This document shows, piece by piece, positions 1 to 64,000 of a stretch of 64,000 nucleotides of DNA. The DNA is from Streptomyces olivochromogenes (GTDB taxonomy: Bacteria > Actinomycetota > Actinomycetes > Streptomycetales > Streptomycetaceae), in contig NZ_KQ948476.1 of NCBI RefSeq assembly GCF_001514115.1, positions 25,263 to 89,262 of the forward strand. The letters run 5' to 3'. Each line of letters opens with the position of its first letter. Positions within the stretch are counted from its first letter, which is position 1. The notes under the pieces are model-generated. The model was given only the letters and a program-made list of their open reading frames with translations, did not search any database and was not told where the DNA came from. The position numbers and the translations under genes were made by a program.

Positions 1-11
1 GGTCGTCCTCC

Positions 12-201
12 CTCCTCCCCGCGTCGGCGGGGGTGAGCCGCTCCTGCGGGACCTGGGGGACGCCGTGTTCACCTCCTCCCTGCGCAGGCGGGGGTGAGCC
101 GATCTTCGGCAGAGAACCGGTCGTGATCCTGGCGTCATCCCCGCGCAGGCGGGGGCGAGCCGACCGTCGGCGCTGGCCTGGCACGCGCCGTTGTCCTCCC
201 C
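12..201 (+). CRISPR. Degenerate type I-E CRISPR array end, three repeats plus a half repeat
   Basis: Three 29-nt repeats lie at 12-40, 73-101 and 134-162, exactly 61 nt apart, so the spacers (41-72 and 102-133) are both 32 nt. That geometry is typical of type I-E. The core is CCCCGCGCAGGCGGGGG with a GAGCCG tail. Each copy differs from the clean copy at 6439-6467 by one to four bases, and a fourth start at 193-201 breaks off after nine bases, as at a decaying trailer end. No cas gene is present in the window. The array may extend to the left of base 1. Confidence 0.85.
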
Positions 202-545
202 GTGGCTTTGTACGTGACCGCGGCAGTCGTTTCGATGTGACCGTGGGAGTCACTGGCTGAGCGAGTTTGCGGTGTCAGCTTGTTTTGATGTCACCAGGGG
301 GCTTGCGGCGTTCGCCTCCCGCCTGCGTGACCGCTCTCGGGTCGTCTGTCCCGGCTGCCGTCCCTGGGCCATACGGGCCATTGAGTGCCGCCGTTCGATG
401 GATACGGCGGTTGGGTCCGATGCGGCTGTCGTCCGACTGGGACATCTTCCGTGCGGGCGTACCGGTAGATACGCCCCGGCCCGAAGAGGAACCCAGTGTC
501 GTGCGGGTTCCGAACCGCTTGCCCGCCGTTCACCTGAGTGGTTGT
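202..545. other. Intergenic stretch without a supported gene
   Basis: Between the last CRISPR half repeat and the ribosome binding site of the SDR gene I see no convincing coding region. A short reverse frame at about 253-400 has no recognisable domain. The stretch is inferred to hold the promoter of the SDR gene plus array-flanking debris. Confidence 0.4.
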
Positions 546-561
546 AGGAAGGACCCTCGAC

Positions 562-1329
562 GTGTCTGATCCCGTCGTCCTCATCACGGGCGCGCTCACC
601 GGTATCGGCCGCGCCACCGCCTTGGCTTACGCACGTCAAGGCGCGAACCTTGTGGTCTCCGGCCGCCACGAGGACGTGGGTGAGCAGTTTGCCGGGGAGC
701 TGGCCGGCCTCGGCGCCCCGGCGGAGTTCGTGCGTGCCGACGTCCGTTTCGACGCCGATGTGAAGGACCTCGTCGACCGTGCGGTCGCGCGATTCGGGCG
801 GATCGATGTCGCCTTCAACAACGCCGGCACCGAGGGAACACCCGGCCCTGTCACCGAGGTGACCGACGAGGCTTACCAGGCCACCTTCGACACCAACGTC
901 AAGGGAACGCTGCTGTGCTTGAAGCACGAGTTCGGGGTCATGAGGGAACAGGGCGGCGGCAGCATCGTCAACGTCAGCTCCGGCTACGGCCTGATGGGTT
1001 ACCCCGGGGCGACCTTGTACGTCGGCAGCAAGCACGCCGTCGTCGGCATCACCAAGGCGGCCGCACTGGAAGGCGCCGCCCACGGAATCCGGGTCAACGC
1101 GGTCGCGCCCGGCTACACCCGGACCGCCATGTACGACCGGTTCACCGGCGACGACACCGCGCGTGACGCGGTCGATTCGGTGCTGCCCATGCACCGGGCA
1201 GGCACCCCGGAGGAGATCGCCGAGGCTGTCCAGTTCCTGGGTTCGGACAAGGCGAGCTACGTCACCGGGCACATTCTCGTGGTCGACGGCGGCCTCATGG
1301 CGGGCGGGCCCCTGTTCCCGAGCACGTGA
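562..1329 (+). CDS. SDR family NAD(P)-dependent oxidoreductase
   Basis: A 255-residue classical short-chain dehydrogenase/reductase, which would oxidise or reduce a carbonyl/alcohol substrate with NAD(P)H; the substrate cannot be read. The Rossmann glycine motif TGALTGIG is at residues 9-16, NNAG at 86-89, and the catalytic Ser, Tyr and Lys near 140, 153 and 157 (YVGSK). The GTG at 562 is chosen because AGGAAGGA at 546-553 sits at the right distance; an in-frame GTG at 538 has no such site. The gene is enclosed between CRISPR debris and IS-A, whose end begins nine bases after the stop, so it may have lost downstream partners. Confidence 0.85.
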   Translation: MSDPVVLITGALTGIGRATALAYARQGANLVVSGRHEDVGEQFAGELAGLGAPAEFVRADVRFDADVKDLVDRAVARFGRIDVAFNNAGTEGTPGPVTEVTDEAYQATFDTNVKGTLLCLKHEFGVMREQGGGSIVNVSSGYGLMGYPGATLYVGSKHAVVGITKAAALEGAAHGIRVNAVAPGYTRTAMYDRFTGDDTARDAVDSVLPMHRAGTPEEIAEAVQFLGSDKASYVTGHILVVDGGLMAGGPLFPST

Positions 1330-1400
1330 ATCGCAGGTGGCTCTGGCCCACTTCGTGTGGTCGCGTGCACAGGGTGACTGTTGATCTTCGCCTAATGGTG

Positions 1401-2455
1401 GTGGTCGTAGGCGGTCAGTGCGCGCATCACTGGCTGGCCGCGCATGAAGCTAGCTCACCTCATCGGGCCCCTTGGAATCGATCATCTAGGCTGGCGCGGT
1501 GACTGATGAGCAGGAGCGGGTGCAGCCGTCGGGAGTGTGGGCCACGGCGGTGGGAGTGGCCAGGGTGCGGGCGCTGGAGACCGAGCGGGAGAACGCGCTG
1601 TTCCGCGACCCACTGGCACAGGCCTTCGCCGCCGCCGGCGGCCTGTGGCCCTCCTCGCCGCCGCTGCCCGATGACGAGGCCGCGCGACGCCGCCGGCTGG
1701 CCGTGTCGTTCTCCATCGTCATCAGGACGAAGTTCCTCGACGACCTGTTGCAGCAGGCCTCCGCGTCCGGGGTCCGGCAGGTCGTGCTGCTCGGCGCAGG
1801 CATGGACAGCCGGGCCTTCCGGTTGGACTGGCCCGAGGGCACCCGGCTGTTCGAGGTCGACACCGCCGCGCCACTGGACTTCAAGGCTTCGGTGCTGCGC
1901 CAGGAGCGGGCCGTCGCGCGCTGCGAGCGGATCACCGTCGCGGTGGATCTGCGTGAGGACTGGCCAGGCGCGCTGGCCGCCGCAGGGCACGACCCGGCGG
2001 TGCCGACCGTGTGGATCGCCGAAGGACTGCTGATCTATCTGCCCGAGGATGCGGTGGAGCTACTGTTGGCCCGGATCAGCGCGCAGTCGGCGGCAGGCAG
2101 TCGGATGGGGCTGACGTTGGGCTCGCGCGGCGTGATCGAGCGCTTCGGCACGGACGCCGCGCCGGGATCGGCGGCGTCCATGTGGATCTCGGAGATGCCC
2201 GACGACCCGGTGGGCTGGCTGGCCGGGCACGGCTGGGAGGCCGGCAGCCACACCCTGCGCGAGCGCGCTGCCGCCTACGGCCGCCCGATCAGCACCCCGC
2301 CGCAGCGCGAGGAGCGGCCCGGCGGACTGATCTCGGCGGTCCGCCGGTAGAGCGCCTCCCGGTTCCCTAGATGATCGATTCCAAGGGGGCTGATGAGCGG
2401 AGCCAGGTTCATGCGCGGCCAGCCAGTCATGCGCGCCCTGACCGCCTACGACCAC
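1401..2455. mobile_element. Transposase-less cassette with 90-bp inverted repeats around a methyltransferase
   Basis: Bases 1401-1490 and 2366-2455 are inverted copies of each other, each 90 nt, differing at roughly ten positions. The outermost shared bases are GTGGTCGTAGGCGGTCAG, and the inner ends read CTTGGAATCGATCATCTAGG. Only the methyltransferase gene lies between them. The structure resembles a mobile insertion cassette moved in trans by an unrelated transposase. It lies inside IS-A, upstream of that element's own transposase. Confidence 0.75.
1499..2350 (+). CDS. Class I SAM-dependent methyltransferase, leucine carboxyl methyltransferase-like
   Basis: A 283-residue protein of the LCM/PPM1-like methyltransferase family common in actinobacteria (PF04072 type), expected to transfer a methyl group from S-adenosylmethionine to an unknown substrate. 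The SAM-binding loop GAGMDSRAFR is at residues 99-108, followed by an acidic FEVD strand near 118 and a WIAEGLLIYL segment near 170. The GTG start at 1499 has no Shine-Dalgarno sequence and lies nine bases after the left 90-bp repeat, so translation may be leaderless or driven from within the repeat. The gene fills the cassette and looks intact, so it is probably cargo. Confidence 0.8.
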   Translation: MTDEQERVQPSGVWATAVGVARVRALETERENALFRDPLAQAFAAAGGLWPSSPPLPDDEAARRRRLAVSFSIVIRTKFLDDLLQQASASGVRQVVLLGAGMDSRAFRLDWPEGTRLFEVDTAAPLDFKASVLRQERAVARCERITVAVDLREDWPGALAAAGHDPAVPTVWIAEGLLIYLPEDAVELLLARISAQSAAGSRMGLTLGSRGVIERFGTDAAPGSAASMWISEMPDDPVGWLAGHGWEAGSHTLRERAAAYGRPISTPPQREERPGGLISAVRR

Positions 2456-2512
2456 TAAAGTCCGCCCGAAAATCGCCTGGCTGGACGGTGGTGTGGTCGA
2501 CAGTCCTTCGCC

Positions 2513-3940
2513 GTGAACGAAGTGCTGCCGCAGTTGAACGAGCTGCTGTTTTCCTCGGTCGAGGGCGTGTTGGTGGAATCGGTCGAGGTGATCGACACGG
2601 TCGTCCGGGTCGAGGCCCGTACGACCGCAAGGCGGGCGACCTGTCCGGGGTGCGGGTGCTGGTCGGGGCGAATACACGGCTCCTACCTGCGATTTCCTCG
2701 TGATCTGCCGACGGCGGGCAAGTTCGTCGTGGTGTCGTTGCGGGTGCGGAGGTTCGTCTGCGAGGAGGAATCCTGCGAACGCATGACCTTCGCCGAGCAA
2801 GTACGCAGTCTCACCCGCAGGTTCGGGCGACGGACCGAGCGGCTGCGGTCGACGCTGGTGGCGGTCGGTCTTGCGCTCGCGGGCCGGGCCGGCGCCCGGA
2901 TGACGGACGCCCTCAAGGTTCCGGTCAGCCGGAACACCCTGTTGAGGCTGATCGCCTCGCTTCCGGACCCCGCCACCCCAGTACCCCGCGTGGCCGGCGT
3001 GGACGAGTACACCCAGCGCAAGGGCCGTGTCTACGGAACCGTGCTCGTCGACGTCGAGACACGTCGCCCGGTCGACCTCCTTCCCGATCGGGAGGCGGAC
3101 ACGCTCGCGGTCTGGCTCGCCGAGCGGCCCGGCATCGAGATCGTCTGCCGTGACCGGGCACCCTTCTTCGCTGAAGGTGCCACCCGCGGCGCCCCGCAGG
3201 CCCTCCAGGTCGCCGACCGATGGCATCTCTGGCACAACCTGGGCGAAGCCGCCGAGAAGTGCGTCTACCGGCAGCGTGGCTGCTTGCGTCCCACGCCGGC
3301 CCAGCCTGAGGAGCCGCAGGAAGAGGCGGAGCCAGCTGCGTCGCCCTGGCCGACCGGGCACCGGTTCGCCGAACGCACCCGCGCCAAGCACGCCACCATC
3401 CACGCTCTCCTCGCCGCCGGGCACAGCAAGCCGTCCGTCGCCCGGCAGTTCGGGATGACCCTCAACACGATCTTGCGTTTCTCTCGTGCCGCTACTGCGG
3501 AGGCAGGACGCTTCGCGGCAAACCACAACCGGTCGGCCCCCGCCCGCCGTCAGCCCGGGCCGTTACGCGCTGGATCCTCACCCACCCCGACGCTCTACCC
3601 GAAGGCGACCGGCTCCAGCTCAAAGCCGTCCTGGCCAATTGCCCCGAGCTGACGGCACTTGCCGAGCACGTGCGCTCCTTCGGGCACATGGTCGCTCACC
3701 TCCAGGGCGACCAGTTGCCCGACCTGGATCGAAGCGGCTACCTCCACCACCGAACTGCCCAGCCTCCGGAGCTTCGCCCAACACCTCGAACGCGACCTCG
3801 ACGCCGTCACCGCGGGCCTCACACTGCCCTGGAACTCCGGCGTCGTGGAGGGTCATGTCAACCGGATCAAGATGCTCAAGCGCCAGATGTTCGGCCGCGC
3901 AGGATTCGAGCTCCTGCGCAAACGAGTCCTGTTGGCGTAA
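2513..3940 (+). pseudogene. ISL3-family transposase of IS-A, disrupted
   Basis: The N-terminal part starts at GTG 2513 and is readable to about 3490. It has a CPGC/CEEESC zinc-finger-like region, a first DDE-type aspartate in VDEYTQRKG, and CRDR as the second acidic site. A block of roughly 60-70 codons expected after the helix-turn-helix-like region is missing. Bases about 3545-3720 read in another frame (WILTHPDALPEG is recognisable), and the last part returns to the first frame with NSGVVEGHVNRIKMLKRQMF, which holds the catalytic Glu. At least two frame shifts and a deletion make it inactive. Confidence 0.85.
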
Positions 3941-3993
3941 CCGAGAGTCACGCGACCACACGAAGTGGACCAGAGCCCTCAGAAACTGACACA

Positions 3994-4079
3994 GCCATCC
4001 CCGCGCAGGCGGGGGCCGAAGGCGAGGCCGATGGCGGGCAGCACGTACCGGTCCTCCACGCGCAGGCAGGGGTGAACCG
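3994..4079 (+). CRISPR. Two stranded CRISPR repeats between IS-A and IS-B
   Basis: Degenerate copies of the same 29-nt repeat start at 3994 and 4051; the second ends GGGGTGAACCG at 4079. The spacing is 57 rather than 61 nt, so the first copy or its spacer has lost four bases. Bases 4080-4111 would be one further 32-nt spacer before the IS-B end. These repeats match the type at 12-162, so both fragments probably derive from one array split by insertion. Confidence 0.75.
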
Positions 4080-4164
4080 TGGAAAACGTCGTACGTCGAC
4101 ACGATGATGAGACTTCGTGAAAATGGGTCTGGTCGGAATTTTGTGATGGTTACGGAGGCTGGCT

Positions 4165-4638
4165 CTATTCCCCTGGGGTCCATGGCGGGTAGGGGGTGAT
4201 GTCGGCGGTCCACTCAGTCGAGGCTGTCAGCAGGGTCTCGGGCGTCATCCGGCACACGACCGTGAACGGGTCGCCTGCGCGATTCCGCTTCCGCCAGGGC
4301 GGCGAGAACTCAAGGTCCAAGCGGATCTGAAGGGCGATCTGATATGCATCGGCCCGGGTAGCCGCGAAGGCCAAGTTCGGCTCGATGAACTCAAGGCTGT
4401 CATCCGCCTGTTGGCCACCATCGGGCGAGCGAGCGAAGTCGCGAAGCCAGGTAGCCAACGCGATCGCATCCTCTGGAGTCAGAGCCTGCCAACGGAAGGT
4501 CCACGCTCCCTGCGGGCAATTCGCAGTACCTTCGACGATCAGCCAGCTACGACGTTTCCCCATGTGAGCAGCGTCTGGGAACTGGTAGTCCGTCACCCTC
4601 AGCTCAATGCCGTGCCCGTCACTGTCGATCAACCGCAT
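4165..4638 (-). CDS. WapI-like immunity family protein, IS-B passenger
   Basis: A 157-residue acidic cytoplasmic protein with no signal peptide or membrane segment. It begins MRLIDSDGHGIELRV, has a central WRALTPEDAI-like helix ending LRDF near residue 70, an LEFIEPNLAF strand near 85, and an IRLDLEFSPPW motif near 110. I recognise this layout from WapI-family immunity proteins of Streptomyces, which neutralise C-terminal toxin domains of large secreted toxins; no cognate toxin is in the window. It lies inside IS-B, downstream of and on the same strand as the transposase, ending 40 bp from the terminus, so it moves with the element. The family call is from memory. Confidence 0.6.
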   Translation of the reverse strand: MRLIDSDGHGIELRVTDYQFPDAAHMGKRRSWLIVEGTANCPQGAWTFRWQALTPEDAIALATWLRDFARSPDGGQQADDSLEFIEPNLAFAATRADAYQIALQIRLDLEFSPPWRKRNRAGDPFTVVCRMTPETLLTASTEWTADITPYPPWTPGE

Positions 4639-4718
4639 TGCCCCAGCATGTCACTCGCGCGGTTCCCTCTCTCAGAATTGGTCGCTCGGCTGGAGCATGG
4701 ACGACGCGCCCACAACGG

Positions 4719-6331
4719 TCACGATCGCAGCAGGACGCGGGTGCGCAGGATCCGGAATGATCCCCGGCCGTACATCTGCCGCTTGATCGTCTTAAACGGT
4801 TGACGTGGCCTTCGACGACGCCGGAACTGTAGGCGAGTGTCATGCCCGCGAGGACGGCATCCCAGTCCGGGCGCAGGAATCCGGCGAAGCCCCGTACCGG
4901 AGCGGGCCCGTTGGTCTCGGCCTCGCTGATCCAGGCGGCCAGGAGGTGGCCGCGGCGGTCGCGAACCAGGCCGGTGAAGACTCGGGCCAGGTCGCAGGCG
5001 GTGGAGATGTCGGGGCAGGCGGTGCGGGCCTCGTCGAGTTGGGACTGCTCGTCGTCGCTGAGGGTGTCGCGTGGGCGCATGATCCAGGAGGTGATCTTGC
5101 GCGGGCTGGGGATCGGCCGGGAGGCTTCGGTGGCTGCGGTGCCGCCCCGCAGGCTGCGGACGTCGAGGCGTACGGCCTGATGGTTGCCGCGGAAGCCGTG
5201 TTCGCGGATCTCCCGGTAGATCTGGGTCGCGTTGGTGCAGCCGTCGGTGAAACGCTGCTGGATGTACGGACGGTAGGGGTCGATCTGGCGGGGGCGGCGG
5301 TCCCGGGCCGAGGCGATCAGCATGTCAAGGTCGTTGCTCAGGTAGCGGCGGACGGTCTTGCGGTCCAGTCCGAACCGGCGGGCGATGGCGCTGATCGTCC
5401 ATGTCGCCTCCCGCAGCCGGTGGATCTCCGCATACCGTTCGCTGACCCGTTGCATGAGCGGGGTCGCGGGGATGTTGTCGAGCGGCGGCGTCAGCGGCAA
5501 CAGCGTCGTGGGTGGCGCGATCGCCGGGGTGGGTGCGTCCACGTCGTCCAGGGCGTATTTGTGCAGGCAGGCGCGGTGCTGGTGGCAGGTCTTCTCGACC
5601 GCTGCCGACAGATTCTGAAGCAAGTGCCAGCGATCGGCCACCTCGGTCGCGTCCGGTGCGGCCTCCTTGATCACGCGGCTGTAGCCGCTGTCGCGGTCCC
5701 GGCAGACGATCTCGGCGCCAGGGTGTGCGGTGAGCCAGGCGGCGAGCGTCTCGCTGGTGCGGTCGGCCAGGAGGTCGACCGGGGTGGATCTCTCGACGTC
5801 GACCAGGATGGTCCCGTAGGTGCGCGAGCGGCGGAAGGCGAAGTCGTCGACACCCAGCACCCGCGGACTGCGGGCGGGAACCTCGGGCGCGTGCAGCTGG
5901 CCGAGCAGCCGGGCCCGGCCGGTGGGCACGGCCAGCGAGTTGCACAGCCGCATGCCCGGACGGCCGCCCGCCACGAGTGCAACGGACCGCCACAACGCCT
6001 TCACGCTAGGCCCGGCACGGGCATAACGCGTGGTCAGACCCTCGACCTGCGCCACGAACGTGCGTCGCCCGCAAGCGGGTGCGTTGCAGAAGAACCGCCG
6101 GACCTCCAGCTTCACCACCACCCGGCGCCCGCCGGCGGGATACTCGGCGAGCCGTCGCCCATAACGGCTGTGCACCCGACGCGAGGGAGTCGCGCAGCTC
6201 GGGCATCTCAACTCCAGTACGGCGCTATGGGCTTCGGCCACAACGACCCCGTCCACCTCGGTCAACCGGTCCAGCACCATCCCCGCGGCGTTCGGGAACA
6301 GTGCGTCCTTCAACGCCGACAGATCCCCCAT
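4719..6331 (-). pseudogene. ISL3-family transposase of IS-B, C-terminal frame shift
   Basis: The protein reads cleanly from ATG 6331 (MGDLSALKDALFPNAAG) through the CPSC zinc-ribbon region, the VLGVDDFAFRRS first aspartate, CRDRDSGY second acidic site, and a helix-turn-helix stretch (ISAIARRFGLDRKTVRRYL) to VVEGHVNRL with the catalytic Glu. At about 4795 the frame breaks. The expected ending KRQMYGR...RVLLRS continues one base out of frame and stops at 4719, while the uninterrupted frame runs on without homology. Either a point deletion has inactivated it or a minus-1 slip at TTTAAGA restores it; the first is more likely. Confidence 0.75.
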
Positions 6332-6438
6332 GACCAGGACATTCCCACCGTCAAACACGGGACGTCGAATACACGATCGTGACCGTCACGAAATTCCGAC
6401 CAGACCCACTTTCAACGAGCCCCATCGACGTTCCTGAA

Positions 6439-6467
6439 GTCCTCCCCGCGCAGGCGGGGGTGAGCCG
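6439..6467 (+). CRISPR. Single consensus CRISPR repeat between IS-B and IS-C
   Basis: A 29-nt copy begins GTCCTCCCCGCGCAGG and ends GGGTGAGCCG, the cleanest copy in the window and the basis for the consensus. The preceding 31-32 bases and the following 32 bases would be spacers. IS-C begins at 6525. Confidence 0.75.
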
Positions 6468-6605
6468 CCCCCGTACCAGTCCTCGCTGGCCGACCATGTG
6501 GTCTGGCGTTAACGGTCCGAAGTGGGGTCTGGCACAAGTTCCGAGGAGCGTGCACGCTGAGTAATCGGTTGGGGGTGACAGTCCCGACTGGTTAGGCTCC
6601 AAGCC

Positions 6606-7148
6606 ATGAGTGGACCGGTGTTGGTGATCGAGTTGACGGAGGCGGTCCCACACGCAGCGATCCAGCAGCTTCGCGAATTTCTGGTTCGCTCATCGGCGCG
6701 TTTTGAGGAGAAGCGGGTCGGCAAGTACGACTTGAACATTCGTGCGGACAGCCTGGGCATCACGGACACTGAGGGTGTTGACGGGCGTCGGCCCGTCCTG
6801 GTCTCTGTCATGGGTCCCGGTATTGGCGACGAGGCCATCTTCGACGCCGAACACAGCGACGAAGGCGATCAGAGACCTCTCATCGGCTTCGCTCCGACCC
6901 ACGCGGTCCACGTCATCGCGTTCTGCGACAGTTCGGTCGACCACGTCGTCACAGCCTTGTTGACCGCCGCCATCATGGACCTGATCGGCGGCGTCGCCAA
7001 CGCAGAACTGCGAGAGGATCAGGTGTCAATCGCCGCTGGTCTTCCGGGCGTCGTCGTCACCACGACCAATCCGTGGCCCGCCGCGTACGGCTCTGCGGAG
7101 TTCCTCAGAGCGTGGACCGAACAGCCCGGTTTCCGACTCCTGAAGTAG
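6606..7148 (+). CDS. DUF6368 family protein, IS-C passenger
   Basis: A 180-residue soluble protein matching my memory of the Streptomyces DUF6368 family: N-terminal MSGPVLVIELTEAV, a FDEK-like FEEKRVGKYDLNIR segment near 30-45, a VMGPGIGDEAIFD turn near 70, an AFCDSSVDH motif near 105, and a C-terminal AEFLRAWTEQPGFRLLK. The function is unknown; members often sit among orphan immunity-like genes, so an antitoxin or immunity role is only a guess. It converges with the IS-C transposase with 20 bp between their stops, so it is element cargo. Confidence 0.7.
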   Translation: MSGPVLVIELTEAVPHAAIQQLREFLVRSSARFEEKRVGKYDLNIRADSLGITDTEGVDGRRPVLVSVMGPGIGDEAIFDAEHSDEGDQRPLIGFAPTHAVHVIAFCDSSVDHVVTALLTAAIMDLIGGVANAELREDQVSIAAGLPGVVVTTTNPWPAAYGSAEFLRAWTEQPGFRLLK

Positions 7149-7168
7149 CCGAAACTCATCCAATCGGC

Positions 7169-8791
7169 TCACGCGAGCAGTACCCGCTTGCGCAGCAGCT
7201 TGAAGCCGGCGCGGCCGAACATCTGCCGTTTGAGCATCTTGATCCGGTTGACCGCTCCTTCGACCAGGCCGGAGTTCCAGTCGGTGGTCAGTCCGGCGGT
7301 CACCGCATCGAAGTCCCTTTCCAGTCCGGCCGCGAAGGTGCTGATGCCGGGCAGGCCCGACGTCACGGCCTCGGTGATCCACTCGGGGAGGCGCAGTCCG
7401 TCGAGTGTGGTGAGCATTTCCGCGAACGAGCCGGTCAGTTCTGCGGCGGACGCCAGTTCCGGACAGCGGTCGAGCACGGTCTTGCGGTGCGGTTTCTCCT
7501 CTTCGGTCAGGGCGGCCGGGTGCCGGGTGAGCCAGCCGGTCACCTGTCGTACCGACGGCGGTGGCGGAGCCGGTGTGAAGCCTTCCCGCTGGGGCAGGTC
7601 GCGCCGGATCCAGTCGCAGACGATGGAGTAGAGGCCGCGGAAGCCTCGGTCGGTGATCTCCCGGTGGAGGTCAAGGACGGTCACTTTCCCGTCAGTCTCG
7701 GCCCAGCGTTGGGTCAGGTAGGGCTTGAACGGGTCGAGTTTGCTCGGAAGCTGCCGCTTGCGGCCCTTGACCATGTGCTGCCAGCGGGCCGCGCGTGCGT
7801 ACCGCGGCCCGGTGTGTCGGCCCCAGCCCAGATGCTCGGCGATGCCCCGCAGGCTCATGCCCTGGTCGAGGAGTTCGTGGACGAGAGCATGGTGGACGCG
7901 GGCCCGCTCGGCGAATTTGCCCGTCGGTGCGTCCGTTTCGTCGCCCTGGCCGTGGGCCGCGCCGGTCGGCGTCTCCCAAACCGGCTCCGGGCTGGGCAGC
8001 GGCAGGTCGCGCAGGCAGGAGCGGTGGGCGACCACGGTCTTCTCGACCGCGGAGGCGAGGCTCTGCCAGAGATGAATCCGGTCGGCGACCTGGTGGGCCT
8101 GGGGCGCGGCGGTGGCAGCCGCCTCGGCGTAGGCTCCGGCGCGGTCGCGGCAGACGACCTCGATTCCGGGATGGGCCGCGAGCCACGGGGCAAGGGTGGC
8201 GGCGTCGCGCTCGGGCAGCAGGTCGAGAACCTGGTGGGTCTCGGCGTCGATCACGACCGTTCCGTAGACGTGGCCGCGCCGGAGCGCGAAGTCGTCCACG
8301 CCGACGGCGCGGGGCTCCGTCGCTGCCGGGTCGGACAGGTCCATCACCCGCCGCAACAGCGTGGTGCGGCTGGTCGCGATGCCCATGACCCGGGCGAGAC
8401 GGGCGCCGGCCCGGCCCGCCAGGGCCAGCCCGATCGCGCCCATGGCCTGCCTCAGCCGCTCGGTGACCCTGCAGTGGCGACGGGTGAGCCCCGGAATCTG
8501 CTCCACGAACGTCCGCCGCCCGCATGCCGCAGTTCCGCAGTAGAACCGCCGGACCCGCAACGCAAGCTGCGCTCTTCGCCCAGCAGTCGGCAGGTCCACC
8601 GGGAACCGCAGGTAGGAGCTGTGGCCCCGTGCCGTCCACTGGCCGCAGTCAGGGCAGGCGGCCCCGGTAGGCGCGCACCGGGCCTCGATGCGTATCACCT
8701 CTCCGTCCGTATGCAGGTCCACGACCGCGGCACCGGAGACCGACGGGAAGAGCAGCTCACGCCGCTGGGACAACATCTCGTTCACGGCCAC
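7169..8791 (-). CDS. ISL3-family transposase, intact
   Basis: A 540-residue DDE transposase that would cut and join the ends of IS-C. The N-terminal zinc-ribbon cysteines are at about 39, 46, 49, 85 and 90 (CPDC, CGTAACGRR). Catalytic acidic residues are Asp166 or 167 in VGVDDFALRRG, Asp216 in CRDR, and Glu511 in GLVEGAVNRIK. The family tail MLKRQMFGRAGF...RVLLA is present. A helix-turn-helix-like region lies near 300-325. Length and motifs are complete, unlike the three neighbouring copies, with which it shares the tail but much less of the middle. Confidence 0.9.
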   Translation of the reverse strand: MAVNEMLSQRRELLFPSVSGAAVVDLHTDGEVIRIEARCAPTGAACPDCGQWTARGHSSYLRFPVDLPTAGRRAQLALRVRRFYCGTAACGRRTFVEQIPGLTRRHCRVTERLRQAMGAIGLALAGRAGARLARVMGIATSRTTLLRRVMDLSDPAATEPRAVGVDDFALRRGHVYGTVVIDAETHQVLDLLPERDAATLAPWLAAHPGIEVVCRDRAGAYAEAAATAAPQAHQVADRIHLWQSLASAVEKTVVAHRSCLRDLPLPSPEPVWETPTGAAHGQGDETDAPTGKFAERARVHHALVHELLDQGMSLRGIAEHLGWGRHTGPRYARAARWQHMVKGRKRQLPSKLDPFKPYLTQRWAETDGKVTVLDLHREITDRGFRGLYSIVCDWIRRDLPQREGFTPAPPPPSVRQVTGWLTRHPAALTEEEKPHRKTVLDRCPELASAAELTGSFAEMLTTLDGLRLPEWITEAVTSGLPGISTFAAGLERDFDAVTAGLTTDWNSGLVEGAVNRIKMLKRQMFGRAGFKLLRKRVLLA

Positions 8792-8938
8792 CGAATGTCA
8801 GCCGCACCCCACGCACGAGGAACGATTTCAAGGCGAGTTCCGCATCCTACGAACGGAGATCAACAACTACAACGCGTAGTCGGCTCACGGAACTTGTGCC
8901 AGACCCAGTTTGGGCTCTGGCACAGATTTCATGATCGG

Positions 8939-9309
8939 TTACGGTGCGTGTTGGCCACTGGTACCCGGCAGTGGTGCACTGATGGCCAGATCTTCGTCGA
9001 GTCTGGCTGCCAGGTCCTCGGCGAGAGTCGGAACATGGCGAGTGGCCCACTGCTTGGTCAGAGAGAGAAAGCCTTGCAGTCCCTCCTGCACGGTATGCAG
9101 GATCCCCGGTAGGTCACCCACCACGATCTCGATGGGCTGCCCGGAAGAAGTTTCTTGAGCGTCTACGCTGTCCGGCCACAGCTGCACGATCTCATCGGCA
9201 TGCTCAAGCCTTGGTGAAGGGTCATGGCCGAGCCACAGGGTCTCTCCGTCTGCGACGTCGAGCCACTCGCGCCAGTCCTCCAGCCCACAACAACATCCTG
9301 GCTGGACGG
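8939..9309 (-). pseudogene. Truncated passenger gene of IS-D, Cys-rich hypothetical protein
   Basis: About 120 codons beginning near [18 protein letters not shown] and ending [10 protein letters not shown]. It contains [20 protein letters not shown] and a C-terminal FAISAPLP-like segment (DLAISAPLP). I remember full-length Streptomyces hypothetical proteins with the CCCGLEDW motif, but I do not know a function. Its own start is missing; the remaining frame is continuous with the transposase remnant upstream, so a deletion fused the two. It occupies the position, downstream of the transposase, that the immunity-like cargo holds in IS-B. Confidence 0.55.
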
Positions 9310-10138
9310 TGACGTTGGTACGGGTGTCCGGTTCTTCCGGTTCCTTGACCTGCCGGGGCGACTCGGGCGCAGTGCCACGCAGGCACTCCCGATGGTCGGC
9401 GACACACCGTTCAGCGGCTTCGCTGAGGTTGTGCCATAGGTGCCAGCGGTCCGCAACTCGCACCGCTTGAGGTGCCCCAGCTGTGGCACCTTCGGCAAAG
9501 AACGGGGCTCGGTCCCTGCAGACGACCTCGATCCCTGGCCTCTCGGCCAGCCAGGCTCGATGCCTCCCGGTCCGGCAGCAGGTCAACCGGCCGTCGCGTC
9601 TCGACGTCGACCAGCACGGTGCCGTAGCGGCGGCCCTTGCGCGTGGCGTATTCATCGACGCCGACCACCCGCGGGGTCGGTACTTCCGGTTCGGGCAGCG
9701 CCTCGATCAGTCGCAGTACGGTGCTGCGGCTGACGGTCACCCCGAACACACCAGCCATCCTGGCGCCCGCCCGACCAGCAAGGGCGAGACCGACCGCCGC
9801 CAGCACCACCCGCAGACGCTCGGTCCACCGGCCGTACCGCCGGGTCGACCCCGGCACCTGCTCAACGAACGTCTGCCGCGAACACGTAGCGACCCGGCAG
9901 CCAAACCGGCGGACCCGCAGACACAGCACCACCGGGGCAGCCCTGCGCTTGCCGCATCCGCCGGAAACCGCAGGTAGGAGTTATGAACGCGACTCGACCA
10001 ATTCCGGTAGCCCGGACACTCCGAACCAGATGCTGTAGTGCGGGCCCCGACCCGCACCGTCTCGTTTTCCATGTCCACCGCCACCACCGCCACGTCCGCG
10101 ATCGACGGGAACAGGAACTCCTCCAGCCGGAGGACCAC
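9310..10138 (-). pseudogene. ISL3-family transposase remnant of IS-D
   Basis: The N-terminus at 10138 (MVLRLEEFLFPSIADV) runs to about 9940. The reading then passes to a second frame ([13 protein letters not shown], then [17 protein letters not shown] with the first catalytic Asp), and near 9560 to a third ([15 protein letters not shown], second acidic site). The sequence stops at about residue 280 of the family, before the helix-turn-helix and the catalytic Glu. Two frame shifts plus a 3-prime deletion make it dead. Its closest relative in the window is the IS-A transposase, which shares FFAEGAT and RWHLWHNL. Confidence 0.85.
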
Positions 10139-10418
10139 TTCTTCTACGGCCTCGAACTGTCAGTTACCCGAGATCACCCCTGATCATTTTCAGGCGACTT
10201 CCCAGAGGCCGGTACGACCACGAACCGTCACTCAGCGTGCCCGCATCACGGAATTTGAGCCAGAGCCCGAGTTGGACTGCGCCGGGCCTTCCTCCCGGGC
10301 CGAGGAAGCGCAGGACCCCTACTGGGACCCCAAGGCGCGACGACCACTCTATGTGGGGATTTTCCCGCTTTGGGTTGTAGAAGCTCTGGCAGTGATCACA
10401 GCGACCACAGGAGTTTGC

Positions 10419-10890
10419 ATGCCCAAGACCATGACCATTCGCGCTGACGAGCAGTGGACCGACACCGGCTTCTCCCGGCCGAGGGATTCCAATCACTTCC
10501 TGCTGGTCCTAGCTGAAGGGAGCTGGACCTTCCGGCCTGGCGGTTCCGAGTGGACCGTCGGGCCGAAGGGCGGGAACAAGGCTTCCGATTACGCCCGCGT
10601 GGACGCCCAGGAAGAGCTACCCCTTCCACGGCCCCGGCGCCGTCAAGGGCGCCCTGATCGGCAAGTGGGGCAAGAACGGCGAGACCTTTGTCGCCGGCGC
10701 GCACTACACCGAAGCCGGCCAGCAGAGCGATCCCCTCAAAGGCAGGACGCTGTTTCTCGGCATCAACGATGACCAGCACGACAACAACTCCGGATCCCTG
10801 AACGTCCTCCTGGAGGAGCAGAAGCTGGCCAAAGACGTCGAACCGCCGACCTACCACTACGACCCTGCCAACGGATGGATCCAGGACTGA
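10419..10890 (+). pseudogene. LecA/PA-IL-like lectin, frameshifted
   Basis: The start ATG 10419 has CAGGAG upstream. The first part reads MTIRADEQWTDTGFSR and a TFRPGG...WTVGPKG segment. Near 10610 one base is in excess, and the reading continues in the next frame as SYPFHGPGAVKGALIGKWGK, then TLFLGINDDQHDNNSGSLNV to a stop at 10890. The combined product (about 157 residues) has the pattern of PA-IL/LecA-type galactose-binding lectins: a sugar-binding loop with INDD..DN.GS. The frame break makes it a pseudogene unless it is a sequencing error. It abuts IS-D on the left. Confidence 0.6.
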
Positions 10891-11175
10891 CACCTCCGCT
10901 CGGCCTCGGCGGAGCAGCCCTGCGGTTTGGGCCAGGTTCAGGAGTCCCCAGCGGAGTATGGCCGTCGTTCCCCGCTCCGTTAGGTCGTTCGCCAATGCTT
11001 CGCTCGGGGTGCTCCGCCTGGCTCCGCCGATGGGTGAAAGGCGAGGGGGACCTTGGCGGGCGGGAAGCGGTCGGCCTGGCGCTGTCCGTTCTCGTCGTGA
11101 ACATCGACCCCGGCCCAAACCAGGTGCCTACCAAATGCCTGAAGAACCGCTGTCATGACTGGGAACAGAGTCAAC
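10891..11175. other. Degenerate sequence, possible transposase remnant
   Basis: No intact gene is visible. On the minus strand a stretch around 10900-11010 reads like a transposase tail (LRWGLLNLAQTAGLLRRGR), but it is short, broken by stops and not assignable to a family. I treat it as mobile-element debris. Confidence 0.3.
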
Positions 11176-11205
11176 TATGGCACCGCCGGATCCGGCGGTG
11201 CCATA
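11176..11205. terminator. 30-nt perfect palindrome, bidirectional terminator
   Basis: A perfect inverted repeat with arms TATGGCACCGCCGGA and its complement, no loop and no T-tract. It lies between plus-strand debris and the 3-prime end of the minus-strand PIN-like fragment, as expected for a Streptomyces T-less terminator. Confidence 0.5.
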
Positions 11206-11222
11206 GGCGTCTGATGCTGTGC

Positions 11223-11433
11223 TCAGGTGGTGAGGTCCAGTACGCGGACGGGTTCGCCGGCCCAACGGTGCGGGGCGGTGGTGGCGATGATCGCACCGTC
11301 GGGGCGGTCCGGGGTGGGCTGGGCCGCGTACTGGCTGTGCGCCGCGGCCCACGTCTCCTGCCGTGCGAGGGACAGGGCGGCGGTTAGGTCCAGGTCCAGG
11401 ACGGTGATGCCGAGAAGGGAGGCCAGAGCGCAA
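11223..11433 (-). pseudogene. C-terminal fragment of a PIN-like hypothetical protein
   Basis: About 69 codons read ALASLLGITVLDLDLTAAL, then RPDGAIIATTAPHRW and a terminal VRVLDLTT. The GITVLDLDL strand, the D-x-PDGAI acidic turn and the closing strand resemble the end of PIN-fold proteins often found as small toxins or orphan genes in Streptomyces. The N-terminal half is absent or in other frames, so this is called a fragment. The assignment is from pattern only. Confidence 0.4.
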
Positions 11434-11815
11434 GGCTGACTGCGTCGGAGTTCACAGTCCGCCGTCAGCTGGCGCCGCCAGATCGGCAAGGAGACCGGCA
11501 CCCCGCAGGAGGGCGACGGCTTCCGTTAACTGAGCGAGGAGCAGCAGCCCGAGCCCGCCGCGCTTGCCGACGGTCGGCGCGGCTCCAGGCACCCGAAGAC
11601 TGTCCACTCGGTCGGAGGCACTCTGCACAGCTGAGAAGCCGCCGCGCGAGAGCGCCTGCGACGTAGACGCGACAACGGATGGAAGGGGTCCGGCCACCGA
11701 AACCGCCGGAGTCCAGCCTTGGTAGCCGCGCATCTGTGTAGGCAGACGCAAAACAGCTGTGCGACCGGCGCGGACACTCCCGGGAAGGGGGTTTCCGCAC
11801 CGGGCGCACCGGATG
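11434..11815. other. Gene debris without a callable product
   Basis: Minus-strand frames here (for example LLLLAQLTEAVALLRGAGLL near 11460-11560) may be the missing upstream part of the preceding fragment, but no continuous gene or motif can be supported. Confidence 0.3.
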
Positions 11816-12171
11816 CTACGGGGCGGCCTCGTCGTTCGTGTGAGTGATCCGCGTACCAGGAATACCCAACGTCTGAAGAATCCGGTCGGCGGCCTCCGGG
11901 GAGAAAAGCCCCTTGGTCACGCTGAGGACGAATCCAGCCACGGGAGGATGGTCCACCTGCCGCAGCAGGATGAATGCCTCCCCCTCCGCCGGGGAGAAAG
12001 CGAAGCAGAACCACTCCGCAAAGTCGTCACGGGCGATCTCCGGCGCGCCCCAACGCTCCTCGAGTGCCGCGCGCTCGACGTCGACCTGGACGAGCCACCT
12101 GATGGCGCGCGGGTGACATCCTGTTCGAGGATCCGCTTCAGACCTGCCGGGTCCAGCCCCCGCAGATCCAT
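11816..12171 (-). pseudogene. Hypothetical protein, frameshifted near its start
   Basis: ATG 12171 follows a strong GGAGGTGA site and reads MDLRGLDPAGLKRILEQDV. Near 12105 the sensible frame shifts by one base, and continues AIRWLVQVDVERAALEERWG through FAEWFCFAFSPAEGEAFILL to TNDEAAP at 11816. The roughly 118-residue product has no membrane segment or signal and I do not recognise a family. It follows the gene at 12174-12368 within a few bases, so they form a transcription unit of small soluble proteins, the layout of a toxin-immunity or orphan immunity pair. That role is inference. Confidence 0.5.
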
Positions 12172-12173
12172 AT

Positions 12174-12368
12174 CTATCTCACCTCCGTAACGATGATCGG
12201 AATAGCAGCCCATTCGTCACCATCCTTGATGAAGGAGTTGACGCCAGCCTCTACCTCAGCCTCCCACGCAGCCTGTCCAGGCAGACTTCGGCCATAGGAC
12301 TTGGGCTGCACGGTGGTGTAAAACTCCAAACTTCCCGGCTTGGCGACGGCCAGGCGGCCCGGGACCAT
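12174..12368 (-). CDS. Short hypothetical protein, probably a truncated C-terminus
   Basis: Sixty-four codons, MVPGRLAVAKPGSLEFYTT through SFIKDGDEWAAIPIIVTEVR. The end looks like the final strands of a larger soluble protein, and what lies upstream is transposase-like debris, so the 5-prime part was probably lost by insertion. No family is recognised. The stop is three bases before the next gene's ATG, indicating translational coupling. Confidence 0.4.
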   Translation of the reverse strand: MVPGRLAVAKPGSLEFYTTVQPKSYGRSLPGQAAWEAEVEAGVNSFIKDGDEWAAIPIIVTEVR

Positions 12369-12538
12369 TGCCGAACGTGACCAGGGCAGACCATAAAGAA
12401 CAAGCTCAGAAGCTGTTTCACATCATCTTTTCGCAGGTCACGGGGGCGTGAGGGATGGTAATGATCCCGTTTGCCGTTCGGTTGGGCGTCGATGGTTGCC
12501 GTTCCGAACGGCAGCGGCAACGTGCTGGTCTTCAGGCG

Positions 12539-12680
12539 GCTGCGAGGGTGACCGTCGACGCCTCGGTCTGGCGGCGGGGGCGGGCCAGGCGGCGGGACAT
12601 GAGGGTGATGGCGGCGGCCGGCCCGGTCCGCCGCCGTTCGGCCAGCCACCGGGCACAGCAGCCGACCCCGAAGAAGCCCA
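12539..12680 (-). pseudogene. C-terminal remnant of an IS5-like transposase
   Basis: The minus strand reads ARWLAERRRTGPAAAITLMS and continues to a stop after STVTLAAA. I associate that ending with IS5-group transposases of Streptomyces. About 45 codons are left. Bases 12390-12430 would be its element end. Family assignment is weak. Confidence 0.35.
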
Positions 12681-12762
12681 GGGACGTGTGTCTGGAAGAC
12701 CAGGGCGAGACGGCAAACTCCCCCGCTTCGCCCGGTGCTGAATCTGTGGCCGGAGAACGCGT

Positions 12763-12796
12763 CAGGGGCCCGGCTGGTGTCGGGCCCCTGCTTTTT
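12763..12796 (+). terminator. Rho-independent terminator
   Basis: A 10-bp GC stem (CAGGGGCCCG at 12763-12772, complement at 12781-12790), an 8-nt loop and then CTTTTT. On the other strand the same hairpin lies directly downstream of the tRNA-like gene and could end its transcript. Confidence 0.6.
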
Positions 12797-12798
12797 GT

Positions 12799-12871
12799 AG
12801 CGGGGACAGGATTTGAACCTGTGACCTCTGGGTTATGAGCCCAGCGAGCTACCGCGCTGCTCCGCGATCGT
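12799..12871 (-). tRNA. Initiator tRNA-Met (CAT)-like sequence, acceptor stem broken
   Basis: Read on the minus strand, the D arm (GAGC...GCTC), an anticodon stem-loop with three G-C pairs (TGGGCTCATAACCCA, anticodon CAT), the T arm (ACAGG TTCAAAT CCTGT) and the 3-prime acceptor half CCCCGCT are all present. The three consecutive G-C pairs mark an initiator tRNA. The 5-prime acceptor half should be CGCGGGG, but the sequence there is ACGATCG, so the acceptor stem cannot form. It is best seen as a partial duplicate, such as an attachment-site remnant of an integrated element, or a decayed tRNA. Confidence 0.6.
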
Positions 12872-13036
12872 CCCCACCGCCGGCGCCCTCGGCACCTTCC
12901 CGGCGGACGCCACCGGACAGGCCCTCCGCCTCGGCGTCCGACGGCTCGCCCAGGTAGGGGAACAGGGGCGGGTGCAGGCGTAGGACAGGCGTAGGAGGCG
13001 CCACGAGTTCCACGGTGTCGCCGGCCTGCGGCTCTG

Positions 13037-14515
13037 TCAGGGCCGCCGCTGCAGGAGAACGTAGCCGTCCTGGTCCGCGACGGTCTGGTAGCGGCCGTTG
13101 TTCCGGGCCTCGGACAGCAGCCTGCGGTCGTCGTCGGGTGAGATCGGCCAGCCCTGTGGTTGCGCGCTGTCGTCGATGATCCACTCCGGGTCGGGACGGC
13201 TGCCCCCCAGGCCGAACACGCTGACCAGGGTGCGGTTGGTGAGCTGCGGGACCAGCCGGTTGGAGGCGGCGACGGTGGCGCCGTCCGGGATGCGGTCCAT
13301 CAGCCGCCGGGCGGTCGCGAGCCGGGGGTCGGTGTGCCAGGTGGCGGGCTGCGTCAACTGCCACAGCGGGAACTGGGGCAGCAGGAGCACGGTGACGGCC
13401 GCGCTCGCCGCCAGCGCGTACCGCACCGGGCCGGGCCGGGTCAGCGCGTCGACGAAGGCGGCGAACAGCACCGGCATCAGAACCGCGCTGTAGTGGTAGC
13501 CGGTTCCCCAGTAGGCCTGGTTGTCCGACGCGAAGCGCCACAGGAGCGTCGGCAGGGCCGCCCGCAGGAGCGGGGAGCGCACGGCCAGGAACCCGGTCAC
13601 GGACAGCAGGGCCAGCACCGTATGCGCCTTGGTGTCCGGGGTGACCAGCCCCACCGTGTAGTGGAGGAGCAACTCGCCGGCGCCCGGCGTGGCGGGCCCC
13701 GCGCCGGGCACGCTGGAGGTGTAGGCGAACGTGCCGCCGGGGTTGAACGCCGGTATCACGACCAGCATCTCCAGGAAGGACCCGAGCACTCCGGCCAGGA
13801 ACAGGGCACCCCCCGTCCTGCGGTCGTCGCGCTCGCCGGTGCGCGCGATCAGCAGACCCATGACCGCGACGGTCAGCCCGAGATCCTCCTTCACCAGCAG
13901 CAGCGGAAGCGCCCACAGGGCCGCGGCACGCGTCCTGCCACGGCCCACCGCCGTCAGGGAGAACGCCAGCAGCGGCACGGCGAAGCACACCTCGTGGAAG
14001 TCGAACCCGACCGCCTGTACGACACCCCAGGAGGTGCCGTAGCCGAGACCGACCACCAGCGCCGCCCGCCGGCCGCGTACCTCCTCGGCCCACCTGGCCA
14101 GGGGTATCACCGCCACCGCGAACAGCGCGGCCTGCGCCACCAGCAGGGTCACCGGCGTCGGCCAGACCCGGTACAGCGGTGCCAACAGGGCCAGTACGGG
14201 CGAGAAGTGGTCGCCGAGCAGCGGGAACCCCGGTCCCTTGAGCTCGGCCACCGGCAGGTGCCCGTGCGCGTAGGACCGTACCGCCTGCTCGAAGATCCCC
14301 AGGTCGTAACCGGTGGTCAGCATCCGCTGGTGCAGCCGCACGGACAGCGCCGTGTACGTCACGAAGCACACCAGGGCGAGAGTCAGCGCGGTCGCCCAGC
14401 CGGGGGCACCCTGCGACGGCCGGGCCGTTCCGGCGACGGGCCCGGCCGCGTCGTCGCGGGACGGCGGGCGGGACCGGCGGGGCGGGGAGAGGAGCGCGGG
14501 CAGGCGGGTCGGCAT
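13037..14515 (-). CDS. DUF2079 family polytopic membrane protein
   Basis: A 492-residue integral membrane protein with about ten hydrophobic segments, an N-terminal Arg/Pro-rich cytoplasmic tail and a soluble C-terminal domain from about residue 410. DUF2079 features are visible: a GYDLGIFEQAVRSYAHG loop after the first helix, LLGDHFSPVLALLAP, and GFDFHEVCFAVPLLAFS. The family resembles GT-C-type glycosyltransferases in topology, but no activity is established. ATG 14515 is chosen; the frame is open further upstream without a site. It is divergent from the two-component pair, with 175 bp between starts. Confidence 0.8.
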   Translation of the reverse strand: MPTRLPALLSPPRRSRPPSRDDAAGPVAGTARPSQGAPGWATALTLALVCFVTYTALSVRLHQRMLTTGYDLGIFEQAVRSYAHGHLPVAELKGPGFPLLGDHFSPVLALLAPLYRVWPTPVTLLVAQAALFAVAVIPLARWAEEVRGRRAALVVGLGYGTSWGVVQAVGFDFHEVCFAVPLLAFSLTAVGRGRTRAAALWALPLLLVKEDLGLTVAVMGLLIARTGERDDRRTGGALFLAGVLGSFLEMLVVIPAFNPGGTFAYTSSVPGAGPATPGAGELLLHYTVGLVTPDTKAHTVLALLSVTGFLAVRSPLLRAALPTLLWRFASDNQAYWGTGYHYSAVLMPVLFAAFVDALTRPGPVRYALAASAAVTVLLLPQFPLWQLTQPATWHTDPRLATARRLMDRIPDGATVAASNRLVPQLTNRTLVSVFGLGGSRPDPEWIIDDSAQPQGWPISPDDDRRLLSEARNNGRYQTVADQDGYVLLQRRP

Positions 14516-14690
14516 GTAGGGGCCTTTCGTCCGGCGGATCACCGATACGGCGCTCGCCGCGCGGGTGGGGCCGGCACGGCGAGCACCCTTCTGGGGCCCG
14601 GACACCGTGCCGGAGAGCCGCTGACCGGGGCCTGACCGAACCTGACGAAGCGATCAGGGAGCCGCCGGAAGCCTGTGCCAGGCTGGCGGG

Positions 14691-15419
14691 ATGAGGATTC
14701 TGGTGGTGGAGGACGAGCGCGAACTGGCGGAGACGCTGCGCCTCGGGCTGACGGCCGAGGGCTATCGCGTGGACGTGGCCCATGACGGCCGCGAGGGCCT
14801 GTGGAAGGCCCGCACGGGTGACTACGCGGCCGTCGTGCTCGACCTGATGCTGCCGCTGCTCAACGGCTACCGGGTCTGCGCGGAGCTGCGCCGCGAGGGC
14901 ATCACCACCCCCGTGCTGGTGCTCACCGCGAAGGACGGCGACTGGGACCAGGCCGAGGCTCTCGACACCGGCGCCGACGACTACGTCACCAAGCCGTTCA
15001 CCTACCTGGTCCTGGTCGCACGGCTGCGCGCGCTCATGCGCCGGGCGCGGGGAGCGGCCTCCCCGCTGCTGGCGGTGGGCGACCTGGTGCTGGACGTGGC
15101 GGCCAGAACCTGCCTCAGGTCGGGCGTCGCCGTCCCGCTCACACCCCGGGAGTTCGGAGTCGCCGAGGTGCTCGCACGGCGGCCGGGCGAAGCGGTCACG
15201 AAGTCGGAGATCCTGCACCACGCCTGGCCGGACGAGGCCGAGGACCTCAACCTGGTCGAGGTCCGGGTCAGCGCCCTGCGCCGGAAGATCGACACGGCCT
15301 TCGGACGGCAGTCCCTCCTGACGGTGCGCGGGGTGGGCTACCGGTTGGTCGACGACCGCGGAGAGACGAGAGAAGGCGCCGTTCAGGAGCCCCAGGCCGG
15401 GCGGAACTCCGGTGACTGA
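14691..15419 (+). CDS. OmpR/PhoB-type response regulator
   Basis: A 242-residue regulator. The receiver domain has acidic residues Glu7 and Asp8, the phosphoacceptor Asp51 (VVLDLMLP), Thr79 and Lys101 (VTKPF). The winged-helix DNA-binding domain spans about 130-225, ending in VRGVGYRLVDD. It would be phosphorylated by the kinase encoded next, whose GTG overlaps its stop (GTGA), so the two are translated together. The target may include the divergent DUF2079 gene; this is inferred from position only. The N-terminus MRILVVEDERELAETLR fits the ATG at 14691. Confidence 0.9.
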   Translation: MRILVVEDERELAETLRLGLTAEGYRVDVAHDGREGLWKARTGDYAAVVLDLMLPLLNGYRVCAELRREGITTPVLVLTAKDGDWDQAEALDTGADDYVTKPFTYLVLVARLRALMRRARGAASPLLAVGDLVLDVAARTCLRSGVAVPLTPREFGVAEVLARRPGEAVTKSEILHHAWPDEAEDLNLVEVRVSALRRKIDTAFGRQSLLTVRGVGYRLVDDRGETREGAVQEPQAGRNSGD

Positions 15420-17028
15420 CGTCCCGAACGGCCGGGATCCGAACGGCCGGGATCCGAGCGGGCGCCACACCCTGGTACCCGCGTTCCCACCCGGCATGCT
15501 CCGCCGGCTTCAGCGCGCCCGCCTGCTCCCACGCTCGGTACGGGTTCTCCGCTCGCTGCGGGTTCTCCCACGCTCGGTGCGGGCGCGTTCCGCGCTCGCC
15601 GCCGCCTTCGCCGCGGCCGTGCTCTTCACCTCCGGGGCCCTGCTGATGCGGCATCAGCTGTACGACGAGCGGCTGCGGGCCACTTCGTCGGTGGCCCAGC
15701 AGCAGGTCGACACCCTGCTCAGCGCAACCGCCGACTCATCCATCGGCGGCCCCTGGGGAGCGCCGTACGAAATCGTCGCCGACGACGGCGTGCTCCTGGC
15801 GTCCAGTCCCGAGCTGGAGCCGTACGAGAAGGACGGCCACGCGTTCCTCCCGGGCCCGGGCCGGGGCGGGAGCCTGCCCCTGTACACCAGACGCCGGTTC
15901 ACGTTCCCCGCCACGGCCGAGCCGGCGGCCCGCCCGCTGTCCGGACACACCCTGACCACCGTCGAAGGGACAGTGCCCGCCTCCTACCTGCCCGGCGAGA
16001 CGCAGGGGCGCGGGGTGGCCGCCGGCGCCCGGGTCCGGGTGTACGTCCTGATCGTCCCGGACGATGCCGAGCGGGCGGTCGGCGAACTCGACGGGGAACT
16101 CGGCGTGGCCGTTCCCGTCGCGACCGCGCTGGTGGCCGGGGTGGCCTGGCTGGCCACGCGGCGGGCGCTGCGGCCGGTCGAGGCGATCAGGGCGCGCACC
16201 GCCTCGGTGACCGCGACGGACCCCCGCGAACGGGTGGAGGTACCCGACACCGCCGACGAGGTGGCGGAACTGGCACTGACCATCAACGCCACCCTGCAGC
16301 GGTTGGAGGAGGCGGCCACGGCACAGCGCCGGTTCGTTGCGGACGCCGCGCACGAACTGCGCAGCCCGCTCGCCACCCTGCTCGCGGGGCTGGAGGTGGC
16401 CACCGCCTACCCCGACCGGGCCGACTGGCCCGCCGTGGTGTCCGCGGCCGGCCGGCAGGCGCGGCGGCTGAGCGGTCTGACGGAGGAACTGCTCCTGCTG
16501 GCCCGGCTGGACGCAGGCGCTCCGCCGGCCCCCGCCGAACGGGTCGACGTGGCGGCACTGGCGGGCCGGCTCGTGGAGGAGTACGCGGAACGCGCCGGGG
16601 GTTCCCCGAAGGTGGATCTCCTCGTCGCCTCGCCGGATGCCGCGACGACGGTGTCCGCGGCGCCCGGTGACCTCGAACGGATCCTCCGGAACCTGCTCGA
16701 CAACGCCCTGCGCCACGCCGTCGGCCACGTGCTGCTGACCGTGGCCCGGGACTCGGCCGCACCCGGGTCGGTGCTGTGCACCGTCCGCGACGACGGGGTC
16801 GGCGTCGCGGAAGCCGACAGCGAACGGATATTCAAGCGGTTCACCCGTCTGGACGAGTCCCGCGCCCGTACGGACGGCGGCACCGGCCTCGGCCTCGCCA
16901 TAGCCCGCGATCTGGCGGCCCGGCACGGCGGCCTGCTCGTGCTGGCGGTGCAGCCGAAGGGTTCGGGGGCGTGCTTCGTCCTCCGCCTGCCCGCGGGAAA
17001 CCCGATGTCGATACGGCCCCGCCCCTGA
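15412..17028 (+). CDS. Membrane sensor histidine kinase
   Basis: A 538-residue kinase partner of the upstream regulator. A cytoplasmic N-terminal extension encoded by tandem DNA repeats (NGRDP units, then LLPRSVRVL/RVLPRSVR) precedes a first membrane helix at about 60-80, an extracytoplasmic sensor of about 140 residues, a second helix near 225-245, a HAMP segment, and the HisKA motif AHELRSP with phospho-His314. The ATPase domain follows: NLLDNALRHA N-box near 430, DDGVGV near 463, GGTGLGLAIA near 490. The start codon is the GTG overlapping the regulator stop; the signal sensed is unknown. Confidence 0.9.
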   Translation: MTDVPNGRDPNGRDPSGRHTLVPAFPPGMLRRLQRARLLPRSVRVLRSLRVLPRSVRARSALAAAFAAAVLFTSGALLMRHQLYDERLRATSSVAQQQVDTLLSATADSSIGGPWGAPYEIVADDGVLLASSPELEPYEKDGHAFLPGPGRGGSLPLYTRRRFTFPATAEPAARPLSGHTLTTVEGTVPASYLPGETQGRGVAAGARVRVYVLIVPDDAERAVGELDGELGVAVPVATALVAGVAWLATRRALRPVEAIRARTASVTATDPRERVEVPDTADEVAELALTINATLQRLEEAATAQRRFVADAAHELRSPLATLLAGLEVATAYPDRADWPAVVSAAGRQARRLSGLTEELLLLARLDAGAPPAPAERVDVAALAGRLVEEYAERAGGSPKVDLLVASPDAATTVSAAPGDLERILRNLLDNALRHAVGHVLLTVARDSAAPGSVLCTVRDDGVGVAEADSERIFKRFTRLDESRARTDGGTGLGLAIARDLAARHGGLLVLAVQPKGSGACFVLRLPAGNPMSIRPRP

Positions 17029-17037
17029 GCTTGTTCT

Positions 17038-17436
17038 TTATCTTCCGTCCGCGTCGTAGGGCGGGGACGGAAGGTTCCAGATGGCGTCTGATCGGCTGAC
17101 GATCTTTCGAAGTTCGCGGGCGCTTCGTGGGGATATAGCCTGCATCACGGTGTCGAGGAGGGCTCGGGCTTCGAGAGGGTTTCCGCAGCAGAACCAGTGC
17201 ACGTTGTCCCACTCGTAGTCGTGCCAAAGGTCACGCTCGGGCTGGTGGACGTAGTCCTTCCACAGGCCCACAGCCGCGCTGACGTCGTCTGGCTGCAGAT
17301 AGTTGCGGGCGTGCTCGAGACGGATGATCTCGGACAGTGCACGCGAAGACAGGCCGTCGATGACTGGCCTTGCACCTGTTGTCCGGTGGCTGCCGGGGGC
17401 GCCGACACGGATCTGTCCTGGCCGTCTACGCGGCAT
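17038..17436 (-). CDS. Hypothetical small soluble protein
   Basis: A 132-residue protein, MPRRRPGQIRV to PSPPYDADGR, with ALSEIIRLEHARNYLQPDD, a DLWHDYEWDNVHWFC aromatic patch near 70-85, and a helical LEARALLDTVMQAI segment. There is no signal or membrane helix. I do not recognise the family; size and style match orphan immunity-type proteins scattered in such regions. ATG 17436 has AAAGG upstream. It converges on the kinase gene with nine bases between their stops. Confidence 0.5.
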   Translation of the reverse strand: MPRRRPGQIRVGAPGSHRTTGARPVIDGLSSRALSEIIRLEHARNYLQPDDVSAAVGLWKDYVHQPERDLWHDYEWDNVHWFCCGNPLEARALLDTVMQAISPRSARELRKIVSRSDAIWNLPSPPYDADGR

Positions 17437-17595
17437 GGACCTTTCGGTTCGTCGTCATGCGGTACATGGTGCCACGGTCTCGAATGGCGTCTCGAACGGA
17501 TTCGCTCGCATGGGGATTCGCCGGATGCGGGGGCGGCCTTCGTCTGATCCTGTGCTCCGACCAAGGTGCACGCGACCACGACGAAGGCCGTGAGG

Positions 17596-18183
17596 GTGAG
17601 TCTGCTGCCTGTTGCTGCCGGCGGGAAGCGTTCGCGGAAGCGTCACGCTTCCGGGGTGAGTTCTATAAGTGTCTGACTGCCCGGCGGGATGAGTTGTTCA
17701 AGCTCACCGACGCGCTGCTGTGCGTCGACGGGCCGGTCACCTCGCCGGTGGAGTTGACGCTGGTGCCCGAGCACCGGCGTGGTCACGGCGCTTTGTACGG
17801 AGCCCTCAACCACGGCCGGATCGAGGTCGACAGGTTGCGGGCCCTGTTGGCCGACATGCCACTGCAATGCTTCGACGGTGACCGCCTGGTGCTCGCGGTC
17901 GACGTCACCGTGGCTGCGCTCGGACGCGCCGTGTTCGGCGGACAGGTTGTTCTGCCATGTCTACGGCCGGGCGAGGTCCGCCTCCCCATTCATCCCGGGC
18001 TGGCCGTACTCCTTCGTCGCCGTCCTGGAGCCCGGGGCCACCTCGTGGACCGGGATCTTGGACGTGGTCCGGCTCGGGCCGAAAGACGATGCGACCGCGG
18101 TCACCGCCGCCCAGCTCCGCACTGTGGTGGAGCGGCTTGTCGCGGCTGGCCAATGGACACCTGGAGACCCGGACGCCAAGGGC
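17596..18183 (+). pseudogene. IS701-like (NF041680-type) transposase fragment
   Basis: GTG 17596 gives MSLLPVAAG. One base out of frame follows REAFAEASRFRGEFYKCLTA and PEHRRGHGALYGALNHGRIE. A second shift near 17905 leads to PWLRSDAPCSADRLFCHVYG and ILDVVRLGPKDDATAVTAAQL. I recognise these blocks from the N-terminal half of IS701-like transposases of Streptomyces. The sequence ends abruptly after GDPD near 18175, and the remaining 26 codons (ESVDVDEEEAAVRVMLSMM) belong to something else. Two frame shifts and loss of the catalytic C-terminus make it dead. Confidence 0.75.
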
Positions 18184-18548
18184 TGGGAGAGCGTGGACGT
18201 GGACGAGGAGGAGGCGGCCGTCCGCGTGATGCTGAGCATGATGCGCGGCGCCGGCCTCTGACAAGCCGCCGGGGCGGCCGTTGACATCAGCTTCATGGCG
18301 AGGTTGAGCCGGGCGGGCTGGAGGCCCGCCCGGCCATCCACCAGTCCAGCAGGAGACTGACGGCCACCTGCTTGCCGCGCGCCGTGGTGCGGTAGTTGTG
18401 CTGGGGGGGCCTCTATGCCCTTCGTCAAGGTGTGACTGTGTGCCGTAGCTGGCAGCTCCTGAGCACCTCGGCAACCATTTCGGCTCGGCGGAGGTCCTCC
18501 CTACCAGGCCCCACTCGGGGCCATCGGACGCGAGGGTGGAGGAGCGCC

Positions 18549-18884
18549 GTGGGGGTCCGCAGGGCAGCGAAAGGCGTCGGCGACTTCCTGATCGAGATGG
18601 TGGGAGAAGCCGTCGCCGAGGTGATCCTCAGCCTGCTCGCCTGCGCCCTGCTCGGCTGCCTGGCTCTGATCGCCTACCTGAGCTGGTCCTTCAGCCCACG
18701 CTTCACCATCGCGGGGGCCGGGCTGCTCAGCTTCTTCCTAGCCCACGGGGCCTGGCAGACCTTCCGCACTCCCACGAAGGGTCGCCGTCGGGGCCTCGCC
18801 GCTCTGACCGCTGTCGGCTTCACTGTGGCCGCCATGACGGCCCTCTTCCTTCTGCTCTACGCCACAGGGTGCGACTGCCTGTGA
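18549..18884 (+). CDS. Small hypothetical membrane protein
   Basis: A 111-residue protein with an amphipathic N-terminal helix (GVGDFLIEMVGEAVAEV) and three hydrophobic segments at about 27-48, 54-70 and 88-107, ending in YATGCDCL. GTG 18549 is chosen because GGTGGAGGAG lies just upstream; the frame is open further 5-prime but with no plausible start or composition. No enzyme motif is present. It is an isolated gene between transposase debris and a convergent gene; the role is unknown. Confidence 0.6.
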   Translation: MGVRRAAKGVGDFLIEMVGEAVAEVILSLLACALLGCLALIAYLSWSFSPRFTIAGAGLLSFFLAHGAWQTFRTPTKGRRRGLAALTAVGFTVAAMTALFLLLYATGCDCL

Positions 18885-18968
18885 GGCCGTTTGGCTCCAT
18901 GGGCTCAGCCGGCCGGTGCAACGCTCAGCGGCCAAATGAACGCTCAGCCATCGCAAGACCGGGGCCGG

Positions 18969-19744
18969 TCATGCGATGGCTGTTTCGGGGACGCGTGACT
19001 CGTAGAACGTGCCATCGCGGAGCACGGCCCGCAGCTTGGGTTCGCTGTTGGGCAGCGGTTTGTCGAAGACCTTCTTCCTTCCCGGCCGGGGTGAGTCCGT
19101 TGCCGCGGTGGGCGGTCTTGCCGACGTCCAGGCCCCTGACCTTGCGCACCAATCCCCTCGGGCCGGATCTCTATGCCCGGGACGACAGGCACTCGCAGGG
19201 CCCCGAGGTCGATCTGGCCACCCTCGACGGCGCGGTTCTCGACTTCGGTCACATCCCAAGGCCCCACGTGGCCGTCCCGCACCTGAGCGCGGGCGAGCTC
19301 GCCGGAGGCCACGGTTCCCGCATACTCGGCCTCTGCCCGCGCCAGCAGCTCTTCCAGGTCCGGCTCAGAGAGCTGAGAACGCAGCATCGCAGCGTGCAAC
19401 AGTGCCGCGAGGTTGTACAGAGTGCCCAGTCCTTTGGCGTCCGCCGCGGCCCCATCCTCGAAGTCGCCGAGCAGCCCCCGTGTGAGGAGCACGGCGTCAT
19501 CCGCAGTGCCCGCGAATCGATTCCCGCCGAAGTCCGGGAACAGGCCGCGTACGACCTCCTCAAGCCGGTCGCCTCCGCCCGGCCGCGCGACCGCCATCTC
19601 GTGCACCCACAGACCATAGGCGTGGGCAATCACCGCGGTCAGTGACACGTGGTCCCAAGCAGCAGCCGTGCGCCTGCCGTCCTCGGAGACGACGGGCTCG
19701 CCCTGCTCGAACTGCCGCAGAATGGCCCTGGCCTCGTCCTTCAT
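18969..19744 (-). pseudogene. Hypothetical protein, frameshifted C-terminus
   Basis: From ATG 19744 the protein reads MKDEARAILRQFEQGEPVV, WDHVSLTAVIAHAYGLWVHE and GLGTLYNLAALLHAAMLRSQ, largely helical with no membrane segment, to about 19150. The original frame then becomes low-complexity. A sensible ending (KVFDKPLPNSEPKLRAVL, stop at 18969) lies in another frame, so there is a shift or small deletion near 19100-19170. I do not recognise the family. Its ATG overlaps the stop of the gene upstream (ATGA), so the two were co-translated. Confidence 0.5.
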
Positions 19745-19929
19745 GTTCTGATCCTCATCATCTGCGTCGCCGTATCGCTCGGGAAATGGCCGTACCCACC
19801 ACCATCCTCGTCGCTGAGGTGCCAGGCCGGATCGCCGACGTTCGCCCAGTCTGTAATCGACGCCCTCGACACCAGCGCCGATATGGCGGACACCGTGTGC
19901 CCGCGGTCAGCTAAGTACGCTGACCTCAC
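19741..19929 (-). CDS. Short ORF coupled to the following gene, possibly a truncated C-terminus
   Basis: Sixty-two residues from GTG 19929, VRSAYLADRGHTVSAISALV, ending HFPSDTATQMMRIRT. The overlap of its stop with the next ATG shows it is genuinely translated or was recently. No domain is recognised. The upstream sequence is debris, so a longer ancestral protein is likely. Confidence 0.4.
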   Translation of the reverse strand: MRSAYLADRGHTVSAISALVSRASITDWANVGDPAWHLSDEDGGGYGHFPSDTATQMMRIRT

Positions 19930-20275
19930 TGGGCGTTTTCGTGCTGCGCCTCGCCCGCACCCCGAGGGGATACCGGTCAGGCGCTGGGTGGTGAAGAACG
20001 CCGAACCGTGGTGCCGCCGTCCTTGCCGGTGTGCACGGCGACGGGGTGGTGGTGTCCCCGGTCGTCGGGAAGGTCTGGGTCAGCGACCAGGCGTCCACGT
20101 TCTGGTAGCCGGTGCCGACCAGGACCTGGGTGCGGGCACTTCCCCTGCGAAGATCACACTGTCCCGGCAGACGTTCAGGCAGGCTTCCGAAACACGCGCC
20201 CTAGCGCTTTCCTTCTTGTGACATCGGGAGCGGTCGTCCAGGGCCTCGGTGCTGCCGGGCCGCCCGTCTAACGGC
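19930..20275. other. Intergenic debris
   Basis: No reading frame with a recognisable product is present. The stretch separates the coupled gene pair from an integrase fragment and has ordinary GC content. Confidence 0.3.
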
Positions 20276-20450
20276 ATGACCTCGATCGCGCTGGTGACGC
20301 GCGGCCTGTCGATCTGCCGCTGCACGACGGCCAGCTGATGGCACAGCGTCAATATCTCGATGTCCTTGCCCACATCACTCATCGGGAGCAGTCTCATGAG
20401 GGCGAACACGCTCGACACAGCGAGGCAGGACAGTCACAGCAGCACGATCA
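20276..20450 (-). pseudogene. N-terminal fragment of an IS481/IS3-like integrase
   Basis: About 50 codons read LSCLAVSSVFALMRLLPMSD, then KDIEILTLCHQLAVVQRQI, followed by RPRVT, where similarity stops. This is the conserved N-terminus of the long DDE integrases of Streptomyces (usual version LPMSDRDKDVEILALRHQ). The catalytic domain is absent. Confidence 0.6.
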
Positions 20451-20637
20451 ATCAGCCTGACACGACCCGTCCGGCGACCGTCACCCGTTCACAAGAACCT
20501 GCACGCCACAGGCCATGGATGGGGCTTTCGGCACCCGCACCGGCAACCGTCAACTCCCTTTACGGGCAGGCGAGATGCTGTGCCAGACTACGGTGATCGG
20601 AAAGCACCGCTGATCGCCTCGCGCGCTGGAGCCCGTC

Positions 20638-21426
20638 ATGACGCCCGACATACCCATCCCCTCGCGTTTCCACACGGCCACGGCGCATCCCGCCAGGGTC
20701 TATGACTGGCTCTTGGGCGGCAAGGACAACTACCCCGTCGACGAGGCAGTGGGCGAGAAGCTACCGCCCGAAGCACGTGACGCGGCCCGGCAGAACCGTC
20801 AGTTCATGCACCGGGCGGCCGCCTGGCTCGCCGCACAGGGCATCGATCAGTTCCTCGACATCGGCACCGGCATCCCCACCCGGCCGAATCTGCACCAGAT
20901 CGTCCAACAGATCACGCCGACGGCGAAGGTCGTCTATACCGACAACGACCCGATCGTGCTGCGGCATGCGGAAGCCCTGCTGATCAGCCATCCCGAAGGG
21001 GTCACGGACTACATCGAGGCCGATGTACGGCAGCCGGACTCCATCCTCGAACGCGCCCGCGCCGTACTGGACTTCAACCGCCCGATCGCACTGTCCTTGA
21101 TCGCGCTGATGCACTTCATCACGGACGAGCAGGACGCCCACGGCATCGTCCGCGGCCTGGTCGCCACCCTGCCGCCAGGCAGTCACCTCGTGCTGTCGCA
21201 CGCCGCCTCCGACCTCTACCCGGAACTGGCGGAACAGGTCACCGCCGAATACGCCAAGGGCGGCATCCGCCTCGGCTTCCGCACCCGCCCGGAAGTCACC
21301 CGCTTCTTCGACGGCCTGGACCTTCTCGACCCAGGCCTGGTCACCGCCCCCGAGTGGTTCAAGACGGCCCCCGCGCCCGCGCCCGAGGGCAGCGGTATCT
21401 ACACCGGAGTGGCACGCGTTCCCTGA
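20638..21426 (+). CDS. SAV2177-type SAM-dependent methyltransferase (Methyltransf_19)
   Basis: A 262-residue protein of the actinobacterial family PF04672. The diagnostic N-terminal stretch ARVYDWLLGGKDNYPVDE (residues 19-36) is complete, the SAM loop FLDIGTGIPT lies at 72-81, and the acidic strand VVYTDNDPIV near 101. The family has many paralogues per Streptomyces genome with unknown substrates. ATG 20638 is the first codon and no strong ribosome binding site is seen. It is intact although set among integrase and transposon fragments. Confidence 0.9.
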   Translation: MTPDIPIPSRFHTATAHPARVYDWLLGGKDNYPVDEAVGEKLPPEARDAARQNRQFMHRAAAWLAAQGIDQFLDIGTGIPTRPNLHQIVQQITPTAKVVYTDNDPIVLRHAEALLISHPEGVTDYIEADVRQPDSILERARAVLDFNRPIALSLIALMHFITDEQDAHGIVRGLVATLPPGSHLVLSHAASDLYPELAEQVTAEYAKGGIRLGFRTRPEVTRFFDGLDLLDPGLVTAPEWFKTAPAPAPEGSGIYTGVARVP

Positions 21427-22005
21427 CAGGCCGTCACCTTCTCCTCCACCTCGCCCCCGGTGGCTGGCAACTCCGCTCCGCCGAAACCCAGGGTGCGGGG
21501 GACGGCCTCCGGCCGGGGATCGCCAACCAGGCCGGTCAGCTCACCGACGGACGGGACGGGGGTAGTCCGGCTCCCGCAGGTCGCGGCGGGACTCGTCGTA
21601 CAGGACACGTATCAGCGGCTTTCCCTGCCCAGAGATCGTCATGGCGACATCACAGGGAGACCGCCTGCCCTTGCGCCGCCGCTCTTCCGACACCCTGGCC
21701 CGGTCCAGCCCGAAGATAAAGATCAAAATCAGGTCTCTCTCCCCGGGTCCAGCCGGGCGTAAGCCTTCTGCGTGCTGAGTGACGCGTCCATGCAGCCCTA
21801 CGTGTCATTACGCTAAATAGCAACATCGTCGCATAGCGTGCCGATCGGGCGTCTGTGCCGTTTCCGTCGCCACGATGTACTGGGATCCGCTCTCGAACAG
21901 CACCCGGGGCGGTCACGGTCCGCAGAACCCGGCGGCTGCCTGGGAACCGGCCAGCATGGTCGGCCCCCAGGCAGCCGCATCAGCCGTTAGCGGTGAGGGA
22001 GCGCA
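21427..22005. other. Intergenic region, possible 61-codon reverse ORF
   Basis: The only candidate is a minus-strand frame at 21541-21726 containing MTISGQGKPLIRVLYDESRR; it has no recognisable family and could be a fragment. Bases 21770-21850 are richer in A+T and may hold the promoter of the next gene. Confidence 0.3.
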
Positions 22006-22737
22006 GTGAGCGACAAGGAACCGAAGCTGATCTACGGACAGGGCGCCGAGGCGTGCCCCGAGGGGAACTTCTGTCTCTACCGGGCCACTGGCTTCAACGT
22101 GGGCCAGACCCCGGGGCGTGGAGACAAGATCCTGGCCATTCCGATGGGCGCGTACGTCAACAACTTCTCCGAGTACGGGTTCGACCACAGCGGTGACGGG
22201 GTGAGCGGGGTCGTCAACAACACCGTCGAGGACAACGCGCTCTTCTCGGCCGCCAACCAGCAGGGGCACTCACTGCCGGTGGACCGGGGGACCTCGATCG
22301 CGAACCTGGCCGCCATCCCCATGGCCGGGAGCCCGAACGGCTCCTGGAACGACCAGGCCCAGTCCGCACTGGCGTCCCGCTTCGTGGGGAACCTGCGCGT
22401 CGACCAGGAGCTGCGCGGCCACTGGGCGGAAGGCCCGGGGCACCTCTACTCCTACCGGCTCACGATGTACGCCGAGGACACCCGCGTCACGAGGTGGACC
22501 GTGGGCTTCGGTGCCCTGCCGGGGGGAACCTCACTGTCCAAGAGCTTCATCGACGCCTTCTGGGGGGAGATCCTCCGCAACGGCACCGACGGTGCCGTCC
22601 TGCTCGGCTCCCCCGCAGGCGGCGGACACAGCGTCGATCCCGGGACGGCCCTTCCCGTCGACATTCAGGTCGTCTACCCCGACGAAAACCCCGCCTACGA
22701 ACGCCTCATCGGTCTGAACGCCCAACAGCTGGGCTGA
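22006..22737 (+). CDS. Peptidase-inhibitor (I36)-like protein without signal peptide
   Basis: A 243-residue protein. Residues 16-26 (ACPEGNFCLYR) and the following YVNNFSEYGF match the Cys-bracketed motif of SMPI-type I36 protease inhibitors and related beta/gamma-crystallin folds. The remaining 180 residues, with GHLYSYRLTMYAEDTR and LPVDIQVVYPDENPAY, are a domain I cannot name. I36 inhibitors are usually secreted, but no signal peptide is present here, which is odd. GTG 22006 follows GAGGGAG. The gene stands alone and is intact. Confidence 0.5.
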   Translation: MSDKEPKLIYGQGAEACPEGNFCLYRATGFNVGQTPGRGDKILAIPMGAYVNNFSEYGFDHSGDGVSGVVNNTVEDNALFSAANQQGHSLPVDRGTSIANLAAIPMAGSPNGSWNDQAQSALASRFVGNLRVDQELRGHWAEGPGHLYSYRLTMYAEDTRVTRWTVGFGALPGGTSLSKSFIDAFWGEILRNGTDGAVLLGSPAGGGHSVDPGTALPVDIQVVYPDENPAYERLIGLNAQQLG

Positions 22738-22983
22738 GTCGCCACCCGGCCCACACCGGACGGTCCCGAGCCTCAGCAAGGCGGGCAGCCATGCCCTGTA
22801 CTGGGACTCGCTGGCAGCCAAAGCAGACGGTGGCCACCGCTCTGATTCCCGGCTCACGTACCTCAGGCGTACCGGCGGTTCCGTTCGTGACACGGCGGGC
22901 CTTTTCCAGTAGATCCGCCGAATCCTCGCCCGCCCGGTCCGGGAGGAAGACGGGCCTTTCCTTGCCGACAGACGAATACGGAA

Positions 22984-23010
22984 CGGGCCCACCACCAGGT
23001 GGTGGGCCCG
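22984..23010. terminator. 27-nt palindrome, likely terminator
   Basis: Arms CGGGCCCACCACC and complement around a single base. It lies directly before an IS630 fragment and may terminate transcription from the gene at 22006 or be associated with the element end. Confidence 0.5.
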
Positions 23011-23018
23011 CCGTCAGG

Positions 23019-23374
23019 TTCAAGGGGTTCGGCTGGAAGGACTATAGCGACCTGATCATCCACGCCCACTCACAGCTCGGCGGCCCGATCGTGCTCGTGT
23101 GGGACAACCTGCGCATGCACCTGGTCGCGCCGCTGCGGGAGTTCTTCGAGGCCAACGCCGACTGGCTCACCGTGTTCCAGTTGCCGACCTACGCGCCCGA
23201 CCTGAACCCTCAGGACGGTATCTGGTCCCTGGTCAAGCGCGACATCGGCAACCTCGCCGCCGCCGATCTCAGCCAGATCACCCGAGCAGTGAAGCGAAAC
23301 TCAAGATGATCCAGTACCGCCCGCACCTGATCGACGGCTGCCTCACCAGCACAGGTCTTGTGCTGGACTCCTGA
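23019..23374 (+). pseudogene. IS630-family transposase, C-terminal fragment
   Basis: Reads LIIHAHSQLGGPIVLVWDNL (second catalytic Asp), then LPTYAPDLNPQDGIWSLVKR, where Asp replaces the usual Glu of the NP-x-E motif. A one-base loss near 23295 shifts the end to KLKMIQYRPHLIDGCL and the stop at 23374. The N-terminal helix-turn-helix half and the first Asp are missing, so the gene is dead. Confidence 0.8.
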
Positions 23375-23399
23375 CGCACCGGACCCACACCGCGGTCGG

Positions 23400-23789
23400 T
23401 CGCACGGGCCAGGCGCGCGACCACGCCTGGCCGGCGCCCATGTACGCCGGGTGCTCGGTGACGGGGAAGACCATGCCCAGCACGTCTGCGAGTTGCTCCG
23501 CCGCGAGGGATGAGTCGGTGTAGCGCTGGAGCACCTCGCCGAGCCGCGCTCACCCCGGTAGTCGGTCATCAGGCGGTCCTGATCCCGGAGGCCTTCCACG
23601 GAGGTCCTGAGCAGAGTGAGGCCTGCCGCCATCTCGCCTGCGGCGCGGGGTGAGATCGCGGTAGATGCGGGAGGCCTCCACCGGGTACTCGATCCCGGTC
23701 CCCCGGTACTGGAGGTCGGTGACGAACTGGGCGAGAGAGCGGGCCGCGCTCTCCGCGTGCCGGACGACGTCCTCGGTGTTCTCACTCAT
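23400..23789 (-). pseudogene. Hypothetical protein, multiply frameshifted
   Basis: ATG 23789 gives MSENTEDVVRHAESAARSLA and continues TDLQYRGTGIEYPVEASRIY. After a shift near 23640 it reads AGEMAAGLTLLRTSVEGLRD, and after another near 23550 LQRYTDSSLAAEQLADVLGM, where the IS630 remnant cuts it. The pieces form a helical protein of about 130 residues. I recall similar unnamed Streptomyces proteins but no function. It is inactive. Confidence 0.55.
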
Positions 23790-24129
23790 ACGGAGCCGGT
23801 TCTCCTTGCTGGGGCGGCGGGTTACGGACGGACGATGACGCGGCAGCGGTCCCGTACGGACAACGGAGGCACTGCGGTGGCCCGCGCGTCCCCGTCACGG
23901 CGAACGGGCTGCTCCACAGAGTCGGCCCCCGCTTCGGGGCGGCCCGCGGCGGCGCGGGTGACACTGCTTTTATCACCGGGGACGGCAATGGCCGTGTCCG
24001 GCCGGGCCGCCGGGCCGGGGTGCCGGCCGTGGATGAGGCCGGGGGGTTGCCGGCCGTAGAAAGTCGACAGGCCCAAAGCGCTCGGTGGAGAAGGCGCAAC
24101 GGTCCAGGCACAGCGGCAGGACTTCCACT

Positions 24130-25180
24130 CGGCTCTCGCCGCCGCCGGACACCCCCGCCGAGGGGCGCATTGGCTGACCCGCGACGGAGTGCCCGCCCTC
24201 CTGGCTCAACTAGCCTCTTCTCATGGTGAGTTCACCCACCAACAGCTCGACGACCTGCCCAACACACCGACCACTCGCTACATCCGCGACGTCCTCGTCG
24301 CCGACGCGGTGCTGCCGCTGCGGGACGAACGATTGGAGGCCCCGCCCCGCTGGGCGGACGCCCTCTTGGCCCAGGCACCGCTCCCCCAGCGGCCCACCGG
24401 CCCCGTCCGCTACGCGCCGGCACGCAGCACCAGATGCGATCGCGACTGCGCCGGGCCCTGGAACTGCTCGACTGGCTCGACGAGCACGGCATCGCCCTCG
24501 GGGAACTCGCACAGCCAGAACTCGAGATGTGGCTGGAGGAAGGGGCTGTGGAACGTCGTGAGGTGCGTGCCATCGTCACCTGGGCGCGAGGTCGGGGCCT
24601 TGTTGGCGAGCTTGTAGTTCCCCGGGCTCGCATCGCCGCACCCAGCGTCTTCATCATGGACGAGGAGCAGGCCGAACAGCTGCACCGGTGTCTCAGCGAC
24701 GATGCTCTGCCTCTCGATGTTCGTACGGCTGGCGCCCTGACGCTCCTCTTCGGGCTGCAGCACACCAAACTGCTCGAACTCACCGTGCACGACGTCATAG
24801 ACGACAACGCGATGGTGGCGCTCAATCTCGCAGGCCACCGTCTTCCGCTGCCGCCCGAAGTCGCCCGGTTGGTCCGTGCGCTACGCGACCCGTGCCAGGC
24901 ACGCTGGCAGCTCGATCAGACAGCCAGCACAACACCGTGGCTGTTCCCCGGCCAGGAGCCCGCCCGCCCTCTCGGAGCCACCTACCTCAACTTGAAGCTC
25001 CGCCGATACGGCATCGCGCCCCGCCCCGGCCGCAACAACGCTCGTCTCGCGCTGGCCACCGACCTGCCGGCATCCGTCCTCGCCAACTTCACCGGCACCA
25101 GCATCAGCAACGCCACCCGCTGGACCGGATACGCCAGACGCGACTGGCTCGACTACATCGCGTCCCGCACACAGATCTGA
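24130..25180 (+). pseudogene. Tyrosine recombinase/integrase-like protein, frameshifted
   Basis: An N-terminal part (FHSALAAAGHPRRGAHWLTR, VPALLAQLASSHGEFTHQQL) runs to about 24410. The frame then shifts, and the C-terminal 248 codons from 24434 are continuous (LELWL-like LEMWLEEGAVERREVRAI, DDALPLDVRTAGALTLLFGL, TPWLFPG, LATDLPASVLANFTG, final WLDYIASRTQI). This matches the large Streptomyces XerD-like recombinase family whose active-site residues are often incomplete; I cannot place a full R-H-R-Y set. Frame shift and uncertain start make it a probable pseudogene. The 5-prime boundary is approximate. Confidence 0.6.
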
Positions 25181-25236
25181 CCGCTCCCAAGAGCGGTGGG
25201 CCGTGGTCCAGCGAGACCACCAGAAGATGGGGTCCG

Positions 25237-25947
25237 TTATCGCGCCTCGGCGCATTCATCGACGAACGCACAAAGCCGACGGATGAGGCTCAAATTGGAG
25301 GGGGTGGGGTCCGAGTCGCCCTGCATGTGAGGTGCATCCTGGAGCCACTGCTGCCACAGGCTGCCCGGTTCCCGGAAGCGGTCGGCTTGACCACCTCCTA
25401 GGTTCAGGTCGATGAACTGAAGAGCGCCCATGACGACCGTCTGGTCGTACGCGAGGTCAGGGCGGCAGAGGTAGCGATCAAGGTAGGTGGCGAGCAGATC
25501 AGCGTCGCGCGCCGTTCCGAAACTGGCCAGGGCCACGCTATAGGCCAGCCCAACACAGCAGACCTCGCTGGCCAGCAGGAGTTCCCCGAGGCGCTCACGG
25601 AACTCGGTCCGGCGAGAGACAGCTACGAGCCAAGCCGCAGTTCTCCGCTCTCGCCAGCCGCCCTCAAGAAGAGTGGCGATCTCAGCCGCGGTGATGAGTC
25701 CCGCGTCCTCGCAAAGTTCTCGCATGAATCGGTCGCACTCAGGACTTTGCATGCGCAGCATGCTGCCGCCGAGCTTCAGGTAGCGCCGCTCGGGCGTGAC
25801 ATAGCGGCGAACCAGGGCCAGCAACTCGGCATCGTCTTGGGGATGGCGTATCACACGGCCGATCCTGCCTTGCTGGTGTGAAACGAGGCCAGCCCATTCC
25901 TTGCGCTGCTTGTCCGAGGAAAGGCGACGGCCTACGCGGTTCGTCAT
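25237..25947 (-). CDS. DUF6000 family protein
   Basis: A 236-residue soluble protein with the family blocks RRYVTPERRYLKLGGSMLRM, LLEGGWRERRTAAWLVAVSR, ASEVCCVGLAYSVALASFGT, ADLLATYLDRYLCRPDLAYD and a closing LCAFVDECAEAR. These are HEAT-like helical repeats. DUF6000 proteins occur as orphan or immunity-type proteins beside polymorphic toxins in Streptomyces; function unproved. ATG 25947 (MTNRVGRRLSS) is preferred over an upstream in-frame start that reads an Arg-rich leader. It looks intact. Confidence 0.75.
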   Translation of the reverse strand: MTNRVGRRLSSDKQRKEWAGLVSHQQGRIGRVIRHPQDDAELLALVRRYVTPERRYLKLGGSMLRMQSPECDRFMRELCEDAGLITAAEIATLLEGGWRERRTAAWLVAVSRRTEFRERLGELLLASEVCCVGLAYSVALASFGTARDADLLATYLDRYLCRPDLAYDQTVVMGALQFIDLNLGGGQADRFREPGSLWQQWLQDAPHMQGDSDPTPSNLSLIRRLCAFVDECAEAR

Positions 25948-26025
25948 ACTCACCCACCCACCCACGCGCGCGAGGCTCCTGCGGCGACTTGGCACCGGAC
26001 TACCGCGGCTACGGATCAAGTGCAC

Positions 26026-26280
26026 TCCGCCAATATCCGAAAAGCTCGGCTGCTGCCTGGAGTGCTACGACGGCACACCCGTGGACCCCACCAGCTACAC
26101 CGCCGTCCTGGCCACGCACTCGCTGGCCGCCTGATCCGAGAGGACTCCCGCCATGAGCACCAACGTCTCTGCCTTCACCGAGCCCAACCGCCCGAGCAAT
26201 CTGCGGATGAAGAAGTCGGTGTCTCTCGCTCGCGAGCACCGGCATCATGGTCGTCGGTAAGGCCATACACGAGAGGTTGA
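26026..26280. other. Short gene remnants
   Basis: A plus-strand tail reading LECYDGTPVDPTSYTAVLAT ends at a stop near 26134. It is followed by a ribosome-binding-like GAGAGGAC and a 35-codon ORF (MSTNVSAFTEPNRPSNLRMK). Neither has a known family; they look like the ends of deleted genes. Confidence 0.35.
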
Positions 26281-26858
26281 GTGCGACGGGTGTCTGGAGA
26301 CGGGCAGACAGATCTGACGGAGCTGTGGCAGCAGCGATGGCCCAGTTGCCCTCCGGTTGGGTACAAGCTCCGTGACCCATATCGGGATGTCTGGGTGCGT
26401 TTTCACAGCCTGCCGGGGGCAAGCGGTATGCCGAGGACGAGAGCGAGTACGCCGTTGTCCTGGAGCGTTACAACACCGTCCTCGATGAGTTGTTCGCTGG
26501 CGCGGAGGTGTATGTGATCACTCCACTCTGGACGACCGAAGCCGAGGTTCCGTCATCGCAACCCGCCACGGGGTACTGGCAGAGCCTGCTGGTGGAGGAC
26601 GATCCTGACCCTGACTTCCGCACGTACTGCCACCTCTTCGCCGCCCGCCGGCCCTGGCGGCGAGGCTGCATCGACGAGCTGCTCCGAGACATCGCCGACG
26701 ACAAGGTGGCGGGAATTCTCATCACCGACACCCGCATGCAGCGCATCCACCACCCCTACGACGGTGGCGCCGACGTCTTCCTCGCCACGTCCGAGGAACG
26801 GGACCGGGTGCGCGATCGGCATGCCGACCGGCTTTCCCGTCATCCGTCGGGTCTCTGA
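26281..26858 (+). pseudogene. DUF3885 domain protein, frameshifted
   Basis: The first part from GTG 26281 gives LTELWQQRWPSCPPVGYKLR and VWVRFHSLPG. Around 26420 the frame moves by one, and continues KRYAEDESEYAVVLERYNTV, AEVYVITPLWT, RTYCHLFAARRPWRRG, VAGILITDTRMQRIHHPYDG and ends RHADRLSRHPSGL. This is the full DUF3885 pattern (PF13021), a small soluble family frequent among immunity-type orphans. A single frame shift inactivates it. Its end overlaps that of the convergent YrhB-like gene by 19 bp. Confidence 0.75.
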
Positions 26859-27424
26859 CCGATTCGGATCACCGCTCCACTCAGAATGGTCTTCACCGCA
26901 AGTACCGGGTTGAGAGGCTCGACGAGTTCCTTGGTGGCGACGGCTACGAGGCGCGCGGGCACATCACCGTCCAGCAGGGCGCTCACGTACTCGATGGCCT
27001 CCGCAGGCGAGAGCACAGGCAGCCTCCGGCGCAGTGTCCGCGCAGCGTGCATGCGTCTGCGCGTAGCGGCGACTCCGCAGAGCTCATCGTGCAGGTCGTC
27101 TACTGCGGTACGCACCGGCAGCCCACGTATCCGGGCCCGGTAGTCGGTCTCCCACTCCCCTGTTTTCGCGGAGACGACGCCGATCTGGTGTAGTCCCCCG
27201 TCGACGCGGTCGACCAGGTACGGCCCATTACCGACCAGCATGTACCTCGAGTTCCGAGTGCGTACGAACTCCTCGGACTGCCAGGAGACGATCCACACCA
27301 GTTCGTGCTCCTCGACGCGAACCACAGCCATCCGTATCGCGTCCACACTCACAGCCCGCCACTGCTGATAGTCGCGCTCCAGCTGTTCTTCGACAGCCCG
27401 AACGGCGGCTTCTCGCTCGATCAC
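26840..27424 (-). CDS. YrhB/Imm35-like protein
   Basis: A 194-residue protein with VIEREAAVRAVEEQLERDYQ at the start, RMAVVRVEEHELVWIVSWQS, VGNGPYLVDRVDGGLHQIGV, and TGEWETDYRARIRG. I recognise this as the YrhB domain (Imm35 clan), a predicted immunity protein fold, followed by a helical C-terminal half (LRRRLPVLSPAEAIEYVSAL). The GTG at 27424 is the conserved family start; the open frame further upstream encodes unrelated sequence. It is intact and isolated from any toxin gene. Confidence 0.65.
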   Translation of the reverse strand: MIEREAAVRAVEEQLERDYQQWRAVSVDAIRMAVVRVEEHELVWIVSWQSEEFVRTRNSRYMLVGNGPYLVDRVDGGLHQIGVVSAKTGEWETDYRARIRGLPVRTAVDDLHDELCGVAATRRRMHAARTLRRRLPVLSPAEAIEYVSALLDGDVPARLVAVATKELVEPLNPVLAVKTILSGAVIRIGQRPDG

Positions 27425-27539
27425 GCGTGCAGCATCCCGTACCGACCCCTCTGCGGACCAGCGAATTCGCACGGCCAAGCGCCACGTACGAGGGGCTGAC
27501 GGACCTTCTTGCTCAGGAATACGACAGCAGCGGAACAAG

Positions 27540-27623
27540 TGCTCTGCGCCAGTACCCAAAGCAGGCGAAAATCCCGTGAGGTGAGTACTCCCCAGCCCGT
27601 TCGGGGCCGGTCCTGCGTGTCAT
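27540..27623 (-). pseudogene. N-terminal stub of an MFS transporter
   Basis: From ATG 27623 the minus strand reads MNDTQDRPRTGWGVLTSRDF, then RLLWVLAQSTC, the usual opening of actinobacterial MFS exporters. After about 28 codons the similarity ends where the YrhB-bearing segment begins. It marks a deletion or insertion junction at the border of the decay zone. Confidence 0.5.
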
Positions 27624-27860
27624 TCATCGGGTCCTCCACCCGAGGCACCATGCCGTGATCAACCCCAACCGGTCGTAGTGGTTGAGGAGTTGGCCTCATA
27701 CCGGGCGACGGCCCGGTGCCGAGCGCACCCGGGACCTCGTTCACTCCGAGTTCACTCCGAAGAGTTGTTTCCCCGCCGGTCGAGGCGAACGGAGCATGCG
27801 GCGCGCTCCTCGGGGGAGAACCAGTGGCGTACGCGAAAGTCGACATCAAGGAGGCCGCGC

Positions 27861-28532
27861 GTGTCCGATGTCGTCTTCACCGCGGACTTCGCCTCGACGC
27901 GGCAGTGGGTCGCGGGGCATTCCTGGGCCTATCCCGACGGCGGCCCCGTCAACCCGGACGACGACAAGCTCGACTACCTGGTCCCCGACCCCGACCACAG
28001 CCGCACCGGCACCTTCCGCGCCACCCGGCGCCCGGACGGCAGATGGAACACCGGCCTTCTGACGACCGAGGACAGCGACGACGGTTTCCTCCTGTGTGCG
28101 GGGGACGTGCTGGAGACCCGGGTGAGACTCCCCACGCAGATCGGCGCCTGGCCGGCCATCTGGACATGGCGGGACGGAGACCAGGAGGTCGACGTCTTCG
28201 AGTACCACCCCGACCATCCCGATCTGCTGGAACTCTCCAACCACGTGCGCGGCGGGCACCGCTACTACCGCGACGAGGCCGTCCAGCCGGGTGCCTGGGT
28301 GAACCTGCGCGTCGAGTTCGGTGCCCGTTCCGTCGTCTGGTGGGTCAACGGCAATCGCGCCTACGCCGACCGGCGGGGCGTAGGGCGGAGCTGGCACGCC
28401 CACCTCATCGTCAACCTGTCCGTCTGCGCGGGGCGTTACCACCCACCACCGGCCGGCGGGGTCTCCGAGATGGCGTTCGAGGTGGCACAGCTACTCGTCC
28501 ACCGACCGAGCATGCTCGGCGACGGCCTCTAG
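27861..28532 (+). CDS. GH16-like beta-glucanase/concanavalin-fold protein, cytoplasmic
   Basis: A 223-residue protein. Glu109-x-Asp111-x-x-Glu114 in EVDVFEYHPDHPD matches the GH16 catalytic pattern E-x-D-x-x-E; flanking segments (IGAWPAIWTW before, WVNLRVEFGARSVVWWVNG after) fit the jelly-roll strands. No signal peptide is present, unlike most secreted GH16 enzymes, so it is either exported another way or acts on an internal or imported glycan. GTG 27861 has AAGGAGG six bases upstream. It is the first intact gene right of the decay zone. Confidence 0.7.
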   Translation: MSDVVFTADFASTRQWVAGHSWAYPDGGPVNPDDDKLDYLVPDPDHSRTGTFRATRRPDGRWNTGLLTTEDSDDGFLLCAGDVLETRVRLPTQIGAWPAIWTWRDGDQEVDVFEYHPDHPDLLELSNHVRGGHRYYRDEAVQPGAWVNLRVEFGARSVVWWVNGNRAYADRRGVGRSWHAHLIVNLSVCAGRYHPPPAGGVSEMAFEVAQLLVHRPSMLGDGL

Positions 28533-28710
28533 CGTCGCCACACGACCGGCCGCGACACCGAGACACCCCACACACGCGACACCGTCGCACCCCGCGCCCC
28601 GACGCCGTAGCACCCCGCTCGCCGCCCGCCTGTCGAAGATCAGGCGGGCGGCCGCAGGTCGCTCCTGACAGCACACGCGTGCGCGGTGCACGCGTGCTCA
28701 GTGACAAGCC

Positions 28711-31700
28711 TCAGCCGACCTCGATGAGCAGGTCGCCGCCCTCCACCTGCTGGATCCGGTTGATGGCCAACCTGGTCACCCGGCCGGCCTTCGGGGCGGT
28801 GATGGAGGCTTCCATCTTCATCGCCTCGATGGTGGCCACGGTCGCCCCGGCCTCCACCTCGTCGCCCTCGGCGACCGCGAGCGTCACCACACCGGCGAAC
28901 GGCGCCGCCACGTGCCCGGAGTTGGCCCTGTCAGCCTTCTCGGTCACCGGTACGTCGGAAGCCGCCGCGTTGTCGCGGACCTGGATCGGCCGCAGTTGGC
29001 CGTTCAAGGAGGACATCACGGTGCGCATCCCGCGTTCGTCCGCCTCGCCGATGGCCTGGAGCTCGATGAGGAGCCGCACGCCGGGCTCGAGGTCGACCGA
29101 GTACTCCTTGGCGGGGCGCAGCCCGTAGAAGAAGTCCTTGCTGTCCAGCACGCTGGTGTCACCGTACGCCTGGCGGCGGGTGTCGAAGTCGCGCGTCGGC
29201 CCGGGGAACAGCAGCCGGTTGAGGGTCGAACGCCGGGACTTCTCCAGGCCCGTACGGTCCTCGGCGGTCAGCTCCGGTACGGGCTTGGCCTCCGCGCGGC
29301 CTTGCAGCGCCTTGGTGCGGAAGGGCTCGGGCCAGCCGCCGGGCGGCGTGCCCAGTTCGCCGCGCAGGAAACCGATGACGGAGTCGGGGATGTCGAACCT
29401 GTCCGGTGTCGCCTCGAAGTCCTCCGGCGCCACCCCGGCACCCACCAGGTGCAGGGCGAGGTCACCGACGACCTTGGAGGAAGGGGTGACCTTGACCAGG
29501 TGGCCCAGGATGCGGTCGGCCGCCTCGTACATCGCCTCGATGTCCTCGAAGCGGTCACCGAGGCCGAGGGCGACCGCCTGAGTGCGCAGGTTGGACAGCT
29601 GGCCGCCGGGGATCTCGTGGTGGTAGACGCGTCCGGTCGGCGAGGCCAGGCCCGCCTCGAAGGGCGCGTAGATCCTGCGGACGCTCTCCCAGTACGGCTC
29701 CAGGTCACCGACGGCCCCCAGGTCCAGGCCGGTGGGCCGGTCGGAGTGGTCGGTGGCGGCGACGATCCCCGAAAGCGACGGCTGGGAGGTAGTGCCCGCC
29801 ATGGAGGCGACCGCGCCGTCCACCGCGTCGGCCCCGGCCTGGATCGCGGCGAGGTAGGTGGCGAGCTGACCGCCCGCGGTGTCGTGGGTGTGCAGGTGCA
29901 CCGGCAGGTCGAACTCGCGGCGCAGCGCCGACACGAGCGTGGCCGCGGCGGGTGCCCGCAGCAGACCGGCCATGTCCTTGACGGCCAGGACATGTGCGCC
30001 GGCCGCCACGATCTGCTCCGCGAGACGGAGGTAGTAGTCCAGGGTGTACAGCCGCTCCGACGGGTCGGACAGGTCGGAGGTGTAGCACAGGGCGACCTCG
30101 GCGATCGCCGTCCCGGTCTCGCGTACGGCGTCGATGGCCGGGCGCATCTGGCCGACGTCGTTGAGCGCGTCGAAGATGCGGAAGATGTCGATGCCGGTGG
30201 CCGCGGCCTCCTGGACGAAGGCGTCGGTCACCTCGGTCGGGTACGGCGTGTAGCCGACGGTGTTGCGGCCGCGCAGCAGCATCTGGAGGCAGATGTTGGG
30301 CACGGCCTCGCGCAGGGCCGCCAGGCGTTCCCAGGGGTCCTCGGCGAGGAAGCGCAGGGCGACGTCGTAGGTGGCGCCGCCCCAGCATTCCAGGGACAGC
30401 AGCTCGGGCAGCGTCCGGGCCACGGCCGGGGCGACGGCGAGGAGGTCCTTGGTGCGTACCCGGGTGGCGAGCAGGGACTGGTGGGCGTCGCGGAAGGTCG
30501 TGTCGGTGACACCGATGGTCGGCGACTCGCGCAACTGCCGGGCGAAGCCTTCCGGGCCGAGTTCGACGAGGCGCTGCCGGGAACCCGCGGGCGGCTCGCC
30601 GGCGGGCAGCGGCGGCAGCTTGGTGACCGGGTCGATCAGCTCGGGGCGTTCACCGTGCGGCTTGTTCACCGTGACGTCGGCGAGGTAGGTGAGCAGCTTG
30701 GTGCCGCGGTCGGCGGAGTGGCGGGCGGTGAGCAGGTGCGGCCGCTGTTCGATGAACGACGTCGTGACCCGCCCGGCCTGGAAGTCGGGATCGTCCAGGA
30801 CGGCTTGGAGGAACGGGATGTTCGTGGCGACGCCCCGGATGCGGAACTCGGCCACGGCACGCCGGGCGCGGCCGATCGCGGACTTGAAGTCCCGGCCCCG
30901 GCAGGTGAGCTTGACCAGCATCGAGTCGAAGTGCGCGCTGATCTCCGTACCCGCGTGGGTGGTACCGCCGTCCAGACGGATACCCGAGCCGCCCGGCGAA
31001 CGGTAGGCGCTGATCCGGCCGGTGTCCGGGCGGAAGCCGTTCGCCGGATCCTCGGTGGTGATACGGCACTGGAGAGCGGCCCCGCGCAGGGTGACCGTCT
31101 CCTGGGAGAGCCCGAGATCCGCCAGCGACTCGCCCGAGGCGATGCGCAGCTGGGCCTGGACGAGGTCGACGTCGGTGACCTCCTCCGTGACCGTGTGTTC
31201 CACCTGGATGCGCGGGTTCATCTCGATGAAGACGTGGTTGCCGTCGCGGTCGAGGAGGAACTCCACGGTGCCGGCGTTGCGGTAGCCGATCTCGCGGGCG
31301 AACCGCACCGCGTCGGCGCAGATCCGGTCCCGCAGCGCCGGATCGAGGTTCGGCGCGGGCGCCAGCTCGATCACCTTCTGGTGGCGGCGCTGCACCGAGC
31401 AGTCACGCTCGAACAGGTGGATGACGTTGCCCTGTCCGTCGGCGAGGATCTGCACCTCGATGTGGCGCGGATCGACGACCGCCTTCTCCAGGAAGACGGT
31501 GGGGTCGCCGAACGCCGACGTCGCCTCGCGGGAGGCCGCCTCGATGGACTCACGCAGTGTGGCCGGGTCCTCGACCCGCCGCATACCGCGCCCTCCGCCG
31601 CCCGCGACCGCCTTGACGAACACGGGAAAGCCGACGTCCTCGGCGGCGCGGACCAGTTCGTCGACGTCGGTGGAGGGTGCCGAGGAGCGGAGGACCGGCA

Positions 31701-32085
31701 CGCCGGCCGCCCGGGCGGCCGCCACGGCGCGGGCCTTGTTTCCCGTCAACTCGAGAGTGGCAGCGTCCGGGCCGACGAACGTGATGCCCGCCTCCTCGCA
31801 GGCGCGCGCCAGTTCCGGGTTCTCGGACAGGAACCCGTAGCCCGGGTAGACGGCGTCCGCACCCGCCTTGCGTGCGGCACGGACGACCTCCTCCACGGAG
31901 AGATAGGCCCGCACCGGGTGCCCGGGCTCGCCGATCTCGTAGGCCTCGTCGGCCTTCAGCCGGTGCAGCGAGTTGCGGTCCTCGTGAGGGAAGACGGCCA
32001 CGGTTCGCGCGCCCAGTTCATAGCCAGCGCGGAACGCGCGAATCGCAATCTCGCCGCGGTTGGCGACCAGCACCTTGCGGAACAT
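28711..32085 (-). CDS. pyc: Pyruvate carboxylase
   Basis: A 1124-residue single-chain pyruvate carboxylase making oxaloacetate from pyruvate, bicarbonate and ATP. The biotin carboxylase domain (residues 1-450) starts MFRKVLVANRGEIAIR and has the ATP-grasp loop VKAVAGGGGRGMRRV. The carboxyltransferase domain (about 530-800) has DTTFRDAHQSLLATRVRTKD and THDTAGGQLATYL. The C-terminal biotin carrier carries EAMKMEAS with biotinyl Lys1090. ATG 32085 is preceded by AAGGGA. It is a stand-alone anaplerotic gene of normal length, convergent with the GH16-like gene. Confidence 0.97.
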   Translation of the reverse strand: MFRKVLVANRGEIAIRAFRAGYELGARTVAVFPHEDRNSLHRLKADEAYEIGEPGHPVRAYLSVEEVVRAARKAGADAVYPGYGFLSENPELARACEEAGITFVGPDAATLELTGNKARAVAAARAAGVPVLRSSAPSTDVDELVRAAEDVGFPVFVKAVAGGGGRGMRRVEDPATLRESIEAASREATSAFGDPTVFLEKAVVDPRHIEVQILADGQGNVIHLFERDCSVQRRHQKVIELAPAPNLDPALRDRICADAVRFAREIGYRNAGTVEFLLDRDGNHVFIEMNPRIQVEHTVTEEVTDVDLVQAQLRIASGESLADLGLSQETVTLRGAALQCRITTEDPANGFRPDTGRISAYRSPGGSGIRLDGGTTHAGTEISAHFDSMLVKLTCRGRDFKSAIGRARRAVAEFRIRGVATNIPFLQAVLDDPDFQAGRVTTSFIEQRPHLLTARHSADRGTKLLTYLADVTVNKPHGERPELIDPVTKLPPLPAGEPPAGSRQRLVELGPEGFARQLRESPTIGVTDTTFRDAHQSLLATRVRTKDLLAVAPAVARTLPELLSLECWGGATYDVALRFLAEDPWERLAALREAVPNICLQMLLRGRNTVGYTPYPTEVTDAFVQEAAATGIDIFRIFDALNDVGQMRPAIDAVRETGTAIAEVALCYTSDLSDPSERLYTLDYYLRLAEQIVAAGAHVLAVKDMAGLLRAPAAATLVSALRREFDLPVHLHTHDTAGGQLATYLAAIQAGADAVDGAVASMAGTTSQPSLSGIVAATDHSDRPTGLDLGAVGDLEPYWESVRRIYAPFEAGLASPTGRVYHHEIPGGQLSNLRTQAVALGLGDRFEDIEAMYEAADRILGHLVKVTPSSKVVGDLALHLVGAGVAPEDFEATPDRFDIPDSVIGFLRGELGTPPGGWPEPFRTKALQGRAEAKPVPELTAEDRTGLEKSRRSTLNRLLFPGPTRDFDTRRQAYGDTSVLDSKDFFYGLRPAKEYSVDLEPGVRLLIELQAIGEADERGMRTVMSSLNGQLRPIQVRDNAAASDVPVTEKADRANSGHVAAPFAGVVTLAVAEGDEVEAGATVATIEAMKMEASITAPKAGRVTRLAINRIQQVEGGDLLIEVG

Positions 32086-32463
32086 CCTGGATCCCTTCGG
32101 CCTGCCGGTGACGAGGACCATGCTGTCGGTGACGCCCCCGTTATGCCATGTGAACCGGGCCACTCCCGTCCATGCCCCTCTCGGAACACCGTGAACTCGG
32201 GGTGGACCGGCCAGGGCGGACGTACGTCGTCGCCCGCACGGGTGGTTCCCGCCACCATCATGGTGCCCCGCGTGCCCCGACGGATGCGTACCTGCCGCCG
32301 TACGACGGGGTCTCGGGCGGCGTCCTCGTGCACCGTCGTCAAGAAGCAACCGTCGGCCGCGGTTGGCAGATTGTCGCCGTTGACCCGTATGTACGGCACA
32401 TGACAGCGTCGGCCCTGCCCGGGCGGCAGGCCCCGGGCACATCCGCAGAGGGGACCGATCAGC
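32086..32463. other. Divergent promoter region, no gene
   Basis: This holds the promoters of pyc (minus) and the secreted protein gene (plus). No ORF, RNA or strong palindrome is apparent. Confidence 0.4.
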
Positions 32464-32937
32464 ATGGGCGGCAGACGGGCCACGTACACGGTGGCGGCGA
32501 CCACAACAGCCGCACTTCTTCTCGGAGTCTCGGGCACGGCGGCCGCGGCCGCCGCCGGGCCTTCCCCGGCCGCGACACCCCCGGCAGCCGTGCACGCCTT
32601 GGGCCAGAGCGACTTCTCCCCGGAGGAGGAGGCGCACCTGCGGGAGGTGGCCGCCTCCATCTGGAACGCCGACCTGGCCGCGGGCTGGAACATGAACCCC
32701 GACGTCGCCGACGTCCTCTCCCAGGCGACCGGGGAGATCCTCCGGTGCTCCGAGGCCTTCGCGCTGGTGCCCCGGCCGCCGGGTTTCCTCCCGGGCATCG
32801 GCTACCTGCTCAGTTACTGGAAGAACCTCAAGGACTACTTCCTCGTCGTGAAGGACAACCGGACCTATCGGGCCTGCGTGGTGACCGCGGCAGCGAACTA
32901 CCGGTCGGCGATCGAGATGGCGTCGATGGGCATCTGA
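32464..32937 (+). CDS. Secreted hypothetical protein
   Basis: A 157-residue protein with a Sec signal peptide: MGGRRATYTVAATTTAALLL then GVSGTAAAAAAG, cleavage likely near residue 29-31. The mature part after an Ala/Pro-rich linker is helical (DFSPEEEAHLREVAASIWNA) and has two cysteines (Cys99 region RCSEAF and YRACVV) that could pair. No family recognised. Start ATG 32464 is the only choice that gives a signal peptide. Confidence 0.7.
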   Translation: MGGRRATYTVAATTTAALLLGVSGTAAAAAAGPSPAATPPAAVHALGQSDFSPEEEAHLREVAASIWNADLAAGWNMNPDVADVLSQATGEILRCSEAFALVPRPPGFLPGIGYLLSYWKNLKDYFLVVKDNRTYRACVVTAAANYRSAIEMASMGI

Positions 32938-33112
32938 CCGGCCGGCTGTGACGCTCCGCCACAGACCGTTCCAGGTCTCCGGGTCGTGGGCCATAGGTGG
33001 CAGAGTGCCCCGCGCCCGCGTGTGCCTCCCGTCCTGTTCCCTCACCGCACTGCACAATCGCCCCTGGTCAAGACGTACGGAGACGTCTCGGTGGACTGAG
33101 AGGTCAGGGCTG

Positions 33113-33847
33113 ATGGACAGAGCGGGACATCCCGATCGCAGAGTTCTTCTCGTCGGCGGTCTCGTGGCCGCCACGGCCACGCTTGCGGGGTGTTCGCCGA
33201 CGATCGCGGCCTCGTCGGCGACCAGCGCTCCGCCACAACCGCCACCGACCACGCCCGCCGCGGCGTTCACCAGACTGATGGAAGGCAACGAGCGCTGGGT
33301 GAGCGGCGATCTTCGACATCCCGACCGCGATCCGGACCGGCGCGAGTTCGTGGCCGAGAAGCAGGAACCCTTCGGGTCGATCCTCTCCTGCATCGACTCC
33401 CGGGTACCGCCCGAACTCCTCTTCGACACCGGTCTGGGTGACCTGTACGTGATGCGCACGGGCGGGGAGGCCATCGGTCCGGTGGTCACCGGTTCCGTGG
33501 AGTACGGGCCCATGACGAGCGGCACTCCGCTCATCGTGGTGCTCGGGCATCAACGCTGCGGCGCCATCGAGGCGGCGTACAAGTCCATCCGTGACGGCAA
33601 ACCGCTGCCCGGCAATCTGGAGGCGATCGCCAAGGCCCTGCGTCCGGCGTACGAGCAGGCGGTCCATGGGGGCGGTGCCGACCTGGTGGATTCCATGGCC
33701 CGAGCGCAGGTCACGCTGACCGCTGCCGACCTGCGCTCCAATCAGGACCTGGCCCCTCTCGTGAAGAAGGGTGCCCTCGCCGTGGTCGGCGCCTACTACT
33801 CGCTCGACACCGGCAAGGTGGAAGTCCTGGCCGGAGCGCCCGCCTGA
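33113..33847 (+). CDS. Beta-carbonic anhydrase, lipoprotein
   Basis: A 244-residue zinc enzyme for CO2/bicarbonate interconversion, exported. The N-terminus has twin arginines (DRRVLLVGG) and the lipobox LAGC with Cys27 as the lipidation site, then a Ser/Pro linker. The beta-class zinc ligands are Cys93-x-Asp95-x-Arg97 (SCIDSRVP) and His146-x-x-Cys149 (GHQRCG). ATG 33113 gives the complete signal. A surface carbonic anhydrase would hydrate CO2 outside the cell; the proximity to pyruvate carboxylase, which uses bicarbonate, is suggestive only. Confidence 0.9.
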   Translation: MDRAGHPDRRVLLVGGLVAATATLAGCSPTIAASSATSAPPQPPPTTPAAAFTRLMEGNERWVSGDLRHPDRDPDRREFVAEKQEPFGSILSCIDSRVPPELLFDTGLGDLYVMRTGGEAIGPVVTGSVEYGPMTSGTPLIVVLGHQRCGAIEAAYKSIRDGKPLPGNLEAIAKALRPAYEQAVHGGGADLVDSMARAQVTLTAADLRSNQDLAPLVKKGALAVVGAYYSLDTGKVEVLAGAPA

Positions 33848-33930
33848 CAGGGCCGAGCCGCTGGCGGAGGGCACGGCCCGCATGACAGGGTCAGCCTGAT
33901 CGGACACAGGCGGGCGACGAGGATGAGTTC

Positions 33931-34503
33931 ATGGATGCACAGACGTGGGACGCGCTGGTGGAGTCGATGAAGAGCGCGTACTCCGCGGGGCTCGCCGAGG
34001 GTGCCGTGCCACGGCCGGTCATCATGCCGCTGGTGCGCGGCGAGTTGGTCGGCCTGATCTGGGTGCGGCCGACCGAGCCCGGCAAGGACGCGCTCACCGG
34101 CATCGCCGAACTCGCGAACATCGCCGCGGCGGCCGGGGCCGACGAGGTCGTTCTCGCCTGGGAGACCCACGACGTCGCCACCGCCTGCCAGTTGCCGATC
34201 ACCGGCCCGGTGCCCTGTCTGAACATGGTGCACGCCACGAAGGACGGCCATGTGCTGCACCAGTTCCCCTACACCGAACAGCCCCAGGCGCACTCCCCCG
34301 AGGGTCGGGGCTCGGCCGAGCCCGCATGGCTGCCCGCCATCGAGCCACAGCCGGGCGGCGAGTTGGTCCTTCCCGTCCGGGCCGCGGTCGACTACTCCTT
34401 CATCCCGCTCGAACTGGACCATCCCTCCCCGTTCGGCGTCACCGTCGTCCTCATGGAAGAAGACGGCTACAACGTCCGCCTGAACGAGGCGTTCGCCGGC
34501 TGA
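33931..34503 (+). CDS. Hypothetical soluble protein
   Basis: A 190-residue cytoplasmic protein: MDAQTWDALVESMKSAYSAG, PRPVIMPLVRGELVGLIWVR, IAELANIAAAAGADEVVLAW, and a Pro-rich C-terminal half ending in EEDGYNVRLNEAFAG. It looks like a single alpha/beta domain with no catalytic motif I can name. ATG 33931 lies after GACGAGGATGAG. It is probably monocistronic; a tandem repeat follows its stop. Confidence 0.6.
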   Translation: MDAQTWDALVESMKSAYSAGLAEGAVPRPVIMPLVRGELVGLIWVRPTEPGKDALTGIAELANIAAAAGADEVVLAWETHDVATACQLPITGPVPCLNMVHATKDGHVLHQFPYTEQPQAHSPEGRGSAEPAWLPAIEPQPGGELVLPVRAAVDYSFIPLELDHPSPFGVTVVLMEEDGYNVRLNEAFAG

Positions 34504-34519
34504 CCGCGACCTCGGCAGA

Positions 34520-34570
34520 ACGGTGACCTCCGCAGGACGGTGACCTCCGCAGGACGGTGACCTCCGCACC
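34520..34570 (+). repeat. Three tandem copies of a 17-bp unit
   Basis: ACGGTGACCTCCGCAGG occurs at 34520-34536 and 34537-34553, and with two changed end bases at 34554-34570. It lies in the intergenic space after the hypothetical gene. It could be slippage-derived or a protein-binding cluster. Confidence 0.85.
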
Positions 34571-34711
34571 CGTCGCGTGGGCGGTCTGTACGCCGCGGGC
34601 ATGATCCGCCTGGGTGGATCATGAGCAGAGGTCGTGTTCGGATGACGTCGCTCCGGAAGAGACGTCACACTCGGTGGGGCGTAGGCCTGTCGACAGGAGG
34701 TGGGCGGGCAC

Positions 34712-37009
34712 GTGCGGACATCCAGTCGAATCCGTCCCGGGTCGGTCGCGTCGTGGCTGCGCGACCGCGATCCCGAGCTGGCGGCGACCCGGCGTGCCGG
34801 GCGGACGGCACTCGTCATGCCCGCGCTGTTCGCCCTGTGCAGCCAGGTCATCGGCTCACCGACGATGGCGACCTTCGCCGCGTTCGGTGCGTTCTCGATG
34901 TTGCTGCTCGTTGATTTCACCGGCCCGATGGTGCAGCGGCTACGCGCCCACCTCGGCCTCGCGGTGGCCTGGGCCGTCCTGATCTGTCTGGGTACGCTCG
35001 TAGCCGACAAGACCTGGCTCGCGGTCACCGCCATGGTCGTCATCGGTTTCCTGGTGCTGTTCTCCGGGGTGGTCAGCTCCGTCCTCGCGGGCGCCTCGAC
35101 CGCGCTGCTGCTCGCCTTCATCCTCCCGGTGACCTCGCCCGTCTCGTTCGCGGCGCTTCCCGCCCGGCTCGCGGGAGCGGGCCTCGCGGCAGCCGCCTCC
35201 ATGCTCGCGGTCACCCTGCTGTGGCCCCGTCCCAGCGGGGACCCCCTCAGCGCACCCGCCGCCCGGGTCTGCTGTGCGGCCGCCGAGCAACTGCGCACCG
35301 ACGCGTCCCTCCTGGCGGGCGGGCCTGCCGCGCCGAGCACGGGTCAGTGCCGTACCAGAGCCGACGAGGCCGCCGCCGCGGCGGCCGAGCTGCGCACCGT
35401 CTTCGACGCCACCCCGTACCGCCCCACCGGCCTGTCCACCAGTTCGCGCGCCCTCGTCCGTCTGGTCGACGAACTGACCTGGCTCTGCAGCATCCTGGCC
35501 GACAGCGCGCCCCCGCTCGACGGTCGACCGGCCTGCGACATCGCCGCCCGGTCCGTACGGCTGGCCGTCGCGGCCGTACTCGACCAGGTGGCCGCGCTGC
35601 TCGACGCCCCGCGCGGCTCACCGGAGGAGCTGGACGCAGCCTCGGAGAGTCTGCGCAAGGCCATGGCCGATATGGAGCGCAACGCCACCACCCGGCTGCC
35701 CGTGGGCCGGGACGACGCCGGCACTCCCTCGCGGGTGCACCCCGTGATCGGAGCGCTGGACCTTTCGTTCCGCGCGCAGGAGCTGGGTTTCGCGACGCTG
35801 CAGATCGCGGACAACGTGACCCTGGCCGCGGCCGCCGAACGCCGCAGCTGGTTGGAACGCCTGCTGGGCCGCGAGCCCGACGCCGTGACCCGACCGCTGG
35901 CGGCGGCGCGCGAGCGGGCCGCCGCCCACCTCCAGCCGGGGTCCGTCTGGCTGCACAACAGCCTGCGGGGAGCGCTCGGCCTCGGCATCGCGGTCGGCCT
36001 CGCCAACGTGACCAGCGTCCAGCACTCGTTCTGGGTGCTCCTGGGAACCCTGTCCGTGCTGCGCTCGAATGCCCTCAACACGGGGCAGAACGCGGTCCGC
36101 GCCCTGGGCGGCACCCTCGCGGGTTCGATCATCGGCACCGGGCTGCTGCAACTGATCGGCCACCACGGGACGGCGCTCTGGTTCCTGCTGCCGCTCGCCG
36201 TGTTGCTCGCCGGCATCGCCCCCGCAGCCATCTCCTTCGCCGCCGGTCAGGCGTCCTTCACCGTCACTCTCGTCATCCTGTTCAACATCGGCCAGGACCC
36301 CGACTGGCACATCGTGCTGCTGCGGATCCAGGACATCGCCATCGGCTGCGCGGTGAGCGTGCTGGTGGGCCTGTTCTTCTGGCCGCGCGGCGCCACGGCG
36401 GCCGTCGACCGGGCGCTCGCCGAGGCGTACACGGACAGCGCCCGGTATCTGGCGGGCGCGGTGCAGTGTGCCATCGGCCACTGCGGCACCGCGCCCGGGC
36501 CTGCATCTGTCGAGGTCGCGCTGCGGGAGGGCGTCGAAGCTGCCGCGGCCGCGCGCAGGCTCGACGACGCGTTCCGCAGTTATCTGGCCGAACGCGGTGC
36601 CAAACCGGTGCCCCTGGCCGACATGACCACCCTGGTGACCGGCATCGTGGGGCTGCGCCTCGCGGCGGACGCGGTCCTGGGGCTGTGGCGGCGCGCCGGC
36701 GAACCGGACAGCGAGCCGAACCGGGCGGAGGCGGGCCTCGTGCTGCTGAGCGCCGCCGACCAGATCTCCGGCTGGTACCGGGATCTGGCCGCCGGTCTCG
36801 GGCACAACGCCGCCATCCGGGATCCGCTGCCGCGCAACCCCGTGGCCGAGGCACGGCTGGTCGAATCCCTCCGCCGCGACCTCAGCGACGAGCAGGGACA
36901 GGCCACGGACACGGCCGTCCGCATCATCTGGACCGCCGACCATCTCGACGCCGCGCGCCGGCTCCAACCGAGCCTGGTCGCCGCGGCGAGGCCCGACGGT
37001 CCGTCCTGA
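34712..37009 (+). CDS. FUSC-family inner-membrane transporter
   Basis: A 765-residue membrane protein with two hydrophobic halves (about 30-185 and 420-570), each followed by a soluble helical region, the layout of aromatic-acid-exporter/FUSC proteins. Visible segments include MPALFALCSQVIGSPTMATF, the conserved SVQHSFWVLLGTLSVLRSN (residues about 430), and GCAVSVLVGLFFWPRGA. It is expected to export small aromatic or toxic organic compounds. GTG 34712 is chosen for the AGGAGG at 34695-34700. It converges with the thioredoxin-like gene. Confidence 0.85.
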   Translation: MRTSSRIRPGSVASWLRDRDPELAATRRAGRTALVMPALFALCSQVIGSPTMATFAAFGAFSMLLLVDFTGPMVQRLRAHLGLAVAWAVLICLGTLVADKTWLAVTAMVVIGFLVLFSGVVSSVLAGASTALLLAFILPVTSPVSFAALPARLAGAGLAAAASMLAVTLLWPRPSGDPLSAPAARVCCAAAEQLRTDASLLAGGPAAPSTGQCRTRADEAAAAAAELRTVFDATPYRPTGLSTSSRALVRLVDELTWLCSILADSAPPLDGRPACDIAARSVRLAVAAVLDQVAALLDAPRGSPEELDAASESLRKAMADMERNATTRLPVGRDDAGTPSRVHPVIGALDLSFRAQELGFATLQIADNVTLAAAAERRSWLERLLGREPDAVTRPLAAARERAAAHLQPGSVWLHNSLRGALGLGIAVGLANVTSVQHSFWVLLGTLSVLRSNALNTGQNAVRALGGTLAGSIIGTGLLQLIGHHGTALWFLLPLAVLLAGIAPAAISFAAGQASFTVTLVILFNIGQDPDWHIVLLRIQDIAIGCAVSVLVGLFFWPRGATAAVDRALAEAYTDSARYLAGAVQCAIGHCGTAPGPASVEVALREGVEAAAAARRLDDAFRSYLAERGAKPVPLADMTTLVTGIVGLRLAADAVLGLWRRAGEPDSEPNRAEAGLVLLSAADQISGWYRDLAAGLGHNAAIRDPLPRNPVAEARLVESLRRDLSDEQGQATDTAVRIIWTADHLDAARRLQPSLVAAARPDGPS

Positions 37010-37029
37010 CCCGGGGGCGGCGCCCGAGG

Positions 37030-37569
37030 TCAGACCGCGGCCTTCGAGCGCGCCGGCAGGCGGCCGGGGTCGAAGGCGGTGGCACTGAGGGTGCCGTCGG
37101 CGGTGATCAGGCCGAAGACCGGGTATCCGGTGATGTCGAAGGCCTCGCCGAGCGGCCCGTCGCCCGGCTCGACCACGACGTGGGCGACCTCGGACAGCGC
37201 CGCCACCTGCTCGCGGGCCTCCTCGTCGGTGCCGTGCACGACGGCCAGGACGCTGCGACCGGTCTCGCGGGCCGTGGTGCGGGCCTGCTCCACGAAGAGC
37301 GGCAGCCGCTCCTTGCAGGCCCGGCAGTCGGGCGAGAAGAAGCCCAGCATGGTCTCGCCGAGGCCCTCGCGAGTGATCCGCTCACCGGCGGTGGTGACGG
37401 CGGAGAAGCCGGGGACGGCGGAGCCGGCCGGGATGATCAGGCCGTCCGCCACCCGGTCGGCCTTCTCGTCGGCCTGGGCGCGGAGTTTGCGTATGACGCC
37501 GAAGGTGAGCAGCAGGTTCAGCAGACAGAGCACGGCGATGAGGACGACGGCGGTGACCAGAAAGGGCAT
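37030..37569 (-). CDS. Membrane-anchored thioredoxin-like (TlpA/redoxin) protein
   Basis: A 179-residue protein with one N-terminal helix (FLVTAVVLIAVLCLLNLLLT) acting as signal anchor, so the thioredoxin domain faces outside. The active site is Cys82-Arg-Ala-Cys85 (FFSPDCRACKERLP), and a cis-proline loop GYPVFGLI is present near 150. Such proteins pass electrons or disulfides to substrates. It lies 213 bp downstream of a MauE-like gene on the same strand. In methylamine-dehydrogenase and related loci MauE and a thioredoxin-like MauD work together. Divergent to the six-cysteine peptide genes, it is inferred to help fold them. Confidence 0.8.
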   Translation of the reverse strand: MPFLVTAVVLIAVLCLLNLLLTFGVIRKLRAQADEKADRVADGLIIPAGSAVPGFSAVTTAGERITREGLGETMLGFFSPDCRACKERLPLFVEQARTTARETGRSVLAVVHGTDEEAREQVAALSEVAHVVVEPGDGPLGEAFDITGYPVFGLITADGTLSATAFDPGRLPARSKAAV

Positions 37570-37782
37570 GGGTGACTCCGGGGTCTCGTGTCATCGTGGG
37601 GCGGGGTGTCCGCCCATCGGATCGCGGGATGCGACGGCGCGACGCTGCACGGGTGTGCCGCGCGCCGTGGTGCGGCGGCGGCTGCGACGGGTGCGTCGCG
37701 GCGGCCGCCACGGTGGTGTGTGAACATCAACCGCCCGGGAAATCGGGAGGGTTGTCGCCTACCGGGTCGCCTGCCCGGGTGC

Positions 37783-38343
37783 CTACGGGGCTGATCCGCG
37801 AACGCGTCCCGAGGTGCGTGTGGCGCCGTCCTCGAACAGCGTGCCCAGCTCGTCCGTGAAGATCACGAGCAGGGCGCCCACCAGCGCGCCGAACGCCGCG
37901 ATCAGCACGCCGGCCGCCTGGGCCGGCGCCGGCGTCCCCGCGAGGGCGGCGGCCAGACCGGACGCGGCCAGGACGAGCAGCACGGTGTTCCGCACCACGT
38001 GGCGACGGCCGATCGGCGCGGTGGAAGCGCCGAAGCAGGCGCAGGACGCCTTGGTTCCGCTGCGGAGCGTACGGACGATTCCGGTGGTGAACGCGGCGAG
38101 CAGCAGCAGGGTCAGGACGAAGCCCGGCGCGCCGCCGGGCCCCAGGGCGAGCAGCACCACCGCGGCGCACTCCCCCACGACCACGGCCACCGCCACGAGG
38201 CGGCTCAGGCGGGCCGGAACGCCCATGGAACGGGTCGATTCCTCGAAGCCGCGGAAGGCCGCGGCGCCTCGTAGTTTTCCGGTCGCGGATGCCGCGAACA
38301 CGATGCCGACGAGGAGTCTGACGGCAAGCAGGGCGTAGGCCAC
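37783..38343 (-). CDS. MauE/DoxX-like redox membrane protein
   Basis: A 186-residue protein with four to five hydrophobic segments (residues 5-20, 47-67, 74-92, 113-130, 137-160). A cytoplasm- or membrane-edge Cys101-Ala-Cys103 pair in SCACFGAS is the hallmark CxC of MauE-like proteins; Cys59 lies in the second helix. The family is linked to disulfide exchange across the membrane. GTG 38343 has GGAGGTGAG upstream. It is transcribed away from the precursor-peptide operon, with 217 bp between the starts, and precedes the thioredoxin-like gene, its likely redox partner. Confidence 0.8.
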   Translation of the reverse strand: MAYALLAVRLLVGIVFAASATGKLRGAAAFRGFEESTRSMGVPARLSRLVAVAVVVGECAAVVLLALGPGGAPGFVLTLLLLAAFTTGIVRTLRSGTKASCACFGASTAPIGRRHVVRNTVLLVLAASGLAAALAGTPAPAQAAGVLIAAFGALVGALLVIFTDELGTLFEDGATRTSGRVRGSAP

Positions 38344-38560
38344 GAGCAGCTCTCACCTCCCGGGACGACTGGACCAGAGGCAATGTAGCCGCAAGTCGAC
38401 ATGAGCAACAGTGGCCACTTTCTCCCACATCTCCCCAGGCGAAACTGGAAGCAATCCGTCAACTTCCGCACTCTTGCGCTCAATTGGCATCGCAACATAA
38501 CTTCTGCTGCGGCCGGACCTTACCCCTGGTCCGGCCTTCACCCTACGAGGGAGGTCCGTG
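38344..38560. promoter_or_regulatory. Shared promoter region of the peptide locus
   Basis: This 217-bp divergent region is less GC-rich than its surroundings. A possible sigma-70-type promoter toward the peptide genes is TTGCGC (38474-38479), 16 bp, CATAAC (38496-38501). AGGGAGGT at 38548-38555 is the ribosome binding site of the first peptide. The promoter call is a guess from spacing. Confidence 0.4.
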
Positions 38561-38728
38561 ATGACCCGTGTGATCGGCACGATGGGCGACAAGTTGCTGG
38601 GCATGCTGCTGAAGGAGGACCGGGCCGGCGCCTGTGTCCCGGAGCACGGCACTTTCTGCAAGTGCACGAACCACGTCCGGTACGTCTTCAGCTGCAACGG
38701 CCCCTGTGTGAAGTCCGGCACCTGCTGA
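38561..38728 (+). CDS. Six-cysteine precursor peptide 1
   Basis: A 55-residue peptide. Residues 1-24 form a charged amphipathic leader (IGTMGDKLLGMLLKEDRAGA) without the hydrophobic core of a Sec signal. The core starts at Cys25 and holds six cysteines at 25, 33, 35, 45, 49 and 55. Ala22-Gly23-Ala24 just before Cys25 is an A-x-A site of the sort S26 signal peptidases cut, giving a 31-residue product with up to three disulfides. A strong ribosome binding site (AGGGAGGT) implies high expression. No known bacteriocin or lantibiotic family is recognised; no modification enzyme of the lanthipeptide, lasso or sactipeptide type is nearby. Confidence 0.8.
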   Translation: MTRVIGTMGDKLLGMLLKEDRAGACVPEHGTFCKCTNHVRYVFSCNGPCVKSGTC

Positions 38729-38774
38729 CCCAGCCCCATCCCGTCACATCACGTCGCACGACCAGGAGGTAGTC

Positions 38775-38945
38775 ATGAGGCGAATGATCGGCACGATGGG
38801 CGACCGGCTGCTGCGGCTCGTACTCGACGAGCAGCGCGCGGGGGCGTGCGTCCCCGAGGTGGGTCAGCTCTGCTATTGCAAGAGCGGACACCAGTACCGA
38901 TTCGCGTGTAACGGCGTGTGCACCAAGCGCAGCAACACCTGCTGA
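38775..38945 (+). CDS. Six-cysteine precursor peptide 2
   Basis: A 56-residue paralogue of the preceding peptide. Leaders align residue by residue (IGTMGDRLLRLVLDEQRAGA), all six cysteines are kept at 25, 33, 35, 45, 49 and 56, and CNG-x-C plus a closing N/G-T-C are shared; the intervening core residues have diverged. That pattern (fixed leader and cysteines, variable loops) is what is expected of a two-component or duplicated secreted peptide. CCAGGAGGT precedes ATG 38775. Its stop overlaps the ABC exporter start (TGATG), so exporter synthesis is coupled to it. Confidence 0.8.
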   Translation: MRRMIGTMGDRLLRLVLDEQRAGACVPEVGQLCYCKSGHQYRFACNGVCTKRSNTC

Positions 38946-40831
38946 TGACGCACTCCGACCCACCTGCCGGTTCCCCGGAGGCCGCTTCGCCTCCGGGGAA
39001 CCGGCTGCGGGCCCGCGCGGCATGGGCCGCGGTCGCCCTCCAGTTCCGCGCCACACCCGTCGGCGCTTCCCTGCTGTTCGGGGTGACCGTGGGAGTCGGT
39101 GTGACGCCGGCCGCCGCCGCCTGGCTCGCCAAGCTGCTCTTCGACGAACTCGGCCGCGGTGCGCACGCCGACGCGCGGCACGCCGTCAGCCTCGGCATCG
39201 CCACCGCCGCACTGGGCGCCCTGTCCGCCGTCCTTCTTCAACTGGCCGCGTATCTGGATGAGTTGGTGCGCAGACGCCTCGTCGTCGAAGTCGAGCGGAC
39301 CCTGTTCGCCAAGGTCGACGAGTTCCGGGGACTGCGGCGGTTCGAGGATCCCGCGTTCCACGACCGACTGCGGCTCGCCCAGCAGGCCTCGGAGGACGCA
39401 CCGCACAACGTCACCATGTTCACCCAGGAGGCCGTGCGTTCGGTGGCCGCGCTCAGCGGCTTCACGGGCGCCCTGCTCGCCGTCTGGCCGCCGATGGTGG
39501 GCCTTTTGTTCCTGGTCGGCGCCGCCGCACTGCTGGCCCGGCTGTCGCTGGCCCGCCGCCAGGTGGTGGTCTGGGAGCTGACCTCCGCCCGGCTGCGCCG
39601 CCACCTCTTCTACCGCTCACTGCTGACCGACCCCCGCGCCGCCAAGGAGATCCGGCTGTTCGGCCTCGGCGGCTTCCTGCACGGCCGGCTGATCCGCGCG
39701 CTGAACGACGCCACCGAGGCCGAACTCGCGGTGGCCCGGCGTGGCGCCCTCGTGCAGTCGGCTTTCGCCGCGCTCAACGCCCTGGTCGCCGGGCTCGGTA
39801 CGGTCGTGGTGGTCGCGGGCGCGGCCCACGGCAGATTCACGATCGGCGATGTGACACTGTTCGTCGCCGCCGCCGCGGGAGTGCAGGGGGCGTTCACCGG
39901 GATCGTGCTCCAGGCCGGATCGGCCGCGGAGGGCGTGCGGCTCTTCGGCCACTATCTCGACCTGCTCGACACCCCCGACGACCTGCCTCGGGGCGAGGCC
40001 CCCGCGCCGGCCCTCACCGGACGAATCGAACTGCGCGACGTCTGGTTCCGCTACGACACCTCCGGCCCCTGGGTACTGCGCGGGGTGAACCTGACCGTCC
40101 CGGCGGGCGCCGCGATGGGCCTGGTGGGCCGCAACGGTGCCGGCAAGAGCACCCTCATCAAGCTGCTCTGCCGGTTCTACGACCCCGAACGCGGCGCGAT
40201 CCTCTGGGACGGCACCGACATCCGGACCATGGACGTGGCCGAGCTGCGCCGCCGGATCGGCGTCACGTTCCAGGACTACATGACGTACGACCTCTCGGCG
40301 GCCGAGAACATCGGCATCGGCGATCTGCCGTACCGCGAGGACCTGGAGCGCGTCCGGGACAGCGCGCGGCTCGCCGGCATCGACGCGACCCTGCGCGGCC
40401 TCCCCGACGGGTACGAGACCCAGCTCAGCCGGGTCCACCTCGACGAGGAGGACGGTACCCCCGGGGTCACCCTCTCCGGTGGCCAGTGGCAACGAGTCGC
40501 GCTGGCACGTTCGTTGATGCGCACCGACGCCGATCTGCTGATCCTGGACGAGCCCAGCTCGGGCCTGGACCCGGAGGCCGAGCACGAGGTGCACCGCACG
40601 CTCGGTCGCCACCGCCTGGGACGGACCGCGCTGTTGGTCTCACACCGGCTCGGTGCCCTGCGCGACGCGGACGCGATCGCCGTGCTGGTGGACGGCCGGA
40701 TCGCCGAACTCGGCTCCCACGACGAGCTGATGGCCCTGGGCGGCGGCCACTACGCCCGGCTGTTCGGCCTGCAGGCGGCGGGCTACGCCGAGCGCGCCGA
40801 CCGGGGCAGGACCACGGAGGCGGCCACATGA
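38945..40831 (+). CDS. ABC exporter (fused membrane and ATPase domains) of the peptide locus
   Basis: A 628-residue half-transporter: about six membrane segments over residues 40-310, then the ATPase with Walker A GRNGAGKST (395-403), Q-loop VTFQDYMTYD, signature LSGGQWQR (about 510) and Walker B LLILDEP (about 532). It has no N-terminal C39 peptidase domain, so leader removal must be done by another protein; the S26 peptidase gene follows. ATG 38945 is chosen because it overlaps the peptide-2 stop; an upstream in-frame start would lie inside that gene. It is inferred to export the two peptides as a homodimer. Confidence 0.85.
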   Translation: MTHSDPPAGSPEAASPPGNRLRARAAWAAVALQFRATPVGASLLFGVTVGVGVTPAAAAWLAKLLFDELGRGAHADARHAVSLGIATAALGALSAVLLQLAAYLDELVRRRLVVEVERTLFAKVDEFRGLRRFEDPAFHDRLRLAQQASEDAPHNVTMFTQEAVRSVAALSGFTGALLAVWPPMVGLLFLVGAAALLARLSLARRQVVVWELTSARLRRHLFYRSLLTDPRAAKEIRLFGLGGFLHGRLIRALNDATEAELAVARRGALVQSAFAALNALVAGLGTVVVVAGAAHGRFTIGDVTLFVAAAAGVQGAFTGIVLQAGSAAEGVRLFGHYLDLLDTPDDLPRGEAPAPALTGRIELRDVWFRYDTSGPWVLRGVNLTVPAGAAMGLVGRNGAGKSTLIKLLCRFYDPERGAILWDGTDIRTMDVAELRRRIGVTFQDYMTYDLSAAENIGIGDLPYREDLERVRDSARLAGIDATLRGLPDGYETQLSRVHLDEEDGTPGVTLSGGQWQRVALARSLMRTDADLLILDEPSSGLDPEAEHEVHRTLGRHRLGRTALLVSHRLGALRDADAIAVLVDGRIAELGSHDELMALGGGHYARLFGLQAAGYAERADRGRTTEAAT

Positions 40832-40856
40832 GCCGCCCGGAACGGAAGACGGCCAT

Positions 40857-41312
40857 ATGACGGGTGCGGGGCGGACGACGGTGGCGATGGCAGCGGGCGC
40901 GGGCATGCTGCTCCTGTCCGTACGCGTACTGCGTTCACGCCTCGCCCTCATCAGGGTCACCGGGTCGAGCATGACCCCTGCCTTCGCGGACGGCGACCGG
41001 CTGCTGGTCCGCCGCACCACGCGCGTGCGACGCGGCGACGCGGTGGTCTTCCGCAACCCCGTCCCGTTCGGCGACGGCGACGACGCCCTGGCCTGGCTGG
41101 TCAAGCGGGTCTCCGCCCTGCCCGGCGATGCCGTGCCGCCCGATGTACGCGAGATCGTCGGGGCCCCGGACGGCGGCCGGGTGCCGCCCGGTTCCCTGAT
41201 CGTCCGGGGCGACGCCGCCCGCACGCAGGACTCCCGCCACTTCGGTTACGTCCCCCAGTCGTCCCTGCTGGGCGTGGTACTCACCCGCCCGACTCCCCTC
41301 GGCCGCCCCTGA
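40857..41312 (+). CDS. S26 family signal peptidase of the peptide locus
   Basis: A 151-residue serine/lysine peptidase with one N-terminal membrane segment (about 8-22). The nucleophile motif is GSSMTPAF with Ser38, and the general base is Lys83 in WLVKRVSALPGD; a C-terminal box GDAARTQDSRHFGYVP matches GD-x-x-x-x-SxDSR-x-xG. It is shorter than housekeeping LepB proteins. Twenty-five bases separate it from the exporter gene, so it belongs to the same operon. It is inferred to cut the exported peptides after AGA. Confidence 0.85.
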   Translation: MTGAGRTTVAMAAGAGMLLLSVRVLRSRLALIRVTGSSMTPAFADGDRLLVRRTTRVRRGDAVVFRNPVPFGDGDDALAWLVKRVSALPGDAVPPDVREIVGAPDGGRVPPGSLIVRGDAARTQDSRHFGYVPQSSLLGVVLTRPTPLGRP

Positions 41313-41499
41313 ACCCGCCGCCACGGCGGTGTCCGCTCGGGGCAATCCGCGGAATGCCGCGCTTCTCGTGTGCCCCTCGCATACGCCCCTAGCACACCCC
41401 CCTTCTTTCACGACGTGAACTCACATACGCCGGAAGGACTTTCCCGACTTCACCTCTTGACGTACGGAGTGACGGGGAGCACATTGTCCGCGCAGCTGC

Positions 41500-41536
41500 T
41501 TTGAGAGCGCTCTCAAAGAACGTCGGAGCGCTCTCG
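41500..41536. promoter_or_regulatory. LacI-family operator-like palindrome and second half-copy
   Basis: TTTGAGAGCGCTCTCAAA at 41500-41517 is a perfect 18-nt palindrome of the form TGAGAGCGCTCTCA, close to operators of CebR-type LacI regulators of sugar use. A second copy (GGAGCGCTCTC) follows at 41525-41535. Both lie 42-78 bp before the GH16 start and would repress both glucanase genes until an oligosaccharide inducer arrives. Confidence 0.7.
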
Positions 41537-41577
41537 CCACCACCCGCGCACCCCACTCCGTACCCGAAGAGGCACCC

Positions 41578-42993
41578 ATGAGTGAACCCTCCGGCACGCC
41601 TGTCAGACGCGGCTCCCTACGCCGCGTCCTCATCGCCGTGTTCAGCGCCCTCGGCCTCGCGGCCGCCGCGGCGGCGGCCGCCACCCTCCCCGCCAACGCG
41701 TCCGCCCCGACGCCCCCGTCCGGCTGGTCCCAGGTCTTCCTCGACGACTTCGACGGAGCCGCCGGCTCCGGCATCAACAGCTCGAACTGGCAGTACACGA
41801 CGGGCACGAGCTACCCCGGCGGCCCGGCCGGCTTCGGTACCGGCGAGGTCGAGACGATGACCTCCAGCACCAACAACGTCTCGCTCGACGGCGCCGGAAA
41901 CCTGCGGATCACCCCGCGGCGCGACGCCGCGGGCAACTGGACGTCGGGCCGCATCGAGACGAACCGCTCCGACTTCCAGCCGCCCGCCGGCGGCAAGCTC
42001 CGCGTCGAGGCCCGGCTCCAGATGCCGAACGTGACCGGCGCGGCGGCCAAGGGCTACTGGCCAGCCTTCTGGATGCTGGGTGCCCCGTACCGCGGCAACT
42101 GGTGGAACTGGCCCGGCGTCGGCGAGCTGGACATCATGGAGAACGTCCAGGGCATCAACAACGAGTGGGCCACGATGCACTGCGGCACCAGCCCGGGCGG
42201 CCCCTGCAACGAGAAGTCCGGCATCGGCGGCCAGAAGGTCTGTGCGGGCACGACCTGCCAGGGCGGCTTCCACACCTACGCCGTGGAGTGGGACAAGTCG
42301 ACCAGCCCCGAGGAGATGCGCTTCTACCTCGACGGCGTCAACTTCCACACGGTCAGGCAGAATCAGGTCGACGCGACGACCTGGGCCAACGCCACCAACC
42401 ACGGCTACTTCATCATCCTGAACGTCGCGATGGGCGGCGAGTTCCCGGCGGCATTCGGCGGCGGCCCCGACGGCGGCACGGACCCCGGCCACCCGCTCGT
42501 GGTCGACTACGTCCAGGTGCTCCAGTCGACCGGCGGTGGCGGCACGACCCCGCCACCCACGACCCCGCCGCCTTCCGGCAACCGTGACGCGTACAACGCG
42601 ATCCAGGCCGAGTCGTACGACGGCCAGGCGGGCGTCGGTACGGAGACCACCACCGACACGGGCGGCGGCCAGAACATCGGCACGCTCGCGAACGGCGACT
42701 ACGCGCTCTACAAGGGTGTCGACTTCGGCACCGCGGCGGCCAGGCAGTTCTACGGCCGGGTCGCGAGCGGCGCGGCGGGCGGTGTCAGCGGACTGGTCGA
42801 AGTGCGTCTCGACAGCCGCACCAGCACGCCGATAGGCAGCTTCGCGGTGGCCAACACCGGTGGCTGGCAGACGTGGAAGACGGTCCCCGCGAACATCAGC
42901 TCCGTCACCGGAACCCACGACGTCTATCTGACCTTCACCAGCGGCCAGCCCGCGGACTTCGTGAACGTCAACTGGTTCGACTTCGGGCACTGA
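41578..42993 (+). CDS. Secreted GH16 beta-1,3-glucanase with C-terminal CBM6
   Basis: A 471-residue exported enzyme. The signal peptide runs to about residue 42 (cut near ANA-SAP). The GH16 domain (about 47-310) has the catalytic set Glu183-x-Asp185-x-x-Glu188 in GELDIMENV, with the GYWPAFWMLG aromatic strand. A Pro/Thr/Gly linker (TPPPTTPPPSG) leads to a CBM6-like domain (AIQAESYDG ... VNVNWFDFG). It would hydrolyse beta-1,3-glucans such as laminarin or fungal wall. It is followed after 15 bp by the GH64 gene, and both are under the LacI-type palindrome. Confidence 0.93.
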   Translation: MSEPSGTPVRRGSLRRVLIAVFSALGLAAAAAAAATLPANASAPTPPSGWSQVFLDDFDGAAGSGINSSNWQYTTGTSYPGGPAGFGTGEVETMTSSTNNVSLDGAGNLRITPRRDAAGNWTSGRIETNRSDFQPPAGGKLRVEARLQMPNVTGAAAKGYWPAFWMLGAPYRGNWWNWPGVGELDIMENVQGINNEWATMHCGTSPGGPCNEKSGIGGQKVCAGTTCQGGFHTYAVEWDKSTSPEEMRFYLDGVNFHTVRQNQVDATTWANATNHGYFIILNVAMGGEFPAAFGGGPDGGTDPGHPLVVDYVQVLQSTGGGGTTPPPTTPPPSGNRDAYNAIQAESYDGQAGVGTETTTDTGGGQNIGTLANGDYALYKGVDFGTAAARQFYGRVASGAAGGVSGLVEVRLDSRTSTPIGSFAVANTGGWQTWKTVPANISSVTGTHDVYLTFTSGQPADFVNVNWFDFGH

Positions 42994-43008
42994 CGGGAGA
43001 GTTGACGG

Positions 43009-44532
43009 ATGATCGCATATCTCCCGGCCAGGTCCAGGAGGTCACGCCCCGGGGTCAGGCGGCTGGTGACGGCCGTCCTGACCGCCCTCCTCACGGTGCT
43101 GGCGCTGGGTCTGGCCGGGGCGGTGCCCGCGAAGGCCGCCGCCGACTACACCCAGGGCGTCACCTCGACCGGTTCCGGTTCGGTCCAGATCTGGTTCAAG
43201 CCGACCACCCCCGCATCCCTGGTCGACGTGCACTACCTGTCGGCCGGCGCCGGCCAGCAGAACTTCCGGATGACGAACAACGCGGGCACCTGGCAGCAGA
43301 ACGTCACCGGCCTACCGAGTGGCTTCACCCTGGAGTACTGGTTCACGTACGAGAAGAGCGGCCCGCTCTACGACACCCCGCACTTCACCTACTCCACCGG
43401 CAGCGGCGGCGGAGGGAGCGGGGGCGGGGGCGGCAGCTTCCCGATCACCTTCCAGAACAACACCCGTGGCACGTACACCGACGCACAGATCCACGTCACC
43501 GTGCTCGGCCAGGTGACGCCCGGTCAGTGGTCGTACATGAAGGCCGACGGAACCATGACCCACATCAACCACCTGGACGCGAACGCGCCCGGACACCTGA
43601 CCAAGAACGGCGTGAACTACCCGAACATGTCGTTCACGCTCGCCCAGTCGGGCGGTTCGGTACCGTCGCCGACGTCGATCCGCGGCGGGCGGATCTACGT
43701 CTCCCTCGGCTCCCCGCTGTACATCCCGGTCTCCCCGGACGACCAGGGCTGGGGCGGCCCCGACCTGCGCAATCCGAACGACCCCAACACCGACGTCTAC
43801 TACGACTGGTACGAGTACACGTACGTCTTCGGGCAGGTGGCCTTCGGCGGCAACACCACCCAGGTCGACCAGTTCGGCTTCCCGATGACCTCACGTCTGA
43901 CGCAGACGTCGAGCGGCTACGACACCACCCGCGGCATCACACTGACCCGCGCCCAGGTGATGTCCCAGTACGCCGCCTCGGTGGGCGCGGCCTTCAAGCC
44001 GCTGCAGAACACCTACCGGATCATCGCGCCGCGCTCCTCCAATCTCTTCCTCACGGGAGGCTCCCAGGCGAACTACCTCCAGTCGACCATCGACCAGACC
44101 TGGTCCTACTACTCCACGCACCCCTTCAGGCTGACCCGGCTCGGTGAGACCTTCACCGGCGGTGTCTCCGGGACCACGCTCACCTTCACCAAGAACGGCG
44201 CCGGTCCCTACGCGCTCCAGAAGCCGTCCTCCCCGGACGTCGTGGCCTGCTCGGGCGCGCTGGCCTCGGGCAGCGACCCGGAGAAGCAGCTCGGCGCGGA
44301 GTTCTGCGCCGCGTTCAACCGGGGCGTGGCCCTCGACACCTCGGCCTGGTACACCCCGTCCGCCTACTACACCGGAGGCATCAAGAACGACTACGCCGCC
44401 TTCCTCCACACCGTCGGCCTCGACCGGCGCGCCTACGCCTTCCCCTACGACGACATCAACGACCAGTCGTCCGTGCAGATCCTGGGCAACGCGAACCCGC
44501 CGACCGCCCTGACGCTCGGCATCGGCTGGTGA
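43009..44532 (+). CDS. Secreted GH64 beta-1,3-glucanase with N-terminal CBM56
   Basis: A 507-residue exported protein. The signal peptide ends near AKA-AAD (residue 43). Residues 45-130 form a CBM56-like beta-1,3-glucan-binding domain (DVHYLSAGAGQQNFRMTNNA). A Gly/Ser linker follows, and then the GH64 thaumatin-like catalytic domain (GRIYVSLGSPLYIPVSPDD, DWYEYTYV, ending DQSSVQILGNANP). GH64 enzymes release laminaripentaose from beta-1,3-glucan. The upstream GH16 enzyme should then degrade the same polymer, so the pair forms a small fungal-wall degradation operon. ATG 43009 follows GGGAGAG. Confidence 0.92.
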   Translation: MIAYLPARSRRSRPGVRRLVTAVLTALLTVLALGLAGAVPAKAAADYTQGVTSTGSGSVQIWFKPTTPASLVDVHYLSAGAGQQNFRMTNNAGTWQQNVTGLPSGFTLEYWFTYEKSGPLYDTPHFTYSTGSGGGGSGGGGGSFPITFQNNTRGTYTDAQIHVTVLGQVTPGQWSYMKADGTMTHINHLDANAPGHLTKNGVNYPNMSFTLAQSGGSVPSPTSIRGGRIYVSLGSPLYIPVSPDDQGWGGPDLRNPNDPNTDVYYDWYEYTYVFGQVAFGGNTTQVDQFGFPMTSRLTQTSSGYDTTRGITLTRAQVMSQYAASVGAAFKPLQNTYRIIAPRSSNLFLTGGSQANYLQSTIDQTWSYYSTHPFRLTRLGETFTGGVSGTTLTFTKNGAGPYALQKPSSPDVVACSGALASGSDPEKQLGAEFCAAFNRGVALDTSAWYTPSAYYTGGIKNDYAAFLHTVGLDRRAYAFPYDDINDQSSVQILGNANPPTALTLGIGW

Positions 44533-44547
44533 TCCACACGCAGTGAA

Positions 44548-44610
44548 GAGGGGGCGGCCTCGCAGGCCCGGCGTCGGAGAGCCAGGCGTCGTCGTTCGAG
44601 GCGCCCCCTC
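44548..44610. terminator. Terminator between convergent genes
   Basis: GAGGGGGCGGCCTCG (44548-44562) pairs imperfectly with CGAGGCGCCCCCTC (44597-44610) around a 34-base loop, between the GH64 gene and the MarR gene. Confidence 0.5.
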
Positions 44611-44641
44611 CCTCAGCAGGAGAGGGTTCTCCGCGGCCCGG

Positions 44642-45145
44642 TCAGCGGGGTGTGGTGCGCAGGTCGATGCCGCGGCGGTGGGCGTCGGAGGCCACGACCT
44701 GGGCCGCCAACTGGGACAGCCGCAGACGGTCGGCGTCCGGGAGCGGCGCGACGGACAGCTCGATCTGCTCGGCGAACTGTGCCGCGAGCTGTTCGATGAG
44801 CTGTCGGCCGGCGTCGGTGATGGACACCTGGAACGCGCGGCGGTCGTTGGCGCTGACGGTGCGCGTGACCAGGCCGCGACGCTGTGCACGGTCGACCAGG
44901 CCACTGATCGAGGACTTGTCCAGGCCGAGCAGCCGGCCGAGCTGGTTCATCGTCGGCTCCCGGTCCCGCAGCACCCCGAGCAGTCGCGCCTGGATGATCG
45001 ACAAGTCCTGCTGCCCGGCGATCTCGTCCAGGACGTTGTGCACCAGAAACGACAGCTGGGCGAGGGCGTCCACGTCCACCAGTCCGGGTTCCCCACCTGT
45101 GCGTGACGGTGCGGCCGAGGGCGGCGTGTCGTTGGGAGAAGTCAT
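44642..45145 (-). CDS. MarR-family transcriptional regulator
   Basis: A 167-residue winged-helix regulator. The DNA-binding region spans about 55-115: TMNQLGRLLGLDKSSISGLV recognition helix pair, then RRGLVTRTVSANDRRAFQVS beta wing with the DRR signature. It has an N-terminal Pro/Ser-rich tail and a long C-terminal dimerisation helix. It is divergent from an FAD monooxygenase with a large palindrome between, so it most likely represses both genes until an aromatic ligand binds. Confidence 0.92.
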   Translation of the reverse strand: MTSPNDTPPSAAPSRTGGEPGLVDVDALAQLSFLVHNVLDEIAGQQDLSIIQARLLGVLRDREPTMNQLGRLLGLDKSSISGLVDRAQRRGLVTRTVSANDRRAFQVSITDAGRQLIEQLAAQFAEQIELSVAPLPDADRLRLSQLAAQVVASDAHRRGIDLRTTPR

Positions 45146-45165
45146 GCTCCGATTCTACTTGCAAA

Positions 45166-45204
45166 GGTACGTGGCGCGAACTACTTTAGTTCGTGCCACG
45201 TACC
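45166..45204. promoter_or_regulatory. 39-nt near-perfect palindrome, MarR operator
   Basis: The arms are GGTACGTGGCGCGAACTA and its complement with one mismatched pair near the middle of each arm, centred on CTT. It starts 21 bp upstream of the MarR start and ends 68 bp before the monooxygenase start, suitable for autoregulation and divergent control. Confidence 0.75.
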
Positions 45205-45272
45205 AACCTTGGTGCGTCGCCTCCGAGCGTGCCGAACCGCTCGGACACCAACCGCCGACGGAGAGCTGAGCC

Positions 45273-47081
45273 ATGACTCACACCCTGGAAACTGACGTGA
45301 TCATCTGCGGAACGGGAGCGGCCGGATTAACCCTCGCCATTGACCTCGCCCGCCGGAATGTCGGATTCCTGCTGATCGACAAGGCGGCGCATCCGTTCAT
45401 CGGCTCACGCGGCAAGGGCATTCAGCCCCGAAGCCAAGAGGTGTTCGAGGACCTCGGCGTGATCGACCGGATCGTCGCCTCCGGCGGTGAGTACCCCGTC
45501 CAGCGTTTCCACACCGCCGAGGGACCGGTCGACAGGGCCACCGTCGAGATGTCGGATCCGACGCCGGACGAGCCGTACCAGATCCCGCTGCTCGTCCCGC
45601 AGTTCCTCACCGAGCGCCGGCTGCGGGAACGGCTGACCGAGCTCGGCCACGCCCCGCACTACAACCACGAACTCGTCGGCTTCGACCAGGACGCCGACGG
45701 TGTGACCGCACGGATCGCGACCCCTGACGGCGAGCGGACCGTGCGGGCCTCGTACCTGATAGGCGCCGACGGCGGATCGAGCTTCGTCCGCAAGGCCCTC
45801 GGCATCGGCTTCCCCGGCAAGACCCTCGGGGTCCGGGCGATCGTCGCGGACGTACTGGTCGATGGCGTCTCGTCGGATGCCTGGCACCGTTGGGGCGAGG
45901 ACACGGCGGCGCAGGTGTCGATGTGCCCGCTCTACGGCACCGACATGTTCCAGCTCCAGGCCCCGATCCCGTTCGATGTCGACATCGACCTTTCGGCCGA
46001 GGGGCTCACCTCGTTCTTCCGCGACCGCACCGGCCGGAGCGACGTCGTGATCCGTTCGGTGTCCTGGGCGTCCGCGTTCGAGATGAACGCCCGGCTGGCC
46101 GACACCTACCGGCGCGAGCGGGTGTTCCTGACCGGGGACGCGGCACACTGCCATCCGCCGACCGGCGGACAGGGCCTCAACACGAGCGTCCAGGACGCCT
46201 ACAACCTCGGCTGGAAACTCGCCGCCGTGCTCGACGGCGCCCCGGAATCGTTGCTGTCGACCTACGAGAAGGAGCGCCGGCCGATCGCCGAGGCAGTCCT
46301 CGGCCTCTCCGAGCGGCTGCTCGAAGCGGCCAAGAACCGCGACACCCACCGGGGCCGCGAGGTGAGTCAGCTCGATCTCGGCTACCTGGACTCGCCCTTG
46401 TCGATGACCAGTCCGGACCGCGACAACGGCGTCCTGGCCGGCGACCGCGCGCCCGACGCGCCCGTGACCGGCGCGGGTGGTCTCCCCACGCGCTTGTTCA
46501 GCCTGTTCCAGGGGCCCCACTGGACCCTGCTCGGCCACGACGTCGACGATGTCCCGGCACCGGCGCCGCGCAGCGGCCTGCACATCCACGTCATCGGCGG
46601 CGGGGGCGACATCCTGGACACCGGCGGCCATGTCCACAGCGCATACGGACTGTCGTCCGATCAGTGGGTGCTCGTCCGCCCGGACGGATACATCGCGGCC
46701 GTGGTCGGCACGGCCGAACTCGGCTCACTCGCCCCCTACCTCGACGCCGTCGGCATCCGCCCCGTGACGGTGACTCAGCCGCGCCACACGGAAACGAGCG
46801 CCGACATAGCCGCACCGAGCCGTTCGGCCGCCCCCCGCACCCGACGTGAGCACCGCCGGATCCGCAGCGCCGCCGAGGAGCGACTCGCCACCGCCCAACG
46901 CGAGCTCCATCAGCTCTCGCGCCAGGTCCAGCGCGACCTGCGCAGCGTCCGCCGGCAAGGGGAGACCACCGCGATCGTCGCCCGCTCGAACTTCGCCGAG
47001 CTCGCGGTCCAGAGCATCACCCGGCTGGCGGCCAACCTCCGCTCCGACCCCAGCGACCGAAGCGGCCGGGGCGACCGGTAA
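45273..47081 (+). CDS. FAD-dependent aromatic monooxygenase
   Basis: A 602-residue class A flavoprotein hydroxylase. FAD motifs are GTGAAG at 13-18, the DG segment YLIGADGGSSFVRK near 165, and the GD segment RVFLTGDAAHCHPPTGGQGLN near 285. A thioredoxin-like C-terminal domain follows (about 400-515), as in phenol or resorcinol hydroxylases. The last roughly 85 residues are unusual: a highly charged helical stretch (RTRREHRRIRSAAEERLATA) with coiled-coil character not normal for the family. It is under the divergent MarR gene and presumably oxidises an aromatic substrate. Confidence 0.88.
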   Translation: MTHTLETDVIICGTGAAGLTLAIDLARRNVGFLLIDKAAHPFIGSRGKGIQPRSQEVFEDLGVIDRIVASGGEYPVQRFHTAEGPVDRATVEMSDPTPDEPYQIPLLVPQFLTERRLRERLTELGHAPHYNHELVGFDQDADGVTARIATPDGERTVRASYLIGADGGSSFVRKALGIGFPGKTLGVRAIVADVLVDGVSSDAWHRWGEDTAAQVSMCPLYGTDMFQLQAPIPFDVDIDLSAEGLTSFFRDRTGRSDVVIRSVSWASAFEMNARLADTYRRERVFLTGDAAHCHPPTGGQGLNTSVQDAYNLGWKLAAVLDGAPESLLSTYEKERRPIAEAVLGLSERLLEAAKNRDTHRGREVSQLDLGYLDSPLSMTSPDRDNGVLAGDRAPDAPVTGAGGLPTRLFSLFQGPHWTLLGHDVDDVPAPAPRSGLHIHVIGGGGDILDTGGHVHSAYGLSSDQWVLVRPDGYIAAVVGTAELGSLAPYLDAVGIRPVTVTQPRHTETSADIAAPSRSAAPRTRREHRRIRSAAEERLATAQRELHQLSRQVQRDLRSVRRQGETTAIVARSNFAELAVQSITRLAANLRSDPSDRSGRGDR

Positions 47082-47238
47082 CCCCTCGGTCGCCCCGGCG
47101 CCGACGAGGCGAATGCCCCATACGGGTGATCCTCCACACGGCGCGTCAACTCCATGGCGCTGTGCGCCCACCACGGAGCTCGACCGCGGTGCCGTTGAGG
47201 CACTCACGGTGGGGCATGCGTGGTGGGACCGTACGCGC

Positions 47239-47583
47239 TCAGCCTGAACTGGAAGTGTCGGACACCTCGTTCGCGGCGCGACGGTACTCGGCGTTGATGC
47301 GCTGCGCTTCCTCGAGTTGGTCCTCGAGGATCACGATGCGGCAAGCCGCCTCGACCGGGGTGCCCCTGTCGACGAGCTCGCGGGCGCGGGCGGCGATCCG
47401 CAGTTGGTAGCGGGAGTACCTCCGGTGCCCACCCTCCGAGCGCAGCGGAGTGATCAGGCGGGCTTCCCCGATGGCCCGGAGGAAGCCGGGAGTCGTGCCG
47501 AGCATCTCGGCGGCCCGGCCCATCGTGTACGCGGGGTAGTCGTCGTCGTCCAGACGACCACTCAATGGAGTATCTGCTGTCAT
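47239..47583 (-). CDS. Short MerR-type helix-turn-helix regulator
   Basis: A 114-residue protein. A MerR DNA-binding domain covers about 17-85: YTMGRAAEMLGTTPGFLRAI, then LITPLRSEGGHRRYSRYQLR with the GHRRYS wing. It is followed by a coiled helix (IVILEDQLEEAQRINAEYRR) for dimerisation. No ligand-binding domain is present. ATG 47583 has GAGGTGAA just upstream. Similar short MerR proteins are common in Streptomyces and often autoregulate; the target here is unknown. Confidence 0.85.
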   Translation of the reverse strand: MTADTPLSGRLDDDDYPAYTMGRAAEMLGTTPGFLRAIGEARLITPLRSEGGHRRYSRYQLRIAARARELVDRGTPVEAACRIVILEDQLEEAQRINAEYRRAANEVSDTSSSG

Positions 47584-48126
47584 TTCACCTCGTTGTGCAA
47601 CGCGTCGAGGGGCCCCGATGCCGTACGGCACCAGGGCCCCGAAGGAAATTGAACACCATCTGTCGGCGCTACTGCTCTGCCGACCTCTTGTTTCCGCTAC
47701 CTGGCCCCTGTGAGGGGGCGGGAATGCGGGGTTCGCGGATGCGTGACCGGGGACCACCTTCCATTCCGGGCTCTTGCGGCACCCGACCTCGTGCATGTCG
47801 GCCGGGTGATCCCGATGGCGTCGGCTCCTTCCGTACCTCCGCTGAATCAACTCGCTTGTCAGGCGGCGGCAACCGTCGGTCCCGTCACCGTCCTACGGAC
47901 AGCTCGGCTTCGAGACTCCACAGCTACCCCGACCTGCGAACTTCTGCACTACGAGAGAAACACTAACCACGCAGCAGCCCAATGTCTACTCTGACAAACA
48001 TAGATTTTAGGTTGCTCAGGGCATCGATATTCTCTGTCATGTGGGCCATATGGGCAGGTGGTAGCGGGGGCACGGCGGTCAGCCGACTCCAGCGCTCGGA
48101 TCGCGCACCGAATAGAATCGGCTCTC
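47584..48126. other. Long intergenic region without a gene
   Basis: More than 500 bp with an A+T-richer end (47940-48010). No ORF with recognised features and no RNA gene. It should hold the promoters of the MerR gene and of the GvpU-like gene. Confidence 0.4.
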
Positions 48127-48501
48127 ATGTCGAACCCTGACGAGCTGCTCGTGGATCTCTGCGCGCTGGTGGAGTCCGAGCAGAGCAATCAGATGTCATT
48201 GACCGTGGTGGTCGGCGGTGCCGTCATCACTGGGCGGCTGGCTCCCGAAGTCGTATGGAGGGAGCGCGTGTCGGAGGTCCTGAAGGACTCGGACCGCCTG
48301 GGCCCCTTCTCCGACGTCTTCGCCGCCGACCGGACAGTGGGCCGGCCCGAACCCGGCGGGGCCCCCACACATCTGCACTTCCACCTCGCCCGGATCCTGC
48401 AGGGCAGCGTCGGAATTCCCGAGACGGGCGGAATGTATCGCGTCGCGATCGAGGACGTCAGCGCCTGGACCGTGGGCGACTTCAGTTACTCCGACCAGTG
48501 A
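48127..48501 (+). CDS. GvpU-like protein
   Basis: A 124-residue soluble protein with LTVVVGGAVITGRLAPEVVW near 25-45, LHFHLARILQGSVGIPETGG near 80-100 and YRVAIEDVSAWTVGDF near the end. I recall this beta-rich pattern from gas vesicle accessory protein GvpU relatives of Streptomyces. No other gas vesicle gene lies in the window, so a vesicle role is uncertain. ATG 48127 is the only reasonable start. A strong hairpin terminator follows. Confidence 0.5.
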   Translation: MSNPDELLVDLCALVESEQSNQMSLTVVVGGAVITGRLAPEVVWRERVSEVLKDSDRLGPFSDVFAADRTVGRPEPGGAPTHLHFHLARILQGSVGIPETGGMYRVAIEDVSAWTVGDFSYSDQ

Positions 48502-48558
48502 GGCACCGTATCCGGGCCGCTCCGGCCGGCCGGGAGCCGTCGACCGGACGGTGACACG

Positions 48559-48598
48559 CGATGGGGCCCTGCCGACGCGCGTCGGCAGGGCCCCATCG
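48559..48598. terminator. Long palindromic terminator
   Basis: CGATGGGGCCCTGCCGAC and its exact complement around GCGC, between the GvpU-like gene and the convergent SCO5918-type gene; likely acts on both strands. Confidence 0.75.
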
Positions 48599-48626
48599 TT
48601 GTCCTGGTATCAGCTTCCGTCGGTTC

Positions 48627-48956
48627 TCACAGTCCCAGCGGCGCGGGGCTGCCGAGCAGCGCCGACGCGGTCTGCAACGGCGTAAGGGCCCGCATGGCGG
48701 TCGCGGACTCCCGGGTGGGCTCTTGGGTGCCTCGGCAGGTGAAGCCGAGGCGTGTCATGGCCCGGGTGACCTCCCCGCTGGTGAAGTCGCGGGGGTCCTG
48801 CCGGGTGATGACCACGCCCACCTGCTTGGCGGGGTAGTGGCGGCGGCCGATGAGCACGGACTCCCCCGTGATGGGCTCCGGCTTGACGCCCTTCATCGAG
48901 GCAAGTACCCCGCTCTTGGTGAGGTCGAAGGGGAACCGGGCGATGACGCAGCGCAT
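48627..48956 (-). CDS. SCO5918 family protein
   Basis: A 109-residue small basic protein, MRCVIARFPFDLTKSGVLAS, SVLIGRRHYPAKQVGVVITR, RDFTSGEVTRAMTRLGFTCR. It matches the named Streptomyces family SCO5918, whose role is unknown. In S. coelicolor it is adjacent to a DEAD-box helicase gene, as here (helicase, CBS-like protein and this gene are on one strand with short gaps), so a shared RNA or cold-adaptation role is plausible. Confidence 0.85.
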   Translation of the reverse strand: MRCVIARFPFDLTKSGVLASMKGVKPEPITGESVLIGRRHYPAKQVGVVITRQDPRDFTSGEVTRAMTRLGFTCRGTQEPTRESATAMRALTPLQTASALLGSPAPLGL

Positions 48957-49021
48957 GATGCCTCGCAGGGAAGGGAGAAGGGAGAGGGAGGAACGGGGCT
49001 GATACCGAACGGTCGGCCGGA

Positions 49022-49342
49022 TCAGAGGGAGACGGTGAGGGCGAGGGCACCCGGGCCGCGGCCATGCGGTCCGCCGACGCCGAGGACGTCCCGTACACGG
49101 ATCCGGTCCGTATAGGCGGGGCTGTCACGGACCACGGCGAGTTGGGCCCGCGTGACCGAACCGGTGCACTGTTCGTCCTGGTCGCAAAGGAGCAGGTACT
49201 CGACACGGGCGCTGGCCATGAGGAACAGGGCCACCTCGACGGTGATGTCGTCACCGACCCGCGGTCCGGATGTGTCCAGGGCGTCGAACACGGTCGTGGG
49301 AGCGGAACCGACCAGGCGTTGCTGCGTCTGAACCAGCGTCAA
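49022..49342 (-). CDS. CBS-like small protein of the helicase cluster
   Basis: A 106-residue protein starting at TTG 49342 with GGAGGA at a suitable distance. It reads TVFDALDTSGPRVGDDITVE, ASARVEYLLLCDQDEQCTGS and RIRVRDVLGVGGPHGRG. The second block resembles a CBS half-repeat (a strand followed by G-x-V-T-R). It lies between the SCO5918 gene and the helicase, 47 bp from the latter, so it is likely co-transcribed. The function is unknown. Confidence 0.65.
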   Translation of the reverse strand: MTLVQTQQRLVGSAPTTVFDALDTSGPRVGDDITVEVALFLMASARVEYLLLCDQDEQCTGSVTRAQLAVVRDSPAYTDRIRVRDVLGVGGPHGRGPGALALTVSL

Positions 49343-49389
49343 AGGAGTCCTCCTGGGTGGGTGGGTGGGGCTTCCGATCACGAAAGGTT

Positions 49390-50934
49390 CTAGGCCGCCG
49401 CTGTGGCCACGGAGGACCGCCGCGGCGTACGGCGTGCCGCCTCGCCGGTGGATCGGCCCTCGCCGGTGGATCGGCCCTGGCCGGTACGGCCGCGCCGGCC
49501 CCGGGACGGGGAGGAGGAGCCGCGCCGAGGCCGTTCCACGACCGGCGCGGTGATGGTGACCGCGATCCCCGAGGGGGCCTGGGCGCCGGTGATGCGACTC
49601 AACTCGGCTTCGCCCGAGCGCACTTGGGTGGTCTGGGGAGTGATGCCGGCGGCAGTCATCAGTCGGCTCATGTCGCGTCGCTGCTGAGGCGTCACCAGGG
49701 TGACGACGCTGCCGGACTCGCCGGCGCGGGCCGTGCGGCCGCCCCGGTGCAGATAGTCCTTGGGGTCGCTGGGCGGGTCCACGTTCACGACCAGATCGAG
49801 GTTGTCCACGTGGATCCCGCGCGCCGCGACATTGGTCGCCACCAGCACCGTCACATGCCCGGTCTTGAACTGGGCCAGGGTCCGTGTGCGCTGCGGCTGG
49901 GACTTGCCGCCGTGCAGGGCCGCGGCACGGACGCCGCTGTTCAACAGGTGCTCGGTCAGCCGGTCCACCGCGTGCTTGGTGTCCAGGAACATGATCACCC
50001 GGCCCTCGCGGGCCGCGATCTCGGTGGTCGTACGCTGCTTGTCCGCGCCGTGCACGTGGAGCACGTGGTGCTCCATGGTGGTGACCGCGCCCGCGGACGG
50101 GTCGACGGAGTGGACCACCGGGTCGGTCAGGTAGCGGCGGACCAGGAGGTCGACGTTGCGGTCCAAGGTGGCCGAGAACAGCATCCGCTGCCCGTCGGGG
50201 CGCACCTGGTCGAGCAGCGCGGTGACCTGGGGCATGAAGCCCATGTCGGCCATCTGGTCGGCCTCGTCGAGGACGGTGATGGCGACCTGGTCCAGACGGC
50301 ATTCGCCGCGGTCGATGAGGTCCTTGAGTCGGCCCGGCGTCGCCACGACGACCTCGGCGCCGCCGCGCAGCGCACTGGCCTGCCTGCCGATCGGCATCCC
50401 GCCGACCACCGTGGCCAGACGCAGTCGCACGGAACGGGCGTACGGAATGAGAGCGTCGGTGACCTGTTGGGCCAGCTCTCGGGTGGGTACGAGGACCAGG
50501 GCCAGCGGCAGCCGCGGCTCGGCGCGCCGACCGGCCGTACGGGCCAGCAGGGCGAGACCGAAGGCGAGGGTCTTGCCGGAGCCGGTGCGGCCGCGGCCGA
50601 GTACGTCACGGCCCGCGACGGAGTTCGGCAGGGTCGCCGCCTGGATCGGGAACGGTACGGTCACGCCTGCGTGGCCGAGCTCGGCGAGCAATGGCGTCGG
50701 CAGGGCGAGATCGGCGAACGCCTCGACGGCGGGCAACCCTGGGGTGATCGTCTTCGGCAGTGCGAACTCACCTTGCGGCGTGGCCTGTTGACGTCCATAA
50801 CCCTTCGCACGGCTGGGAGCAGCGGAGCGGCTGGAGGATGCGGCTCCGAAGCGGCCGCCGCCCCTTTGGGAACCAGAATTTCCGGTGCGGGTTCGGGTGC
50901 GGGCGAAGCGATCATTTGTACGCGTGCGGTTCAT
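49390..50934 (-). CDS. DEAD/DEAH-box RNA helicase
   Basis: A 514-residue RNA helicase. It has an Arg/Gly-rich N-terminal tail, the Q-motif region FPIQAATLP, Walker A GRTGSGKT (115-122), PTRELAQQ (Ia), TPGRL (Ib), VLDEADQM (II), FSATL (III), and the second core domain with VATNVAARGIHV (V) and HRGGRTARAG (VI). The C-terminus is a basic repeated tail (GRSTGEGRSTGE). ATG 50934 follows AGGAAGG. It is upstream of a cold-shock gene on the same strand, typical of cold-induced RNA-unwinding helicases. Confidence 0.95.
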   Translation of the reverse strand: MNRTRTNDRFARTRTRTGNSGSQRGGGRFGAASSSRSAAPSRAKGYGRQQATPQGEFALPKTITPGLPAVEAFADLALPTPLLAELGHAGVTVPFPIQAATLPNSVAGRDVLGRGRTGSGKTLAFGLALLARTAGRRAEPRLPLALVLVPTRELAQQVTDALIPYARSVRLRLATVVGGMPIGRQASALRGGAEVVVATPGRLKDLIDRGECRLDQVAITVLDEADQMADMGFMPQVTALLDQVRPDGQRMLFSATLDRNVDLLVRRYLTDPVVHSVDPSAGAVTTMEHHVLHVHGADKQRTTTEIAAREGRVIMFLDTKHAVDRLTEHLLNSGVRAAALHGGKSQPQRTRTLAQFKTGHVTVLVATNVAARGIHVDNLDLVVNVDPPSDPKDYLHRGGRTARAGESGSVVTLVTPQQRRDMSRLMTAAGITPQTTQVRSGEAELSRITGAQAPSGIAVTITAPVVERPRRGSSSPSRGRRGRTGQGRSTGEGRSTGEAARRTPRRSSVATAAA

Positions 50935-51038
50935 GCGGAACCTTCCTTGATGTGGCACGTATCAAGGAATTCCCGCAGCGAATGAACAGCGCAGAGAATC
51001 GCAAGAACGAGCCGAAAATGATGCGGAGCCGAATCAGT

Positions 51039-51094
51039 CGGTCGGATCGGATCGGTCGGATCGGTCGGATCAACCGGATCAACCGGATCGGCAG
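51039..51094. repeat. CGGATCGGT/CGGATCAAC short tandem repeats
   Basis: Six or more 9-bp units of the kind CGGATCGGT, CGGATCGGT, CGGATCAAC, CGGATCAAC in direct series, 105-160 bp before the helicase start, hence probably in its 5-prime leader. Repeats of this sort can fold back on themselves or bind proteins. Confidence 0.7.
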
Positions 51095-51321
51095 GAAATG
51101 CTCTCGAAATGCTCCGGCGCAGAGAGCAACGTGATCTCGACAGTGAGATCAGGCATTCCGTGAGTGAGCCTTGGCGGATTTACATCCGGAGCGTTGGGGT
51201 GCAGCATCCCCGGGGGATCCGGTGGAGCCATCCCAAGGGGCGGGGCCGCAGCGCCCCTGAATCATGCCGTGGGGGACATCACCACGGCCCCGACGGAGCG
51301 GCTGCGCCCCGGAAAGCGGCG

Positions 51322-51357
51322 AGCTGGGGCCCGCACCCCAAGGTGCGGGCCCCAGCT
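51322..51357. terminator. Terminator downstream of the cold-shock gene
   Basis: AGCTGGGGCCCGCACC and its exact complement around CCAA, 19 bp after the cspA-like stop on the minus strand. No T-tract follows, as is common in Streptomyces. Confidence 0.75.
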
Positions 51358-51375
51358 GCGATGTACGTGTCAGCG

Positions 51376-51874
<499 letters not shown>

Positions 51875-53320
51875 TCATTCGGCTCCCCGCGATCGCGGGG
51901 AGGTCGGGCGACTCGTGTCCTTCTTCGGCCGCGCCGCGTGGGCCACGAGGAGCAGGAACAGTCCGCAGGTGGCGACCAGGATCCAGCCCGGGCGGGACGC
52001 GCGTGCGAGTCCCGCCGGGGCGGTGCCCGCGACCAGGCCGCCCGCGATGGCTGTGCCGAGCGCGGAGCCGAGCTGACGTGCGGTGGACGTGATCGCTCCG
52101 GCCACGCCGGCACGGGTGGCAGGCAGTCCGCTCACCGCGGTGTTGGTGATGGGCGCGTTGGCGAAGCCGAACCCGACGCCTATGAGCACGTAGGCCGACA
52201 AGAGCAGGAGCACGCTCGTGTGCTGGTCGAGCCCGACCAGGCAGAGTCCGCCCACCGTGATGAAGCCGCCGGCCAGGACCAGCGGCAACCGCGGTCCGGT
52301 ACGACCGACCAGGCGGCCGGACAGGGGTGCGCAGACGGTCGCTCCGACAGCCATGGGCAAGGTCGCCACCCCGGCGGCCAGTGGTGTCCATCCTCGGGCG
52401 TGCTGCAGGTAAAGGGTGTTGAGCAGGAGCGTCACGTTCAGGGCGACGAAGACCGCCACCGCGCCCAGCACGGCACTGCTGAAGACCGGATGCCGGTAGA
52501 GCCGCAGATCCATCAGCGGCTCGCTCCTGCGGGATTCGGCCGACACGAATCCGACTGCCGCGACGGCAGCGATCGCGTACGCGACCAGCGCCGGAAGCGA
52601 CACCCAACCGATGCGCGGTCCCTCGATGAGGACGCCGACCGAGACGCCGATGACCACGGTCAGCAGGGCCTGTCCCGGGAGGTCGAGCCGCTGTGCCCGC
52701 GGTGCCCGGGATTCCGGCACGAACAGCGCGCTCAGCACGAGGGCGGCCACGATGACCGGTGCGTTGATCCAGAACACCGACCGCCAGCCGAAACCCGCGA
52801 TGAGGGCGCCGCCCGTGACCGGACCGGCGGCCATGCTGAGCCCGAAGACCGACGCCCAAACACCGATCGCCTGTGCCCGCTCCCTCGGGTCGGGCATGGC
52901 GTTCACCACGATCGCGAGGGCCACGGGACTGAGCATCGAGGCGCCGATTCCCTGGACAGCGCGGGCAGCGATCAGCACGCCCACCGAAGGGGCGATCGCG
53001 CAGACCAGCGAGGCAGCACCGAACACGACCAGGCCGACCTGGAACACCCGTCGGCGTCCGAACCGGTCCGCCAGCGCGCCGGAGGAGATCAGGAGACTGG
53101 CCAGGACGAGCGTGTAGGCGTCCACGGTCCATTCGAGGCTGCGGGTCCCGATACCCAGACCGTGCCCGATCGCCGGCAGTCCGACATTGACGATGGTGGT
53201 GTCCAGGCCCACCAGGAACATGCTCAGACAGCAGACGGCCAGCACCGTCCAGCGCCTGCGTGCGCTCAGAACGGGCTGAATGGGGTCAAGTGGCTGAAGG
53301 GGATGGGTGGTCGCGGTCAC
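51875..53320 (-). CDS. MFS drug exporter, DHA2 (EmrB/QacA) type
   Basis: A 481-residue antiporter with about 14 hydrophobic segments. Motifs: LDTTIVNVGLPAIG (first helix), LADRFGRRRVFQ (motif A, about 88-100), and AIGVWASVFGLSMAAGPVTG (motif C region). It would expel hydrophobic compounds using the proton gradient. GTG 53320 has GAGAGG upstream. It is divergent from an XRE-cupin regulator with 97 bp between, where TTTGC/GCAAA arms lie, so it is probably controlled by it. Confidence 0.9.
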   Translation of the reverse strand: MTATTHPLQPLDPIQPVLSARRRWTVLAVCCLSMFLVGLDTTIVNVGLPAIGHGLGIGTRSLEWTVDAYTLVLASLLISSGALADRFGRRRVFQVGLVVFGAASLVCAIAPSVGVLIAARAVQGIGASMLSPVALAIVVNAMPDPRERAQAIGVWASVFGLSMAAGPVTGGALIAGFGWRSVFWINAPVIVAALVLSALFVPESRAPRAQRLDLPGQALLTVVIGVSVGVLIEGPRIGWVSLPALVAYAIAAVAAVGFVSAESRRSEPLMDLRLYRHPVFSSAVLGAVAVFVALNVTLLLNTLYLQHARGWTPLAAGVATLPMAVGATVCAPLSGRLVGRTGPRLPLVLAGGFITVGGLCLVGLDQHTSVLLLLSAYVLIGVGFGFANAPITNTAVSGLPATRAGVAGAITSTARQLGSALGTAIAGGLVAGTAPAGLARASRPGWILVATCGLFLLLVAHAARPKKDTSRPTSPRSRGAE

Positions 53321-53391
53321 CTGGTACCTCTCACGTCCGGAAGGGGCTGCCCGGCAAGGCTCGGGCCGGACCACACCTGCCGCCCACCAAA

Positions 53392-53408
53392 TTTGCGAAG
53401 GCCGCAAA
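53392..53408. promoter_or_regulatory. Small inverted repeat in the divergent promoter
   Basis: TTTGC (53392-53396) and GCAAA (53404-53408) with a 7-bp gap, just before the XRE-cupin start and in the MFS promoter region. A candidate operator of that regulator. Confidence 0.45.
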
Positions 53409-53417
53409 CTGGACCCC

Positions 53418-54038
53418 ATGGACGCGGAGCTGGAACAGATCATCGACGGCATCGGCCCCCGGCTGCGCACGCTCCGCCGGGACCGCGGGCTCACGCTGGA
53501 GGCGCTCGCGGCGACGACCGGAATGTCGGTGAGCACGCTGTCGCGTCTCGAGTCGGGCAAGCGGCGCCCGACCCTGGATTTGCTCATCCCGCTCGCGCGT
53601 ACGCACCGCGTCGCACTCGACCAGCTGGTGGCCGCGCCGGCCACCGGTGATCCTCGGGTGCATCTCAAACCCTTGCGCAAGGGCCACGGCAGCGTGCTTG
53701 TGCCTCTGACGCAGTACCCGGGTCGGGTGCAGGTGTTCAAGCAGGTACTGGCTCCCCGCGAGCCGGCGTTGGTGACCCATGACGGTTACGAGTGGCTCTA
53801 CGTCCTCGCGGGCGACCTGCGCCTCATCCTCGGAGAGCGGGACTGCACACTCCACCCGGGCGAAGTGGCCGAGTTCGACACCAGAGAACCGCACTGGTTC
53901 GGTCCGGCGAACACCAGCGCCGTCGAAATCCTGCACCTGTTCGGACCGCGAGGCGATCAAGCCGTGGTCCGCGCGAAACCCTCCCCATCCGGTTCCGACC
54001 GGGCGGCCGCCACCACCCCGCCGTCGACAACGTCATGA
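53418..54038 (+). CDS. XRE-family regulator with cupin sensor domain
   Basis: A 206-residue protein. The helix-turn-helix (about 14-68) reads LRTLRRDRGLTLEALAATTG, then MSVSTLSRLESGKRRPTLDL. The cupin domain (about 110-185) has LVTHDGYEWLYVLAGDLRLI and LHPGEVAEFDTREPHWFGPA with metal-type His/Glu residues. Such regulators sense small ligands and often repress divergent transporters; here the MFS gene lies opposite. Confidence 0.9.
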   Translation: MDAELEQIIDGIGPRLRTLRRDRGLTLEALAATTGMSVSTLSRLESGKRRPTLDLLIPLARTHRVALDQLVAAPATGDPRVHLKPLRKGHGSVLVPLTQYPGRVQVFKQVLAPREPALVTHDGYEWLYVLAGDLRLILGERDCTLHPGEVAEFDTREPHWFGPANTSAVEILHLFGPRGDQAVVRAKPSPSGSDRAAATTPPSTTS

Positions 54039-54084
54039 GTCACAACACCCGGTCCGTCGGGCGTACTCCGACCCGTCGTCGCCG

Positions 54085-54924
54085 TCATTCGCCCGCGGGG
54101 AAGTCCGCCGAGCGGCTGATGTCGGCCCACCGCTCGGCTTCGGCGGCACGGGTACGGGAGGCCTTGGCCGCCATCTCGACGGCTCCGGCGCCGAGCAGCA
54201 GGCGCAGCGGCGGCTCGTCCAGGCCGACGAGGTCGGTGATGATCTCGGCTGCCCGGGCCGGGTCTCCGGGCCAGGTGGCGGCGGTCTGTTCGCGGTAGCG
54301 GTTCATCGCGCCAACGGTCCCTTCGTAGGCAGGACTTACGGGCAGGGCGGTCATGGACGAGCCGCCCCAGTCGGTGCGGAAGCCACCGGGCTCGATGATG
54401 GTGACCTTGATACCGAGAGGCCCGACCTCGGCGTTGAGGACCTCTGAGAAGCCTTCGACTGCGAACTTCGCGGTCTGGTAGGCGCTCAGGCCCGGTGATC
54501 CGCCCACGCGTCCGCCGATGGAGGAGAACTGGAGGAAGTGGCCGGAACCCTGTTGGCGGAGTACGGGCAGGGCAGCCTTGGTGACGTTGACGACGCCGAA
54601 CAGGTTCGTCTCGATCTGGGCCCGGAAGTCGTCGTCCGGCATGTCCTCGATGGCGGCGCTGTTGGCGTACCCGGCGTTGTTCACGACGACGTCGAGGCTG
54701 CCGAAGGCGTCCAGGGCCAGTTGCACGGCGGCGCGGGCGGCTGCCGGATCGGTGACGTCGAGGGCGACGGCGCGGACCCGGTCGCCGTAGCGCTCGACGA
54801 GGTCCTTGAGGTGTTCGGGGCGGCGGGCAGTGGCCACGACTCGGTGGCCGTTGTCGAGGACGTGGCGGGCGAGTGCCCTGCCGAAGCCGCGGGAGCTGCC
54901 GGTGATGAGCCAGGTCTTGGTCAT
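54085..54924 (-). CDS. SDR family oxidoreductase
   Basis: A 279-residue classical SDR with TGSSRGFG (residues 8-15), NNAG near 86, and catalytic S-Y-x-x-x-K (FSSIGG, then SAYQTAKFA). The cofactor-binding Arg residues after strand 2 (ATARRPEHL) suggest NADP(H). The substrate is unknown. It is divergent from a TetR gene with TAAACAGT repeats between, so is the likely target of that repressor. Confidence 0.9.
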   Translation of the reverse strand: MTKTWLITGSSRGFGRALARHVLDNGHRVVATARRPEHLKDLVERYGDRVRAVALDVTDPAAARAAVQLALDAFGSLDVVVNNAGYANSAAIEDMPDDDFRAQIETNLFGVVNVTKAALPVLRQQGSGHFLQFSSIGGRVGGSPGLSAYQTAKFAVEGFSEVLNAEVGPLGIKVTIIEPGGFRTDWGGSSMTALPVSPAYEGTVGAMNRYREQTAATWPGDPARAAEIITDLVGLDEPPLRLLLGAGAVEMAAKASRTRAAEAERWADISRSADFPAGE

Positions 54925-54974
54925 GAGATGTCTTCGCTTCCGGGATGGCGCTGGCCGCAGGGCTGGACCCTGCT

Positions 54975-55035
54975 AACTAAACAGTCATTTATATAGTGCG
55001 GCCGGCCGTGAGGTGTGTCAAATAAACAGTTAGTT
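54975..55035. promoter_or_regulatory. TetR-type operator candidates
   Basis: Copies of TAAACAGT occur at about 54978 and 55023, each within A+T-rich stretches (ACTAAACAGTCATTTATATA and AATAAACAGTTAGTTGC). They sit at the start of both divergent genes, consistent with binding by the TetR product. Confidence 0.55.
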
Positions 55036-55051
55036 GCACTACTCTGGGGTC

Positions 55052-55663
55052 ATGCCCCAGCACCAGCCCCCGGCCCGCCCCCGGGACTCCGAGGCCTCCA
55101 AGGCCCGCCTGCTCAAAGCCGCGACGGACGAGTTCGCGGCCCGCGGCATCGCCGGTGCCCGAGTGGATCGCATAGGCGCCGCGGCAGAGGTGAACAAGGC
55201 CCTCATCTACACGTACTTCGGCAACAAGGAGCAGTTGTTCGACGCCGTCATGGATGCGCATGTCGCCCGCGTCCTCGACGAGGTCCCCTTCACGCCCGAG
55301 GACCTGCCGGGCTACGCGGGCCGCCTGTTCGACTTCCTCCTCGCCAACCCGCACCAGCTCCGGCTGGCCACCTGGCACCGCCTCGAACGCTCGGGCACCG
55401 ACCACGAGCCTCAAGGGCTGGGAACCTCCATGCGGCAGAAGACCGCCGCGATCACCCAGGCGCAGACGGCCGGCCTGCTGACCACGACCTTCACCCCTGA
55501 AGACCTGCTCGTCTTCACCCTCGCCCTCGCCAACGCATGGATGCCCACCAGCCCCATGGCCACCAACGACCAGGCGGCCGAGCAGACCCGACAGCACCGA
55601 GCCGCGGTCGTCGAGGCCGTCCGACGCCTCGTCGCGGGAATCCCGACGACACAGGCTTCTTGA
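55052..55663 (+). CDS. TetR-family repressor
   Basis: A 203-residue regulator. The N-terminal HTH (about 15-62) reads ARLLKAATDEFAARGIAGAR, then NKALIYTYFGNKEQLFDAVM. The C-terminal half is a helical ligand-binding domain. It is expected to repress itself and the divergent SDR gene, responding to a small hydrophobic molecule. ATG 55052 is at the edge of the operator-rich spacer. Confidence 0.92.
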   Translation: MPQHQPPARPRDSEASKARLLKAATDEFAARGIAGARVDRIGAAAEVNKALIYTYFGNKEQLFDAVMDAHVARVLDEVPFTPEDLPGYAGRLFDFLLANPHQLRLATWHRLERSGTDHEPQGLGTSMRQKTAAITQAQTAGLLTTTFTPEDLLVFTLALANAWMPTSPMATNDQAAEQTRQHRAAVVEAVRRLVAGIPTTQAS

Positions 55664-55885
55664 CGACACAGGCTCCTTGAGGAAACGCGGAGGCCGAGGA
55701 ATCCGCCGCGGCGCGGGCGGCGGTCGCCGGCGGGGCCATGGCGCCGACGTCTCCACAACGTGACGTCCGAATCCCGCCGGGCGAGGCGGTCCGCAAGCCG
55801 CAAGGTGGGGGGTGACATCCCGCAAGGTGGGGGGTGCGACACCACTGACGCCCCCTTGGCCTTGGGCAGGAAGGGATCGGGATCG

Positions 55886-56179
55886 ATGACGCCCGTCGCC
55901 GCGCACCGCACGTACACACTGCTCGGCCCGGACGGGCGGCTCTGCCGGAGCGGCACCCCGGGCACACTCGGCGGACACCGGCGCGGGCGCCTCTACGGGC
56001 GTCTCGACTGCCCTTCCGCCCTGCGGGCCATCGCCCGCGGCCACTACACCGAGCACCGCGTGTTCTTCGCGGACGAGGCCACCGCGATCGCAGCCGGATA
56101 CCGGCCCTGCGCGGTCTGCCTGCCCGACGAGTACGCCCGCTGGAAAACGACCCGAGAGAGCAGCAGCGCCTCGTCATGA
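55886..56179 (+). CDS. Ada-type metal-binding domain protein
   Basis: A 97-residue protein made almost entirely of the Ada N-terminal zinc domain: RLDCPSALRAIARGHYTEHR, FFADEATAIAAGYRPCAVCL, with Cys residues at about 47, 80 and 83 (the fourth ligand of typical Ada is not obvious). Full Ada removes methyl groups from DNA phosphotriesters; this single domain may sense methylation or merely bind zinc. AGGAAGGGA precedes ATG 55886. The next gene overlaps its stop by four bases. Confidence 0.75.
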   Translation: MTPVAAHRTYTLLGPDGRLCRSGTPGTLGGHRRGRLYGRLDCPSALRAIARGHYTEHRVFFADEATAIAAGYRPCAVCLPDEYARWKTTRESSSASS

Positions 56180-56715
56180 GCATCCTCGCCGAGCGGGAGC
56201 GGTCCCGCTCACCCCTGATCGGTGCCGCCGAGTTGGCCGAGTTCGGCGACCTGCCCGCACCCACGCCGCACACGGAGGCCGAACTCGCGGCCCTCATGGG
56301 CCTGTTGACGGTTGTGAAGCCACGGATCGAGACCGTGACCATCGGCCACAGCCGCGATGCGGTTTCCCTGGCGGCCGCCGAAGCCTTCGCCGCCGCGTGG
56401 GAGGCGCGGGGCGGACAGGTCCTCGCGTCGGTGGACTGGCCGGAGACCGCCGCGTCCTGGCTGCGCCCCGCCAGAAGGCTGACTGCCGAGGCACCCGACG
56501 CCTGGGTCGTCGCCGCGGCCCCGCTCGGCTTCGCCCAACTCGCCCGCCGTCTGCGTCACTCCACCGACTGGGACCCGGCGCGCACCTTCGCCTTCGCCTC
56601 ACTGCGGGACTCCCGACTCCCCGCGCTCGCAGGCCCGGACATCGTGCACGGCCTGCGCGGGGCGACCACCGACGGCGGTACCTGGCATGTCCGCCACCGC
56701 TGGGTCATGTCCTAG
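56176..56715 (+). CDS. Hypothetical protein coupled to the Ada-domain gene
   Basis: A 179-residue alpha/beta protein with TVTIGHSRDAVSLAAAEAFA near 53-75, VLASVDWPETAASWLRPARR near 85-105 and VVAAAPLGFAQLARRLRHST near 115-135, all alternating helix and strand. It resembles one lobe of a periplasmic-binding-protein or Rossmann-like fold, but has no signal peptide. Function unknown. The ATGA overlap means it is translated with the Ada-domain protein. Confidence 0.6.
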   Translation: MSILAERERSRSPLIGAAELAEFGDLPAPTPHTEAELAALMGLLTVVKPRIETVTIGHSRDAVSLAAAEAFAAAWEARGGQVLASVDWPETAASWLRPARRLTAEAPDAWVVAAAPLGFAQLARRLRHSTDWDPARTFAFASLRDSRLPALAGPDIVHGLRGATTDGGTWHVRHRWVMS

Positions 56716-57362
56716 GTCACGAGAGACCGTGCCGAGCCGGAACGACTCACCCCGTTGGCGCTGGCCTGCGGTTCGTGGCCGTTGCGGCGGGCGTAGACGA
56801 CCATGTCCCGCGCCACCTGGGCGGCGAGTGCGGGACCGTGGCGGACGGCCAGCAGGTGCAGCGCCAGGTCGATGCCGCTGGCGATGCCGGCCGACGTCAC
56901 CACCCGGTCGTCGGTGGTGAACAGCACATCCCGCACCACGATCGCCCGGGGGTGGCGGGCCGCCAGCTCGTCCTGGAGGTGGTGGTGCGTGGTGCACCTG
57001 CGCCCGTCCAGCAGCCCAGCCCTGCCCAGGGCCTCGGCCCCGGCACACACGCTGGCGACGGCGCCCCCGGCGGTGTGGTGGGCGCGCAGCCGCTCCAGCA
57101 CGTACCGGCTCAGCTCGGGGCCGCCGCGCAGTGTGGACGCCCTCCACCCCGGCACCACCACCAGGTCGTCGGCGCTCAGCTCCGGCCACTTGGTGTGGGC
57201 GGCCAGCGGCAGGCCCTGGGCGCTGCACACCTGTTCCTGGTCGGCGACGTAGCTCAGCCGGTAGGGCTGTCCGAAGTCACCCGCCATGCTGAAGACCTGG
57301 GCCGGTCCGGCGAGGTCGAGCAGGTGGACGCCGGGTACGAGGACGAAGACGACATGGCTCAC
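56712..57362 (-). CDS. DJ-1/PfpI-family protein (GATase1-like, no AraC domain)
   Basis: A 216-residue protein with VVFVLVPGVHLLDLAGPAQV at the start, DLVVVPGWRASTL and the nucleophile elbow GGAVASVCAGAEALGRAGLL with Cys near 112. It corresponds to the ligand-sensing half of GlxA-type AraC regulators but ends (DMVVYARRNGHEPQAS...) before the helix-turn-helix domain, so it is a truncated or stand-alone form. GTG 57362 overlaps the upstream hydrolase stop (GTGA), linking the two. Confidence 0.8.
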   Translation of the reverse strand: MSHVVFVLVPGVHLLDLAGPAQVFSMAGDFGQPYRLSYVADQEQVCSAQGLPLAAHTKWPELSADDLVVVPGWRASTLRGGPELSRYVLERLRAHHTAGGAVASVCAGAEALGRAGLLDGRRCTTHHHLQDELAARHPRAIVVRDVLFTTDDRVVTSAGIASGIDLALHLLAVRHGPALAAQVARDMVVYARRNGHEPQASANGVSRSGSARSLVT

Positions 57363-57910
57363 GCCTCGGATGCTCCCAGCTCCGCCTCCCGTTCGGCCAC
57401 CGTGGAGATCCGGGCGAACCGGTCGCGCAGGACGGCCTCCGTGCGCTCGATGATCGCGTCGGCGCTCAGGTCGCCGATCGGATTGGTGGTGGTGGCGTCG
57501 GTGACGAAGACCATCCGGTATCCGAGGTCGCTTCCCACCCGGGTGGTGGTTTCCACGCACTGCTCGGTACGGATGCCGCAGACCGTCAGCTCGCGCACGC
57601 CCGCCTCGGTGAGCAGTTGTTGCAGATGGGTGGTGGTGAAGGCGTTGTGGGAGGTCTTGTGCAGGACCGGCTCACCGGACCGCGGCTGCTCCAGTTCGTC
57701 CAGCAGGCGGACGTGCCCCTGGGCCGGGTCGAAGACGCCGCCGCTGCCGGGCTCCGTGTGGAGGACCCAGACGACCAGGTCGCCGTTGGCGCGGGCGAGT
57801 CGCACCAGACGGTTGACCGGTTCCGCGATCTCCGGATTGGCGATCTGCTCCCACAGCGGGCGGGCTCGGAAGGATTCCTGGACATCGATCACGATCAGCG
57901 CTCGGTTCAT
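57359..57910 (-). CDS. Cysteine hydrolase, isochorismatase family
   Basis: A 183-residue enzyme with ALIVIDVQESF (catalytic Asp near 9), a Lys in VLHKTSHNAF near 90, and the nucleophile region VCGIRTEQCVETTTRVGSDL with Cys near 120. These form the Asp-Lys-Cys triad of the family, which hydrolyses amides or vinyl ethers. ATG 57910 follows GGGAGGC. It is co-translated with the DJ-1-like gene; GlxA-type regulators and cysteine hydrolases are frequent partners, so the pair likely handles one small molecule. Confidence 0.88.
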   Translation of the reverse strand: MNRALIVIDVQESFRARPLWEQIANPEIAEPVNRLVRLARANGDLVVWVLHTEPGSGGVFDPAQGHVRLLDELEQPRSGEPVLHKTSHNAFTTTHLQQLLTEAGVRELTVCGIRTEQCVETTTRVGSDLGYRMVFVTDATTTNPIGDLSADAIIERTEAVLRDRFARISTVAEREAELGASEA

Positions 57911-58081
57911 GCCTCCCATTCTGACCTGGCCGGATACCGGATCAGCAGGCCTGATCCAGGCCGGCACCGGAACGATCCGGTCAGCGGTGTGAGGGCTCGG
58001 GGTGAGGACTCGGTGCGAGGGCTCGCGGAAAATGAGACGCGGCGTGCCGACGGGCCGCGCGCGACCCTGCCGGCCGGCCTC

Positions 58082-58504
58082 TCAGTACGCCGCGAGCCCC
58101 GCGACGAGTTGACGGCCGGTCACCAACTCGGGCTCGATGCGGATGAAGACCTCCCCGGGTGAGGCCACCCATGAGCGCGGGCCGGTCCGGGCCAGCCGCC
58201 CGTGCTCCGCGGGATCGGTCACCACCGTCGCGCGGCCGGTGACCACGACACTCCAGCCGGAGTGCGCCGTCGCGTCCACCTCGTCCGCTTCGAAGGCGAT
58301 CACCACGCCGTCGACCGCGGCGGCCAGTTCCGAATCGGCGGAAGTACGCATCAGTACCGCGGAGTCGACGTCCAGGCAGAAGTTGACCGGCAGCACCGCG
58401 GGCAGGGCATGGCGCGTGTGGACGACGCGACCGATCGGTGCCCCCTCCAGCAGGCGCAGGCACTCCTCGCGGCCGAGTTCACGGAAGCCGTCGTTGGTGT
58501 TCAT
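58082..58504 (-). CDS. Pyridoxamine 5-phosphate oxidase-like flavin-reductase-fold protein
   Basis: A 140-residue split-barrel protein. LGREECLRLLEGAPIGRVVH opens the fold, then ALPAVLPVNFCLDVDSAVLM, AFEADEVDATAHSGWSVVVT and the closing VFIRIEPELVTGRQL. The family binds FMN, F420 or heme and often serves in redox protection; this one lacks a helix-turn-helix. It follows a related HTH-fused gene and the ADH gene on the same strand, placing it in the dormancy cluster. Confidence 0.8.
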   Translation of the reverse strand: MNTNDGFRELGREECLRLLEGAPIGRVVHTRHALPAVLPVNFCLDVDSAVLMRTSADSELAAAVDGVVIAFEADEVDATAHSGWSVVVTGRATVVTDPAEHGRLARTGPRSWVASPGEVFIRIEPELVTGRQLVAGLAAY

Positions 58505-58625
58505 CGCCGGGTCCAACCTTCACGGGGTACAGCGCTACGCGTTTCAGCGTGTGGGGTGGCGGGCGCCGGGAAGAGGGCCCACCGGCACGGGGCGGCCGAA
58601 GAGCGACGCCCCTCGATGCCGGCGG

Positions 58626-59312
58626 TCAGGGCACATCGATCCGGCGACCGGTGACGGCGACCGGATCGACGCACACCCACAGGGACCGCTCGCCGCCCGC
58701 CCACGGATCGCTGTACGCGCGTTCCTCCAGCCGACGCGCCGCGTCCGCGTCCGTCACGGCCCTCGCGCGGCCCCGCACGAGCACGCTCCAGCCCTGGCTG
58801 AGCGCCTCGTCGATGTGGTCCACCTCGAAGGCCACGTCGGTTCCGACGGCCTTGGCGGCAGTCGTGTCCGGTGCCGTCCGGAAAGCGATCGCACCGTCGA
58901 CGACGCTGTAGTTGAGGGGGACGATCAGCGGCCCTTCGGCGGTCTCTGTCGCCAGCCTTCCCACACCGTGTGTCGACAGCCGCGCCCGGCACTCCTCCGC
59001 GCTCAATTCGATCAGCTGGGCGTGGTGGGCGGCTCGGCCGGTCCCGGATGGCAGGTCCGCCTCGCCACCGCGCAGGGCCTCGACGCTGGTCTCGAGGACG
59101 TCGGCAAGTCTGATGAGAACGCCGACGCCCGGCGTGGCGGTCGACTGTTCCTCCAGGTACCGGACGTAGCCGGGAGCCGTGCCCGCCCGGTTGGCGGTCT
59201 CCTCCCGAGTCAGTCCCAGTTCCTCACGCCGTCGGGCGATACGGCGCCCGATGTCGCCCCGCGCGCTGTCCGCGGTGGCCGAGACGGCGTTCGGCTGTGT
59301 CTGTTCACTCAT
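58626..59312 (-). CDS. Helix-turn-helix fused to pyridoxamine oxidase-like domain
   Basis: A 228-residue protein. The XRE helix-turn-helix (about 20-75) reads IARRREELGLTREETANRAG and YVRYLEEQSTATPGVGVLIR. The split-barrel domain (about 95-225) contains ECRARLSTHGVGRLATETAE and VAFEVDHIDEALSQGWSVLV. The fusion suggests a cofactor-responsive DNA-binding protein. It lies 43 bp downstream of the ADH gene on the same strand and before a second split-barrel gene. Such fusions recur in Streptomyces dormancy-type clusters. Confidence 0.85.
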   Translation of the reverse strand: MSEQTQPNAVSATADSARGDIGRRIARRREELGLTREETANRAGTAPGYVRYLEEQSTATPGVGVLIRLADVLETSVEALRGGEADLPSGTGRAAHHAQLIELSAEECRARLSTHGVGRLATETAEGPLIVPLNYSVVDGAIAFRTAPDTTAAKAVGTDVAFEVDHIDEALSQGWSVLVRGRARAVTDADAARRLEERAYSDPWAGGERSLWVCVDPVAVTGRRIDVP

Positions 59313-59355
59313 GGCCGTTCACTTCCTCCTGTCAGGGCGTCCTGACCGTCAGGCT

Positions 59356-60426
59356 TCAGGGCGTCAGGACCGTCAGGGCGTCGTGCTGCGGTGCGCCGAG
59401 GACGACCTTGAGCGCGCCTGTGTCGGCGGCCCGCGAGAAGACGTCGTACGCCTCCTCCATCGCGTCCAACGGGAAGGTATGGGTGACCAGGGACGACGTG
59501 GGAAGTTGCCCGGCGGCCGTCATGCGCAGCAGGGTGGGCGTGGAGTACGTGTCGACCAGGCCGGTGGTGATCGTCACGTTCTTGCTCCACAGGTCTTCGA
59601 GGTGGAGTGTCACGGGCTTGCCGTGCACGCCGACGTTGGCCACGTGCCCGCCGGGCCGCACCATGCGCGTACACGCCTCGAAGCTCGCGGGCACCCCCAC
59701 CGCCTCGATGACCACATCGGCTCCCAGGCCCTCGGTGAGGTCGGCGACCAGCTGCTCCGCCTCCTCCCCCGCCGCGGCCACCGCGTCGGCGCCGAGGCGC
59801 TTGGCGGCGTCCAGCCGGGCCGGGGCCAGATCCACAGCGATGATCTTCCCCGGGGTGTACAGCCGGGCCGTGGCGATCGCGGCGAGCCCGATCGGCCCCG
59901 CTCCGACCACGACGAGGGTGTCCGCGGGCCGTACCCGCCCGTTCAGCACGCCCACCTCGTAGGCGGTGGGGAAGATGTCGGCCAGCAGCACGGCGTCCTT
60001 GCTGTCCACCGCGCCCGGCAGCAGATACGTCGACAGGTCCGCATGCGGAACCCGGACGTACTCGGCCTGCGTGCCGTCGATCAAGTGGCCGAGGATCCAT
60101 CCCCCGCCACCGCGGCACTGCCCGTACATGCCTTCCCGGCAGTAGCGGCAGCGGCCGCACGTGGTGATGCACGAGACCAGGACACGGTCACCGGGGCGGA
60201 CCGTGCGGACGTCACCGCCGACGTCGACGATCTCCCCGACGGCTTCGTGTCCGAGTACCGTGCCGGGGCGCACCTCCGGTAGGTCACCCTTGAGGATGTG
60301 CAGGTCGGTCCCGCAGATCGTGACGGCGTCGACGCGGACGATCGCGTCGGTGGCATCCTGGATTCCGGGGTCCGTGACGTTCTCCCACGCGGACTCTCCG
60401 GAACCGTGGAACACGAGTGCTTTCAT
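59356..60426 (-). CDS. Zinc-dependent alcohol dehydrogenase
   Basis: A 356-residue medium-chain dehydrogenase. Catalytic zinc ligands are Cys38, His60 and Glu61 (TICGTDLH and VLGHEAVGE). Structural zinc cysteines are at 90, 93, 96 and 104. The cofactor loop is VVVGAGPIGLAAI near 170. It resembles the ADH that belongs to the DevR/OsdR dormancy regulon of Streptomyces, and its neighbours fit. It is divergent from an Rv1733c-like gene, with a GGGCC dyad in the shared region. Confidence 0.93.
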   Translation of the reverse strand: MKALVFHGSGESAWENVTDPGIQDATDAIVRVDAVTICGTDLHILKGDLPEVRPGTVLGHEAVGEIVDVGGDVRTVRPGDRVLVSCITTCGRCRYCREGMYGQCRGGGGWILGHLIDGTQAEYVRVPHADLSTYLLPGAVDSKDAVLLADIFPTAYEVGVLNGRVRPADTLVVVGAGPIGLAAIATARLYTPGKIIAVDLAPARLDAAKRLGADAVAAAGEEAEQLVADLTEGLGADVVIEAVGVPASFEACTRMVRPGGHVANVGVHGKPVTLHLEDLWSKNVTITTGLVDTYSTPTLLRMTAAGQLPTSSLVTHTFPLDAMEEAYDVFSRAADTGALKVVLGAPQHDALTVLTP

Positions 60427-60614
60427 GACGATCCCTTCCTGGCTCTTGCGGATGCCGGTCTCGGGGCACCACGGCGAGCGGGCGCCTCGTGCCGCGCCAC
60501 CACCGCTTGCCGTCGAAGTCGTCGACTCCGACGATGGTGGTACGCCGCTCGACGGCCTGTTCGCGCATGGATCGACCTCGTATGTCCAGCCTGAGCGTGA
60601 CCGTCGCTGTCCGC

Positions 60615-60632
60615 TTGGGCCGGTCGGTCCCC
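60615..60632. promoter_or_regulatory. DevR/OsdR-box-like dyad, site 1
   Basis: TTGGGCCGGTCGGTCCCC: GGGCC and GGTCCC arms around GGTC, 104-121 bp before the Rv1733c-like start and in the ADH promoter region. Similar in form to the dormancy boxes bound by DevR/OsdR; recognition by the local regulator is inferred. Confidence 0.5.
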
Positions 60633-60735
60633 ATCGCGGGACCGGGCGGGGCCGCGACGGCGCCCGGTCGGCCTCTGCCGCCGCGCATTCCCCGACGCGA
60701 CCGTCCGGTCCGTGACGACGAGGAGGTGCGGTCGG

Positions 60736-61320
60736 ATGCGCAGGACCGAGCGTGTGAGGCAGCTGCTGTGGCGCTGGCGGAACAACCCCCTGCGCCGGCA
60801 CGACGACGTCGTCGAGGCCTGGATCGTGCTGGCCATGTGGCTGGTCATCACGATCGGCGGCACCCTGACCGGGCTGCTGACGGCCCATGCCGCCGACGCG
60901 TCCTTCGCGCGGCTTCGGCACGAACGGCACGCGGTGCGGGCCGTCCTCGTCGAGAGCACGGCCCGGAGGGTGGGAATCGGGGCGGACACGCCCTACGACC
61001 GTGTCCGAGCGACGGTCCGCTGGACGGCGGCGGACGGCTCGACCCATACCGGCCGGGCCCTGGTGGACGACGGCTACCGGGTCGGATCGAAGGTCGTCGT
61101 CTGGCTGAACAGCAAGGAGCATCTCACCACGGAGCCGCCGACCGCCTCGGCGGCCGGCGTCGAGGCAGCCTCGCTCGGCGCGGCGGCCGGGGTCGCCTTC
61201 GGCGGCCTGGCATTCGCCGCCGGGCGCGTCGCACGGTGGCGGCTCGACCAGCGGCGCTACGACCAGTGGGGTCGTGAGTGGGACCAGGCCGGACCACAGT
61301 GGCGACGCAAGACCACGTGA
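60736..61320 (+). CDS. Rv1733c family membrane protein
   Basis: A 194-residue protein with two transmembrane helices (about 28-50, WIVLAMWLVITIGGTLTGLL, and 140-165, GVAFGGLAFAAGRVA) around an extracytoplasmic domain (DRVRATVRWTAADGSTHTGR, VGSKVVVWLN). This layout is that of mycobacterial Rv1733c, a member of the DosR regulon. ATG 60736 with GAGGAGG upstream is taken. The role is unknown, but the family is a marker of the dormancy response. Confidence 0.85.
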   Translation: MRRTERVRQLLWRWRNNPLRRHDDVVEAWIVLAMWLVITIGGTLTGLLTAHAADASFARLRHERHAVRAVLVESTARRVGIGADTPYDRVRATVRWTAADGSTHTGRALVDDGYRVGSKVVVWLNSKEHLTTEPPTASAAGVEAASLGAAAGVAFGGLAFAAGRVARWRLDQRRYDQWGREWDQAGPQWRRKTT

Positions 61321-61364
61321 GACACCCCGCGCCTGGTCAACTCTCACTTGTCCTCCGGGGCTGG

Positions 61365-62273
61365 TCAGTCGTGCGGGACGACGGCGACGGGGCAGGGAGC
61401 GTGGTGCAGTACGGCGTGCGCGACGGAGCCGAGGTGGGTGCCCAGCCGGGTCTCCCGCACCCGGCGTCCCACCACGAGGAGAGCCGCGCCGGCCGAGGCG
61501 TGGATCAGCTCGCCGGCCGCGCGCCCCTCGGTGACGGTCTCGGTCACGGCGACCGCGGGGAACTTCTCGCGCCAGGGGCGAAGCGTCGCGACCACGGCAC
61601 CCTCGTGCTCGGCGCGCAGTTCGGGGTCGTTCTCTGGGGCGAGCCGGTCGATCGCGGCGTAGGGGGACGGACCGCTGAAGGCATGGACCACGCGGAGCGG
61701 GGCGGCACGGCGTCGGGCGGCGTCGAAGGCGAACTCGATCAGTTCGTCGCAGGGCCGGTTCGTGTCGAGGCCGAGCACGACATCGCGGTACGGGGTCTCG
61801 GGTATCTCGTCGGGGGAGATTCCGTCCACCGCCGAGAAGTGCTCGTCGGCGGTGCACTCCCCCGCCCGCACCAGCACCACGGGACGCGGTGACCTCGCGA
61901 CCACCCGCTGAGACACCGACCCGGTCAGGAAGCCCGCGACGCCGCTGATCCCGTGGGAGCCAAGGACCAGCAGATCGGCCTCTTCGGCCGCCGCGAGCAG
62001 GACTTCGACCGGTGCGTCGGCGACCGAGTGGGTGAGGACCTGCAGGCCGCTGTGCGCGGCGCGCATGCTGTCCGACGCCTGCGCCAGCATCTCCTCGGCC
62101 CAGGAGCGCTGCGACATGTCCGCGGGCACGGTCGGGGCCGGTCGCGGCTGCCACTCCCAGGCGTGCACCAGGCGCAGCGCCGTGCCTCGGCGCAGGGCTT
62201 CTCTGGCCGCCCAGTGCGCGGCGGCCATGCCTTCGGGAGAACCGTCGATCCCTGCGGCGACGTGTCCAAGCAT
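61365..62273 (-). CDS. Universal stress protein, tandem USP domains
   Basis: A 302-residue protein with two USP folds. The first has VAAGIDGSPEGMAAAHWAAR and an ATP-binding-type LGSHGISGVAGFLTGSVSQR; the second starts VVLGLDTNRPCDELIEFAFD and ends VGRRVRETRLGTHLGSVAHA. ATG 62273 follows AGGAGGT; a GTG three codons upstream has no better site. Tandem USPs with ATP-binding loops are typical of the DosR/OsdR response. It is divergent from the cyclic-nucleotide-binding gene, with a GGGCC dyad between. Confidence 0.92.
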   Translation of the reverse strand: MLGHVAAGIDGSPEGMAAAHWAAREALRRGTALRLVHAWEWQPRPAPTVPADMSQRSWAEEMLAQASDSMRAAHSGLQVLTHSVADAPVEVLLAAAEEADLLVLGSHGISGVAGFLTGSVSQRVVARSPRPVVLVRAGECTADEHFSAVDGISPDEIPETPYRDVVLGLDTNRPCDELIEFAFDAARRRAAPLRVVHAFSGPSPYAAIDRLAPENDPELRAEHEGAVVATLRPWREKFPAVAVTETVTEGRAAGELIHASAGAALLVVGRRVRETRLGTHLGSVAHAVLHHAPCPVAVVPHD

Positions 62274-62370
62274 GGTCCGCACCTCCTGCGCGCATGCCGG
62301 TGGATTCCTCTTCTCCCCTCAAGCCTGTACCGGGCCGGGCCCGGGCGCAGGGGCCGGGCAGGCCCTGCCG

Positions 62371-62388
62371 AGGGGCCCTTCGGCCCCT
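62371..62388. promoter_or_regulatory. DevR/OsdR-box-like dyad, site 2
   Basis: AGGGGCCCTTCGGCCCCT: 7-bp perfect arms around CTTC, 98 bp from the USP start and 83 bp from the cyclic-nucleotide-binding gene start. Same general form as sites 1 and 3. Confidence 0.5.
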
Positions 62389-62470
62389 GGTGGAAGGGGG
62401 CCCGGGGAAAGAGATTGGAGGTGGCCTGGTCGCGCTCCTGGAAGAGGAGCTCGAGGAAGAGGACACGACC

Positions 62471-62935
62471 ATGAACACTTCCGTCACTTCCAGCATCCTG
62501 CGGGCCTTGCCCGCCGAGCACGGCGAACGACTGATGCGCAGCGCCCGGGAGGTGTCGTTCCCGGTGGGAACCCGCCTGTTCGAGGAGGGACGGCGAGCGG
62601 ACCGGTTCTGGATCGTCCGTACCGGCTCGGTGGCCCTCGACATGCGTGTGCCGGGCCGCCGCGCGGCCGTGATCGAGACCGTCGGGCACAACGAACTCGT
62701 CGGCTGGTCCTGGCTGTTCGGACCGCACACCTGGCATCTGGGCGCCGAGGCCACGAGTCCGGTGCGCGCCTATGAGTTCGACGCCGAAGTCGTACGCGCC
62801 ATGTGCGGGGCCGATCCGGCGCTGGGCATGGCCGTGAGCCAGTGGGTGGGAGACACGGTCGCCCGCCGGCTGCGGTCGGCCAGGACCCGGCTGTTGGACA
62901 TGTACGCGCCCTACGGCAGCGGAAGTCTTCGCTGA
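62471..62935 (+). CDS. Cyclic-nucleotide-binding-fold protein without DNA-binding domain
   Basis: A 154-residue single CNB domain: SFPVGTRLFEEGRRADRFWI, SVALDMRVPGRRAAVIETVG, GWSWLFGPHTWHLGAEATSP, and a C-terminal helix with RRLRSARTRLLDMY. It lacks the helix-turn-helix of Crp/Fnr regulators, so it may act as a ligand-binding partner rather than as a regulator. AGGAAGA precedes ATG 62471. It is followed after 28 bp by the CBS-BON gene, so it is co-transcribed with it. Confidence 0.85.
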   Translation: MNTSVTSSILRALPAEHGERLMRSAREVSFPVGTRLFEEGRRADRFWIVRTGSVALDMRVPGRRAAVIETVGHNELVGWSWLFGPHTWHLGAEATSPVRAYEFDAEVVRAMCGADPALGMAVSQWVGDTVARRLRSARTRLLDMYAPYGSGSLR

Positions 62936-62963
62936 CCGCGTCGCCCTCGACCGAGGAGGCACC

Positions 62964-63626
62964 GTGCACGGCAGCCCTCACATCGTCAGCGACGTGATGA
63001 CCCACACCGTCGCCGCCGTCGGCCGCGAGGCGAACTTCAAGGAGATCGTGCGGCTGATGGAACAGTGGAAGGTCAGTGCCCTGCCCGTTCTGGAGGGCGA
63101 GGGCCGGGTGATCGGCGTGGTCTCCGAGGCCGATCTGCTCCCCAAGGAGGAGTTCCGCGACAGCGATCCGGACAGGTACACGCAGTTGCGGCGGCTCTCC
63201 GATCTCGCCAAGGCCGGCGCCGTGACCGCAGAGGAAATGATGACGGCCCCGGCCGTCACCGTCCGGGCGAACGCGACTCTCGCGCAGGCCGCACGGACGA
63301 TGGCGCACGCCAAGGTCAAACGGCTGCCCGTCGTCGACGACATGGGGCTGCTCGAAGGCGTCGTCAGCCGCGGCGACCTTCTGAAGGTGTTCCTGCGGGA
63401 CGACGAGGACATCGCCGAGGAGGTGCGCCGCGAGGTGGTGTCGTATCTGTTCCGTGCGCCGTCGTCACCGGTGCGGGTACAGGTGCATGACGGAGTCGTC
63501 ACCCTCGCCGGGCGTGTCCGGGACACGTCGTTGGTGCCCGTGGCCGCGCGCCTGGTACGGGCCGTCGAAGGGGTGGTGGACGTGGAGTTCGAGCTCACGG
63601 GGCCGGCCCGCGGACCGGAGCGGTGA
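62964..63626 (+). CDS. Tandem CBS domains with C-terminal BON domain
   Basis: A 220-residue cytoplasmic protein. CBS1 (about 10-60, VMTHTVAAVGREANFKEIVR, ALPVLEGEGRVIGVVSEADL) and CBS2 (about 93-145, MMTAPAVTVRANATLAQAAR, RLPVVDDMGLLEGVVSRGDL) bind adenine nucleotides. The BON region (about 155-215, VRVQVHDGVVTLAGRV) binds lipid or phospholipid-like ligands. This architecture is common in Streptomyces dormancy clusters. GTG 62964 has GAGGAGG upstream. Confidence 0.9.
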   Translation: MHGSPHIVSDVMTHTVAAVGREANFKEIVRLMEQWKVSALPVLEGEGRVIGVVSEADLLPKEEFRDSDPDRYTQLRRLSDLAKAGAVTAEEMMTAPAVTVRANATLAQAARTMAHAKVKRLPVVDDMGLLEGVVSRGDLLKVFLRDDEDIAEEVRREVVSYLFRAPSSPVRVQVHDGVVTLAGRVRDTSLVPVAARLVRAVEGVVDVEFELTGPARGPER

Positions 63627-63656
63627 CCGGGGGCCGACGCGACGGCCGCGGTCAAG

Positions 63657-63674
63657 TTGGGCCGGTCGGCCCTA
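63657..63674. promoter_or_regulatory. DevR/OsdR-box-like dyad, site 3
   Basis: TTGGGCCGGTCGGCCCTA, with GGGCC/GGCCC arms, 87-104 bp upstream of the response-regulator start. It nearly repeats site 1 base for base, so the regulator probably controls its own gene. Confidence 0.55.
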
Positions 63675-63760
63675 GTGAGTTCGGCCCCGGAGGGTGATGA
63701 TCGTCGTCACAGCCGGCTCGTGGTCCACAGTCCGCCACTGAAACCGAACAGGGGGTCGTC

Positions 63761-64000
63761 ATGGCCGAGGCGCGCACCTTCACGGAACAGAACCCCATCC
63801 GGGTCTTCCTGCTGGACGACCACGAGGTGGTGCGCCGCGGTCTGACCGACCTCCTGGACGCCGAGCCGGACATCTCGGTGGTCGGCGACGCGGGCAGCGT
63901 GGCGCACGCGCTGGTGCGCGGCCCGGCGCTGCGGCCGCACGTGGCCGTCCTGGACGTACGCCTGCCGGACGGCGACGGGATCAGCGTCTGCCGGGAGCTG
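63761..64000 (+). CDS. NarL/LuxR-type response regulator (DevR/OsdR-like), cut by the window end
   Basis: The first 80 residues are an entire first half of a receiver domain: [20 protein letters not shown] with acidic Asp19/Asp20, and [13 protein letters not shown] with phosphoacceptor Asp65. The HxVVRRGL signature is that of NarL-family regulators such as DevR. The DNA-binding domain lies beyond base 64000, so the family is inferred from the receiver and from the dormancy neighbours. ATG 63761 follows GGGGGTCGTC, a weak ribosome site. Confidence 0.8.

What the first reader, a model, noticed from the sequence alone, without database searches (positions are those of the whole stretch)
37030..41312. 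Undescribed disulfide-peptide locus: twin six-cysteine precursors, ABC exporter, S26 peptidase, MauE and TlpA-like redox pair
Two adjacent peptides (55 and 56 residues) share leader and six cysteine positions (25, 33, 35, 45, 49, 55/56) while the loops differ. They are coupled to an ABC exporter lacking a C39 leader peptidase and to an S26 signal peptidase. Both precursors have AGA directly before Cys25, an A-x-A site an S26 enzyme could cut, giving cores of 31-32 residues with three possible disulfides. Divergently, MauE-like (CxC) and anchored thioredoxin-like (CRAC) genes could supply oxidation or isomerisation. Leader, cutter, exporter and folding partners in one small locus is a coherent pathway, and I know no named RiPP or bacteriocin class with this set.
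Basis: partly seen in the sequence, partly recalled or inferred. Interest (0 to 1): 0.92.

Follow-up and report, generated by a model that had tools for sequence, protein, structure and literature searches.

The report
Exported disulfide-peptide cassette of actinomycetes
This Streptomyces locus encodes two small cysteine-rich peptides with what look like their own exporter, cutting enzyme and disulfide-forming helpers, and the same kit with very different peptides recurs in many other actinomycetes, so it marks a little-noticed family of secreted peptides whose activity is still unknown.

Summary
The window holds twin 55- and 56-residue precursors, an ABC exporter without a detected C39 domain, an S26 signal peptidase with its Ser-Lys pair, and divergent MauE and ResA/TlpA-like genes. 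In 296 class genomes, 37 places match a MauE profile best (E up to 1.1e-26, my cut-off). Of these, 31 of 37 have all four machinery genes and 31 of 37 a precursor; among the 30 not used to build the profile, 25 and 24. Of 20 weaker-MauE control loci, 0 and 0. The 58 curated precursors share an amphipathic leader of about 24 residues ending P-x3-A-x-A. Their cores are hypervariable, with 4, 6, 8 or 10 cysteines and none odd. A SARP regulator lies within 7 kb in 25 of 37. None of 36 precursors scanned matches Pfam or NCBIfam. Best explanation: export of the whole precursor, S26 cleavage after A-x-A, and MauE/TlpA oxidative folding into peptides of 31-32 residues with three disulfides. Export, cleavage, folding and bioactivity are inferred. 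decRiPPter (2020) already listed MauE-containing Streptomyces candidate RiPP families; my ten searches found no named class.

The parts
38561..38728 (+). pepA precursor, 55 aa; leader 1-24 (ending AGA), predicted core 25-55, six Cys
   Evidence: orthologs in L019, L008, L009, L020, L021
38775..38945 (+). pepB precursor, 56 aa; leader 1-24 (ending AGA), predicted core 25-56, six Cys
38945..40831 (+). ABC half-transporter, 628 aa from the ATG, no C39 hit; start overlaps pepB stop
40857..41312 (+). S26 signal-peptidase-I-type protease, 151 aa, one N-terminal hydrophobic segment, GSSMTP Ser and KR Lys present
37783..38343 (-). MauE/DoxX-family membrane protein, 186 aa, C-x-C-F-G motif
37030..37569 (-). 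membrane-anchored ResA/TlpA-like thioredoxin-fold protein, 179 aa, CRAC active site

Best explanation
The locus is a self-contained cassette for making secreted disulfide-stabilised peptides, one member of a broad actinomycete family. (1) The precursor is made reduced in the cytosol; its amphipathic leader of about 24 residues is the handle for the dedicated ABC exporter (inferred). (2) The exporter moves the whole precursor across the membrane (inferred). (3) The membrane-anchored S26 protease cuts after A-x-A, releasing cores of 31 and 32 residues that begin and end with Cys (site conservation and catalytic residues shown; cleavage inferred). (4) The anchored ResA/TlpA-like protein and MauE act as an oxidation/isomerisation pair that forms three disulfides; expected neutral monoisotopic masses 3369.407 and 3547.513 (inferred). 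(5) The product is a secreted, regulated, probably antagonistic (bacteriocin-like) or signalling peptide; antagonism is my first guess because cores diversify fast, are mostly neutral to cationic, sometimes occur as twins or triplets, and because SARP-type activators flank most relatives. No evidence here shows the activity.
For: Of 37 best MauE places, 31 have all four genes and 31 a precursor; of the 30 not used to build the profile, 25 and 24; of 20 controls, 0 and 0. Gene order and strand differ widely (28 patterns over 48 loci) although the same genes stay together. 58 precursors from 44 loci: core Cys 6 (44), 8 (12), 10 (1), 4 (1), none odd; 33 clusters below 50% core identity, none odd; last residue Cys in 49 of 58. 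In a null of 645 same-length C-terminal segments with at least 4 Cys, 164 were odd, so 0 of 33 has p about 6e-5 (my arithmetic). Leader more conserved than core: mean pairwise identity 0.43 against 0.29, 0.24 without Cys, in 32 representatives. A-x-A in 30 of 32 cores when not required. Catalytic and redox residues kept. SARP-type regulator within 7 kb in 25 of 37, 0 of 20 controls (BTAD confirmed in 3 of 3 scanned). Leader hydrophobic moment above its shuffles in 58 of 58, and no Sec-like hydrophobic core. Four related loci with a MauE-thioredoxin open frame and ABC gene but no S26 carry 8-Cys precursors without A-x-A.
Against: No experiment. Among the 37: L102 has an A-x-A precursor but no S26 or ABC within 6 kb; L049 has no ABC at threshold; L083 and L110 have MauE alone; L107 lacks S26 and precursor; L108 lacks ABC, S26 and precursor; L101 and L109 have all four genes but no recognised precursor. 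In later loci a precursor was recognised in only 2 of 6 further four-gene loci and in 3 of 4 named plasmid or genome loci. The 37 are a score-defined group, not a clean clade: the smallest tree split holding them also holds 5 of 6 middle-band and 3 of 20 control MauE (support 0.68). Four Embleya-type loci lack MauE beside the peptides, though the two such genomes searched have it in another full locus. Phytomonospora has two orphan precursors with MauE and exporter homologs only elsewhere. ResA/CcmG/TlpA relatives are often reductants (recalled), so the thioredoxin may isomerise rather than oxidise. No recurrent candidate immunity gene of 100 aa or more appeared (smaller ones not examined). 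No SARP in window 29000-47000. Only 6 of the 20 controls are from the two families (f1, f17) holding most of the strong places, and gene models were built partly from strong loci.
Confidence: 0.74

Rival explanations
1. The general signal peptidase or a C39-type protease encoded elsewhere removes the leader (at A-x-A or at the double-glycine-like G-A), and the S26 gene serves something else.
For: In the window the residues before Cys25 are G-A, a pair that C39 enzymes accept (recalled). L102 has an A-x-A precursor without a nearby S26.
Against: Without requiring it, -1 is A in 32 of 32 and -3 is A in 30 of 32, while -2 varies among S, Q, R, E, A, K, G and T. No C39 hit in the window exporter. 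S26 near 32 of 37 MauE places, 0 of 20 controls.
Confidence: 0.1
2. The peptides bind metal (metallothionein- or bufferin-like) through free thiols, and the redox genes keep them reduced.
For: Cys-rich small peptides; MauE has a weak sub-threshold hit to the HvfX copper-RiPP maturation family (19.6 bits, cut-off 80); ResA/TlpA proteins often reduce (recalled).
Against: Even Cys counts in 33 of 33 divergent clusters; changing spacing. No search for MNIO-type partners was made; none was noticed.
Confidence: 0.1
3. The product is a signal, developmental peptide or secreted protease inhibitor rather than an antibacterial.
For: No recurrent immunity candidate of 100 aa or more; SARP neighbours fit developmentally timed products; a non-significant fold resemblance to the 35-residue inhibitor SGPI-1 (rank 48, E 6.1).
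Against: Hypervariable, mostly cationic or neutral cores and paralogs within loci suggest diversifying targets.
Confidence: 0.35
4. MauE and the thioredoxin are unrelated neighbours (for example methylamine or cytochrome c functions).
For: They are divergent from the peptide genes in the window, and MauE is absent beside four Embleya-type loci.
Against: 31 of 37 loci keep all four genes despite rearrangement; 0 of 20 weaker-MauE control loci do.
Confidence: 0.04

Closest known systems
MauE-containing candidate RiPP families of decRiPPter (Kloosterman et al. 2020, PMC7794033; passages seen)
   Same: Streptomyces, MauE (one also MauD), Cys-rich precursor, suspected role in modifying it.
   Different: Three families whose precursors have at least 8 Cys, told in one paragraph; 's26' has no hit in its main text. 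Whether this locus belongs to them could not be checked (supplementary table not readable here).
Leader-bearing bacteriocins exported by C39-ABC transporters (class II; recalled)
   Same: Short leader, dedicated ABC exporter, disulfide core.
   Different: No C39 hit; family-wide site A-x-A rather than double glycine; separate S26 protease; own MauE/TlpA pair.
Glycocins such as sublancin with thiol-disulfide helpers (recalled)
   Same: Small exported peptides with dedicated redox proteins.
   Different: No glycosyltransferase among the Pfam-scanned window neighbours; MauE instead of BdbB; different leader and protease.
Methylamine dehydrogenase MauE/MauD (cited in PMC7794033)
   Same: MauE with a thioredoxin-like partner proposed to make disulfides.
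   Different: Client would be a small exported peptide; no other mau gene was noticed beside it, though no dedicated search was made.

Membership tests
RiPP (broad definition) | Ribosomal precursor with conserved leader and variable core | tested here: met
RiPP (broad definition) | Dedicated processing and export genes co-conserved with the precursor | tested here: met
   all four genes 31 of 37, precursor 31 of 37, controls 0 of 20
RiPP (broad definition) | Leader removal and post-translational modification of the product | not testable with these tools
   needs mass spectrometry
Class II bacteriocin with C39 exporter | C39 peptidase domain on the ABC transporter | tested here: not met
   no C39 hit
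Class II bacteriocin with C39 exporter | Double-glycine-type leader end | tested here: not met
   G-A in the window itself, but position -2 is variable across the family
decRiPPter MauE families | MauE beside a precursor with at least 8 Cys | tested here: inconclusive
   MauE present; precursors here have 6 Cys; 12 of 58 relatives have 8 and one has 10. Paper passages only
Sec-secreted peptide | Hydrophobic h-region in the signal peptide | tested here: not met
   longest leader run without R/K/D/E/H/N/Q is 3-9 residues in 57 of 58, 12 in one
Lanthipeptide or lasso peptide | Lanthionine synthetase or lasso cyclase beside the precursor | tested here: not met
   none among the Pfam-scanned window genes in 33107-47078
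Signal peptidase I (S26) | Ser-Lys catalytic pair and family score above cut-off | tested here: met
ResA/TlpA thioredoxin-like | Thioredoxin fold with C-x-x-C and the late conserved Pro | tested here: met
   (predicted model; Pfam Thioredoxin_8 itself below cut-off)

The most novel reading that the evidence does not exclude
A widespread, unnamed class of disulfide-only peptide natural products in Actinomycetes: one fixed leader and a four-gene secretion-and-folding kit (ABC exporter, signal-peptidase-type leader protease, MauE, TlpA-like) feeding hypervariable cysteine scaffolds, a bacterial parallel to venom-type peptide diversification. Orphan precursors can use the kit in trans. The near-universal terminal cysteine (49 of 58) leaves open that the protease or the terminal cysteines close the chain.
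Probability: 0.55. Interest if true: 0.85.

Novelty: new variant of a known kind. Interest (0 to 1): 0.74.

Why it matters
If right, it defines a leader motif by which a hidden family of secreted cysteine-rich peptides can be found in antibiotic-producing genera, including Streptomyces clavuligerus, where the two precursors are annotated as hypothetical proteins. It would show a signal-peptidase-type enzyme used as a dedicated leader protease after ABC export, and give MauE a testable role in peptide disulfide formation. The kit could be useful for making disulfide peptides in bacteria.

Tried and rejected
Peptide-only search in the genus found one further clear genome out of 392; three more had weak hits in long frames, which I took for chance (only G213 was fetched, without the machinery). 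This understates the family; the MauE survey corrected it. Of the 13 places besides the window's two, I fetched ten surroundings and left three (G770, G645, G861) as chance-like. Pfam and NCBIfam on precursors: 0 of 36 at E 0.01. PDB sequence profile: nothing better than E 0.58. AlphaFold2 of pepB: mean pLDDT 65.6, a leader helix and three core strands; Foldseek against the PDB gave nothing below E 2, so its rows are meaningless. A coin-flip parity test was dropped because a threshold of 4 Cys favours even counts; I used an empirical null. Rows dropped before the counts: five frames that I took for chance (L020, L086, L093, L096, L101; 4, 4, 4, 5 and 4 Cys), the L112-type precursor, and a degenerate frame in L025. 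L098 has a seventh Cys, in its leader. Two of my S26 motif strings were mistyped and matched 5 and 4 of 44; the column counts of that call are the valid result. The idea of a clean MauE clade did not hold. Phylum-wide MauE survey: 3 of 198 genomes at E 1e-20, two of the window's genus and one weak (G897), whose locus has MauE and a thioredoxin-like match in one frame but no ABC, S26 or precursor. Plasmid tblastn with MauE found nothing at 1e-15; the ABC protein found 25 records. Ten literature searches: only PMC7794033 bore on the question (passages seen); of PMC12538549 I saw one passage, not relevant; other papers were seen as listings only. Subscription papers and supplementary tables were not available.
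Full report
WHAT IS THERE. The six genes described are real and correctly placed. Twin precursors start at ATG 38561 and 38775, each behind GGAGG. The exporter's ATG overlaps pepB's stop, and the S26 gene follows. MauE and the thioredoxin-like gene run divergently upstream. Pfam and NCBIfam identify the ABC ATPase without a C39 hit, S26 above its cut-off and MauE above its cut-off; the thioredoxin-like protein is below threshold, but its predicted model (pLDDT 87.3) matches thioredoxin-fold domains, ResA among the first, at E from 1e-9. The peptides match no Pfam or NCBIfam family. In the own genome only these two copies of the peptide were found.

CLOSE RELATIVES. The same twin peptides, exporter, S26 and thioredoxin gene lie in Streptomyces sp. 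NBC_01549 (with MauE) and four Embleya-type loci, one of them labelled Streptomyces sp. SID3343 but grouped with the others as genus g5; versions with one clear peptide and MauE lie in Streptomyces sp. CC208A, NEAU-Y11 and genome G395. All six cysteines are kept in these; the more distant L042 has CC for CxC. Seven ortholog pairs show dN below dS. The Embleya-type loci lack MauE at the spot, but the two such genomes searched (G410, G426) have it in another locus with all four genes.

A MUCH BROADER FAMILY. A peptide profile in 394 class genomes hit 13 genomes, several weakly, with the same leader and quite different cores. Of ten surroundings read, eight have all four gene types, L049 lacks the ABC gene, and L044 has S26 and only a distant ABC match. 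I then surveyed 296 class genomes with a profile of 12 MauE proteins, all from loci already met: 96 genomes had a match at E 1e-10. I took the 37 places up to E 1.1e-26; the next six run from 3e-25 to 5e-22 and were read apart, so the cut is mine and not a wide gap. All 37 were read: the window, six and 30. With fixed thresholds and a 6 kb radius, 32 of 37 have the exporter, 32 S26, 35 the thioredoxin-like gene, 31 all four, and 31 a precursor. Seven of the 37 had been found through their peptides and had served for the profile; among the other 30, 25 have all four genes and 24 a precursor. The six middle places have all four in 0 of 6. Twenty control loci, hand-picked from the 86 weaker places, have none of the genes at these thresholds and no precursor; six of them are from families f1 or f17. 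On a tree of 63 MauE proteins the 37 are not a clean clade: the smallest split holding all of them also holds five middle-band and three control proteins, support 0.68. Gene order and strand vary widely, 28 patterns over 48 loci, so a frozen block alone does not explain the association.

THE PRECURSORS. Fifty-eight precursors from 44 loci were curated. The patterns required a leader shape and at least 4 Cys, not parity; the rows dropped are told under Tried and rejected. None overlaps a machinery match by more than 10 bases. Leaders are 24 residues in 48 of 58, have a hydrophobic moment above the mean of their shuffles in 58 of 58, and lack a Sec-type hydrophobic core. Cores are 28-52 residues, net charge 0 to +5 in 57 of 58. 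Core Cys counts are 6 (44), 8 (12), 10 (1) and 4 (1). At 50% core identity 33 clusters remain, none odd. A null of 645 same-length C-terminal segments with at least 4 Cys from the same loci gave 164 odd, so none of 33 has p about 6e-5 (my arithmetic). Precursors met later also have even counts: L144 and L147 (6 each; four other four-gene loci of that call gave none), two in S. clavuligerus (6 each), one in Nonomuraea gerenzanensis (4), one in S. nigrescens (6); none was recognised in the S. atratus locus.

THE CUTTING SITE. Because the curation pattern demanded a final Ala, I repeated the search without it, for leaders with the Pro: 32 distinct cores, of which 30 have A-x-A and 2 V-E-A at the fixed distance. 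This is the signal-peptidase -3/-1 rule (established knowledge). The 44 S26 proteins found in 49 loci all keep the Ser of S-M-x-P and the Lys. As a natural contrast, four loci of one family (f19) have MauE and thioredoxin-like domains in one open frame and an ABC gene but no S26, and their 8-Cys precursors have no A-x-A before the first Cys. They are related, so this is one event, and L102 is a counter-case (A-x-A, no S26 within 6 kb).

HOW IT LIKELY WORKS. Shown: gene content, conservation, leader/core split, conserved cleavage motif, catalytic and redox residues. Inferred: export of the whole precursor, cleavage outside the membrane, disulfide formation by MauE with the anchored thioredoxin-like protein, and bioactivity. 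Predicted products are 31- and 32-residue peptides of 3369.407 and 3547.513 Da with three disulfides. A SARP-type regulator (BTAD domain confirmed in 3 of 3 scanned) lies within 7 kb in 25 of 37 loci and 0 of 20 controls, as expected for specialised metabolites, but most controls are from other families and none lies in window 29000-47000. Clustering of neighbouring ORFs of 100 aa or more showed no recurrent immunity candidate; smaller genes were not examined. I therefore lean to antagonistic peptides without excluding signals or inhibitors.

COMPARED WITH WHAT IS KNOWN. It works like a disulfide bacteriocin or minimal RiPP pathway, but fails the C39 and double-glycine tests. decRiPPter (PMC7794033, passages seen) lists three Streptomyces candidate families with mauE, one also with mauD, each with a precursor of at least 8 cysteines, and suggests a role in modifying precursors; the family it characterised was another. 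Ten searches of the open library found nothing further to the point. So the kind has been glimpsed, while the leader motif, the S26/A-x-A link, the parity and the breadth found here did not appear in what I could search. I rate it a new variant of a known kind.

LIMITS. The gene models were built partly from the strong loci. Start codons were chosen by ribosome-site score. Everything is sequence-based.

Noticed in passing
L112 9036-9218, L113 8749-8931, L115 8483-8665, L116 7878-8063: A sister type in family f19: MauE and thioredoxin-like matches in one open frame, an ABC gene, no S26 within 6 kb, and an 8-Cys precursor without A-x-A.
   Followed up: partly
L150 4009-4501 (Streptomyces clavuligerus plasmid pF1D18A): Twin 6-Cys precursors annotated as hypothetical proteins directly before MauE, a hypothetical (thioredoxin position), ABC and S26 genes.
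   Followed up: partly
L151 (Streptomyces atratus plasmid): BTAD regulator, MauE, a hypothetical, ABC and S26 genes in a row, but no precursor recognised by my pattern.
   Followed up: partly
L024 7998-8677 (Phytomonospora endophytica): Two 8-Cys orphan precursors with AGA leaders and none of the four genes nearby; a strong MauE match and exporter homologs are elsewhere in that genome.
   Followed up: partly
L117 10836-11573: Two long peptides ending in a 6-Cys tail near another MauE/ABC locus, with an unlike leader; possibly a different class.
   Followed up: no
L025 9361-9513 (G395): A second peptide-like frame after the precursor that has lost several conserved positions, perhaps a decaying paralog.
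   Followed up: no
window 41578-44532: Adjacent GH16-CBM6 and GH64-CBM56 glucanase genes downstream, likely unrelated.
   Followed up: no
window 34700-37009: FUSC-family membrane protein next to the thioredoxin gene, also present beside the locus in Streptomyces sp. NBC_01549.
   Followed up: no
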